Positions 1 to 64,000 of a stretch of 64,000 nucleotides of DNA are shown in pieces. Positions within the stretch are counted from its first letter, which is position 1; each line of letters opens with the position of its first letter. Both the position numbers and the translations under genes were made by a program. The stretch is from assembly GCF_016859285.1 (NCBI RefSeq), contig NC_053416.1, forward strand, positions 9,376,001 through 9,440,000, read 5' to 3'. Below the pieces are notes generated by a model, which worked only from the letters and a program-made list of their open reading frames with translations, had not been told where the DNA came from and made no database searches. This DNA is from Xiphias gladius. Lineage: Eukaryota; Chordata; Actinopteri; Istiophoriformes; Xiphiidae.

Positions 1-2295
1 TTTTGAGCACCAAAAATACACAGTTCAGTCCATCGTATTGGGGTGGAGGCAAAAGCACTGCAGACAGATATCTCAAAACCTACCTAACCAAAACTATCTG
101 CATGACCGGCTAACACCAGAGATAAGCCAGCGCTGAACCAGCTGATCAATTAGTTTATCGACAGAATCATAATTGGCACCTGTTTTGATAATTTAAGTCA
201 TTTTTACCAGCTTTAAATGCGAAATACCCATGTAGAGCTGCGACTGACAATTATTTTGATTATCAGTTAATCGGTTGATTATTAATCGATTCTTAGTTTT
301 TGTCTATAAAATTTAAGAAAATAATGGAAAAAAGCATGATATATTTTCCCACAGCCCAATATCATGTTTTCAGATTATTCAACCAACAGTGCAAAACCCA
401 AAGATACTCAGTTTATTATCATATATGATTTTAACAAAAGATCAAAATTCTCACATTTGAGAAGATGGAACTAGCAAATATTTGGTATTTTGGCTTGAAA
501 ATGACTGATGAACTGATTATCATAGTAATCACAGATTATCTTTCTGTCCACTGATTAAGCGACTAATCTTTGAAGCTCCATATCCATGCCAAATTCCAGC
601 TTCTCATTTGTGAAGATTTTCAGATTTCTTTCCTTTGTCTTATGTTCTTAGCTGGACAAAATTTGAAGACATCAACTTTGGCTTTAGTAAATTGTGATGG
701 GCATTGTACACTTTTTTCTGACATTTTATAGAACAAATAGATAATCAAGAGAGTAATTGACAAATTAATCGAATGAATGACAATGAGAATAATTGTTAGT
801 TGCATCCCTAAAGTGAAATGATATTTTATCTTCGTAATTTGGGGGAATCATCCCTTTTAAATCTATCGAGAAAAAATGAAACAGCAAGGCTGATCTTAAA
901 CCACTGGCCTAATTCTATGCAAACTCCAAGTGGCTTAATCTCTGCATGGAAATGCATTAGAATTACATGTAAAGCTTGTGGATACCACTGAACTTAGCAC
1001 GGCTTAAAGCAGCATGTAAGTGTCCTAGCCAGGTCGAGATGTCCTCATTTTCCAGCTGTTTTTCCTTTTTTGCTTTGATGGCCAGGCTGCAGTTTATGGG
1101 CTTGGCTACTCCAGCACAGAGAGAGGAGGGTTCCCCACGTGGCATTCAGATGTGAGGTTCCCTCCACGTTCAGTCTGAACAAGAAAGAAACCACAATGAC
1201 TCTGAGAAAGGGAGACATATTCTAAATTTGCTTGTGCAAGAAGTAAAGCTGCTGTTCGAGTCGTGAATTTGTATGATTTTTAGAGCTGTAATGTGGCTTC
1301 AAAAGTAATACATTCAGCATTAGTTAGAGTTATTGAAGGCCACGTTCAGCTTATTCAGTTGTTTTACCAAGCCTGTGTATTTTATTTTGTTGTGTGCTAA
1401 TAAGAGGAATTGGACCCTTGGTTTACGGTGATGAAAGTGCTAGCGTGCACATTTCAGGAAAGAGAAATGGGGAAGTTGCAGATGTCTCACTTGTTCAATA
1501 GTAATCTGATCATAATCAAATTTCTTTGCATTTCAGTGTGGCAGAGACCGTCAGTGAGTATAAAAACAAGAGGAAGTTGTAAGTAGTGGCCTCAGATACA
1601 CTGCCTGGGAGTGTGTCTGCGTTTGCATGCCGCTGTGAAGTTTGATATGGCTTAAGAGTCTGGAGCTCCCCAGAGGAAAGATGCAGAATAGCTTCTTTTG
1701 AGAACAGAAAATGGATGAAGTTCAGATCCTATGAAAGTGTGTGCGAGTGAAGTGTTCTTGGCAAAATAACGCGGCAGCCACCATCACACCCTGCCTGCTG
1801 ATAATAGCTCGCTCATGCAGGGCAGTGGCTAATGTTTGCAGTTACTCGTCTATTGTATATTTAGAGTAGGATGATTTATGTTTTCCGTTACTCAGCAAGT
1901 TGGGAAATCTTGCATTTATTTGGTTGAAAGCAGTATAAACTGATTCTGTTGGAGTTCTTGCTGAGACGTTCTTCTCATGTTTTAAGTACTATAGGAATGA
2001 TGGATAAGAGACATGGCTGGCTTTGGAGTGCAGCAGGCCCCGATCGTGCTCTCTAACACCGGGGCAGAGGAGCTACAGAGGAGTGAGGGGGTCTCTCCAG
2101 CCCCCACTTGACTTCGCCCTCCTGGCCTCCGCCGGGCCTCCGTCAGCGTCATCTCAGCTGGCTTTCTTGCATTCATCCTTATCTGCCTGACTGTCACACT
2201 AGGCCTAACTGATTTTTAATGAAATTTAAGAAGTAAATCAGGAACCCCTAAATATTATTTTATGTCCCCCTGACTCCCAAACACACCCAGCAACC
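1..2295. other. Intergenic / 5' flank of the sulfotransferase gene
   Basis: No coding exon is recognisable here. About 205-815 is a decayed interspersed repeat (separate entry). From about 820 to 2295 the sequence is unique-looking and AT-rich, with a more GC-rich patch at 2020-2170. Untranslated 5' exons of the downstream gene could lie here but cannot be fixed without transcripts. The short open frames have no family features. Confidence 0.5.
205..815. repeat. Percomorph-type short DNA-transposon repeat, copy 1 (decayed)
   Basis: The stretch has repeated ATTAATCGATT / GATTAATC blocks, a 'cagattattcaaccaacag' phrase, 'aacccaaagatactcagttt', and 'ctcacatttgagaagatgga' followed by 'agcaaatatttggtattttg'. 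The same ordered phrases recur at about 2860-3000, 15235-15600, 24440-24660, 24880-25030, 53915-54215, 55860-56000 and 62322-62575, so this is an interspersed family. The layout resembles the abundant non-autonomous DNA elements (hAT-like) of spiny-rayed fishes. That class assignment is from memory and tentative. Confidence 0.6.
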
Positions 2296-5200
2296 ATGAG
2301 GAACACCAGGTCGAGCCTGCTGCTGGGCTGCTTGCTCCTCTGCTCCGCCTCCCTGCTCTACCTGGGCATGAGCGGGATAGAGTGCCCGCCCAAAAGCCAT
2401 CGGTACAGGTGGATGGAGCTCCACCTGGGCTCAGCCAATCAGAGCCTATCCCTCACCGAACACTTCCCCGAAGACACACCGCTGATCTTCATCGGAGGCT
2501 TTCCCAGGAGCGGCACCACACTGATGCGCGTCATGCTGGATGCCCACAGTGCCGTGCGGTGCGGGGAAGAGACCCGAGTGATTCCCCGCCTCCTGGCCAT
2601 GCGAGCCACCTGGAGTCGCTCGGTTAAGGAGAGGATACGATTGGACGAAGCGGGTGTCACTGACCAGGTGTTGGATTCAGCCGTGCGTGCGTTCCTGTTA
2701 GAGGTGAGTTGGTCGGTGCATCATGCAGCCTGCTTAGTAGAGCTAAGCCGCAAAAAAACTTCTGCATCTGTTAATCGGCAAACACGCTTGGGTGTCGAGG
2801 GCAGGTTTCAGATTGAGGGTGTTGTGTTTATTAAAGGCGACTGTAAAAATGTAAACTAAGATTAAAAGTATCATTATTTAAAGATCATAAATGATTTATC
2901 TGCCGATTATTTTCTCATTCTAAAATGTAAAAAAATTGTAAAAACATACGTGTCACAATTTTTGAGAGCCCAAGTTGATGTCTTCAAATTGCAACAATCC
3001 AATTGGCTTTTTTGTTTTTGTTTTTAAAAAAAAACAAGATATTTATATTTGGCCTCTCAATATGAATATGAAAAATCTTAATATTAAAGAGGAATGGATT
3101 GCATGTAACGACACAGCCATTTCATGTTGTAAATATTACACGTCTCAGGTGATAGTCGGCCATGGGGAGCCTGCACCTCGCCTTTGCAACAAAGACCCGT
3201 TCACCTTGAAGTCACTCTCATACCTGTCACGCATCTTCCCTAAAGCCAAATTCGTGCTCATGCTACGAGACGGACGGGCAACCGTCCACTCCATGATTTC
3301 ACGAAAGGTATGCTGGTTTTCTTTTCTTATCAGGGTTGCAGGCAGACAAAGTTACTCACAGCCTTATCTTGCCAAACAGCCAGTTCGCAAGTTTGTCCTG
3401 GCACCACATCATGGCCAAATGAATTTCGGTCTCTCTCCACTCACAGGTGACCATCTCTGGCTTCGACCTGACCAGCTACAGGGACTGTCTGACCAAGTGG
3501 AGCAGTGCGGTGGAGACCATGTTCAGCCAGTGCCAGGCAGCCGGGAAAGGCAGATGTCTGCCCGTCCACTACGAACAGCTCGTCCTCCACCCAGAGGAGG
3601 AAATGAGGAAGTTGCTTCACTTCCTAGACCTGCAATGGGATCCGTCAGTGCTGCACCACGAAGAGCTGATTGGAAAGGCTGGCGGTGTGTCTCTGTCCAA
3701 GTGAGTATTTGACATGTGCGTGTACACCAAGTATACCTCTTGGCTCTAGTGGTATCTAGCCATGCAGATGGTTTCAGTTTCAATTGCAAAGGTTTTCAGA
3801 TATCTCAAAGCCTTGGTACAATAAAGTGAAACTAAAACTGAAATCTATATGACTAGATACCCAAAAAGGGTTAGGTGTGAATCTTTGAAAATTATAGTAT
3901 GGGTCCCGGGATATCTTCAAGTCATTGGAAAGTCTTTGAATGTCTGAAATTATGTTATACTTATTCAGGCCTGACATAGTCATAAAATACATTAACTCAT
4001 ATAATTATTGCCTTCATTTCAGTTCTAGAGGCCTTGAAACTTTTGAATGTTCTTTTTGTAAGAAATGAGTGCAGTCATGCATCCTACTAGTCAGGTTTCC
4101 ATCCAAACACAACACATATTTTAACAAAACTTCCAGCAAATCAGCAGAGAAAAGGCAAAAATGCACTGAGCACTTTATTAGGAACATCAGGGGGGCCTCC
4201 CTTTGCTCTCAAAACAGCCTCAGTGCTTCGTGGCATGGATTCCACAAGATGTTAGAAGATGGTAAATTGTGGATATAAAGGGAAGCACACGGTCAGCAAC
4301 AACACTCAGATAGGCCGTGGCATCCCAACGATGATTGATCGGTATTAAGGGGCCCACAGTGTGCCAAGAAAACATTCCCCACACCAGTACACTACCACCA
4401 GCAGCCTTTATTCTCGACACAAGGCAGGTTGGGTCCATGGGTTCACGCCGTTGACACCAAATTCTGACCCTACCATCTGCTGGCTCAGCAGAAATCGAGA
4501 TTCAGGACAGGACAGGCTACGTTTTTCCAGTCTTCAGCTGTCTAGTTCAACTGTTCCATTCTCAGTAAACTCTAGAGACTGTTGTTTATGAAAATACCAG
4601 GGGATCAGCAGTTTCAGAAAAACTCAAACCAGCCTGTCTTGCACTAACAATTCCTGCTACAGTCAAGGTCACTGAGATCACATTTTTCCAAATTCTGATG
4701 TTTAATGTGAACATTAACTGAAGCTCCTGACCTGCATCTGCATGATTTTATACAGTGCACTGCTGCCAAATGATTGGCCGATTGGATAATTGCATTAATG
4801 ATAAGCAGATGCACAGATGTTTCTAATAAAGTGCTGTGTACGTGTTTGTACGTGTGTGTACGTGTGTGTACGTGTGTGTACGTGTATGTGTATAGATCAT
4901 CAAGCACTGTGTCCTCCTGAAAAAGGCTGATTAGCCAAAATAAGCACAGTACTCAACTTTTCCGAAATGAACTAACCAGTGTAAAACAGCTGGTAAATTC
5001 TTTTCACACACAGAAAAATTAGCTGAATATTCAGTTGGTTGGCAGCTGACAATGCATCCCCTGAATATGTGATGTGTTCAGGCTATTGTTCTGGCTTTAA
5101 ATAAACTTGAGCACATTTTTCATTTCTGTGTGCTTCTGCTTTGGAGTATCAGACACCAGCTTAATAATCAGTGAGCAAAGTTGAATCATTTCAAGTAGCG

Positions 5201-7161
5201 GAAATTCCCCAACCCCACTGCCTCCGTAATGTGTGCCTATGTTCAATCGTGGTTATAAGGAGGCACAGTCCGTATACATGTTACAGAATTATACAAATCT
5301 TATTCCTGCCATGATTGTTCCTCCTGTGAATTCCCACCCTGCCGGCTTTGAGGAGCAGGTATATTTCAGGATAAAAGGTGTCATTTTTTTTTTTTTTTTT
5401 TTTTAGGTTTTCTGTTTATCTGTCAACATTATGGTTTCAAGGTTTTCTCAACACTGCCACATACAGTGTGTTGATGTGGTGGTGAATACCGAATCCCTTT
5501 ATTTTAATTTTTTAATGCCTGGAAACAAACTAATTTTTAGATATTTAGTCTAAGAAATATCAGAACCAGAAACAGAAATGTAACCCCTTCCCAGAGTCAT
5601 TAAATATTATTTTACTATACAGTGATAGCTATTGCTCCTGCACCTTCAGCACACTTTATTAGTTTTTTTCTAAGTGTTTTTTTTTTTTTCCCACCCAGTT
5701 AAAATTTAGCACAGGTTGTGAGTCAGATTTGAGTCACAACTGAAGCAGCCAAACCTTTCAGGGTCAAGCAAGGCTTACAGACTTCCCTCAGTAGATATTT
5801 AGTTTGTCTTTCACCACTTATTTGTTCGTGATCCAAGTAGATCATCTCTTTGCAGGGCAGAGGCTCAGGGGGATTTAGTCGCTTCATTCAGCCATACTCA
5901 AACCTGGCGTGTATCTGAAGGAATGAGGCAACAGACATCTGCCGTAGCACCATGATGTTGATTACTTGTTCAATGATTGGCGCAATATTAGTCACAAATA
6001 TTTTATAGCCTACTCAGAAATGTAAATTATAATTATTATAATTGTGTGCATAGGATTACACACGTTGATTTATTTAGGGTGGACAGGTGGATATGTACGG
6101 AAGATTTTAAATACCTAAATTAAAACAAATCAAACAAAGAAATAAGGTGAAATACAATACACATTGTCATATCTATGTCCTTTTTATGTATTCATTTACT
6201 GTGACATATTTAAATGGAAAAGCATATGTTCAAAGCTTATTGTCTTTAACCACTGAAGGAATTTTTGATTTTATTTTATTTATTTATTTATTTTTATTAA
6301 TTGATTTTCATTAATGTTTTTCATTTAATTATGACACAGTAAATAAAAACACAAAAGGAAATAATATGTAATTGTGTATTGTATTTCACTTTATTTCCGT
6401 GTTTGATTTGATTTTAATTTAGGCATTTTAAATCCTTCACAGCTTTCCCACTCTTCAATGGCTCATTACAAGTATCTGTTTTTGGAGCTTTTCCTCTTCC
6501 TTATAAAAACTTTAGTATTATCATGGTTGAACACACGCGCACACACACACAAACTGGGCTTGTGTTTGCCTTTCTGTGCAGGGTTGAGCGTTCGACGGAC
6601 CAGGTGATTAAGCCAGTGAACACAGACGCCCTCTCCAAGTGGGTGGGGCACATTCCCTCTGATGTGATGAACGACATGGCTGAAATTGCCCCCATGCTGG
6701 CTCGCCTTGGCTACGACCCTCACGCCAACCCCCCCAGCTACGGAAGACCAGAGTCCATGGCGTCTCCCCTCAGCCACACACAGGTGAAGTTAAAAAAATC
6801 TGATCTGATTCATTTTAAAAAAACGATTTTCAATGAAAAGTACAAAGATTTTTAAAAATGATTTTTTTTTTTTTTTAGGGCTGCATCTTATGATTATTAT
6901 TGTATTCGGTGATTTTTCCCAATTTCCCCAATTAGTTGTTGTCTGTAGTCCCTACAGTCTGGACTGTATCTTTTATTTTTTTAAATTATCCACATGAAAA
7001 AAAGCAGTTGGAGAAACAGTTGGAGGTTGCAGCATAAAGGAGGTTGATCATAGATCCTCTATGTCTCTTCTTTCAGCCTTGATAATTCCATAAATCAGTG
7101 AAAATTGTATTTTTTCTTTCTTCAGAATTCGAAAACAGCAGAAACTCCACACGCCAGTTAA
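2296..7161 (+). CDS. tpst1l: Protein-tyrosine sulfotransferase (TPST1-like), 5 coding exons
   Basis: The enzyme moves sulfate from PAPS to tyrosines of secreted and membrane proteins in the trans-Golgi. Exons: 2296-2703, 3149-3307, 3447-3700, 6582-6783, 7126-7161 (352 aa; human TPST1 is 370). All junctions keep phase with GT-AG ends. A type II signal anchor covers residues about 8-25. The PAPS 5'-phosphosulfate loop is GGFPRSGTT (67-75). GEETR carries the presumed catalytic base E92, CNKDP holds K151, and [12 protein letters not shown] with [21 protein letters not shown] form the 3'-phosphate site. N48 (NQS) is a glycosylation sequon. Odd points: Phe replaces the usual Val in GGVPRSGTT, and the tail after NPPSYG is short and unlike TPST1 or TPST2. 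The family is certain; the symbol is a best guess, since TPST1, TPST2 and a fish duplicate share this core. Intron 3 (2.9 kb) holds two mobile elements. Confidence 0.93.
4161..4840 (-). mobile_element. Internally deleted Tc1/mariner element with terminal inverted repeats
   Basis: The left end at 4161-4186 (gcactttattaggaac) is repeated in inverse at 4818-4836 (ttctaataaagtgc), giving an element of about 680 bp inside tpst intron 3. Reading the - strand, 4438-4230 encodes a piece of Tc1-type transposase with the MDPTCLV and [18 protein letters not shown] blocks. A second piece near 4700-4650 encodes EKCDLSDLD from the N-terminal region. The intervening DNA-binding and catalytic parts are deleted or frameshifted, so it is non-autonomous and dead. 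Confidence 0.8.
4836..4892. repeat. Tandem tgtgtacg-type short repeat
   Basis: An 8-10 bp unit (cgtgtgtgta) is repeated about five times immediately outside the right inverted repeat of the Tc1-like element. Confidence 0.8.
6102..6437. repeat. Fold-back (long inverted-repeat) element
   Basis: The left arm 6102-6216 and right arm 6322-6437 are inverted copies. 'aagattttaaatacctaaat' answers 'atttaggcattttaaatcctt'; 'ggtgaaatacaatacac' answers 'gtgtattgtatttcact'; and 'tttactgtgacat' answers 'atgacacagtaaa'. The arms are about 115 bp around a loop of about 105 bp of T-rich sequence. It lies in the sulfotransferase intron 3, 145 bp before exon 4. No coding capacity is seen. Confidence 0.85.
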
Positions 7162-7740
7162 GCAAAGGAGGAAATTGCTGTAAGCCCGGCCGGCTCAGCA
7201 GTACTTACACTTCGGAGGAATATTTTTAGTGTCCCATGTGTATTTTTGAATTGTTTGTAAGACTTGAGTGCGGTGTTGTGTCTTTAGGAGGAGTGTGGAG
7301 GGAGGAGTGTTTTAAAATACGGATTTGTCAAGTGGTGTTGGGTTTAAATCTCAGCTCTTAACACCGTATGTGGACTACCTGCTCAGGGGAGTTCACTGCT
7401 TCTCACTCTCCAGCACTTCCTCCACGGTGAACGGACAGTATTACATTCCATTGTGACGCATCCTCACACTTTGTACCTAAAATTACTTCCACATGTCCGT
7501 AAGTTGTTATGACTTCACCGAAAATGTGAACGTGTCTTTCCACAAATCTTTCACTTACTGAGATTTCAGTCAGTATCCATCAAGCGTAATGACTGTATAT
7601 TTTTAAAGACGTATGTTTATTTTCTTAATAAATTATTTTGGTGTTGATCATTCATTCAGGAATTTGAAAGTTGTCTATTCTGAATTGAGGATTTGTAATT
7701 GTTGTATATTGTTGACCATGAATAAAAAGCACCTAAATGT
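7162..7740 (+). terminator. 3' UTR of tpst with polyadenylation signals
   Basis: The UTR follows the TAA at 7159-7161. AATAAA hexamers occur at 7627-7632 and 7721-7726; the second sits in a typical context (catgaataaaaagc) and is the more likely end of the transcript. Confidence 0.55.
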
Positions 7741-8011
7741 CACCTTTTATAATTCAGTTTATGTATTTTGCTCACCAGTATTTCAGTCACACACTCCACT
7801 CCCAGCTGAGCCACAGCACCCTCTAGTGAAGCAAAGGAAAAACAACCTGACAGAAAGGACATAAAAAAAAACATACCAGGTTCCTACAAAAGCAGCTATA
7901 ATTCAGTCATCCTGGTTCTGTAGAAAAAAAAATGTCCAAGTGTAGTAGAGCACAAAATGAGCTTCATCCGATGCAAAGTGTAACACTGGACTGAGGTAAT
8001 CCAGTGGAGCT

Positions 8012-8267
8012 CTACCCAAGAATATGAGGGCAAACATATGATGATCCAAACTCGATCATGGAGCTAAAATGGCCTTTGACTTCTGTTGCATAGTGAGCCG
8101 TTAGCACCAGGGCAGGCCGCTGTGGCTGCCCGTCTCTGGGTGTGACGAGTGTCTGTGGGCGGGTTGGGGGGGGGGGGTGAGGCCGCACCCCCCCTGCTGC
8201 TAGGCTGAGTGAGGCGGACCCTGGGTCGGCGGGGCTTCTGAACTGCACCTGATCAGGTACAGGAAAC
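8012..8267 (-). other. Possible terminal coding exon on the minus strand
   Basis: On the - strand an acceptor (ctctcagttctccag) is followed by an open frame of about 85 codons ending in TAG at 8012. It contains a Pro-rich stretch and then RPALVLTAHY. This lies downstream, in the - sense, of the opsin pseudogene and could be its cytoplasmic-tail exon, because TMT opsin tails can end in a similar hydrophobic-AHY phrase. That comparison is from memory and weak. A poly-G run (8167-8177 on +) makes the region unstable. Confidence 0.25.
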
Positions 8268-8680
8268 ACCTGGAGAACTGAGAGAGATACAAAAACACAG
8301 GAGCAAAAGAAATGTGACGCAGAGACACGCGCGCATTCAGAGCTGCACTGGCATTTTAACTGTTTGAACAAGAGGAATTTCCACTAACATTTCACAGGAG
8401 CGACTTTTAGATAGAAAAATCTTTCCTCCTCAGCTAATGTTTGACATGGGATGTAATCGCAAAGGATGTTAGTTATAGGTGAGATGTGCCGTCTAAAGCA
8501 GTGATAAAAGCGAAAAGAGCATATAAGCCAGTGCTGGATTACCAGCCAGGCGGTCCAGGGGCCCTGACGCTCAGGTTGTGTGTGTGGCGATTACATTGTG
8601 TGGATGTTATTAATTACACATTTGTTCGGTAATATTCCAGCCTGGTTTCAGACCTCTGAATTGCCCCTACATCTTCAGTT

Positions 8681-9745
8681 GTATGCAAAAGTTTGGGAAA
8701 ATTACATATTTTGTTGATTTTCTGAAAGGAAGACAATACAACTCCTTCAGCAAACATTTAAAAAAAAAAAATTAAACTGTTGAAATTTTGATGCACTGTT
8801 ACTTTTAATTTCATGACCTTAAAAAACAGAAAAAAATGAATCAGTAATTCTGGCATGTGCACAAGTTTCCCTTCTACTTGTCAAGTCTCAAGCTTTGCAC
8901 ACACCATCAAAACTTCATTAAGTCATTATGCCTTAATTGACTCGTTAGGACTTGTGAGGCAGGTCATTAGGAATTGCCAGCTGAGGACATTTCCAGAGCT
9001 GATAAGTCTTCTGACTTTTCAAACCTCGTAACACTCAGCAACCATGGACTCCTCTAAGCAACTGACCGAGGATCTAAAAAAAAATGACGCTAACTGACGC
9101 CTACAAAGCAGGGAAGGATAGAAATAGTTGCGCTTCCGGCTTACGTGTCATTAAGAAAAGGCAGTTTGCGGGGAACTGTGGAAGTCTAGACGCCAGCTGG
9201 AAGACCAAGAGCACTTTCGGATAAAACTGCCCATCATCTGGGCAGGAAGCCTGCAAAGGAGCTGCAGGAGGATTTAGCTGGCACATTGGAGTGGTGGTGC
9301 ACCAACAGGGTCTACACGGTAGAGTCATCAGAGGGAAACCTTACCTGCGACCTCATCACAAGAGTCAACATCCGAAGAATGCAAAGCAACGTCCGGATAA
9401 TCCAGAGTCCATGTACCGTGGACAGATGAAGGTAAAATCGAGCTCTTTGGCCACAATCACCAAAGGTGTGTTTGGAGAAAAAGCAAACAGCATTTGATGA
9501 AAAGAACTCCCTGCCAGCTGTTAAGCATGAGGGCGGAAATTTTCTGCTTTGTTGTTGTGTGGCAGCCAGCGGCGCAGGAGACATTGGACAGAGGGAAGAA
9601 TGGATTCCGCTCAATATCAGCAAATTCAGGATGCAAATGTCCTGCAGCCGGTCGGGAAAGTGATACTGAAAAGAGGCTGTCTTCTCTAACAATAGACAAC
9701 TGGACAATGATCCAAAGCACGGAGGCCTTAAAAAATGCTGCCTAG
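8681..9745 (+). mobile_element. Degenerate Tc1-like transposon remnant
   Basis: It begins with a Tc1-type end (tatgcaaaagtttgggaaaa). From about 9280 the + strand shows broken transposase blocks: VHQQGLHGRVI near 9295-9330, a YRGQMK-type block (from YLWSDE-like sequence) near 9412-9430, and NDPKHGG near 9707-9725. These sit in different frames and are separated by stops and shifts. No right inverted repeat was recognised. It is clearly inactive. Confidence 0.65.
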
Positions 9746-9799
9746 CTACATCCATGAACAGGAATGGCAATAAGCGTGGACGAGTTTGACCTAAAAATT

Positions 9800-10860
9800 G
9801 GCAGATTTTCTTGATTGTGGTAAAAAAACATTCCTCAAAACCCCTACGGCAGCTTTTTGTCGACAGCTGCTTTGTTTTAAACTGTCCATTTCAGAGGACA
9901 TGCACACAGGAACATATTTTCAGTAGAGGGGTTTGCCCGCAGTAGCCTGCGTTTTCTATAGTTAAAACTGAAACTTTGGTCGAGTATATTAAACCTTCAC
10001 CAGGCTCAGCTGCTGCATACACAGGGTTAACACATAGGGTCGTATTTCCACTTTCTTTTCGGTGTTTTAACACTTGTATTGCGTGATGTTTCAGATGCCG
10101 TAGATGTCCGCCCTGTCTGTCCTCAGAATCAGCAGCTGTCAGTGCCTTCTCCGCACAGCGTTTGTTTTTACCTCCTTACCTCAACACGATCACAGTGGGA
10201 GAGGACACGGGGATTTAACAACATAACAAAAGACGGGATTTACAGGATAAAAGCCGCTAGGCAGCGTAAAAACCAGTGCAAATTCTTCGTAAATGCTTCA
10301 TAAACACAACTGTGGATGTACAGATAACATGCTCTCTCACTGCTAGACGCTGTGTCCCTGTTGTTCCCTAGAGCCTGTTTTTGTAGTTGATCTTGGACTA
10401 TTTAAAGTGAATAATAAAATATTTTATGTTATTTTCAGCACCATTAATTTGCTGTGGCCTCTCTTGTTCGGCACCTCATCGAAACATTTAACTGAGGTGA
10501 AGGCAAGCAGTCCTGTCAGGATACTAAGGTAGGAAATCATATAAAGTAGTATGTTTATATTTTAAATTTACCATATTTCTCACACTTGAACCACAACAGA
10601 ATAATTCATCCACAAGCACTTGATCAGAAACTCTTAAAATGATTTTTTTAAAACACAGATTATTTAAAAAACGTAAAATTATTTTTCCATTGTGTGAACC
10701 TAAGCCTTGCAAAGGCTATAGAGAAGCACACATACCCCTCTAGTTTATTTTCATTTTGTCTGGAGTTGAATAAAAGTAAATCCCATTTAGAAGAAGGAAA
10801 ACAACTGTCCTCTGGCGACTGCAAAAATCCTGAGGAGTATTTACATGGAGCTGCTGTTAC
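9800..10860. other. Spacer with no recognised feature
   Basis: AT-rich sequence between the Tc1-like remnant and the opsin pseudogene. I see no family-like open frame, inverted repeat or RNA gene. If the opsin once had a separate tail exon, its intron passed through here. Confidence 0.4.
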
Positions 10861-12049
10861 CTGGTTGTTGAGCAGCACTTAAATAACAGGGTTGAGGACG
10901 GTGCTGGTTTTTGCTGGCGACAGGCGGCACCAGGCCTGGCTGTCCCAAAGAGGACAGCCAGGTAGCACAATAGGTACCCCGTCACCATGGAGACGACCGA
11001 GAGAAGGATACGACCTTCCCTCCGCTCAGCGGAGGACTGGTTGATCCCGGTGACCTGGAGACACACACACACACACACACACAGTGAACAGAAGGAAGTC
11101 CTTAATGTTGGAGCTAGACGTCGCAGAGTACACCGAGGTCAAAGGTCAAGCTGCGAGCTTCACCACCTCTCGTGCAGCCAGCAGGATCCTCACGTAGCAG
11201 AGCAACATGAGCAGCGGAGGCAGGAGCGGGCAGAAGACGAATAAAGAGCTGGTGTAGGAGCGAGACGTGACCGAGAGCTGGTGCCGCTGGGCCGAGCAGG
11301 TGGTGCCAGGACCCTCCAGCCTGTAGCTGCTCCACGACACAGGACATACACTACGCTCTGACTTCATATGATTCATATGTAGCATTAAGTCCCTGTTCTG
11401 TGTCATGATGTGTTTAGTATTTCACTGTTTTTCTCTGCCCGGAGCCTTGACTTTTTTTTTAGCTTCATACTTTTATGTGTTATAACAGGCGATAGTTGAG
11501 GTGGCCCCAGATCTCGTCAACACTCTATCTTCAAGAACAAAATATGAAATTCTGCGCACAGTAATATAATTCAGTCGGGTGTTTGTCAAACACAGACAGT
11601 GCAAAAGAATCAAAAATGAGGTCCACGGCTGAGTTTTTGGTGTGTGGGGCTTATCAAGTGAATAAAACCAGCACGTACTTTCCTCCCAGGTTCAGCATCA
11701 TCAGACTGAATAAATGGATGATCTAACGAAGGAACTGGCGGGTTAATATCGGGGCAGTACAGACCTGCTCCAGCCCAGCAGCGTCGGCCGAGTCCAGACC
11801 AGTGAGCAGAGCCAGGGGGCCGCTACAGCGAGCCCGGCCCTGCGGTACTGAGAGGGGTCCGACTGGGTGCTGCGGAGCACCACCGAGTACCGTTCAAAGG
11901 AGAGCAGAGAGAGAGAGACACCAAAGATACTATACCTGACAGAGAGAGAGAGAGAGAGACAGGTTACAGGTTAGTCAACAAATCTGTTGAAACACTACAA
12001 CATACTTCCACTTGAATTTTCATGACCAAAATAACAAAAATCCGGAGCG

Positions 12050-12285
12050 TGGGACGTTAACTACTTCTCCTCCACTATATTTCACAAGAAAATAATTTAC
12101 TTTTTAGTCCACTGCATTTATCTGAGAGCTGTATTTACTGTTCAAATTAATATTTTATATCCAAACCATATGATGAACCTATAAGATCTGGTTCATTTTT
12201 ATAAACTATATACCCAACAGTGTACAACGCCGTTAAAATGAGCTCCAACTCAACCGGCCGTAAGGTCAAATGCTGCTTACAAGTT
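12050..12285 (+). repeat. Common fish interspersed repeat (ctactcctccactat...caaatgctgctta)
   Basis: The ordered phrases 'ctcctccactatatttcaca', 'ttactttttagtccactgca', 'acccaacagtgtacaacg', 'gttaaaatgagctccaact' and 'aaatgctgcttac' are those of an abundant fish dispersed repeat. A related - strand copy lies at 36000-36215. It sits in the intron between opsin exons 2 and 1. Confidence 0.55.
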
Positions 12286-12612
12286 TGTTTATTTGAATAT
12301 ATGTTTGGATCCGTGCTAGCTGTTACTGTGGTGCAACAGCCACTCTTCCTGGGGTCCATAGAAGGAAACAATTACTGCACCATTTTCATGTGGTTATGTG
12401 AAACTAATAGGGCTACATATAGTAGGTATGCATATACTGTACATGTGCACACACACACATAATACATGTACTTACATATAAAAGAGACCAAAGAAAATCT
12501 AAAACACATTGTTCTGCTTAATTTTTCATGGTTATTAGATTCTGTCATAGAAAACTGGCAGGATATCCGCATTTGAAAAGTTGATACTGGTGAATTTTTG
12601 GCAAAAAAAAAA

Positions 12613-12700
12613 AAGACAAACTACTACAAAAGTTCTTGTGATTTAATTTTTTGTCAGTCCACCAACCAATTAATCAACTAATTATTTCGGCTCTAGAGTG
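12613..12700. repeat. Fragment of the ATTAATCGATT repeat family
   Basis: 'tttttgtcagtccaccaacc' followed by 'aattaatcaactaattattt' matches the end of the dispersed family described at 205-815. Confidence 0.5.
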
Positions 12701-13112
12701 CTGGTTGGTTTGGGGAACTAAAAAAACTGACATGTAGCCCTTAGTGGGGGGGCCAACAGGGGCCCAACAACCAATATCAGTAGGAGGTTAATCCGGCCGT
12801 GCTTTTGTATAAGAGCGCTCAAACAGGACCTGCACCGATGACCATAGAGCAATGTGGAGCCACGTTCATTTTCATTTTCATGCAGGAGCTTCAAGTGACC
12901 TCGGTCGCTCACCGAGGAGCGCGTTGGAGAGGGCGTACCACCGGCACCCGTGGCACCCGGTCCGCCGCCTGCCCCGCGCGCTGGCCGCGAAGCTGAGGGA
13001 AGTCCCGAAGGGGTGCCGATGTTCATCAGCAGCAGGCCCGGGGGAAACGTGAGAAGACCGCGGGCACCAGGAAGTTACAGAGGAAGCCCAGGACCAGGAT
13101 CAACCTAGATTG

Positions 13113-13162
13113 CGGGCCAATCGATTAGTTGAAGAAATAATTATCGGATCAATCGATAATGT
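13113..13162. repeat. Short repeat fragment abutting opsin exon 1
   Basis: 'ccaatcgattagttgaagaa' followed by 'tcggatcaatcgataatgtt' is a terminal piece of the same ATTAATCGATT family. It lies directly upstream, in the - sense, of the surviving TM1 code, where the extracellular N-terminus of the opsin should be. Confidence 0.5.
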
Positions 13163-14480
13163 TGAGTTGCATTTGCGAAAAACCTTTGGTGTTTTCAAGG
13201 CGTCAGGGGGCTTCTGTTAGCCCAGGGGCGGCCCCCCGTTTATCCCCTTCGTATCTACTGCGTACGAGAAGGTGTTCCGCTAAGCACCGGCACCGCAGAC
13301 GGAGGCAGAACGCCGACGTCCTGCAGCGCCGGGTCCCGGTGCAAGGGCAGACGGTCTGGCCCCGGGCAAGAACCTCGGCCCTGCGCTTTTACCGTCAGCC
13401 GGACAGACGCCACTCGCAGTAAGGGGCTGCTTCCAGTGTTCTGCCGTCACAACACAGTTCGTGTTCGGCGTGACTCCGCATCAGACCCCCCGCCGCGGAT
13501 CGACGTCAAACACCCACGCGTGCCCCCCCCCCCACACACACAGCGTTTTAAACGTGGGAGGAAGTGTGGCTCACACTTGTGTCGGCACTTGAAAACCTTC
13601 CGCAAGGGACCCGTGGTGACACCTGTTGTACAAGGCAAAAGCGGTTCTTGTGGGCTCGGCCGACGCGGCACGGGGACGGCCAAAGGCTCTTGAGCGCGCT
13701 GTGCGACCATCTACGTCCGGCCGCAGCGCTTTTTATTGAAATAAGTTCAGGCTTTTATACATTTTCATTCAGAACTGTTTAGTTTTTTTTTTTTTTTTAT
13801 CATTTAGATAGTGTAGCAACCATCGTCTGGAATGAAAGCGGACACTTATTATCTAACTGAAAGGGCGAAAAGGTCTGAGCAGGCACTTCGGTGCAACACT
13901 AAACTTTTATCACTGGAGGGTGGTATTTTATCTGACATGGAGGAAAGGCGTCAGCTGCAGTAAAAGCTACAGGCCCTGCATTCACCCCGCATGGTACCAA
14001 GGTGAAAATGAAGGGTCGTCATCCGTTTACAGAAAGTTCAAGAAGGTAAATACCCGCTGCCTTTGCTGTCAAGTTGTAGCAGCTGTATTTATACTATTTC
14101 TGCATCACAACGACAGAAACCGGTGGATATGATTGAGTTGTTTTTATATTTAATTGTTTTTATTTGCATGGGTTTAAGGAGTTGAGGAGAGTTGGTAAAG
14201 GTGAGGGGATTGTTGAGAAGGTCGAGGGAGAGGAAGGAGAGGAAGGATGGAGAGGGGATTGGGAGGGTGGAGGGGTAATAAGGGGTAAAGGGGTGGGTGG
14301 GTTGGGGAGAGGTTACTCCTCTCTCTTCCTTTTATTTGCCTCCTTTTCCTTCTTCTCTCTCTTCTTCATTCCCCTTTTCTCCTTCGTCTCTCTCTCTCTC
14401 TCCTTTTTCTTCTTTGCTCTGTTTGTCCTTCTTGTTGTTCTCTCTTTCCACTTTCTCTTTCTTCTCCCGCTCCTTCTTCT
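13163..14480. other. GC-rich then pyrimidine-rich spacer
   Basis: 13160-13720 is GC- and CpG-rich with no family-like open frame. 14300-14540 on + is a long TC-rich tract (ctctctctctcc, cttcttctc), reading as Lys/Glu/Arg codons on the - strand. The long + strand open frame through 14164-14946 is the antisense of this tract and is not a gene. Confidence 0.45.
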
Positions 14481-14495
14481 CTTTCATTTTCTTCT

Positions 14496-14990
14496 TCAGC
14501 CTCTTTTGTGTCTCCTTCTTTGCTTTCTTTGCATGCTGCTCGCCTTGTTGGGCCAGTCCTCCTCTGTAGCTCTGCTTCGTTCCTTCAGCTCCTGTATTTC
14601 CTCAGATCTGTCCTCCTTTTCTGTCACCTCACGTCCGAGACGGTCCTCCAGAGTGTTAACTTTTTCCTGCCACTCAGTCTCGGTGGTTTTCAGCCTGGCC
14701 AGGTGCTCCAGGTTTTTCTCTTCCAGTGCCGTCATTTCAGTCCTGGCACTGGTGACTGCCTCATCCTTTTCCTGGATGATGTCCTTCACCTTCTTCTCGC
14801 AGCTCTCTTCCAGACTCGACGTATACCACCTCCTGCCCGACAATCCACCGGCTCTCCCGCTCTGTGTTGAAGTCCACAACAGTCTTGTTGAAGCAAAGCT
14901 CCTTCTCCTTGACCTGGTCGCACTCCGTCTTCAGCTGTTTTTTTGACCTTCTCGAACTCAACCCCCTGTAAATCCAGATGCACCTTCAAA
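14496..14990 (-). pseudogene. Frameshifted coiled-coil coding remnant, function unknown
   Basis: The - strand after an acceptor-like 'gatttacag' (about 14974-14966) reads GVEFEKVKK, then in another frame LKTECDQVKEKELCFNKT up to WIVGQEVV. It then changes frame again near 14825 into EESCEKKVKDIIQEKDEA through LKTTETEWQEKV to EIQELKERSRATEEDW, and ends in a basic run at a stop (14496). Heptad-like Leu/Val spacing with Glu/Lys/Arg marks a coiled coil. The two frame changes (a poly-A run near 14940 and about 14825) indicate a pseudogene or an exon of a broken gene. The parent family is not recognised. Confidence 0.5.
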
Positions 14991-15234
14991 AAGCACAACT
15001 ACATTTACATCGCCCAACATGGCTCATAAGATATAATCACTTCAAGTCTTTTTTAAACAATATTATAATATAGATTATTATTTCAACACATCAGTTTTCC
15101 CATTTTAATGTTTTGTTTTTCTAAAGTTACACACACCTTGCAGTTTAAAAAAGTTTGTATTTATAATAACAAGTATGTCTGGGTCCCTTAGCAGATGATC
15201 CTGGTCACCCCCTCAGAGCTCCAGATGCTGGACA

Positions 15235-15600
15235 CTAAGGGCTACAGCTAACCATTAATCTGCCGGTTATTTTCTCAACCAATAATTTAATTGCATCGTT
15301 TTAATGAATCGTCTTACAATGTAAGAAAATAAATAATAAATAGATAATAAAGTAGTGAAAAAAACCTTTATAATTTCCCACAGGCCAAGATGACGTCTTC
15401 AAATGTCTTGTTTTATCTGACCCACAGTTTACTGTGATAAATGACGAAGAAAAGCATCAAATCCTCACATTTAAGAAGCTGGAACCAGCAAATATTTAGC
15501 ATTTTTCTCTAAAAAAAAGACTAAAACTATTATTTGATTATAAAATATTTGCAGATTTCCTTTCAATCAACCCGTCATTGCAGCTCTACTGAACATTAAA
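15235..15600 (+). repeat. ATTAATCGATT-family repeat, well preserved copy
   Basis: Starts 'gggctacagctaaccattaa', then 'ctgccggttattttctcaac', 'ggccaagatgacgtcttcaa', 'aatcctcacatttaagaagc' and 'ggaaccagcaaatatttagc', and ends 'cgtcattgcagctctact'. This is the clearest copy in the window and shows the full-length order, about 365 bp. Confidence 0.75.
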
Positions 15601-16560
15601 ATGGAAAAGGGCATGTTTTGTTATCTCTGCCATTGAGGCTGTAAGCACAATATCCCCCTTATTACCTGTATGTTTTATGAGGAGGTCTCCGGGTGTTTGT
15701 ACAGATGCATCCAGAGTTGTTCAAGGGGCGTGGATAAAACACACACTGAAAACAAATTGTCAATCTGAATTTTCTATTCTAAACATTCATTCTATATGAA
15801 TAACATCTTTGACATTAGAGATGCTGACTGAGACACGACAACCAATCAGCAGAGTTGTTGCTCTGTATTTATTTATTTTTTTTTCCTGTAATGTGGGGGC
15901 CTGAAGTGAAGTTTACTTTCTAAGTTTTGAAGTTACAAATAGTGTTTTTAAAGTTAAGATAACAATAATTTTAAATAAAGTGTCCCGAAATCAGAAAATA
16001 TATAAATGAATAAGAAAACAGTTTACAAATTTTCCCTCCGTAATTTCTTCCTGACAGAGGGACGAAAACTATTAGAAATCATCTTCACGAGGACAAACTT
16101 ACAAACAACTGTTTTCAAATTAATAATAATAACAAAAAAAACTAATAGAGCAGCTCAGTGAATTAACCATGGCAAAAATGACAGAAACTTTTACAGAATG
16201 CTAAAGCCTCTTTGCTTTTCAAGTAATTGCCAAACCGGAAAAACTTCAAGCAACTTAGTATTATTCGGTGATAGGGGAGAAGGCGGCAACCAACAGTTAT
16301 TTTCATGATCTACAGGTCTGACAATTGTTTTCTTTAAGCCCCTTTAAGGCCCTCGCCCACTGGTGCGAGTGGAGTTTGGCTCAGAGCCGGGGGCGAAGTA
16401 CACAGTAGTTGAGTAAATGTGCTGGTCCCCACTGATGCCTTAACGTCCACCGTGCGGAGGGGCCCTTGAGCCAGGCACCGCCGGCGCCCGGGGCCTCTCG
16501 GGAGAGATAACAAGGCAGTGTCCTCACTGCTTCGTTGGTCCTGCGTCATTTTGCTCCGAC
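15601..16560. other. Intergenic AT-rich DNA upstream of clint1
   Basis: No gene, inverted repeat or recognised element is seen. The sequence turns GC-rich from about 16330 towards the clint1 promoter. Confidence 0.4.
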
Positions 16561-16843
16561 TTTCGCCCGTAAAAAAAAAAAAAAAAAAGAAAAAAATAAC
16601 CCCGATTCAGTCCCACGAGCGAGAGCACGTATCGACGTTTAAGTGACGTCAGGGACCTACGTTTCCGTAGCAACTGGGGCCGGTCCGTTAGCCGCAGCGG
16701 CCGCTGAAGTACCGGAGCTCATCGAGGAGCCAGGGGGGGGGAAGATTGTCGTCGGTAACCGGATAGAATCTCTTGTCCTGTGCGGCGTAGAGATACGGGG
16801 GCGAGGCAGTATCGAGGCGGCGAGCCCGCAGTCCAGCGCGGAG
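16560..16843 (+). promoter_or_regulatory. clint1 CpG-rich promoter/5' UTR with a consensus CRE
   Basis: A CpG-rich, TATA-less region lies directly upstream of the clint1 ATG. It contains the full cAMP-response element TGACGTCA at 16644-16651. Transcription probably starts shortly downstream. An A-rich run (16570-16588) marks its upstream edge. Binding by CREB/ATF proteins is inference from the motif. Confidence 0.5.
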
Positions 16844-19800
16844 ATGCTGAATATGTGGAAAGTCAGAGAGCTGGTGGACAAAGCGTGAGTACCGCGGAGC
16901 AGGCGGAGCAGGTGGAGCTGTGGTGCACTGGCTCGGTGGCTGCTAAGCTAACCGGCCGGCCGTGGCCGGGCAGCATCAGCAGCTTTTACCGCCGAGCGGA
17001 GAGGATAGAGGCCGTGACGTCACGGCCCTAGCCCTCAGCTGTTAGCTTTCACTAGCTGGCTAGCTGCCAATCTTCAACCTTGTAGCGTAAATAGAAATGT
17101 GTGTTTTGCGGTGGCGTCTCCTGTGGTGCCTTCGCCCACGCTAGTTCGCGTGGGACAGGAATAATACGATATTGCGATATTGTAAACTGCAAAATCATTT
17201 GTTTCCGACCCAGAACGAAAGCTATCCAGTTAGCTAATTCCGCTAGCATTTCAAAGCCCAGGTCGGCTGTGTTATGCGTGCACTGTAACTGTTAGTGCTG
17301 CTGCAGGATCACGCCCTGTCCCACTCAGGTGATGCCCGCTACCTCCAACGTGCTTTCACCTAGCATCATATCCTGACCAGAAAGCGAAGCATTAATGATT
17401 GTAAATTTCAGGGGCTAGATAATTGCATGTTTCCTGCCAATTAGCTACCAACCATGTCTCGCAGTGTAGCTTCACTGGGCCCATGCCCCTATGGCACCGG
17501 ACAGATGGACAACAAACCTTGTTAGCCGCCGAACACTTCATACTGTAGTAGCAAATGCAGGTGTAGCAGCCTACTACATTGTGTTGTTTGTCTGATCAAA
17601 GATGCTTCTTTGTGATGTGTGTCTCTGTGATTGTAATTTTATCAAGTAGTCTATACAATTCTAATAGAACAGCTCTACAATAAATCCTACCTTCATGAAG
17701 GTAGCTTTTGTTGAAATTGTTTCAGACAGGTTTGATTAAACTATATGATAATTTTGTAGGGTGTAGTCTATTATTTTGTCCACCCAATTTATGTCAACGA
17801 GGGCATACTATATAACAGAAATAATCTCTGTATAATGCAGTACAGTTCAAAAGCAACACAAACTACATCCGCCAAAATGATCATAAAGTTGAATGAACAC
17901 TTCTCTAAAACAGTGTCAACAAACACTTAGCATTTTAACCTTCATGAAGGTAGGATTTATCACAGGACTGTTGTATTAGACTGCATTAGTTTTAGCTAGG
18001 TGGACCTAATAAACTGCCAACTGAGTTTACAGTCATTTTGGGGGAAGAACAACAGCTTCCTGTCCTGCCTGTTCCAAGAGGCAGATTTAGTTATATGAAA
18101 AAATCTGCTGAGTAAAACCCAAACCCTCTCAAAGAAAAGAATCAATCTTGGTTTTACTCCGCAGAATTAGATGAGATAATTAAGTAAGTCAGCCTTGTGG
18201 AACATTCCCTTTTATTTAATACCAAGTAAACAACTTTTGATTAGGAGCTATCAAGAGGGCTAGGTTTGTAGTATAAGGTTTGCTAAAACGAAATATGTTT
18301 TCAAGTAGCTTTGCAAAGGAAACTGTCATCATGTGTCTCATAGAGCAACAGTAACACAGTTGCATTAAAAGCATGAGAGAAGTGAATAAGAGATCTAATG
18401 ACAGTATGGAGTAAAGGTTCAGTTCAGACTAGTCTCAGGCAGTCCAAAATCCTCGTCCAAAGTTAAGGGGCATATAGTATGTGTATATAAACTTACAATA
18501 CACATTAGAATCATTATCTTGGCTGGTATTAAAGGACAACATTTTCCCATAAGAATAGTTTAGCGTATAATCAGATTATTCTTTCTATACAGTGCCAAAA
18601 AAAAAACAGAATTTGCTGAGTTTGAAATACTAGTCTCACATATCAGTGCTGCATCTGTTTTCACACAATAACTTTTTAGATACTCCTCTTAAATGTTAAG
18701 TCCAATCTCACAGTTTCACGTGGAAAGTGCTTGATACTTCATTTTCATTTTCATAACCAATGCTGAAGATTTGAATCTGTGATGACATTATATCTCAGCA
18801 CCTTTTTTCACTTTCAAATAGCACCTAAACTATTAATAAGGAGTTGTATAATTTATTTTTTCTGGTATACGATCCAGTGCTTTTGGCCAGTATTTAATCA
18901 GTGCATCTCTAAAATAGCCCCATTGATTGTCGAAGAATCTTTTTTTTGCTGTGGTTGTTGTTTCTGTTTTTTAGTTCACTGTCTCTCCTTTAACACTTTA
19001 GTTTTTTACTAAATTATGTATTGTCATTTAGATTTTGTTTGTAGAGTTTGTATGTCAGTCTTAATTTCCTATGTTACACACATTTCAATAGAGTATTCAT
19101 GCTTGTTATCAGAATGATGAGCCAAAAATTAAGTCTTTTTTTTTTTTTTAATTTTGTGCATTGGGTTATATACTCAGTGGCCACTTTATTTCTTACACCT
19201 GTAAAGTCTAATGCAATCCAATACCACAGCTCAGCCATAAATTCTACCTTTACAAAGATAATAATGGTCAGTTTTGTTCTACACTGTCGAAGAGATATTT
19301 ATGTAACTATACATTTATTACTGAGGTTGTAGTTTGTAGGGGTGTTCAACGGGACGACATTATATTGAGAGGCGTTTCTAATGTTTTCCCAACCTCAACA
19401 AGAATGGGGAGAAGTTTTAGAAACACATTTCTATACAATTCAGTCCATTCTAACACCACCACTACATATGACCTCAGTAATAAACAGTACAGTTGAGTCA
19501 ATGACTCTCAGAACTTTTTAATCAATACTGAACATTATCGGTTTCGTAAAGGTAGAATATGTGTTGTTGTACTGGATTAAATTAGATTGTATAGTTGTAC
19601 CTAATAAAGTACCCAGGGAGTTAATTTTCTATCTCAAAACATAATCTAATTTTGTTACAGTTCTTTGTTTTCTTAAATATTTTCTTATCTCTTTCATCTA
19701 TCTTGACATTTACATTTTTGCTGTGTACACAAGGTTGGTAATTAAAAGTTAGATGTTTCAGCTCCCTGTTGGTTGTTAACATGCACTAGCATTTTGGTAG

Positions 19801-21128
19801 CAATCCTGCTAAAGGGATAAATTCAGGCTCTGTATTAGCACTCATACTGTCGGGTACATTTTGTTTTCTAACAACACTGAAAATTTGAAAAAAAAAGTGT
19901 GATGGAAAAACACTGCAAAGTGACAAGGCAGGTATAGTTTGGCATGCTTGTGCCATGCCAAAAGCATCTTTGTTTTTCATGGAGATTGAAAGGTTACATA
20001 CATTTTGTCCTGTATACACAGTGATGATACACACTGATTTGCAAGTTTATTAGGTACACCTAGCTAAACTTAATGTAGTCTAATACAACACTCTTGAAGT
20101 AAATCCTCCCTCAGTGAAGGTTATAATGTTCAGTATTTGTCTAAACTGTTTCAGAGGGGTGTGAGAGAGGTGTTATATAGGACTGGATTATTTTTAACCA
20201 GTTGTACCTAATAAACTGGCAACTGAGTGTACATTGGTATGACCAACAAAGCTTCCGAGAGAAAGTGGTCCCTAAGTCATGTTCTTAATGTCATCACATC
20301 ACGTTGTTTCTTTCCACATTATACATTTTCAGTCCAATGAACAGAAGCATTGTCAGAACAAAAGTCACAGTAAGAATGCTCACGTGAAAATCATTGTAAT
20401 TTTTCCAGTGACTGTTCGCTCACAGTTTGAGACGCTGCATATTCCAGCTGGCTCTGCCTTTTTAAAGGATCAATTATATCATAAACCTGATAAGAAGATA
20501 AAGAAGAGGAAGTAGAGAAGAAAGTTGCATTGAGGAAAGATGAGTGAAGAGACCAAGGAAAGGAAAGAGTGAGAACAGGGAATATGAAAAAGAAGCAACA
20601 AGAGCTTTAGATGGAGTAATAGACACCAGCTCCCATCAGCGGTTGGTTGTGCCTGGCTTGTCACAATGAATACACTCTATTATTGATCTACCTCATCAGA
20701 GCTGGCACTGGCAGCCTTGTTTTTTTTTTCCTTCAAATTAAGAGTCACGCTATTATGGAACACTCACTGTCTGTCTATCTTATCTACTGACAATAATGGA
20801 GTCTAAGGCATCTCTTATATTCCTTTAGCTAGGAGGGTGGCAGAGATGGTGAGAAAAATGAAGGAAAAGGAAGCAACTACTTAGGTATAAATAACTAATG
20901 AGAGGACTGAAGATTGGGAGAAGTGAGGAGCAGGAGATGAAACAGGATACAATATGAAGTGGAGGAGTTAAAGAAGGAAGGAGGGGAAGGGCAGGCAGCA
21001 GGAGCATTAGATAAGAAAGAGTTGTGGGAGAGGTGTGTTTAAAGTTGCAGTGCTTTTGGCTATTTTTTTTTTCCTTTTTTCGCCAGGGATCCGTTGAACA
21101 AGTCATGCCACACGCATCAAGAAATGCA

Positions 21129-21159
<31 letters not shown>

Positions 21160-24100
21160 TACACACACACACGCACACAAAGTAAACAGGCAGCAGCAGG
21201 TGAGCCCAAAAAGACAATGACGACAGGAAGCTGACATCGCTTAAGGGGAGGTTTGGCTGTGTCTCCCTCGCTCTGTTAAACACACAAACACACAAACACC
21301 AAACTCACCTCATGTTCGTGCGTAAACTGTCTCATTCGCCTTTGTGCCACAAAGGGCTGAATATTTTCTTACACGTGTGTATGTGTGCGCACACATCCAT
21401 GTCTGTCCTCTGAAGTGCAGTGGTCAGGACAAAGGCTTATAGAAAACTGTCATTCATTATTCACTGAACCGGGTTCTCCTTGTCTTCAGAGGAACATTCA
21501 TTTTCTCTTACTTGATTTCAGTGTTTGTGTTGTGTTTATGACACACGCATGAATATAGCTATTTCTTGTGATAACCCTGTTTTCCACAGTTATTCTCTGT
21601 TCTGTGGTGTGTAGAGTGTGTGTAGAAGTTAGATATGATGATGATGCTCTGCTAGCTCGAGAGATCATTTATTATTTAAGAGTTTCTCTTCTTGTATTTT
21701 TTGTGTTCTGCTTTTTAAATGCGTCCATGTGTGTTTTTTACTTGTCTGCATTTCGGTCTGCTTGACCTCTGGAAATGTGACCAGTGGACATTTGCTGATA
21801 GACAGCAAGGCTGTCTGATTGAAAAGCCGACAATAAGAAATAGTGTGTTCACAATAAGTGGACAGAAAGACGAGAAAGGAAAGCCACAGGGTTTCGCCTT
21901 TACATGTTTGAAATACTGATGGTACTACTAATTTATGAAGAAAATATACGTCTGTGTCAACAGCACCAACGTGGTGATGAACTACTCAGAGATTGAGTCC
22001 AAGGTGAGAGAGGCCACCAATGACGACCCCTGGGGACCCTCTGGACAACTGATGGGAGAAATAGCCAAGTATGTGTAACACACACATTCGCACAGTTACT
22101 GTATATGCATGCATGATATCACTAAGGCAGCAGATGGACACATTCAACTGAGGCATTTTAGGACGGAGGAACATGAAGTCTGTTAGCAAGTCAAGTAAGG
22201 ATAGTTCTCCACAGGCTCTGTTCACTAGGACTGATTCTGCTTTGGTTTACCTGCATGGGTTTTCCCAGCATCACTTTTTTTTTCACTTGTGTGCATGTGT
22301 TTGTGTGTGTAGATCTACCTTTATGTATGAACAGTTCCCAGAGGTGATGAACATGCTGTGGACCAGGATGCTGAAGGACAACAAGAAGAACTGGAGACGA
22401 GTCTACAAGGTGTGGTCACACGTTGGTTGGCAGTTTTGTTGGTGGTTTCCCTCGTGTGCCTTTGTGTTGTATCTGGGCTGTATTGTGCCGTGCAGCCCAG
22501 TTCTGTATTAATGTGAGCTGAGTCACACAGCTTGGTTGTGTCTGTAATCAGACACCAGCAGGGGTTCCAGTGTTTACACAACTGACTGATTCGAGACACT
22601 TTTGACTCATTGATTCCCAGTTTTTCTTTCTTTTTGTTTTAAATACACTAATATGTATACATTTTAACTGCTGTCAAATTGTTTCACTCACATGATTGTA
22701 CATATGAGGTGCAGTGATTTCAAAAGTGTATCAGTTTGATTCTCTGCTTTACTGGAGCAGTTTCTTGGTTCCTTCCCTAATTACTACATTTATACACACA
22801 GATATGTATGAATCCTTTAGTTGTATAGTGTAAAGATCAGAGCAGTGCATCTCAACCGCTTTCTTGTGTCCTACCTGCATAATCATACAAGACTGATATG
22901 CAAATATTATAAATTATGCAAGAGCCAGGGAAGAGTGAGTTTGGATTTTTTTAGAGAGCAATTAGGCTGAGTTTAAGAGAGGAGACATGATTCAGTGCAG
23001 GGGAACTGCTGAAAGAAAAAATAATTTCACTTGAACAGTTGAGTAAAGAAGAACTGACTTTAAATATATTTTTTAAACATTAATTTTAAGATTAGTTCTC
23101 ACTGAGCAATGCTGACTACATCTCCTCATCATTTCTCTCTCCCAGGCTTTACTGCTGCTGGCCTATCTGATCAGGAATGGGTCTGAAAGAGTCGTCACCA
23201 GCTCCAGAGAACACATTTATGACCTGCGATCCCTAGAAAACTACCACTTCATTGGTGAGTTTCTAAATGATAGTCAGCCACCGCTTTATTGGCTACATTT
23301 TTTTTTCTTATTCTTCTTTACTTTTATGTGAATTTGAGATGTCTTGTGCGCTGATTAGACGCTAGTTTGAAAATCATTGAGGGCCAGATGTAGTTTGAAT
23401 GTCATTTGTTCAAGTGTTTGCAATATGCAGCTCTCAACTCATTGCACACACATTTAGGGGTGGATTGCACACTAAGTAAGGGGAGACATGTTAACAGAGG
23501 ATGATTATCTATTCAGCTGGGTTTACTAAGGTCATGCAATTTGCATTGGGCAGTTTTGCAAGGAGAAGTTGCAAGGTGGCCTCTAGCTTCGAAAAGGGTG
23601 CGTAAACTTAGTGCAAATGGGATTTATAAGCGCCAAAGTAAGGTTGTAGAGGGGAACGTAAACGTGAATGAAATATAGGTTTATATGTTGCTGAAACCGG
23701 ATTATTAGAAAGAAACATTTGTATTAAACTTGAATTTTAACTTGACCAACAATGTAAACTCTGTACTGTAAACTCCATACACACTGCAACTGTACATTTG
23801 TTTGTTATGTTAGAGCAGAGTAGCACAGAGCACTTCTGGCCTTGAGTGTCAAAAATAGAAAGCGTTGATTCTCTTTGGAGCAGGAATACAGTACATTCAG
23901 TAAAATTTTATTCCCATATCAAATTGACATTTGATTTGATCTTTCCTGTGTTCAAGTAGAAAGTTTGGGCTGATGGTGGGAACAGGGGAAAGCTCAGGGA
24001 TATCAAAAATGTAATTGTTCTTCCCTTGTGTGTGTCTGTGTGTGTGTGTGTGTGTTTGTGCTCTTGTGTTTGCTGACAGATGAGAATGGTAAGGATCAGG

Positions 24101-27100
24101 GCATCAATGTGCGTCAGAAGGTGAAGGAGATGGTGGAGTTCATCCAGGACGATGACAGATTGAGAGAGGAGAGGAAGAAAGCCAAGAAGAACAAAGATAA
24201 ATACATTGGAGTCTCCTCCGACAGTATGGGCGGAGGAGGAGGCAGCTTCAAGAACTGTAAGTAATTCACTACATCTTCTCGGACAGCTCAAATCAAAAGT
24301 GGATTAAAGTGTAAATGGAACTTTCCCTGTCCAAACCCACATGAATTTAAATGTATTAGAGGGAGGATATTGTGTAAAGCAAGTGTGTGTCTTTTTGATT
24401 GGGTATTAAAAGTTAAACTTGAACTGTTTGTACTAACAAAGTATTTGAAATATTGATTTATTGATTAGCTGATTAATCTCCTAAATTTATAAATTTGTAA
24501 AAAATGGCAAATCGCTACGTCAAAAGCATCCTCACATTGGACAGTCTGTAATGACGAAATGTCGAGTGTTTTTAATTGGTAAATGACTTGAAGCATTAAT
24601 TAATCATCAAAACAGTCATGGATCAAAATTCTGACGAATTATTTATAGTTTCAGCATGAGAGTAAAGCCCCTCTTTATCCAGTAAAGAAACATTTCAGGT
24701 GACTGCTTGAGCAGCCAACCCTGAGTACGTTGATGTTACTGGATCGATATGGAAAATGTAATACAGCATGACATTTTGTTTTCTAATGTATTTCATTCTT
24801 GTCTGCCCATTTACTTTAAATTTTTTTTTTAAAATGAATTAGTGTTATGCTTTTAATATGCCCTTTATTGATTAAGGGGTATTAATGTCGAAACCATTAG
24901 TAGATTATTCACTTGACAGAAAATTAATTGATTGGACAATTTAATTTAATTAATCTAAAATGCAAAACATTTTCCAGTTCCAACTTCTACAATGTCAGGA
25001 TTTGGTGTTTCATATTATTGTAAATTGTATATCTTTTGGTCCTGGACTGTTAATCAGACAAACATCTGACAAACAATAAATATATATTTTTTATACCAAA
25101 TGATTAAAAGAAAAATATATTAAAATCATAATTTGCAGCAGAATGTTTTTCATATCATATATCATCATTAGAATAACAAGTTTAGGAGGTTTATACCACT
25201 AGTATAAGAGACGTTTATGTCCTTTGGTGGATGCCTCTGAAGCTGCACAAGTGAACGAGTTTACAAGGTCTCTCCCTCTCTCCGCCCTCTCCTGTCTTTT
25301 TCCTTCCAGCTAATGAGTTGGATCGGAGTAAGTGGGATGAGGACTGGGATAAGAGCAGAGGGGCTTTCCCCTTTAGTGAGAAGCTCGGAGAGATCAGTGA
25401 CAAGATAGGCAGCACCATCGACGACACACTCAACAAGTTCAGGAAGAAGGAACGAGACGACTCACCTGACAGAATCAGGTAAACATTTACACTGCCAATG
25501 TCCACGAACACACCTCTATAGTGTTTTTTTTTTTTTTTTTTTTTTTTAAATGTCTGAACAAATGCTTGCTTTGAAATGGTCTGAGGGTGTATACCAACGT
25601 TACTACATGCTTCCTTGGTTGTGTATGCAGGTGGTGTTATTGCAATAACTTATTGGCTTCCTTTGTAATAGTTGCCATTTTTTAAAAACTAGAAACAACA
25701 AAAATAATACAATGCAAAGAGCCACCCACATTGTGCATCAGTTGGCTCTGGGCCTCCCGGTCACATGTGTAAAATCTTTTTAAACCTCTGTGTCTTGGAT
25801 TATCCATTACATAACCAAACAATGATGCACAGACACCACTGCACACAAATCTACAATAGTTGCAAAGCAACACAACAGTAAATAGGAAAATCTCCAGAGT
25901 GCTGTTTCTCATATATCCATATTCTGGTTGCCATAGTGATAACGAGGAGGACCGAGCATCGAGAAACGGTAGGCAGGAAACCCTGGAGTTCAAAGATGAG
26001 GAGGAAACTGTCACAACGAAGAGCATCCAGATAACACAAGCAACAGAAACCACAACCACCACCACACGGAAACGCAGCGGAGCAACAAGCAGCAAGACTC
26101 TGGACCTGGGTGCTGCAGCTCACTATACTGGAGACAAGAGCCCAGAGGAGAAGGTACTCACATAAACGCTCAGGTTTTTTCAAATGTGAGACACATTTTC
26201 AATAGCACATGTTTAACTGCTGTGTCTCTCTACTTCTCTCGTCAGTCATCAGTCAGGCAGTCATCCAGTAGCGGTCTAGCTGACCTTTTGGTGATCGACC
26301 CTTCATCCAATCAGAGCACTGCAACAGGTAATGACAGAACTGCTACACTCACAAAGATAAGGGGGAAATGAAGGCCATGAAGACGGTTTTAAAATCTGGG
26401 TCTGTGTTGTATGAGTTGTCCCTCTTCTGGGACAAGGGGAGTTCTTTGTCTTTCGCTTTTTGTATGAATCCGTGTGTCCGTCCAAACAGGTGGCAGTTCA
26501 GACCTCATTGCTGGTTTTGCTGACTTCTCCTCTCCTGCAGCCTCTGCCAGCCTCCCAACCTCCACCGGTAAACTTCTTCTTCCCTCTGTAACCTTCCGGT
26601 GCTTTCACACCTGTAGTTTGCTTCACTTGGTCCGGAGCAAGTGAAAAAATTGACACAAATTATGCAAGAGGAGTAAAATTGAAGTTGTACAGACTGAAAT
26701 ATAACTAAATGATTGGACAGTTTTGGCGATTGTCATCCTATATCATCAGCGCATCACCAGGACCCATGTAGCACATCAGTGCTTCTACTGGGCTTATTTA
26801 TGTTCTCTGGTGTCACAAAGAGCAAACGAAGAAATGACTGATGATAAGTATTATTAGTAGTATAAGGCTGCAGATGGCGGCATGTTATAAATAATGACAA
26901 ACAGGTAGAGACTAACAAAATGGAGTCTTACACAGCAGAATACCCGGGGGTATTACTTTGGGGTCACTATGTCACACACTTTTTAATTTTTAATTTTACT
27001 CAACTGCCAACGTACATGGAGTAGGATACATATAAGCAGGGAAAATCCTCATACTCAGGCGCAGATGTGCATGTGTTACTATAGTTACCGAATGATTTAC

Positions 27101-30100
27101 ATAAATATGTACATCAATTATACAGATCGATTAGAAGATCGTTTCCTGAACAGTTCATGATCAGCAGATGGGTTTAATAGTAGTTAAGCATTTTAAAATG
27201 TATGTAAATCGCATATGTACTGTCACAAAGATTCTACGGTCAGTCTGTTTCCTTTCACACCACAAATGAAATGCACCAGAGTCCATTTGGAGAAGCGTCT
27301 TTTAAATCGGTGGTGGTCCAGTCGTTTGGTGAACACCTGGGTTTGATTGACAGCTTTCACGCAAGCCAAAACGAACTGTACTAACTGAACCTAACAGGTT
27401 AGGCATAAATGCACCCTTAAGGGCTGAAATATACTCTCTTAGAACAGGGTCAGGCGATGTCTGCCATGACAAAAAACATACTGTACATAGTGTAGTATGG
27501 TTGGTTTTTAGAAAATGAATGCAAGTTTAGGACACGGTGAAGGAGGGGGACTGTTCCTGTCAAAATTCATGATGTTGTAGTCACAACTGAACATAACACT
27601 TCTCTCTTATGGCCAGCTGCTGCGTCATCCAATGGAAATGGAGAATTTGGAGACTGGAATGCCTTCTCGGCCAACCCACCAGCTTCGTCTAGCTCTGCTC
27701 CATCCCAGCCCATCACCGACCTGTTTGGTGGTGTCCAGTCACCCACAGCCCCAGTCTCTAATCCTGCCCCCGTCCCACCTTCCGCTGAGCTGTTTGACCT
27801 GATGCTGATGGGTGGAGTTAACCATCAGATAACCAATCCACATACAACACTGAGTGCGTCTCAGAGCATGACTTTCTCTCTGGGAGGGGCAACGCCAGGA
27901 GCGTCTGTTGCTATGCCCACCATGCCCCTTTCTCGCTCTCAACAGGTAGTTATTGTACCCATCACAGGAAGTGATAACCTAGTTTGTCTTAAACTGTGAG
28001 AAAGTCTCAAAATGGTACAGGTGATGATTTCCACTGAAAGAGGGACCAGAACTGTCTCATGTCTGTTACATACATCAATTAATAGTTTAAATTAATGCAA
28101 TAAAAGTGCAATAAAAAAATGAGTAAGGTAATGACACAAACACTGCCGACTTCAAAAATTTCAGTGCACCTAAGAATGCTTTTTTGTTCTGATTTTCAAT
28201 TAATGGAGGTTGTTAATCGCTTTTAGTTTTTGGATTTTGGGTAAACATTGGAGACTTTTGGAGAAACATTACTCCCTGTGGTTCCGGGTAATTTAACTCT
28301 CCTTTCTGCTTGGGATTTTAAACTTTGTAAAATTAAAGGATAAGATCTATAATAGACATGGACATTTAGCAGGACAAACCAAAAGGAAGGTCAATAAACG
28401 CGATTAAACGACCAGAAACGTGATTTTAAAGAGAATAGCAGTATTTACCTGTACATGGCATTACAACAGCCCATTGATGAGCTTATGACTTACAGTTCTC
28501 CTCATGGCTTTAATTTTATTCTGTTGTCTTATGGTTCCCAAACAGGCCTATGTATTGGTGTTAACATGTTTCCGTTTATTAGATTGGCAAAACAATTTTG
28601 ACTTCTTCATTGTTCGCACAAAAACTGAATTTCACTTGAGCTAGTAAAATGCAGGAAAAGGAAAGAAAATTTTCCTGCTTTAAAAACTCAGCTTGACTTT
28701 ATAAGACAAGGATGTTGTTCTGGACGGAATTTAAATTACAGAAGGAACAGTGAATTCTCTGAAAAACATTAGGTTATTTCAGCTGTAATTATTACGTAGG
28801 AAAGGGGTGAAACATTACTCACATACACGCTCCAGAGTGGAATAAAATCACTGACCAGAGCAGATAATAATAAAAATCACCCCACCTCTCCTAGAAGAAA
28901 TAATTCCCGTCCAAATGGGGCTTATTCCAAGGTTCTTGATTGGATATTTTTTGAGTTCAGTGATCTTTTGATTTGTATTATTTAAATAAATATATTTCTT
29001 CTGTATTTATCAAGTTGTAAAATATTTGTAATTTGTTGCAGAGCTTGGGAGGTATGACATCTCAGCAGCCCATAGGACAACAGCAGAATGTTGGGGTGGG
29101 AGGTCAGGGATCGTTAGGGTCGACGTGGTCTGACCCCTCTGTCAACATCAGCCTGGACTTCCTATCAGCAGGCCTCAACCCCACTAAGACACCGCCCACA
29201 CTCAACAATATCATCCAGCAACAAGGTATAACGTTTCACTGGAATTCATTTTCTGTGTGCAGATGTACAGAAGAAAGACATAATCATTATTAGGCAAGGT
29301 ATCTGCAGGTGTTGAAAAGCCTTAAATGGCCTCGGTTTAAGTTTCCTTTGAAAAGAGCCATCAAAAGTAATAAAAAGTCTTGAATTTAAAGCAGTAATGC
29401 TATTTATTAATTGTTTTTGTGTGCGATTTTAGGCAAAAACTGTCTGGAAAATCCCCAGTACTATTCTTCCAGACCTCCGACCTCATGTAAAATTCATATG
29501 TCAAACTTAAATTTGGTTATTTGTTTTGTTAATTGGTTAATCTGTCCACTCTTCCATTTTCTGCTACTTATCCAGGTCCAGGTCACGTTTAATGATGAAT
29601 TAATTGTAATATTATTAGGAATTATTCCTCTGTACAGCTGGGATGTACTGATAAAACTGTGATATAAATGTTAGTTCATTCACGGACTTGGTAAATAATT
29701 CTAGGCCATATTATCCCTCCTGGTTTTCATTGATATCTTTCATACTTGGGCTGGTATGACTGTGAAACAGCTATTAAATTCTGTTCAATTTCGTAAAGTC
29801 TTGAATTTAACTTATGGGTTCATACATTTCAGAGTGGGGATTCGAATGAATAAGGTCACCGAGTGATTTAGTTGGACAGGTCAATGTTGGGAAACATTTT
29901 GAATACGTGTTGTTTAGATTAGGCTGGTCAAAGTAATTATCTGACAAAAATTACCGACCTATTACATTTTATAAGGCTCCATAACCCAAGTGGTAAAACA
30001 GAGTGAATTAATTCCTCCCTGCTCATTTGTGTCTGTGCAGGAGTGCCTCCCGTCAACCTGTTGGCCCAGAACTTCGGAGGACTGAACCTCAGCTCCCCGC

Positions 30101-30447
30101 CTCATGTGACACCCATCAGACCGCCAGCCAATCCCCTGATGGCAGGCAGTGCCATGACGATGGGCATGCCTGCATCAATGGCGACTGGCATGCCCGCTAC
30201 CTTGGCAGCGGGAATGCCACCTTCAATGACCACGGGTACCTTGGGGATGGGGGGAATTCCTGTAAACCAAGGCATGATGGGAATGAACATGAGCATGAAT
30301 ATGGGCATGACCAGTCCAGTGATGATGGGTGGTGTGGCTGGCATGGGAGTGCCAGGAGTCGGGATGGGCCTAGCACACTCCATCAACCCAGGCGTGGTTC
30401 CACCCAAACAAGATGCCTTTGCTAACTTTGGCAATTTTGGGAAATGA
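16844..30447 (+). CDS. clint1: Clathrin interactor 1 (epsinR/enthoprotin), 12 coding exons
   Basis: This adaptor binds PI(4)P, clathrin, AP-1 and GGAs in trans-Golgi/endosome vesicle traffic. Exons: 16844-16884, 21964-22068, 22313-22409, 23146-23254, 24080-24256, 25310-25478, 25937-26153, 26246-26327, 26490-26567, 27617-27945, 29042-29225, 30041-30447. Total 664 aa (human 625); all phases agree. The ENTH domain (about 1-150) begins MLNMWKVRELVDKATNVVMN and is nearly identical to mammals. The tail carries the ear-binding motifs GFADF (341-345) and FGDWNAF (369-375) and a clathrin box LFDLM (417-421). The C-terminus is Met/Gly/Pro-rich with repeated GMP/GMG, ending NFGNFGK. Start: the first ATG before a conserved MLNMWK. 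Intron 1 (5.1 kb) is loaded with small mobile elements. One of the two teleost copies (a or b) is likely; which one cannot be told here. Confidence 0.97.
17010..17027. promoter_or_regulatory. 18-bp perfect palindrome centred on a CRE
   Basis: GGCCGTGACGTCACGGCC reads identically on both strands and contains TGACGTCA (17015-17022). It lies 126 bp into clint1 intron 1, the second consensus CRE within 380 bp. Likely part of the promoter CpG island; function is inferred only. Confidence 0.55.
17650..18030. repeat. Inverted-repeat element, clint1 intron 1 copy A
   Basis: Inner arms are inverted copies: 'caataaatcctaccttcatg' near 17680-17698 is answered by 'catgaaggtaggatttatca' at 17943-17962. 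The outer part ends 'ggacctaataaactgccaac' at 18002-18021. It includes the perfect palindrome ctaccttcatgaaggtag (17687-17704). Confidence 0.7.
19171..19622. repeat. Inverted-repeat element, clint1 intron 1 copy B
   Basis: Left end 'actcagtggccactttattt' and right end 'gtacctaataaagtacccag' are inverted terminal repeats. The interior shares 'taatgcaatccaataccaca' and 'aaattctacctttacaaaga' with copies A and C. It is about 450 bp without coding capacity. Confidence 0.7.
20043..20231. repeat. Inverted-repeat element, clint1 intron 1 copy C (short form)
   Basis: Left end 'aagtttattaggtacaccta' and right end 'gttgtacctaataaactggc' are inverted. The interior includes 'tagtctaatacaacactctt' and 'gaagtaaatcctccctcagt'. 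At about 190 bp it is the simplest member of the family seen at 17650 and 19171. Confidence 0.75.
21129..21180. repeat. (CA)n microsatellite
   Basis: An uninterrupted CA run at 21129-21158 is followed by imperfect CA to 21180, in clint1 intron 1. Confidence 0.9.
24027..24060. repeat. (TG)n tract just before clint1 exon 5
   Basis: The TG run ends 20 bp before the exon 5 start at 24080 and takes the place of a pyrimidine tract. GU-rich tracts of this kind can bind CELF-type or TDP-43-type splicing regulators. Confidence 0.7.
24440..25030. repeat. Two ATTAATCGATT-family copies in clint1 intron 5
   Basis: The first (24440-24660) has 'ttgattagctgattaatctc', 'gcatcctcacattggacagt' and 'gcattaattaatcatcaaaa'. 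The second (24880-25030) has 'attgattggacaatttaatt', 'ttccagttccaacttctaca' and 'tcctggactgttaatcagac', in the opposite orientation. Both are decayed. Confidence 0.55.
26600..27395. repeat. Putative interspersed element in clint1 intron 9
   Basis: The left part 'tttcacacctgtagtttgct' and 'ttggtccggagcaagtgaaa' resembles in reverse the right part 'gtggtccagtcgtttggtga' with 'gctttcacgcaagccaaaac'. 'cctttcacaccacaaatgaa' lies nearby at 27251. These are typical ends of a fish dispersed element. The boundaries are approximate and no coding region is seen. Confidence 0.4.
29420..29830. repeat. Dispersed repeat copy 1 of a family shared with tcerg1 introns
   Basis: Phrases such as 'ttaattggttaatctgtcca', 'aggtccaggtcacgtttaat', 'ctctgtacagctgggatgta' and 'ggtatgactgtgaaacagct' recur in the same order at 51690-51870 and, for the last part, 44940-45060 and 52245-52330. 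It lies in clint1 intron 11. Confidence 0.65.
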
Positions 30448-32405
<1,958 letters not shown>

Positions 32406-33199
32406 AGTAAAGATTCAGTTTCCTCTTTTTTTTTTCTTAGAGTAGGTTAGTTTGTCTTCGCGGTCTTACCGATGTTTGTATTACATTTGATCCTTAACAG
32501 GGCCACAGTAGCTCCCACTGAGGACATTGGGGTCATGTCCTTGGTATTTTTTTCTGGGATTTAGCAACCCGGGGCGAGTTTGCATTGTGTAAATGAAATC
32601 TAACATTTGGTAGATGACAGAAAAATTCTGTTTATTGTTTTTTGCACAGTGTGTAGAAAGACAAATCATAAATGCAGTTACACGCAGTACTTCATCACTT
32701 GACAGTGGGGGGAAAAAAACTCTAGCTTACTGAAACAGTCTATATAAACAAGTCTTGTAAATGTTCCTTTCTGTCATAAAACAGAAAACTGTCTTTTATC
32801 TCCTTGAAAAATGTTTTTCCTATTCTTGTATTTCCTGAAATGTTTTTGGGTTTTTTTTAAATCTGAGGATTTTATGACTTGTCTGTTTTTATGGTGCTGC
32901 CTTGTGAAGCACTTAGTAAATTTGATTTTTAAAGGTGCTCCATAAGTGAACATCATCCTTGTTATTATTCTCATAAAACCACACGTTGATAAACGTTAAT
33001 AACGAGCCTACCCGGGAACGTCTGGTCCGGTGGAACACCGTTCGCGCGTTGTTCAAACCTCCCAAAAACGTTTTTTTTTGTTTTTTTTTTGTTGTCAAGG
33101 CAACTAACGGCTTTCAATTCATCAAAGTCCAGATGACACGACTGGTCGCATAAAAACCCGGACCCTAACCCCAATTTACAACAGCGGACAGTCGTGACA
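32406..33199. other. Intergenic region and sox30 5' flank
   Basis: The clint1 and sox30 genes run in the same direction with under 3 kb between stop and start. The region is AT-rich until about 33000, where it becomes GC-rich. No TATA box was recognised next to the sox30 start. Confidence 0.4.
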
Positions 33200-35424
33200 A
33201 TGCAGGGGCAAACCCGAAGAAGAAAACGAGAGACGGTTCGAGAAGACGGTCCGCCCGACAGAAACCGGGCCTCTGAGCTCTGTCAGACCGGAGACAGAGA
33301 TCAGACTCGACAGCGCACCGGGACCGAGACTAATTCTGCGTCCTCGGTCGGAGCAAGGAGTCGGGTACCACCCCTATCGGCCTTTTCCGACAAACCGCCA
33401 CTCAATCAAGGTGCTGTGGCGGAGGAGAGCAGCCGCGGCGGTGGCGGGGTCAGGTCAGAGACGGTCGCCCCAGGGCCTCCGTCTGGTGGACGCGTCGTCG
33501 CCGAGAGGCTGGACGTGCCACAGGCCGCCGCAGCCGGAGAACCCCCGAGGCCGGATCCAGCTCGCCTCGCCGCGACCTCACCCAGTCCCGGAAGCGTTAG
33601 CGCGGTCGCCAGCTTCACCATCCCGCCAACAGAGGAAGGTAGGGTATCCCTGTGGGGTCTGGGTGGGACCTGTCAGAAAAGAGGAAAATAAACACAAAAT
33701 GTTGGATGGAATATTTTTAAGAAAATCAAAATAATGAGATACTTGGTCAAAATCATAATGTAGGCTACTAAGTCAAAACTTTTTTGCTTGTAACATTTAT
33801 GATATAGACAAATTGAACTCATTGAGTCACAACTGTGATATTTTAACTCACATCTTCGAAGCAAAAATGAGACGAAATTTCTGATTTATTTATTATGAGA
33901 TGTGAGGACAGGAGATGTATTCTGTACAGACTGCAAATTTGTGGTCTCTGATACTGACCTGACATGAGATTTTAAGTCAAACTTAGTTTTTTCTGTGTCA
34001 CAATTGTGAGATAGTAAGTAACAAAGTTTGAGATTCTGGGTCAAAATTATGGGGAAATAATATTGATAGAGTAAGTCAACGTTAAAATATATAAATTGAG
34101 AATTTTGATTTACTACTTTTGACTGACTACGTTATTTTTCCCCCCTCACTATCGCATAATTTTGACTTAAAAGCGAAAACTTTGATGTAGTAGCTCACGA
34201 GTTTGACTTACTAGTTTTGGATATTTGTTTATTATCATACAGCTGTTTAAGGGAATCTTTATCGAAATGATCAATAATGTACTAACAAATACCTTGTGTC
34301 TTATTCTGAATGTTGTTTTTTTTTCTTTTTTTCAACAACTGCAAATGAAGCACTCAGTCCCCCAAATGTCTCCCTCAGATCTGAAGCAGATGCAGTCCAT
34401 CCAAGACAAGAATGGACATATCAAACGGCCGATGAATGCCTTCATGGTGTGGGCTCGTATCCATCGGCATGCCCTGAGCAAAGCCTGCCCCGGGGCCGGC
34501 ATGATAGACACCAGTATTCAGCTGGGCCGCGAGTGGTCCAAGCTGAGTAAAGAACAGAAGAGGCCCTACTATGAAGTGGCTCACAAACTGAAAAACACAC
34601 ATAAGCAGCAATTCCCTGGTATGAGCATTTAGAGGGACAGTGACAGTGACAAATGGATAATGAACATTTACTGCAAGGTTACTGCACTGTCTTGTCTGCG
34701 GATATACAGTAATTTCAGGTATGAAAGTGAGAAACTTTTGATTTTCACTTACTCTGGCTCTGTGCTTTGTTATATCATGCCAGATTATGAGTTTCGCCCC
34801 CAGAGGAAGAAGGGCAGAGAGCGTTTGTCCTCGGGGCAGGAAACAGGACAGGGAGCAGGACAGGACCCTGGTGTTTCCTCTTTGGTCTCAAAGGCCGTAC
34901 CACCAGCTCAGTCCAAGTTGCTGGGTCTTACATTGCACCTATGTCCCTCCGTGATGCCCTGCACAGTGAACAACTATCCTCACTCATATTTTTACCCGTA
35001 TAATGTGATGGGCCTCTACTCCAGGGTCCCGATCCATTGTTCAAGGTTAAGCTTTATCAGTGTTACATGACACTTTACATGAGACTTTAAGATGGAGAAA
35101 CAATTCACAGAATTCCTAATTCAGTGACATTTGCTTTGATGCATTCAGTGGAGCATTTTCTAACGTACTTGCTCCTTTCTTACATCTTTCCACAGACACC
35201 CGAATGCCAGCAGCTCCATGGAAAAAGTGAGGAACCACCACAGCATTCAGCTGCCGAAGGACAAGGCGGCTCTGGCTGCAGAGCGTCATCCAGCTGATGT
35301 TAGTCATGACCTCCTCCTTGAATCTAACACAGCGTCAGAGAGCCTAGCTCAGCCTGACATTGACACCAGCCAAAAAAGCGACAGTAAATGCGAGTATTTT
35401 GTCGATGTCGTTGGACTGCTTTAA
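33200..35424 (+). CDS. sox30: SOX30 HMG-box transcription factor, 4 coding exons
   Basis: SOX30 is a testis/germ-line transcription factor needed for spermiogenesis in mammals. Exons: 33200-33638, 34358-34618 (or from 34379), 34784-35045, 35196-35424, giving about 396 aa; both second-exon starts keep phase. The HMG box starts at residue about 168 with [17 protein letters not shown] and continues [20 protein letters not shown], diagnostic of the SOX30 branch (mammals [20 protein letters not shown]). The following [17 protein letters not shown] matches the mammalian FPGWVYQPRPGKRKRF stretch. The N-terminus is disordered and Arg/Pro-rich; the C-terminal half is much shorter and diverged from the roughly 750-aa human protein. 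The ATG at 33200 is the first in frame. Mapping next to clint1 agrees with human 5q33. Confidence 0.92.
33715..34220. repeat. Degenerate tandem repeat in sox30 intron 1
   Basis: A unit of roughly 25-35 bp built on 'aagtcaaaattatgagata' recurs with heavy divergence ('ctaagtcaaaac', 'attgagtcacaactgtgata', 'gggtcaaaattatggggaaa', 'ttttgacttaaaagc'). It fills most of the intron. Confidence 0.55.
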
Positions 35425-35502
35425 GAGATGTTCAGCACACACAAAGCAACACTTTCAGCGATATTTAGCGGGATTTATCTACATTTGGTTTATACTGATT
35501 TA

Positions 35503-35508
35503 AATAAA
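35503..35508 (+). terminator. sox30 polyadenylation signal
   Basis: AATAAA sits 79 bp after the sox30 TAA stop, within 'tttaaataaaatgttct', followed by T/GT-rich sequence. Confidence 0.6.
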
Positions 35509-35999
35509 ATGTTCTGTCTTTGTATGATTTGTAGTCTTCCTGACTTAGTTCAAGGAGCACCCAAACCAGATGATATCCGTTCACTAGACCTACCACATAC
35601 TGCATGTGTGTAAAAAAAAAAAAAAAAAAGACATTACGTTACCTGATTGTCAGCTGTAATTATATTCAGATGTTTAACCTGTGCATAGTTTCATCCTCTC
35701 ACCAGCAAAGGTGAGAAGTAAACAAACTCTCCTTAAGTATAATTCTGATACACTGGCTCTTTATGTAAGTAGTTTCCTTTAGTGAGAAGTAAAGGACAAA
35801 GCAGAGAAGAGCCTTGACTGAGATGGTGCATTATAACTCAATGGTGTAGTTTGACAAAACTATCTTGACACACAAAACAGCTAGTAAGTGCACCTTGTGT
35901 TAAGACGATTTAAGCTGTTTCTCTATGTTTTCCTTATCTCTGGGAAAGGATAGTAGACCACCACCACATGCGTAATATTTTACAAGGTCTTCATATATT

Positions 36000-36215
36000 T
36001 AGTATGTAAAATCTCTATTGGTGAAGTGACTAAAGCTGTCAGACCAATGTAGAGGAGTAGAAAGTATAATAATTCCCAAATATAAAGTAGTATGGAAAGG
36101 AAAATACTCAAGTACAAATACTGGTACAAAAGTACCTCGCTACTTTCTACCACTGGGTAGATTATTACTTCTTTTAAGTAGAGTAATTCAGTTCTTTTTC
36201 CACCACTGCTCACAA
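36000..36215 (-). repeat. Common fish interspersed repeat, minus-strand copy
   Basis: On the - strand it reads 'cagtggtggaaaaagaactg', 'aggtacttttgtaccagtat', 'ctttctactcctctacattg' and 'ctgacagctttagtcacttc'. The order is that of a very abundant teleost repeat, and it is related to 12050-12285. Confidence 0.6.
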
Positions 36216-36401
36216 CACTGGGCACACAAAGTACCCACAGCATACAAAGACCCACCACCACCACCACAATAAACAGAGAGATAAGTGGTAACAGCTAAGG
36301 GGGTATGCAAAAAGTGGAAGAGATTAGAGGCCACTTTATTATCCACAACACCCTGCACACTGCCTGAACAAAGACATCATGAAAAATGGGACCAAAGCGG
36401 A

Positions 36402-36501
36402 CCAATGAACGCTCGGCTAAACCTCCGTGACATAAATCACCATCCAATCAGAGCTCACATTGTTCCGACTGCGCTGTGATTGACGCCAACGTTTAGCCAA
36501 T
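36402..36501 (+). promoter_or_regulatory. tcerg1 promoter with three CCAAT boxes
   Basis: CCAAT occurs at 36402-36406, 36444-36448 and 36497-36501, spaced 42 and 53 bp, ending 60 bp before the tcerg1 ATG. There is no TATA box. This layout suits NF-Y binding at a housekeeping promoter; binding is inferred. Confidence 0.5.
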
Positions 36502-36561
36502 ACGAAACGGAGAAATCATCGCGGGGCGTTTCCAGGAAGGGAACGGTTACATTTTCCTGTA

Positions 36562-39174
36562 ATGGCGGACCAGACAGAGAGCGAGACTATCGGGTTCAGC
36601 GACAACAGGTCAGATAGAAGCAAATAAAGTGTTAAATTGAGTATCGACTCAGTGGAATATTAAGCACAAGCTGAGATTTTATGCCGAGTTGTTTTTGATC
36701 GAGAGGTTGTTATAAACAGTGGATTTACTTGTGATTGTGGCCACGCTAGCTAACTAGCTTCTAGCTAATTAGCCTGTGTTGCCAAGCGGCTCGCCTCTGC
36801 TCTTCGCTCGTGGCACGCGGTAAACACCGGCAGCCAGGGCAAACACCGAAAGATATTTTCCTCTTACACAGGGCTGCTTTACTCAGCGGGCCCCGGGGTT
36901 TAGACACAGCTCTTATCTTAAGTGTGCGTCCTGTGCACAAATTTTAGTGCATAATAGCTCGCTAGCTTAGCTATGCTACATTCATTAGTAAGCAGGGGCG
37001 CATAAGTTCACGGCCGTTCAGTGTTTTGAGTGGACTGGCTTTCTGTTAGCCCAGTTAGAAATAGATTTTCTGATTGAGTGTTTATTTTTTATTTTATTTT
37101 TTATTTTGGATCGTTGTATGAGCACTTGTACGGCCAACAAGATAACAGCACGAAGAATTCAGCATTTAAACGTGGAATAATAAACACCACAAAGCTAAAT
37201 AATGTACGACCGGGTGATTGCATCTTCAGGAGCGTATTTTTGCAGCTCACATACAATACTGTGCAAAAGTTTTAGGTATTTTAGATGTTTAGATTCTCAT
37301 CCATCAGGCAACACCACCAGAGAGGCGTTTGATCGGTCCCCAGTTCATTCCGCAGCATGAAAACGAGCCCAAACATACAGCCAGAGTCATAAAGAGCTAT
37401 CTTCACTCACAAGAAAGAAAGAGGAGTCCTGCTGCAGATGCAATGGCCCCCACAGAGCCCTGATCTCAATATCATGGAGTCAGTCTTGGATTATATGAGA
37501 AGACAGCGTAAATCCACGGGAGAAATCTGACAAGTTTTCCAGATTTTTTTTTTGTTTTCTTTACTGCACATTGTATTTATTAATTGATAAATGAAGGTTA
37601 GTCATAGTTAGTTGCACTTTACTTTTAGTTCCTTAAACTTTTGCACAGTGCTATACATCAATCAGCAGAACCACATCATTAGTAAACCATAAAAGCATTC
37701 AGTCTTAATTCATTCATTATCGTGCACTCTGATGTTATGGCCAACAACTTAACAATTTTAAATTGGCCACTCTTTAGTGATATTCAAGAAAACATCATGT
37801 GGTTAATATGATACCTGTATATCCTTTTTTTGTTAACCAGCCTTCCCTGTAGTTAAAGTTACTTTATAACATTGGATTTACCTGTAGCTTTCTGGAATGG
37901 TTTGATAGCAAGTTAGCATGTTAGTATTGATCGGAGTGGCGATGTGTAAGGGTGTTTGTTAATGCTCCTTAGCAATCGACCATTGAACACTTAGTGTAAT
38001 TCAATATTACTTTGTTGTACTAGAATGGCGCAGCAGGCGGTGAGGTTCCGCGGCCCTGCCCCTGCACCTGCGCCTGCCCAGACCCCTGTGTTACGAGGCC
38101 CACCGCCACTCCTTAGGCCACCACCACCTCCTTTTGGGATGATGAGGGGGCCCCCGCCACGACCCCCATTTGCACGTCCACCCTTTGACCCCAACATGCC
38201 GCCCATCCCACCCCCAGGAGGCATGCCACCACCCATTGGACCTCCCCACTTACAGGTAACTGTTTACCATTTCTTATACATGCATGTTTTTCCTTATGGA
38301 AGTGAAGGGCTGAACTATTTTTATATGAGCCATCTGTCAAACCATATTTTGAAAATCACACTGCGTCAATGTGTCGGTCTGTCAAAACTGACGATCCATT
38401 TGAATGGGTCAATGTATGTCATCAAGCGGCCCTCCTCCACAACCCCTGACTGCTTTGGTGGTGTCCTGGCATTTCTATCAAGGAACTAGAAACTCCACGA
38501 AAAAAGAGAGAGAAAGGAAAAAAGAAGAAAATGATGGACAGAGAGAAAGCATGATATAGATAGAAAGCATGCACATGTGGATGAGAGAGAGGGCGCATGC
38601 TCATGGACAGAAATGGAAGTGAAACTGAAACCCAACTTTTCTCTGGAAATTCAGTGTGATCCTCAGGTTTATCAGTGAAGTGTATGGAACTACAATGCAG
38701 ACATGATTGTCTACAGGCTATCTTATGAATGGGTACAACACATATTAGTTAAATACCTTAAGAGTATATATGTGTATTAATTTTGGATAACTATCCCTAT
38801 TCCTTACAGTTTGAAAACTAAATGTTGGTATCTTTTGCTCCAGAGACCTCCCTTCCTTCCCCCTCCCATCGGTAACCTGCCACCTCCTCCAGGGATGCTG
38901 TTTCCTCCAGGGATGCCTCCTGTTCCTACAACTGGAACCCCTGCACTCAACCCTACAGAGGAGATCTGGGTGGAGAACAAGACGCCAGAGGGAAAGGTAA
39001 ACTGGAAGTCATATGAGAGCACATAGCAGGGTTGCTACCCTACTCGCCTGATTGTACTTCAACATTTTTGCTGGGGGAAGTCTGTAAACCTAGAAATTTC
39101 GAAGCACTATACACTACTCAGAGGAACCAGTGACTCACTAAAAATAATTACATTTGAGCGCTGTTGTGTCCGAT

Positions 39175-39247
<73 letters not shown>

Positions 39248-40262
39248 AAAAACTGATTAAGGAAAATCCTGTGGTAAATTGTTTTAATTAATATCTTTAC
39301 CATTGGACTGTAAATTGGGCTGGCTTTCTAAAATAAGTAATTTTGAGAGAAATCGTGCTTAGTAAGTGTCAGTATAATCAACAAAACTGATAATCCCAAT
39401 AATCCTGTGATATCATTATAGGGGTAGATGACAAATATGATTTTGCCTAGCATTATATTCTATATATATTCTTACTGTTTGTCACCAAGTTACAAGTGTT
39501 TTCTTGTCTGTTATCCCTCCAAAGGCATATTACTATAATGCCAGGACCAGAGAGTCATCGTGGAGTAAACCAGATGGTGTAAAGATCATCCAGCAGTCTG
39601 AACTCAATCCTCTTCTTGTAGCGGGGGCTGGGGCTGGGGGGACAGGTACAAGTGTAGGGGTGACTGCAGCTGCCAGCTCAAGCAGCGTCAACACTACAGC
39701 CAGCACTGCAGCTGCAGCCTCCCCTACTCAGGCCCCATCCACAACCCCCTCCCGCACTCTCACCTCCAGTCCAGACTCCACCTCCTCCCCTTCCCCTTCT
39801 GTGTCCATTGCAGGTAAGTACACAGTCTTGTATCAAGCATACACACATCCACACTCACAAAATCAAAACTAAAAATCCTCTTTTTTGTCTTTTTGTTCCA
39901 CAAAGCCACTGTTGTAGCAGACTTAGCCCCTGTTGCCACAGTGACCTCAACTGTTGCTGTGTCTCCAGTCACTGTGGTAACTGTTTCCACGGTGCCATCA
40001 CCTGTTACGGCGGTGCAGACTGTGCCACTGCTTCCTGCAGCCCTGCCTCACAGTGTGGCCCAACCCACCGCTGCCATACCTGCCTTCCCCCCAGTCATGG
40101 TGCCACCTTTCAGGGTGCCTTTGCCGGGCATGCATATTCCTCTACCAGGTAAGAACTGCAAACTAAGAGCAAGAAACTAACAGGCCACAATATCTAGCTG
40201 CTATCACTATAGTACTAAGTTGTTCATATATATATATATGTATATATATATGTATATGTGCG

Positions 40263-40300
<38 letters not shown>

Positions 40301-43300
40301 AAGAATATAAGAGGACCTCTAACTGATGGTAGATTTGCCCCCCATCTAGCTGGTAGAATTGATAAACCTTCGAGCACCAACAGATTTTTTTTTTTGGAAT
40401 ATTGCTGATTTTTCATTCATAGCCTGGTAAATGGTATTGTCGGGTTTCCACTGAAAAGAACAAGGGGTTTACGGATTTTTTTGCAGATTTATTCGTTGAG
40501 CTCAGGTACAGTATTTTGGTTTTACACTGACGTTTAGAAAGCCGAGATGCCCTGAAACAATCCTAAGGATCAGTACTGGGGTGATCAGGGTATAGATTTA
40601 TGGATTGGTATTGGCTAAAATAAAGCAGATAAAATGACGATCCATTCTTTAGTGTACTCTCGTGAGTTTTGTCCGCCTCAGCCTGCTAGTGTTGCTCTGC
40701 TACTCCCCTTTATGCCACCCTGCAGTACAGCACTGTACTCAGATATGCGAGTGAAAATTAGAGTTTGAGTTGGCAAAATACATGGATTTACTAAAGTTCA
40801 ACTTCAATGCTCTCTTTCTCACTAGCAATGAGCAGCAGTGTATAAAACATTCAGGTAACATCTTCTCATTTTTAGTCTGTGCTAACCGCTGCTTTCACTA
40901 GTTAAAATGATAAACGTTGCTAGTGGCAGGTCATATCATCTGTAACTGATTAACTTTAATCCTGCAAGTAACTCAATGACAGAACAAAATTAAACTTGTT
41001 GGGTTCAAGTGTCTTTACTCAGCCAAAGACTATTTGTTAGGGAAAGAAACTTTTCTATTGTGAGTGGGCTGCGTTTTTGTAGTTTCAACAACTGCAACAG
41101 AGGGATCCGTCTTCTCTCTAGCTTATTGTGTCTCCCAGTTAAACTTTCATATGACCAAAAAACCCCAATCGGGACATCCCAAGTAGAAAGTACAGTGTTG
41201 CTAGTAAGTTAACCAGTTAAGATTACTTGATTATTCTGATGCTAGTGGGCTACTACAACTGGTATTTAGTTTACAGTCCCTGAGGAGAAACTGATTCAGT
41301 ATTATGGGCACATTTATGATTACAACAATAACATGTGGGCAGGTAGTGGACTCCAGCTCTAGCTGTTATGGGAACACCACAGGGGGGTATGATTATTTTG
41401 TGGCAATAGGGACACTCACTCAAAGCTTATACATGTTTCTAAAAGACTTCCAACTCAATATCTCCTGGTAATGGATAACCCTATTTAGTGTGGTCAACAC
41501 AGAATTGTCAGCAAACATTTTGTTCAACGGTCACATAAGAACACGTCTTCAGTGCAGTGGCTGAAATTTAAATGTAGACTAATGTAAATGCTCCTGCTAG
41601 TCCTCCTTGTTTGCTTTCTGAGTCTTATCTGTTGCTTTTCTCTTCTCCTCTGTTATATGTCTTCTTTTATTCCTTCTGGTTTCTTTCTGTCCTTCATTTT
41701 AACGAACAAACTCATTTGGGTAGTTAATTTCCTCAGTTTATTGTGCACTCTGTGGACGAAGTGTCTGGCATAATCAGAATTACGATCAGACTGGGCTGGG
41801 AATAGATCAGGGCGTTTGTTCATTCAACTGATAAATATCAGACTGAGAGCTTCCTGATTGACTTTGAGATTTGTGGTGTTCCAACATTATGTATTCACTT
41901 TTTCAGATGTGCTTTTTAATGGCCTCCAAATAAATCTTAGTTCAGATTGTAAACCCAATGTACACTGTGCTCTCAAAACTAATTACAAGTGCAAAAATGT
42001 CAGCAGAGACTGGGTAACTGTCTTAACAGAACAGTGATGCACAATCCAAAATTTGGGCGTGTGTTTGTCTGAGTGGGGCCACACACACAAACTCTTACAC
42101 ACCATGGTAGCTGATGTCTAGTGTCCTCCTGTGTTCAACCAGATGCTTGCTTGTCTATTGTTCTTTCAGGTGTAGCAATGATGCAGATAGTAGGTGCACC
42201 CTGTGTAAAGGCAGGCCCCAGCGCCAACGGTAAACACCCAGCCGCTCGCCTCTCAGACCTACAGTAGATGGCATGGTAGTGAATGATGTCTACATGAGTC
42301 ATATGGTATATATGGGAACTCTCAAACAGTGGCACGGTGGTGAATGCTGTGAACATGATCCATTCGGTGTACAGTGGTGAAATTTCTTCCATTTCAACCA
42401 GCAGGATATGCAGTCATTGTGATTATACTTACAGACTTCACATGATAAATTTAATCTGGATTAAGTATGCCACATATAACATTTCATCATGAGCATGTTT
42501 TTAAGATGTTGTACTGGACAATGTGCTAAACTATAGTTTCCATTAATTTCTTGTTTAAAACAAACTGGAAATAAAGAATATTTCCAGGTGCAAATGTAAA
42601 ACTATTCAAACCTTCACTAACTTATGAATGCACTTTGTTTGCGCGTTGTCCTCAGGAACTGGTAGGATCTTGTTTTGCTCTGTTTACTGGTAAATGAGAT
42701 TACACTTGAAAATGTAGCAGATGAATTGTTAGATTGGGCCAAATCACTAATTTTTTTTAGGATCAGTCATTTTATTTAGGTGTGTGGTTGATGAATGCAA
42801 ACAAGCTGAGACAGAGACCATGTTTGTAAGGACAGTCCTATTAATGTTAGCTGCTGCTGTCTAGTGCTTCAGTAGTGTAATAGTCAGGACTACATGTTGT
42901 GGTCATGTTGTTGTCCTCTTTTGTGGCATGGTTGTGTGTGTGTGGTCACTGCTATGTTTGTTTATGTATGTGGCCTGTGTTTGTTGTCAATAAGTTATGT
43001 TTAGATTTCAGCAGTTTCTTCCACAACATGATATTACTGTTTTTGTTGTTTTTTTTGTTTTTTAAATCACTATCTAATAATCAACTTCTCTAGATGACCA
43101 GACATATACTTGCAAGAAAAGTCCCTTTTTTAAATTGCAGTGAGTCATTCTTATCCTGCTTGGAGAAACCTACTCTCTTACCTCTGGTTTTCCTAATACA
43201 TGTTGTTGATTACAAATGGGCAACCTGACATATGACATTCCACAAAATTATGTATAAATTAATTCTTTTTCTAGAGTTTAGTCCACTGCAACTACTATTA

Positions 43301-43582
43301 GTGGCTCAGACAGAAAGATGACTGTCAGCTAATCATGGTCTGTCTCTTTCCTCTCTGACCAATGACAGGTATGCTTCCTGGTATGGGCCCGCCTTTAGTT
43401 TCCATGATGCACCCCCAGCTGGCTCTCTCAGCAGCCCCTGCCTCCATGGCCGGATCATTGCAGCTCCCTGAGTGGTCAGAGTACAAGACTGCTGATGGGA
43501 AAACGTACTACTACAACAACCGAACACTGGAGTCCACCTGGGAGAAGCCCCAGGCCCTGGTGGAGAAAGGTAGGCACTGCTG

Positions 43583-43631
<49 letters not shown>

Positions 43632-46600
43632 CTTTGTCAAGCTATGGGATGGTGAGATGGTCATCTGTTAACCACTTATCTCAAAAGCTGTACCCTCAAT
43701 CATTTCCCACCCACCAACAATACTGTCATTTGTCAGTCAGAATGCACAACCAAACATGCAAGAGCACTGGAGCCATATTCACAAAACATCCTTAGGCTAA
43801 AAGTGACTCCTAGGTAGCCGAGTTAGGAGAAACTCATGGAATTAAGGGGCATGTCCGTCCTAACTTCTTGGCCTATGATTAAACAAAGCCTTTTATAGCT
43901 AAAAGTAGGTCCTAAGTCTGTGGGAAGTTAGAGGCAGTCCAGGGGACTCCTTAGTCACTAAGATCTGTTCACAGGCAGTAATGTGCTGCAGGTAAAGTGC
44001 TTAGTGTGTAAAAGTTTTGTACAAATAGAACGATAATGAACTTGTTAAACCATATTCTGCTGGCAGACATTTAATAAGTATTCAATAGGCTTACCAACAA
44101 ATCTAACCAATTTAGTAACACTGGAGATGATGGTTTGGACATCAGAAAAATATAGTTTGCAGCGCTGATGATCGTAGCCTCAGCTGTCTGACAGATTTAT
44201 TCATTAAAGTAAAAAGGCTCTCTTCAGACCCCAATCATCAACTGCAAACAATAAATAAGTTATTTCATGACTATCACTGGATTATCCCATAAAATCAGTG
44301 CTTTATATAGAAATATAAAGCACTTATAAACACTTGTAAAGTCAATACTTAACATTGTTAGATGCATGATATCCATCCATCCAAATTTAATTCCTTCTTC
44401 ATGCTGTGTATTAATACATTTTTTCACATTACTGACACACCCGCCACTTCTCTTAGCTCAGGTGTTCTAGTTCTTTACTAAAAGTTGCTCTCAGCAGCTT
44501 TGTGGATAGCTCTTGAGAAAAAACACTTATGAAATTGTAATACCATTTAGGAGGTATTCTGGTGGTAAGATAAGATTTTCTGTGAATACAGCTCTTGATT
44601 CCATATTAGCTGCCCTAAGATTTACCAATGTCACTTGCAGCAGGGTATATTCAGGTCTTCAAAAGTATTAAAAAGTACAGAATTTAGTGTCCTGAAAAAT
44701 AACCTTAGATGGAATTAAAAAGTCTACATTTCATTTACAAAGATCTTAAATGTCTTCTTTTGCTTGGTGTAGAGAGTAATGTCAGTTATCAAATGTTTTC
44801 GTATCCGATTCAGGGCTATTGGGGGACACAATTACATATTTATAAATTACTGAGACTTGTGCAACAGTGGGTTTTGCTGCAGGAAGTTATTCAGTCCCTA
44901 GTAAATAATTCCTTGGTCTATTGTCCCTACTGGTTTTCCATCATTCATTCGCACTATGGCTGGTATGATCGTGAAACAGGTATTAAATTGAATTCAGTGT
45001 GGTATTAAAATGGTCTTAAAAATTCTTAAATTTAACTTGGTGAACCTTGCAGAAACCATGAGAAGGTATGCCATGAAAATTAGCAGGTTTAAGTCAGCTT
45101 TTTTAAAGAATTTATGTAAACTGAATATGAAACCCTGGCAGAAATGATAACAAGCTTTATTTGTTAAGCTACACTACACCATTTTTTTAATTGCCTTACT
45201 TTTTGTTTGTGTCTGTCTGTCTGTCTGTCTGTCTGTCTTTCTTTCTTTCTTCAGAAAAAGAAGCTGAAAAGGCCAAGGAGCGTCTGGCCCAGGAGGAAGC
45301 AGAGGCAATGGAGATGGAGGATGAGGAAAACAAAACAGAAAACACTAATAATGAGAAGGAGGTATGTGAATCGTAGATACACCAGATTTAACGACAAAAA
45401 AAAAAACAGATGCGTCCTCCGTCTCAAATTTTGAAATTCAAGCGTGCTTTGTTGCTATGACCATAATTGAATACAGTATTATCAAAGCAAGTTGTAAAAG
45501 TTATACATTATTTATAGTATTCCAGAACGTAAGAAAAGAGGACATCAAATACATACACTAAAGTAGGGGTTTTCAAACTGTGAGGTGAGAGTTGTAGGAG
45601 GGAGAGACGTGAGGTGAACGTGACAAGTGAATGCCAGTGTTTTAAAAACAACAAAAAGTTAGTTATTGTAGTTTGTCCTGCTTATCAGCACACACAGCTC
45701 ATGGAGGCACTTAAGGTTCTTTTAAAACCATAGTGGCTGATCGAGAGCAGTTTGCATCAAAATCATACTACTTCTCGCAGTCAAATAGTCATTGAAAAAG
45801 ACTCTTCTTGTAACTCCAAAACTTGCCTGAGAATAACCATGTTTTTAGGTTTTCTTCAGTATCAAAGTAATCCAATGATAGGTGTTTGTATACACGTGGA
45901 TACGCTGCAAACTGGAACTGCTAATGGCTAATTCTGCACACTTTTTATGGTTCCAGTTTGCCAAAATGTAAATGAATACCAACTTAAAAAACAGTTGTAT
46001 CCTATAACATGACCTACTGAATCCATATCAGCATTGTACTTTGTGTTTGTATCCCCAAAGCAAATTGGGTAATGTAGTTCCATTCATATTTTTTTTAATT
46101 TTTGTTACACTATAAATATTTTTTTGACATTACGGAAGTTCAATGTTGTACTCTAAACACCTATATTACTGCACTACATAGAATTTAATACTAAAAGAGT
46201 GTAAGAAAAATAATTTCCAAAAATCTTAAAGAATAAATAAACAAAAATATAGATGATAAGATACACTGTGGTTTAACAGGTCACTGTAATGGTAGTGGTG
46301 AGAACCAATTTTTCTTTCTCTCTGTCAAGGAGCCTAAAGAAGAAGACATGACAGAGGAGGAAAAAGCAGCTCAGAAAGCCAGGCCTATAGCCACCAACCC
46401 TATCCCTGGCACACCATGGTACGCACACCACACTTCACAGCCTACATTATCTCTCCTTGCCCTTTAATGCAATACATTTAATGTATTCTTTTTTTTATCT
46501 CTTTTAATCTCTGTGCCGCCTCTCGATGGCTATGTGTGTCGACCATTTTATACTAGGTGTGTGGTATGGACGGGTGATGACCGTGTGTTTTTCTACAACC

Positions 46601-49600
46601 CGACAACACGGCTGTCCATGTGGGACCGACCCGAGGAGCTGGTTGGCCGAGCTGATGTTGACAAGCACATCCAGGAGCCGCCACACAAGAGAGGTCTGGA
46701 GGACAGCAAGAAGACAGGTGTGGATAAAGAAACACTCACGTGCAGTCAGTGATTATGACATTGAACACAGTGCTCGATTTTTTTTTTTGATAATTTGAAT
46801 CAGTTACCTTTTCTAAAGCACAAAACCAGTGGCCAGAGAAAGATATAAGTGCACTAATAGTTTTTATATGGAGCAAGGCATTTGTAAGGTTTGTGTATTC
46901 AAGGGCACAGTCTGTGATTTGGATGTAAACAAAATTCATTAGAGTGCAGCTATTACTTCTAAATGCTGAACACTACAGTGTTTGTAGTGTTTATTTTATG
47001 TCTTTTTGTTCATACACAGTAATCAATAAGGAGGAGCCAGAATTAGCCATTGCTACTGAAGAGAATCAGGATGAGGAGCCAACCAAGGCCAAAAAAAGGA
47101 AGTAAGTATCCCATTACTTAATGCTATAGTACTGTAAAACCTTAAGGGGTGAACTTGTCTCTGAAAAAAAAAATATATATATAATACTTTCAATCTTCTT
47201 TAACCCTCCCCCTGTCATGTTCCTCCTTTTTCCCTACCTCCTCTCTCCATTCTCACTGATAATTCTCTCACCTCCTCTCGTGACCATTTGTGGCTTCACC
47301 CTCACAGGAAGGAGGATGTGAAGGAGGCAGACTCAGAGAAGGAAGCAGCAATGGAGGCAGAACTCAGAGCTGCCAGAGAACGAGCTATAGTGCCGCTGGA
47401 GGCCAGGATGACCCAGTTCAGAGAAATGCTGCTGGAGAGAGGGGTAAAACTAATTTTATGCTGAAGTTACTAGATATTTTAACACCTAGTTTTTCAGTCT
47501 TTGCTTAAAGGCACCCCATCAAAGGAGTGGGCTTTGGGGCACTTACACAGGCCAGAGAGAGACAAAAACCCCGTATTCAAAGGTTTTTCTGTGCCTTGTT
47601 GCTTATTCCCTTGTCACTTCTTGAATTGTTCTCAATCAAATTATGAAATTTTACATAACAGTGTTCTGAGTTTCGTGTTTAGGTTGTTACTGGATGTAGA
47701 CAGTTAATATTAAACCTTTGTGGTATATGGTTACATCTTACAGTAATTGTCTGTCTAATTCCATTGTTGTATCTTTTACGTGTAGGTGTCTGCATTCTCA
47801 ACTTGGGACAAAGAGCTTCATAAGATTGTGTTTGACCCACGTTACCTTCTGCTCAACCCAAAAGAGAGAAAACAGGTTCAGTTTCTCTTCCTGTTTCATG
47901 TGTTTCTCTTTCCTCCCTAACTATTACTCATTCTCCCTTTCTTATTGTGTTGTCATTACCATGAGAAGGCCATTTTCAAAAAATCTTTCAGTCACAGTTT
48001 TGTGATTATGTCCACTACAGGTGTTTGATCAGTATGTGAAGACGCGAGCAGAGGAGGAGAGAAAGGAGAAGAAAAACAAGCTGATGCAGGCCAAAGACGA
48101 GTTCCGGAGGATGATGGAGGAGGCGAAGCTCACACCCAGGTAAAGGCACAGACCAGTTTTTCTACCCAATAGTCTGTGATTAGTGTTTTAAAGACCAATA
48201 TTCATATCTTTGGTGTGAAACTGCTGATATTCAGTTAGACAGATGTGAATAATTAACTGCCTATACAGAAAAGAAAATTCTCTTTACAATATAATCAATC
48301 ATGCCATAGTAGGTTTTCTGTCTTTTTTTTTTTATAAGCACAAGTGAAAGAATACAACAGATATGTGTTTTTATTGAACAGTTTATTTACCCCCCCCCGC
48401 ACTACTCGCAATATTTAACATCATCATACAGTATTTGTATTTAACAATTTAACATAATAAGTAATTAATATTTTTTTTTTTTTCCACATTGTGTTGAAGA
48501 AATAATTTCATGAGATATAATTGTGTGTTGTAAAGACATTTTTTTTTTTTTTTTTATGGATGTTGTTGCAGAACAACGTTTAGTGAATTTGCAGTGAAGC
48601 ACGGCCGAGACCCGCGATTTAAGACCATAGAGAAGATGAAGGACAGGGAGGCTATCTTCATTGAATTCATCACCGCTATGCGGAAGAGGGAGAAAGAGGA
48701 CTCCAAGTCCAGAGGAGAAAAGGTATCAATCAATAACTCGCGAGCATTATTGTACAGCATCTCTCTCCCAAACAAGTATGTGGTGATTTTGTCGTAGGTT
48801 AAAGAGGTCGAATGACGTCCGCAGGCGCCTGTTGCCCTGCTGACGTGTCATGGAGCAAGTTACTCAGGCTCTTCCATCTGCCGGGTTCCCGCTCTCCAGC
48901 TAGACAGATTTCTAATTCATTTTGATGTGTGTATGTTTGGTCCCAGGTGAAGCAAGACTTCTTTGATCTCCTGACTGAGCAGCACATAGAGGGAGGCCAG
49001 CGTTGGAGCAAAGTTAAAGAGAGGCTGGAGACTGACCCGCGTTACAAGTCTGTGGACAGCTCTGCACTCAGAGAAGAACTTTTCAAACAGTACACGGAAA
49101 AACAAGCCAAGGTGGGGGCATTTCTGTGTGTTTTACAGATGGAAACAATGACTTGAATCAGGTGCGAGCCAGTGAATTAGAGCAAGAGGATGGTTTTAAT
49201 ATTTATGTGGTTTTGATATCTGATCTGGGTGAGAGCAGCTGTAGAGTTATTTTTCAGTGTTGAACTGAACATTGCTCCGATAATTAATCATGTACTTTTG
49301 TACATGAGTGGGGAAAATAAATTAAGTCATTGTATTGTGATTTGTGTGTGTGTGCATTGTAATATTCATTCCAGCCTAATGACAACTTTGTTGTTAAGCT
49401 AACCCTGATTTACAGCTCTGGGTTTTAGCACAATCCTCATTGAGTGGGTTTTCATCCATCTGTTTTTAATGCTCACATTTTATTTGCACATAAAGAAACA
49501 TGAGTGGAAACACCTAAAATTCAAAAAAAAACCTTGAAATATCACAATACAACATCAATACAAATTTCATGCTTGGCTGAGAAGGAAAGGTTGGTGTATT

Positions 49601-52600
49601 GATAAAAGCAAAATGCAATAAAGTGCAATGGAAATAGACTTGCTGAATTAATCATGTCATCTGCTGAAGGTTCTGCTCTTTTGTTTTGTTTTGTTTATTT
49701 TTTTTGCCAATTTTCTCAAAATTTTTCTATAGAATTAGCGCTACAATTGGATGGAAACCTAGCTATTGTCAACAACAGGTAACGAACAAAACTGACACAG
49801 ACCATGTGTGTCATCCCCCACAGAGCGTGGACATCGAGAAGGAGCGGGAGTTGGAGCGGCAGGCTCGTATTGAGGCCAGTCTCAGAGAGAGGGAGCGTGA
49901 GGTGCAGAAGGCCCGATCAGAGCAGACCAAAGAGATCGACCGGGAAAGGGAGCAGCACAAGAGGGAGGAGGCCATCCAGCATTTCAAAGCTCTAATGTCT
50001 GATATGGTGAGATGCTCTGCAGATTTTTGTTTCCTGATGAAATGTACTATAGTGGGATTAAAAAAAAAAAAAAGAAGGATATTTGAATTTACACAAAGTC
50101 CTAATCTATTTTTGTCCTCACCAGTTTGTCATTTCTCACTTTTTCACAAGATTTGATAAGAAAAATGGGGGTGTAACAACTGATTCTAACCAAATGGACA
50201 AAGGTTGTATCTCAGTTCAGAGTCCCTGCAGACACAAGTCAGATTTTACAGATAGGATTTGACTGCAGGGATAATCACATTGGAGCACTGCCTTAACATT
50301 TGAGAAATCTAAGTATGTTGCAGAGCACGATTTTAACTAGTGCCTTTCAACTAGAACCATTATAGTTTGACCTTTTGCCAGAAACTTTGATCCCATGTAG
50401 CATTGAGTGATATTAACATTTCCTCTGCATTTAAATTGTTTTTTTTTGTTCATTCATTCCTCAGGTACGTTCTTCAGATGCAACGTGGTCAGACACACGC
50501 CGTAACCTGCGGAAGGACCATCGCTGGGAGTCAGCGTCGCTGCTGGAGAGAGAGGAGAAGGAGAAGCTGTTTAACGAACATGTAGAAGCTCTGGCCAAGA
50601 AGAAGAAAGAACATTTCAGGCAGCTACTGGACGAGACCAGCATGGTGAGAAGTAAAAACATGAAGCAAGAAAGGTTCCAAAAGCAGTGTCAACATCTGGA
50701 AAAGTTAACAGTCATCTGTAATAAGTCATTCATTTAGTCTCAGTTTTTTTTTTCTTGTGTGTCTGCACACAGGGGCAGCTATAACCATGTCATGTCCATG
50801 TATGGGCTTTATATATTATTTGTTCATGACCTGGGCCAATCACTGATTAATTTTATGAGCTTATTGACACATCTTTGTGTGTGTTGTAGATCACTCTGAC
50901 AACTACTTGGAAGGAGGTGAAGAAGGTCATCAAGGAGGATCCTCGCTGTATTAAGTTCTCCTCCAGTGACAGAGTAAGGTTTCAAATGGGAAACCTCCCA
51001 CCTGCGTTAGTCTGTATAAGTATAAAATGATAAGAGATTAGTCACTTTCTTTAAAAGAGTTTTGTGACTTGAGTGATGGGTTAAAACACTCTGTAGTAAC
51101 ATTGCAAGAATCTTCAGCAAAGTGTTTAGAAAACCCAAAGCATTCTTCCTCTGTTAGGTAGGGCAGACAAACAAAACAATCTGACTGAACCAGGTTAGTC
51201 AAAATGAAGGCACTCCTCAACCTGCGCTTGTTATATTGTTATAGTTAAATCAATTTCCAACTCAATCCACTTACTACTCTTTTACAATACCTCATCTCAA
51301 GCATAAATAACCTTGACCTTGAACAACATCTGTACATTGTTCCACATTTGTGGGACCAGCTAGTAGGTAGGTAGGTTAAACAAAAAAAATTGGAGGATAT
51401 GGAAATATAGTATGAATCAAGTAGATTAGACTATAGTTCCAGAGAAATGTCAGCCCAAAGAAAGGGTATCTGAAGGTCTTAAAGCACTGAATTAATTTCC
51501 TTCCTTAGGAGGCGCCATAAACCGTAACATTATACGTCTATAAACTACAAGTGAGACTGGTGCGACAGTGGATTGTGATGAGTTTTAACCATCAGACCTG
51601 TAGCAAACGCTGTCATTACTGTGACCTATAGTAGCTAGGAAGCTGGTTGTCTAATAATGGACAAATGTCAATTTTAGCAAAAACTTAACCTAATCATGTT
51701 GTAATTGGTTTATCCATTCCACAGTTATTTGCCCCTCATCTGGGTCCAAGTCACATTAATTGATAATTCTATTAATGGGAATTATTCTTATATACAGCTG
51801 GGAAATGCTGACAAAAATGTGATATAACTGTCAATAAATTAATGTGCTAAATAATTGTAAGCCTTATTAGGAATGTGTTCCGATAGCCAGTTCCATTTTG
51901 GATCCAGCTCCTGGTCAGTAAAATACCCAGATTCATTAAGCTTTGATGCTAAGGAATCTCAAATCAAACCTTTTATCTCTCCCCACTCTTTTTTTTTTTT
52001 TTTTTTTAAAGATTCATATATTATGCTGCTCATCTCATTTTCAGGTTGTGAACATTAATTAGGCTGCCTCAAAAAACTGTAGTGTTTCTGCCTTGTCAGC
52101 CAGCGAAAGGTGACTAGGCATCTTTGATTTGTAGTTTAAGTTAATTGCAGATGTTGAGAGGTAACCCTAATAACACTAGATAAGGGATTCAAAAGGATTC
52201 ATGTTTGATAAATGAATTGGATAGGCCTTATATTCCCTGCTCTTTGGCCTGTATGACTGTGAGGGTATGCAATTGCATTCTATGTGGTATTAAAGAGGCC
52301 TTGAAATATCTTAAATTCAATTTGACACTGCAGAAACTCAACATCAGCTGGCCGCTGACATAAAATCCAGATATTTTTAGACCTGTCTTAAAGTTCTTAA
52401 GGTGTGAGTTAAGTTACTTTACACAGCCATTGTTATCTGAGTTTTGGTGTGTGATGTGTTCATCTGTCTGTGCAGAAGAGGCAACGTGAGTTTGAAGACT
52501 ACATCAAAGACAAGTACATCACAGCCAAAGCTGACTTCAGAACCCTGCTAAAGGAGACAAAGTTCATCACCTACAAGTCTGTATACTCTCTGTCACATAC

Positions 52601-53226
52601 TACATATGCATAATCAAATAAGTGTCATTAAGAGCATTTAAAAATATTGCAAATTGTTTTGTTGCACATATATTCAATTTAAATACCCTTATACAATTGC
52701 AGCCCAGGAATATTACAGATTCTACCCAACTCCACTTGTCATAGTTCATTAACATGTAGATAGCATAGGATGTGACGGTGATAAACTCTCCTTTGACACA
52801 CATTTTGTGTCACTTTTAAGCTCTGACCAGTTAAAACATTTGAATTAAAGTGACTTTGTTGTGTAGGAAATTCAGACAGTAGAAAATGGTACCTAATGAA
52901 GACATAAACCAAAATCTGAACAGCAGCTTGTTTTTAAATCTTCCCCTGAATCCCTGGTGCACAGAGAGGATGCTGTTAGTATTGCTGTCCTGCCTTCTGC
53001 CTGTATCACATCCTCCCTTCCCCCCAGGTCAAGAAAGCTGATCCAGGAGTCAGAGCAGCATCTGAAGGATGTGGAGAAGATCCTTCAGAATGACAAGCGG
53101 TACCTTGTTCTGGAGTGTGTCCCCGAGGAGCGCAGGAAGCTTATCATGTTCTACATTGAAGACCTAGACCGCCGCGGGCCACCTCCCCCCACCGCCTCTG
53201 AGCCCACCCGACGCTCCACCAAGTGA
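36562..53226 (+). CDS. tcerg1: Transcription elongation regulator 1 (CA150), 21 coding exons
   Basis: This nuclear factor links RNA polymerase II elongation to splicing: WW domains bind SF1/U2AF-type proline motifs and FF domains bind the phosphorylated Pol II tail. Exons: 36562-36608, 38024-38255, 38844-38996, 39525-39813, 39906-40148, 42170-42229, 43369-43569, 45255-45361, 46330-46418, 46557-46717, 47020-47101, 47308-47443, 47786-47875, 48021-48139, 48572-48722, 48947-49111, 49824-50006, 50465-50644, 50890-50973, 52476-52576, 53028-53226. Total 1023 aa (human 1098); all phases agree. The N-terminus [13 protein letters not shown] is followed by a Pro-rich segment. WW1 (W135/W157), WW2 (W377/W399) and WW3 (W478/W496; the internal aromatic block is VFFYN) are present. 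KAKKRKK is a nuclear signal, then six FF repeats run from about residue 580 and the end is RRSTK. The mammalian Gln-Ala repeat is missing, replaced by an Ala/Ser/Thr/Val/Pro-rich stretch from exons 4-5. Confidence 0.97.
37257..37652 (+). mobile_element. Deleted Tc1/mariner element in tcerg1 intron 1
   Basis: Terminal inverted repeats are 'tactgtgcaaaagttttagg' at 37257-37276 and 'ccttaaacttttgcacagtg' near 37631-37650. The + strand between them encodes a transposase scrap, [20 protein letters not shown], ending at a stop. The canonical block is [10 protein letters not shown], so the catalytic Asp has become Glu. Under 400 bp remain. Confidence 0.8.
39181..39245. repeat. (CA)n microsatellite
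   Basis: About 30 uninterrupted CA units in tcerg1 intron 3. Confidence 0.95.
40226..40300. repeat. Compound (TA)n-(TG)n microsatellite
   Basis: TA-rich units pass into TATG and then a (TG)n run, in tcerg1 intron 5. Confidence 0.9.
40480..42120. other. Long unannotated part of tcerg1 intron 5
   Basis: AT-rich intron sequence. I see no inverted termini, transposase block or RNA gene. Open frames are short and unlike known families. Confidence 0.4.
43583..43629. repeat. (CA)n microsatellite after tcerg1 exon 7
   Basis: Begins 14 bp downstream of the exon 7 donor (exon ends 43569). Intronic CA repeats next to a donor are a known target of hnRNP L; this use is inference. Confidence 0.9.
43772..44598. 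mobile_element. Putative non-autonomous DNA element in tcerg1 intron 7
   Basis: The left end 'gccatattcacaaaacatcc' answers the right end 'ttttctgtgaatacagctct' as short inverted termini. The interior starts 'taggctaaaagtgactccta' and has tandem 'taaaagt' units, as in an abundant fish element whose ends read 'attcacaaa'. About 825 bp with no transposase reading frame. The superfamily is not assigned. Confidence 0.5.
44650..45065. repeat. Dispersed repeat copy 2 (tcerg1 intron 7)
   Basis: 'aggtattaaattgaattcag' followed by 'tgtggtattaaaatggtctt' and 'acttggtgaaccttgcagaa' at the right end matches 52270-52335. 'cggttttccatcattcattc'-type sequence and 'ggctggtatgatcgtgaaac' match 29725-29790. 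Confidence 0.6.
45209..45252 (+). repeat. (TCTG)n-(TTTC)n tract forming the exon 8 acceptor
   Basis: A tetranucleotide CTGT run passes into CTTT units and ends at the AG (45253-45254) of tcerg1 exon 8, so the microsatellite itself is the pyrimidine tract of this splice site. Confidence 0.85.
49447..49760. mobile_element. Short inverted-repeat element in tcerg1 intron 16
   Basis: Termini 'ggttttcatccatctg' and 'aattggatggaaacct' are inverted. The element is about 314 bp, AT-rich and without coding potential. A scrap of the same end, 'aggtttccatccaaacac', occurs at 4093-4110 beside the Tc1-like element in tpst. Confidence 0.6.
51530..52335. repeat. Dispersed repeat copy 3 (tcerg1 intron 19)
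   Basis: Contains 'gtctataaactacaagtgag' (compare 44840), 'taattggtttatccattcca' and 'atatacagctgggaaatgct' (compare 29520-29650), and 'tgtggtattaaagaggcctt' near the end (compare 45000). A poly-T tract at 51990-52007 interrupts it. Confidence 0.6.
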
Positions 53227-53780
53227 CCAGTCACATCTTCTTCTCGGCCGATGCCCTACTCCTCCTTGCCCTCCCTTTGGCCAGAGCATGACCTCCCCCA
53301 ACACCCCCTGAACCCCGCCCTTCAGGCCCACGGCTGGCCTCGCAGTGTTATTACTGGGGGTGATGTTGCTTAGAGATGTACCATAGAGATGAACGGTTAA
53401 GGTCTCTGTGTTATGTCGCCTCTTAGCCCTGAAATAGCCCTGCATTTAAGGCTACAGCAGGGAACAGTGGTTACCTGATCTCAAGGTGACCCTTGACCCC
53501 TCACCTCTGACTGATTAAATTAGAGGGAGAGAGGGATAGTGATGAGGCTGCTGCCCGAGCAGCCACAGAGGTGTAAGATAGCTGATGTAAATGAAGTTGA
53601 GTGTGTGTGGGAGTGCGTCCGTATGTGTCTGTGAGTGTGTGTGCATGTGTCTGAGGCGTCCTTAAGCCTTACTGCTCCACTGTGCCAGTCATTGTTTCAG
53701 CGGCTCAGTGTGAATGTTAGTTTCTGCTCAGTGGTTTACTCCAATGTCGCAGCAGTTTCTCTGTTGAATGAAATAAAGGA
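53227..53780 (+). terminator. tcerg1 3' UTR and polyadenylation signal
   Basis: The stop TGA is at 53224-53226. AATAAA at 53772-53777 (gaaataaaggaaac) is followed by a T/GT-rich stretch, giving a 3' UTR of about 560 bp. Confidence 0.7.
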
Positions 53781-53914
53781 AACTTCCACTGTTTTTCAAT
53801 ATTTCGTCCTGTGGATTTCTTTTCTTAAGCCTCACAATTACTGCTTGAAGCTGTGGAACTAGTCATATGGAGAAAATAGTCCTAACTTAAACCCCTCTCT
53901 GTTTTCGCTGTTTC

Positions 53915-54215
53915 TGTTTTTGATAGCTGATTGTCATTTTTTTAAGCAAAAAGGTCTAAAATTTCACGATTAGCAGCTTCTCAAATGTGAATATTTGTTA
54001 GTTTTCCAGTTTTCTATGATAGTAAACGAGAAAATTTTGGTTCTTTAGACTGTTGATCAGACAAAATGCAGTGATCTGAATATGTAAAATTGGGCCTCAG
54101 GGATAATAATGGGCATGTTTCACTATTTTCTTTATACACTTATCAGTCGATTTTTAAAGAAAATACTTTTCAGACTTAATGATAATGACAATAACTGTTG
54201 GTTGCAACCTTATGA
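53915..54215. repeat. ATTAATCGATT-family repeat between tcerg1 and pcyox1l
   Basis: 'tttcacgattagcagcttct', 'caaatgtgaatatttgttag', 'tctttagactgttgatcaga' and 'aacttttggttgcaac'-like ends give the reverse orientation of the family described at 205-815. Confidence 0.6.
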
Positions 54216-54756
54216 TACTCCCCTTGCCTGAGGTTTTCTGACAGAAAAAATTAAACTAATTAAACCACGGTCAATTTAAATTACAAAGTTATGGTCTTAA
54301 AACTAGATTTGGACGCAGGAACACTGAGTGCTTCAACATGGTAATGACCTCTTTAGTTCAGAGACTTCCCATCATGAACATTTGCTATTAGGTGGTAATT
54401 AAACTATATTCAGGAGTAGCCTATTAATAATGCATTCGCCTCATAAATCATGGCATAGTTCTCGCCCTTGCATGATAGTACACTAGCTGCTTTTAACAAT
54501 AAAAAGTACTGATCCTGACCCGGGTATTACGTGCTATTAGACTGAGACCCGATGTTGTGGTATCACCAATCAAGCGGTAATTCAAATTATTTGGGTAAAA
54601 ATAGCTTGGAGTGAAGATGGGGCATGTGGGGCCCCTGGGGGACTGCGGTACCTGGGCAGTTGCCCACTCTGCCCGGCCGGTAATCCATCCTTGCTGAGGG
54701 TGACATGTTTTATTTGTGGGGAACAATACCACTGTGCTGTAGCTTGATTCAATTAT

Positions 54757-54758
<2 letters not shown>
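54216..54758. other. Intergenic, with a scrap of another dispersed repeat
   Basis: 54610-54695 contains 'tacctgggcagttgcccact' and 'ggccggtaatccatccttgc'. On the reverse strand these resemble 'tgctggattaccagccaggc' at 8531-8550, suggesting a shared short repeat. Nothing else is recognised. Confidence 0.35.

Positions 54759-54829
<71 letters not shown>
54759..54829. repeat. (GT)n microsatellite upstream of pcyox1l
   Basis: About 34 GT units, some 420 bp upstream of the pcyox1l ATG. Confidence 0.95.
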
Positions 54830-54830
<1 letters not shown>

Positions 54831-54839
54831 TGTGTCTGG

Positions 54840-55246
54840 CTACCCTCAGTCTTGCGGCGCTGCGTTAATAAAACTGAGAATCGCGGCAGTACGTAAAGCA
54901 CGTACACGCCACTCATTATCTGACGTACACCCTGCTCAGACGGCTGTGATTGGCCGAAACAATTCAACGGTTGGGATTACTCGATGTTGCCGGACGTGGG
55001 TGCAATCGGCCGTTCATTAGTGAATTCTCCTCCATCATCGTCGCCGCTACCGGGCCGACTTTTGTGCAGTATCCCGAACCTATTTAAAATAACCTATTTA
55101 ATTTACAGAGACAGAGTCAACCGACATGTGACTATCCTTGTTCTGGACACACTGTCCGTGTAAGGGGAAGACAAAGAGAGGCGCTAACCTCATAACGGTC
55201 GCTGCTCATCTCCGCTCCTCCCGGTTATCTTTGCTCTGTTGCAGCT
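54840..55246 (+). promoter_or_regulatory. pcyox1l CpG-rich promoter/5' UTR
   Basis: A CpG-rich TATA-less stretch with an inverted CCAAT (ATTGG, 54949-54953, in 'gtgattggccgaaac') and a second ATTGG-like site shortly after, ending at the pcyox1l ATG. The exact start site is unknown. Confidence 0.4.
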
Positions 55247-57309
55247 ATGGCCGGCTCTCTGCTCCCGCTGTTCGCCGTCCTGATGTCAGCCTGGTCGGTT
55301 GTCGGTGACCCGGAGGGACCCGTTCATGTCGACGGAGCCCCGCCTTCTAAAATAGGTAAGGAAAGCAGTGTGCTAGATCGGCCAGCCGTCGAATTTTAGC
55401 TAACGTTAGCCCGCATTTAGAGGGTTAATGGCTAGTCTGACTGAGAGTTAAAAGGGTATACTACGTAGGTTTTACCAGTAAGATACATAATTAAAGACCA
55501 AATATACCATAAGACAAACACATACTATACATTTTTGACAGCTTCTCTGTTTGCACTGTACGAAATAATAGACCTGTAATTTTTAATTTCACAAACCAGA
55601 GCAGAAAAAGGGGGATTGCTGTTGAGTATTGAAACTTACGGATACAAAATTTTCCGTAAGTGTGATAAGATTGATTATCATACTTACGATTATTTGTTGT
55701 TATCTTTCCTGCTGTGGTCACGGAAACCAAACGAGACATTTTCCCATTTCAGAAAAGGGATCACGATAAATTCTGGTACGAAGGTACAAGATTGTAGCAA
55801 AACCGACCAAATTGTGGTACAGTCTTCAAGCATAAAAATCAAAAGTGTTAAAACACAAAACCAACTGGGACTAGAGCTGCAAGAAGTATTTTCATTGTCC
55901 TGTCCAAACCAACAGTCCATAGCCCAAAGATATAAAGTGTACAATGATAGACAACAAAGAGAAGCAGCAGGTCTCACATTTGAGAAGCTGAAGACAGAGG
56001 CTGTTTAGAGTTAAAAGCCACTCAACTCTGAAAACACTGACTCTTCATTTTATAATTTGTCTTTTGTATACAGATGTCCATGCTTTTAATTTGTCCAGCA
56101 TACTTTGGTGCTGGCGCAGTGAGCGTGTGAGATGTACTACTGTGTGTAACTTTGTATTGTATTTTTTTGTCTGTCTGGTTTGCTTAGAGGTGTTCTGTCA
56201 CAGTGCGTATGTTTTAATTGTGAACTGCCAAAGAACTACAGATGAAAAATTTCCTGTGGGGGAAAAAATTACTACCAGAATGAGCAGCTCCGCTCAGTTC
56301 CCACTAGAAAATAACCCAACACTCCATCGAAAAAGCCACTGTTTCTCACCTACATTCCTCTGTCCAGCTATAGATATGATGACTGACAGGAAACACTTAA
56401 AACTTTTTAAGCACTCAACTGTCATTCGTTTATTTCTTTCCCAATTAAGACGTACACATTACCTTTGTAGTTACACCATGTCTTAAAACACCCAGGTGCC
56501 AAAAAATGATAAACATTATTATGCGAATGTTTTAGGCACTAAAAGTAATGTGAGGATACTTTCAGAAACAATGCCATGACTGGTTTTTATTCATCAATTA
56601 ACTTCATAAAAAAAAGTGCAGTAAATGGAAAGAAAAAACCTAAATCAAATCAATATTTGGTGTGACCAACAGCGCTAATACTTCTACACAGGTGGGTTGT
56701 TCTTGGAGAACTTGCCACAGTTCTTCTGTGTTTTTAGGCTGCCTCAATGTCTTCTGTCTCTTCAGTTAATCCCAGACCGACTCTCTGATGTTTAGATCAG
56801 GGCTCTGTGGGGGCCAGACCATCTGCTGCAGAACTTCTTGTCGCTGAATATAGATCTTTATGTCTCTGGCTGTATGTTTGGGGTCGTTGTCATGCTGCAG
56901 AATGAATCTGGGATGATCAGAGGCCTCCCTGCTGGTGCTGCATGACGGATAAGAATGTGAAGATCTAAAGTGTCTGAAACCTATGCACAGTACAGTCGAT
57001 GAATTTGTATGATTGATGATCATTCGTTTTAAGACACATTTCACTTCCAAATCACACTCTGATTTCACACTTCTTCTTCAATCCCCTGTGCTCCAGCGGT
57101 GGTTGGGGCGGGGATAGGAGGCAGCGCCACGGCCCACTTCCTGCGGCAGCACTTTGGCCCTGAGGTACAGGTGGACGTGTTTGAAAAGGGTGAGGTCGGG
57201 GGTCGTCTCGCCACCGTAACTGTCAATCACAATGACTACGAGTCTGGAGGTTCTATCATCCACTCCCTCAACCTCCACATGCAGGAGTTTGTCAAACAGC
57301 TTGGTGGGT

Positions 57310-57369
<60 letters not shown>

Positions 57370-60300
57370 GGGTTAAAAGGCCAAGAGGACAATAAGTATG
57401 TAAGTGACTGCTTAGGATGTATTTAGTCACTGTCTGTTCTTTTCTAGTTTATTTTTGAGTTGTGGAAATTATGTACATTTTTGTAGAATATAGAGATCCT
57501 GTGTAACGGCAATGAAGATGCAGCTTGATCAGATTCATTTTGTGCTTCCAGTAGATGTAAGCTGGGCAGGAAGAGCAGTCATCAGTCAAGACAGGTCGGT
57601 GGTTTGAGTTTACTAAGCAGCACCATGTGTGTGAATCTCTAACTGGTAGACTTATCATTGTGGCTCTGCATCCAATATTCAGTGCCCTGCCAAAGTAATC
57701 AGACCATACAACTGTTTATATCTTGTTATGGTGCATTTTAGTATGATAGTAGTATACAGAAGGTTTCAGAGAACATAGAAGTTATTAATGTGAAATCACA
57801 GTTTGTGAACTATAAAGGGAGACATATTCATATTTTTGTTTGAATATTTTCTTTCCATTATTCCTTTGATTTCCATGGTAAAAATGAACAGGTACATTTT
57901 ACCTGACAATTTTTAGAGACAAATTAATTAAAAACAAAAAAGTCAATATTAAATCACTCCCTGTATCCATGTTTGTGTTTTGTCCTTTGTGTTATCTTGT
58001 ATGGGTCCCTCAAGGTTTGAAGTACCGTCGCAGCGTGGCGGGAAAGACGGCGGTGTTTAACGGCAAGGAGGTGATTCTGGAAGAGACAGACTGGTACCTG
58101 CTGGACCTGTTCCGGCTTTGGTGGCGCTATGGGATCAGCTTCATACGACTGCAGATGTGGGTTGAGGAAATTATGGAGAAATTCATGAGGTAAGCCAGAT
58201 TTAGAAAGGCCCTGTTTGTGTTTTTGTCTCATGGTAGCTGCCTGGCATGCACATACCTTTTGTTTTAAATGTCTGGCATGTCTCGGTAGGAGGGTGGAGG
58301 TGCACCACTTTAATTTACATATACCTGCACCTCTTCCTAATGATATGTGTTTGGTCTACCTGGTATACTTCATATTATCTATTTCCTGTTTCTGGTGTCA
58401 GTTGTGTTACTTGATAGGGAATAACATGAAGCTGATCTAAGAAGGTATCCAAAGTGCTCTTCACCTTTTTAACGATGCCAAACAATTGTGCATTTCTGAT
58501 CCAGCAAAGCCATTTCCTGTTTAAACCTTCTTGCTGCCATTGTTTTCACAAAGTGACTCATAGAGTGTAAAAACTTTCACTTCAGGTATAAAGGGAATGC
58601 ACAACACGGCCTTCTAGTGTTGCAGTCAATGGGCAAAGCCTATACTGAGCTATTTATTGTTTCCTACGCCTTAGGCATTTGCAGCCGTAATCACTGCGAA
58701 ACCTGAACTCAATGTGTGGCTTCATCCTCCAACAACAAAACAACACAGTATAAAATAACAAAATCGATGTCTTCGGTCAGCCGGTCCTTTTTCAGATATC
58801 AGTTGGTGCACAACCTCACACATGACTGTCAAATATGGCCAAATCTGGACTCAATTTCTGCTTAAAAGATGAACCAGGCCCTGATTTGCGCTTTACTCCT
58901 CCACATTCACCGTTCAACAACCCCTGTTTCCTCTCTCAGGAAATTATTTATCTCAGTATTGCTGTTTTGTTTTTTTTGTTTTTTTGCCTTCTCTCTAAAT
59001 CAACAACAGTGAGCCTGTAAATCTCTCTCTCTCTCCATTTTTGTTATGCACAGATACTTGCTGAGAAATTTGTGATAATTTGTTCCAACTTTGAGATAGG
59101 AAAGGGAAAAAAGTTTCATATAGTGTGTACATTTATGAATCTGTCTACTGACTTAGTAATTGACTACTATAATTACTAATTAACCATTTATTTGTTGTCT
59201 GTGTTTACATGCATAATAAAGGATATACAAGTACCAGGCCCACGGTTATGCCTTCAGTTCGGTGGAGGAGCTGCTGGACTCTCTCGGGGGGAGTGGCTTC
59301 ATCAACATGACCCGGAGGCCGCTCTCTGATTCATTGCTGGAACTGGGTGTGTCGCAGCGTTTCATTGATGAGGTCATCGCACCCGTCATGAGAGTCAACT
59401 ACGGACAGAATGTCAGCATCCCTGCCTTCATAGGTTAGATGAGTGAAGAAATGAGCAGTGGTGTGTGACGAGCGGGAAAAAGACAGAGAGTGAGGAAAGA
59501 GAGCGAGAATTGGAAGGCTGTAGTACTGAAAGTAGGGCCAGTTATGAGCTGAACATCTACGTCCTTGCTGATGTAGGTCAGGAGAGAGGAAAACAAGAGG
59601 AAAGAAAAGAGATACAGAAGATGAGGAAGGGAGGAGTGGGGAGTTGAGAATAGAAGAGAGGAAAGCAAGGTGAGAGGAGGGGGTGGCCTGTGGGAACGAG
59701 AAAGCAGGAAAGTGTGTGGGTAGATGATAATTGGTTTATAGCACTTGGCGGTGTCTGTTTTGAGTGAGCGTTTGTTTTTTGTGTTTCAGGCGCTGTGTCT
59801 TTAGCTGGTGCCCAGAACAACCTGTGGGCGGTGGAAGGAGGCAACAAGCTGGTGTGTTCTGGCCTGCTGAAGGTAGCCAACGCTAACCTGCTGCAAGCAC
59901 AAGTCAAGGCCATCTCCCCCGTCCAGTTAGGTACTTAACCAAGGTGTTGGATGAATGGGATCATGTCAACCTATTAGTTCATTTTAATTTAGTTTTATTT
60001 GGATTTATTTGTTTGTGTGTTATTGAGTGACAACAATAATACAGTCCACAGGGCTGTCCCTAAGAAGAATATTAGCCCTTTTACATGGCAGGAACAACCC
60101 GTAACGTGGGGATTCCTTCAACCCAAACTTGATGCTAGGTCCTTCCTTGTGGTTACCACAATATTTTACAAACATTTCGGATATACAGTACTGTGTTTTA
60201 GGCACTGAAAGTAATGTTAGGAGGCTTTAAAAAATAATGCCAGAATAGTTTTCATTTATCAATTAACTAGTGCAGTAAAAGAAAAAAACAAAATATAATC

Positions 60301-63209
60301 AGTAATTGGTGTGACCAAGCTTTGCCTTTAAAACAGCACCATTTCTCCTTGTTACCCTTGTTCACACTTGGTACACTGGGGCACATTTTTCAAGAGTTAA
60401 ATGATGTGCTTATTGACTGTTTTATGTTGTTTTGTAAATCCCTTTTTCATTTAAACTATTTATTGATGGATTAATATTTCATTAGTAAATTTTATAATTC
60501 CTCTTTCTTTTGCCCATTAAAATATAATCTAATGAATTAATTTGTAATTTAGTCTATTTATTTATAGATTAATAAATTAACCTTTAAACAAATTTATTAA
60601 TTTTTGTTGTACAACTTGTTATTAATTAATGGCATGCTATATTACTATTAACGTGACTCTTATGGTCCTGCATAAGCCAGTGACTGCTCAATTTGGCATC
60701 ATTGGCAAGTGCTTTAGTCGCCATCCTATGGACCTGACTACTACTTCCCTCCGAGGCCTTGCTGTGGAACTGGCTACAAAGCCCCTGCAACCCACCTCAA
60801 CTGGACGCACTTTTACATTCCAGCCTCGCTCCTCTTCCTCAGCTGCAAGGTTGGCGTATCGCAGCCTTTTTCATTTGTATGACTCATCCACTGCATGATC
60901 CGAGGGGACCGTCAGCTCAATGATGAAGACAGGTTGGCAGGAGTCGTACCAGAAGACCAGATCTCGGTGCAGGTTGGTTGTTGCAATTTTGGAAAGGAAA
61001 TTGAGTCTATGGCCTAGGTCAGCACAAATTTCCCAGTCCCTGGCTGCATTCATCTGGCATGTGTCAGGAGGCCAGGGGTTAGCCCCTGGTTTCTCTCCTT
61101 CCCAGATGAAGGATGGTAGTTGTGGGACCATTGTCTGGGTGTTGAGAGGCATGGCGTTGGTGGTTACTCTCTTTCATCCAAGTTCAGCTTCCAAACAATT
61201 CAGTACTTGTTTGTGTTGTTGGTGCATCTGCCTTGTATTAGGCTTGTTTGCAGCCAACAAAGATGTGCTTTAGGGTTGCGCTGGAACTGCACACTGGGGA
61301 CAGGCTGGATCCTCTCCCAGCCAAAGATTTAGGTTTGTGGGGGAGGGCAGGACATCACATGTGGCTCTGATGATGAACCTAAACCTGTTTGACTCCATGG
61401 CTTCACAGCTCACTACATGTGATTGTCGTCTTCTCAACGCCATCCTACGTCATTCAGCAGCCTTGTTTGGCTTGTGATATTGCTTGGCACACCTGGCTGC
61501 TTCTTCTTGGTCGAGCACCTCCTCCACCACCAGATGCCGGCATTCAGTTGGGGTAGTCTTTTACCATATAAGTTTCATTGCTCCCGGGCCGAAGCCCCTG
61601 CTGCCCTGTGTTCAGGATATAGTGGGACATCTACAGTATATCCTGGTATATTGACCCTGGTGGGTCAATTGGTGACATGTCATCCAGAATGGTGACTTGC
61701 TCATGCCTCCGGTTGTCAGAGTAGGTCTTCCTCAGGTGCTCCCCCGGTTCCCTTTCAGGTACTCTATGGCTCCTGCTCTTCTCCTTTAATCGACTGGAAT
61801 GATGCAGTACATTTTTATCTAACTCATGTAGTATAGTGCTAACACTGATTTTGTATATTTGTCCTACAGGGGAGGCGCTCCAGTACCAGCTGAGCTTCAG
61901 CACAGCAGCAGGGATGGGATCAGAGCTGTATGACATTGTGGTATTGGCAACGCCGCTCCAGGCCAGTGTCGGGTCTGGAATCCAGTTCCAAGGTTTCATA
62001 CCTCCATTTGACCAGCTCCCAGGCAACTATCAAAGCACAGTAGCAACCATTGTCCATGGTTACCTCAACACCTCTTTCTTTGGCTTTCCGGACCCTCGCC
62101 TGTTCCCTTTCGCCAACATCTTGACAACTGAGACAACTGACCTATTCTTCAACAGCGTGGCTAGTGTTTGTCCCGTCAACATCTCAGCGGGCTTCCGGCG
62201 TAAGCAGCCGCAAGAGGCTGGAGTCTATAAAGTATTCTCGCCACAGCCTCTGGACAAGTCTCAGCTCAAAACACTCTTCAGGTCAGCCACTTCCATCCTA
62301 ATAAAGTATTCATGGTATTAATTAGGGCTGCAAATAACTATTATTTTCACTACTGCATAATTTGATTACCATTTTCTCTACTATTTGGTCCAACAATAGT
62401 GAAAAATGACTGTCATACATTCATATTCAAGAAGCTGGAACAAGTGAATTAATGGAATTTTTGTTTAGAAATTAACTTCATCAATTAATCAAGTATGAAA
62501 ATTGTTGCTGATTAATTTTTTGTCAATCACTTGATCGATTAATCGAGTAATTGTTTCAGTTGTAGTATTGAACAACTAAAACAATTCTTCCAGATAAATG
62601 AGATAGAGCAGCAAAATGACAAAACGATTCTAAAGCCATGCTAACAGACATGAATGTGTAAACCAAATTTCATGGCAAACCAGCCAATAGTTCAAGACAG
62701 TTCACTAAAAAACAAAAATTACAACCTCATGCTGGCACTAGAGTTAAAGACAGGGGATCACTATATTCAGTAGGATTTATTCTCTGGGGACCATTAATTT
62801 CAGGAAAACATTTCACAGCAATCAATCTGATAGTTGTTGAGATATTTCTGTCTGGACCAAAGTGGTGGACCATCAGACAGCCAACAGCCATGCCACAGTT
62901 AAAATTGGTGACTACGCTCTATCATAATGATCCATCTTTGTTGTTCCTCTCAATTTTAGGTCGTACTACTCGGTGCAGGTGACAGAGTGGCAGCCCTACT
63001 CTCATTATGGCAGCAGCCAGGGTCTGCCGCCTGTGGAGCTCCACCCCAATCTCTACTACCTCAATGGTATTGAGTGGGCCAGCAGTGCCATGGAGATGAG
63101 CTCAGTGGCTGCCAAGAACATCGCCCTGCTGGCTTACCACCGCTGGAACAGACAGACGGATATGGTGGACCAGAGAGATCTGATGCACAGGATCAAGACT
63201 GAATTATGA
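55247..63209 (+). CDS. pcyox1l: Prenylcysteine oxidase-like protein, 7 coding exons
   Basis: PCYOX1-family flavoproteins oxidise the thioether of farnesyl- or geranylgeranyl-cysteine left after breakdown of prenylated proteins; the activity of the PCYOX1L branch is inferred from homology. Exons: 55247-55355, 57097-57303, 58015-58189, 59222-59433, 59790-59930, 61870-62281, 62960-63209. Total 501 aa (human PCYOX1L about 494); all phases agree. A signal peptide (about 1-21, [16 protein letters not shown]) fits a secreted or lysosomal protein. FAD is bound by VVGAGIGG (GxGxxG, 40-45), with [13 protein letters not shown] following. Conserved blocks [45 protein letters not shown] and [12 protein letters not shown] favour PCYOX1L over PCYOX1. 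The C-terminus is [10 protein letters not shown]. It lies beside tcerg1, as on human 5q32. Intron 5 contains a LINE fragment. Confidence 0.95.
55855..56000 (+). repeat. ATTAATCGATT-family fragment in pcyox1l intron 1
   Basis: 'ccaaaccaacagtccatagc', 'cccaaagatataaagtgtac' and 'caggtctcacatttgagaag' are internal phrases of the family at 205-815. Confidence 0.6.
56515..56996 (-). mobile_element. Tc1/mariner remnant in pcyox1l intron 1
   Basis: On the - strand the region from 57000 starts with a terminal repeat 'tgtactgtgcataggtttca' and encodes the transposase end: [20 protein letters not shown], then [17 protein letters not shown]. The middle Asp block and the final Glu are present, but the N-terminal two thirds is missing. 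The left flank 'gaatgttttaggcactaaaa' is the opposite inverted end. Same family as 37257-37652. Confidence 0.8.
57311..57368. repeat. (CA)n microsatellite at the pcyox1l exon 2 donor
   Basis: The run begins 8 bp after the exon 2 splice donor (exon ends 57303), so length changes could affect this splice site. Confidence 0.95.
60178..60330. mobile_element. Tc1-family end fragment in pcyox1l intron 5
   Basis: 'tactgtgttttaggcactga' followed by 'aagtaatgttaggaggcttt', 'tttatcaattaactagtgca' and 'aattggtgtgaccaagcttt' parallels 56526-56690 nearly phrase for phrase. Only one end of the element remains. Confidence 0.65.
60690..61800 (-). mobile_element. Decayed LINE fragment with an R2-type restriction-like endonuclease
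   Basis: The - strand encodes (61152-60871) [20 protein letters not shown], then [20 protein letters not shown]. This is the C-terminal endonuclease of LINEs that use a restriction-like nuclease (typical form NLRPDLVLW...IVELTVPWE). The key Pro-Asp is changed (NLHRDL). Upstream in the - sense, 61790-61640 gives [20 protein letters not shown] and further non-contiguous scraps. Stops and shifts show it is dead. It sits in pcyox1l intron 5 opposite to the gene. Clade assignment (R2/NeSL-like) is from memory. Confidence 0.6.
62322..62575 (+). repeat. ATTAATCGATT-family repeat in pcyox1l intron 6
   Basis: Starts 'ttagggctgcaaataactat', continues 'ctactatttggtccaacaat' and 'attcaagaagctggaacaag', and ends 'atcgattaatcgagtaattg' then 'tttcagttgtagta'. 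A good short copy with both ends. Confidence 0.75.
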
Positions 63210-64000
63210 CCTCGTCACCTGAAAGCCAAGACGCACTTCAGTAAAGATACACTCCGAAGTGTTTGTGGAGGGAGGCAGAGAGATGGCCTCTGGGTAATTG
63301 TAGCTCGTATGGCATCATAAAAGTAGAGGTCTTCACAGTTCCACTCGGTTCTCACGAACTGAGACTCAACCTAGGACCCATGTCCAAATTCCAAATTCTA
63401 CTCTGTCTGATCAGTTCAGGTAGGGTCTCGTTTCACTGCTACGAGTCTCGGGTCTTTGTGTCATTATGTCCAACACCCGAGTCGATCCGATTGGACCCAA
63501 GCGAACGTGGTATCAGTTCATTCACACTGCGGGAGAAAATCATGTGTTTTGAGGCGAGAAGGAGGATGAGAACTGTGAACTTCACAGTCATTTCACTGGT
63601 GATCATCACTGACCTCATGTCATATATCATTCAAACACTGTTCTGATTTTTTATTTGAAATGGAAATAACCAAAATCAGACAAGGATGCAATGCATCTTA
63701 CAGCTTTGTTCCGAGCAGGGAACCAAGCTTATTGTAGGAAAATCCATAATATGTAAGATTTATGCTATTAAATGACAGGTTTCTGGAATTTGATTCACAG
63801 ATATTAAACAGGTTAGGAAATTGTCTTTTGTCCACCAAAAAAAGTTTTGTACAGAAATATACAGAATGATTCATTGTTGGTGGAGGAGGTGGAAATTGGA
63901 ATTTCAGTTATTTATATAAATTTGTCTTTGAAGCATGTAAACAAATTATTTTAATTTTTATGAATTTACATTCGTTCTTAGGACATTATTATCATTATAT
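63210..64000 (+). other. pcyox1l 3' UTR and flank
   Basis: No further gene is recognised up to the window end. No convincing AATAAA directly follows the stop. The sequence becomes AT-rich after 63640. Confidence 0.4.

Follow-up and report, generated by a model that had tools for sequence, protein, structure and literature searches.

A TMT opsin pseudogene between tpst and clint1 in Xiphias gladius, with a 430-bp insertion in its second exon

To which opsin group did the broken gene between tpst and clint1 of Xiphias gladius belong, are all of its apparent introns native, and how was the gene lost? These questions are raised by a 64-kb stretch of DNA (C17:9376001-9440000; hereafter the window, with positions counted from its first letter) in a genome of 690.8 Mb in 1298 contigs. 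The remains lie on the minus strand and both neighbours on the plus strand, with the exons of tpst (tyrosylprotein sulfotransferase) at 2230..6790 and those of clint1 (ENTH domain) at 16850..30447, the outer bounds being approximate. A limited literature search found no published account of synteny between clint1 and a tmt opsin. Also on the plus strand of the window are an HMG-box gene at 34207-34632, which we take to be SOX30-like, TCERG1 at 46468-53226, recognized by its TCERG1 WW and FF domains, and a prenylcysteine lyase gene at 57063-62321. Between the opsin remains and clint1, at 14300-15010 on the minus strand, a coding-like coiled coil with shifting frames gave a weak Golgin_A5 match (E 0.00029, under the Pfam cut-off) and may be a further gene or exon in decay. 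Two minus-strand open stretches, at 4220-4501 and 56766-57077, are presumably pieces of Tc1/mariner transposase, judging by their motifs. Scans of the 64-kb window for Rfam families and, with the bacterial code, for tRNAs gave no match.

A preliminary description of this DNA had recognized an opsin by a series of short blocks, and all of them (LGFLCNFLV, FERY, EGPGTTCS, YLLCYL and AKTSTVLNPVI) were found in order on the minus strand. When bovine rhodopsin and human OPN3 were used as tblastn queries over the 64 kb, the exon-2 piece was the top match for each (E 8.8e-5 for rhodopsin, 1.6e-4 for OPN3), and rhodopsin gave further weak, collinear minus-strand pieces covering residues 295-312 of TM7 (E 0.074) and 46-58 of TM1 (E 2.1). 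At E<=1e-5 the joined read-through matched 50 distinct PDB sequences, and opsins fill the top 31 places, with E 7.5e-21 for the best opsin and 1.8e-8 for the first non-opsin receptor. Best matches to non-opsin receptors, which had been named beforehand as the outcome that would speak against an opsin, were therefore not seen. The read-through also matched the 7tm_1 family at E 8e-22; taken singly, two exon pieces matched it at E 9e-5 and 2.9e-4, both under the Pfam cut-off, and three further pieces had no Pfam score. Against the PDB, the first part of exon 2 gave 73 matches at E<=1, led by nine opsins (best 0.00029) with muscarinic receptors next, and the second part gave 19, led by four opsins (best 0.022). 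The opsin signal thus lies in the joined pieces and not in any single piece. Among the residues kept are K296, whose AAA codon stands at 10911-10909 within AKTSTVLNPVI, E181, the cysteine pair, ERY and Y113.

The read-through scored alike against rhodopsin and OPN3 (87.8 and 88.2 bits), so its identity as a TMT opsin rests on Y113, on the exon plan and on comparison with its own genome. Tyrosine at position 113 marks TMT opsins, aspartate marks Opn3 and visual opsins have glutamate, according to PMC5115664 and PMC2781857. The dead copy has Y113, in GCRWYALSN, and lacks the D113 of Opn3 (encephalopsin), while its E181 lies in YRLEGPGTTC; melanopsins also carry Y113. A protein search of the same genome returned 81 matches at E<=1, three of them from the window itself, and included five strong, stop-free TMT matches, on C23 (60% identity), C465 (52%), C16 (49%), C14 (48%) and C5 (45%), with the next opsins at 33-34%. 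Only the C23 gene was read across all four exons (385, 329, 234 and 231 nt, encoding 392 aa); the other four are represented by exons 2 and 3, and exon 3 too is open in all five. The six TMT rows, dead copy included, fell on one side of a branch, away from Opn3, rhodopsin and pineal-type opsins, with support of 91/96 in the exon-2 tree and 88/99 in a second tree, and the dead copy was 45.5-61.8% identical to the TMT rows versus 34.0% to the Opn3-like row. Its exon 2 measures 329 nt, or 169(+2)+160, once a 2-nt excess and the insert described below are set aside. For zebrafish TMT2B, the junction differences in PMC5115664 give three introns, an exon 2 of about 328 nt and an exon 3 of about 233 nt. 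The earlier assignment to the TMT type is thus borne out by Y113, the exon lengths and the grouping with the five TMT genes of this genome: by descent the dead gene belongs to the TMT opsins, though it is no longer a working one.

Four native exons with plausible splice sites had been described, and GT-AG dinucleotides are present at every junction. The exon 1 remnant (12913..13103) runs from TM1 to the start of TM3, keeps Y113 and ends at the donor G|GTGAGC. The next two pieces, of 171 nt (11765..11935, with ERY) and 160 nt (11167..11326, in open frame, with E181, C187, TM5 and the donor GAG|GTGGTG), had been taken as the second and third exons and are instead the two parts of a single native 329-nt exon. 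The four-exon reading was rejected, exon 2 being unbroken in 5/5 TMT paralogues and an 8-bp duplication lying at the interruption. The exon 3 remnant (10861..11054) measures 194 nt (234 nt in its C23 counterpart), keeps K296 and ends at the donor CAG|GTAACA. Farther downstream, at 8200..8277, a piece reading FSRCFLYLIRCSSEAPPTQGPPHSA and then TAG follows an acceptor with 14 of 17 pyrimidines in phase 0, and from its sequence it is probably the last exon, overlooked in the preliminary description; its similarity is modest (E 0.001 with the C-terminus of the C23 protein over the window, 0.032 with the whole C23 protein). If it is accepted, the extent of the remains changes from 13112 to 10861, as first given, to 13103 to 8200. 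The native introns sit at the places they have in the C23 gene, in phases 1, 0 and 0, and a processed pseudogene was rejected on this ground. Three introns are conserved across all c-opsin groups, TMT among them (PMC5648526). Of the claim that the intron structure was preserved, what stands is an intron-bearing gene in place between tpst and clint1, and what falls is one of the three introns then apparent.

That one is the middle 'intron', which is not native but a 430-bp insertion (11335..11764, minus strand) with an 8-bp target duplication. The insert, which begins with GT and had been read as an intron, is flanked by perfect copies of TGGAGCAG, the first at 11765..11772 and the second, ending in AG, at 11327..11334, where the C23 gene has the single sequence TGGAGCAGCTAT. 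Besides C23 and the TMT pairs C14/C5 and C465/C16, three further rows are continuous at this site, namely L025, L019 and L021, which by their motifs we take to be Opn3-like (L025) and pineal-type opsins. Within the window, 8-mers repeat at the spacing of the insert at 2 of 62900 positions, a figure uncorrected for the terminal AG of introns. Apart from itself, the insert matched the genome once, over 59 bp at 81% (C10:8014503-8014561), with no second full copy, in a repeat search that skips very common words; this partial match being all, identification with a known repeat was rejected. No terminal inverted repeats were found in the insert. Among the features of hAT-type and other DNA transposons, the 8-bp duplication is therefore present, and terminal inverted repeats and a further full copy were not found. 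The 430 bp were inserted with duplication of their target, and they may then have been spliced out in life, have helped to kill the gene, or have arrived after its death.

The first of these possibilities is that the piece became a gained intron, inserted into a living gene with its own GT, supplied with AG by the duplicated target and spliced out with the protein left unchanged, the gene dying later for other reasons. The insert with one copy of the duplication reads GT...AG in one register, and skipping it restores a junction of the C23 type; among simulated inserts with an 8-nt duplication, 748 of 20000 (3.7%) offer any such register, which makes the register a suggestive sign of an intron. 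The second intron of rhodopsin lies at codon 177. An opsin on C21, of visual type as we take it from its motifs, appears to end an exon at the same codon and phase as the insert (177, phase 2; TGG TCC AG|GTAATT), a junction read from the exon end alone, the next exon not having been seen. Transposon-derived intron gains at convergent positions are described for fish slc26 genes (PMC12357937), and PMC9860276 describes introners that bring a single splice site with them and recruit the second from the target duplication. Against a gained intron stand a donor (CAG|GTCTGT) and a pyrimidine tract (9 of 17) that are both weak, the missing terminal inverted repeats and second full copy, and a second visual-type opsin locus (L048) in which no junction was readable; moreover, the gene is dead, so its splicing has not been under recent selection. 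By our reading, the junction of a melanopsin-like gene on C11 lies four bases away from the insert site. We regard a gained intron as a tentative reading, somewhat less probable than its alternatives taken together. A new intron made from foreign DNA, inserted with an 8-bp target duplication and in exactly the codon and phase of the second intron of visual opsins, in a gene that later died, would be a parallel gain at one proto-splice site within one family, and this we hold to be unlikely, though worth stating. That an ancestral visual-opsin intron was kept in the dead copy alone was rejected, as it would need several independent exact losses and a chance 8-mer.

Within the TMT group, the dead copy is paired with the C23 gene (L042, L012, L043), its closest paralogue, at 61.8% identity over exon 2; the two share the 329-nt exon and the place and phase of three native introns, and differ in that the C23 gene is open for 392 aa with exon 2 unbroken. 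In the exon-2 tree they join at 84/84, with C14/C5 outside at 97/97; support for the pairing falls to 72/81 when exon 3 is added, and C23 itself is slightly nearer C465 (63.3%) than the dead copy. That C23 also carries a clint1 paralogue, at 20.34 Mb, favours a relation of C17 and C23 as duplicates. The C23 opsin lies at 11.89 Mb, 8.45 Mb away, and about 6 kb of sequence read on the upstream side of the C23 clint1 lacked both tpst and an opsin, which points to rearranged blocks or to a pairing looser than it looks. Downstream of the C23 opsin (L043), at about 11894636-11894882, is an open stretch that we take to be like the start of a CD40-ligand-like protein; it had no Pfam match.

The grouping that competes with this pairing would place the dead copy with C465/C16, a TMT2-like pair beside sialyltransferase genes. 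It is not rejected by the topology test (p-AU 0.176; 0.057 for a grouping with C14/C5). Serine at position 186 is a mark of TMT2 (PMC4619619); C465 and C16 have S186, whereas the dead copy, like C23, has T186, so it would be a TMT1 or TMT3 opsin, with the proviso that T186 stands at a decayed site that could mislead. The dead copy is 54.1 and 48.6% identical to C465 and C16 as against 61.8% to C23, and it has 12 columns in common with C23 only, compared with 9 for C14/C5 and 4 for C465/C16 when any member of a pair counts and 3 for each when all members must agree. Each of the C465 and C16 opsins adjoins the 3' end of a sialyltransferase gene, a neighbour kept by both duplicates. These ends score 21.7 and 18.5 bits, under the Pfam family cut-off of 23, and that on C16, the one compared, matches solved ST6GAL1 at E 3.1e-31. 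A neighbouring st6gal1 or gpr35 is the criterion for TMT1; the two ends presumably resemble st6gal2 more than st6gal1. In chicken and zebrafish TMT2 adjoins st6gal2, an arrangement reported in PMC5115664 that the C465/C16 setting fits. T186, the shared columns and the identities make a place of the dead copy with C465/C16 improbable, and the C23 gene remains its probable partner.

Read against that partner, the dead copy has accumulated many lesions. In exon 1 the first ~53 codons are missing and the remainder is shortened and lies in three frames; a search with the N-terminal 60 residues of the C23 protein gave no match near this exon, the best (E 1.0) lying elsewhere. A 2-nt excess in a CT run shifts the frame of exon 2, and exon 3 is 40 nt shorter than in C23, which removes most of the stretch from late TM6 through the loop into early TM7. 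Directly after NPVI, a TAA at 10881-10879 replaces the tyrosine of NPxxY, and the last exon reaches its stop after 25 codons compared with 76 in C23. The deletions, frameshifts and TAA claimed in the preliminary description were thus recovered, with frameshifts in exons 1, 2 and 3, and an open frame through seven helices and NPxxY is absent from the dead copy. Single-base lesions could be assembly errors. Decay is also visible in exon 2, where the dead copy departs from the five paralogues at 10 of the 47 columns in which these are invariant, as compared in leave-one-out counts with 6/53 for C23, 3/50 each for C14, C5 and C16, and 0/47 for C465, and where it has a branch of 0.62 in the tree versus 0.20 for C23. 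None of the 81 own-genome matches was a near-identical second copy, so the assembly gave no sign of an intact haplotype. With TM6 and TM7 mostly missing and the frame broken ahead of the retinal lysine, the photopigment would no longer be made. The stretch at 13104-13220, in the very place expected for the missing ~53 codons of exon 1, is AT-rich with ATCGATT-like words; a repeat may have inserted here and severed the 5' end, and a search of the window at E 1e-3 gave no further match to the stretch.

Several independent lesions in an intron-bearing copy agree with the earlier view that a native gene died in place. The gene is very probably a unitary, not a processed, TMT opsin pseudogene and the lost member of a duplicate pair, whose probable C23 partner stayed, as did four other TMT genes. 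The C17/C23 pair may date from the teleost genome duplication, and redundancy may then have permitted the loss, the spare copy dying while its partner kept the work. The loss is most simply that of one redundant duplicate. The preliminary description had suggested instead that the light habitat of the lineage could lie behind it. TMT opsins are indeed broken in the cavefish Phreatichthys andruzzii (PMC3167789) and Lucifuga gibarensis (PMC7826195), but this is support by analogy; the exons read from the five TMT paralogues all have open frames, and no stop interrupts 75 of the 81 own-genome matches, opsins and other receptors alike. Redundancy being the simpler account, we did not retain the habitat suggestion, and a loss driven by light would on this analysis be very unlikely. 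That the gene still lives by unusual splicing that restores its frame is scarcely credible, for although splice sites formally persist and exon 2 has an open frame in its second part, no splice choice was seen that brings back the missing 53 codons at the start, the lost part of TM6/TM7 or the tyrosine that gave way to TAA, and the 10 changed columns of the 47 also argue against it.

The closest known cases are those of the two cavefish. In P. andruzzii a frameshift likewise disables a TMT opsin ahead of the retinal lysine, as described in PMC3167789, but it is a single frameshift, in a gene still expressed, in a cave species, whereas the copy described here combines several lesions, deletions and an insertion among them, and shares its genome with five further TMT genes. 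The P. andruzzii gene is named tmt3a in PMC7826195 and placed in TMT group 1 in PMC3679003. Pseudogenized tmt3a of L. gibarensis (PMC7826195) is again a fish TMT opsin, but one from a cave species. For the insert, the nearest likeness is to the intron gains in slc26a2 of notothenioids (PMC12357937), in which new intron-like insertions occupy sites converging on those of relatives; there, however, similar sequences are interspersed in the genome, while for the 430-bp insert a single partial match and no terminal repeats were found, and its host gene is dead. In kind, then, this is an ordinary, unitary pseudogene of a duplicate opsin, and its unusual part is the insert. A formal GT-AG 'intron' of a pseudogene can be an insertion, and comparison with paralogues reveals such cases; if intact orthologues splice the insert, a vertebrate GPCR would offer an intron gain whose mechanism can be read. 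Copy number of TMT opsins differs among fish, with two copies in each of three groups in zebrafish, and in medaka two in groups 1 and 3 and one in group 2 (PMC3679003). The dead copy of X. gladius shows one route to such differences, a duplicate dying in place, and argues that an absent TMT copy need not imply a shift of habitat.
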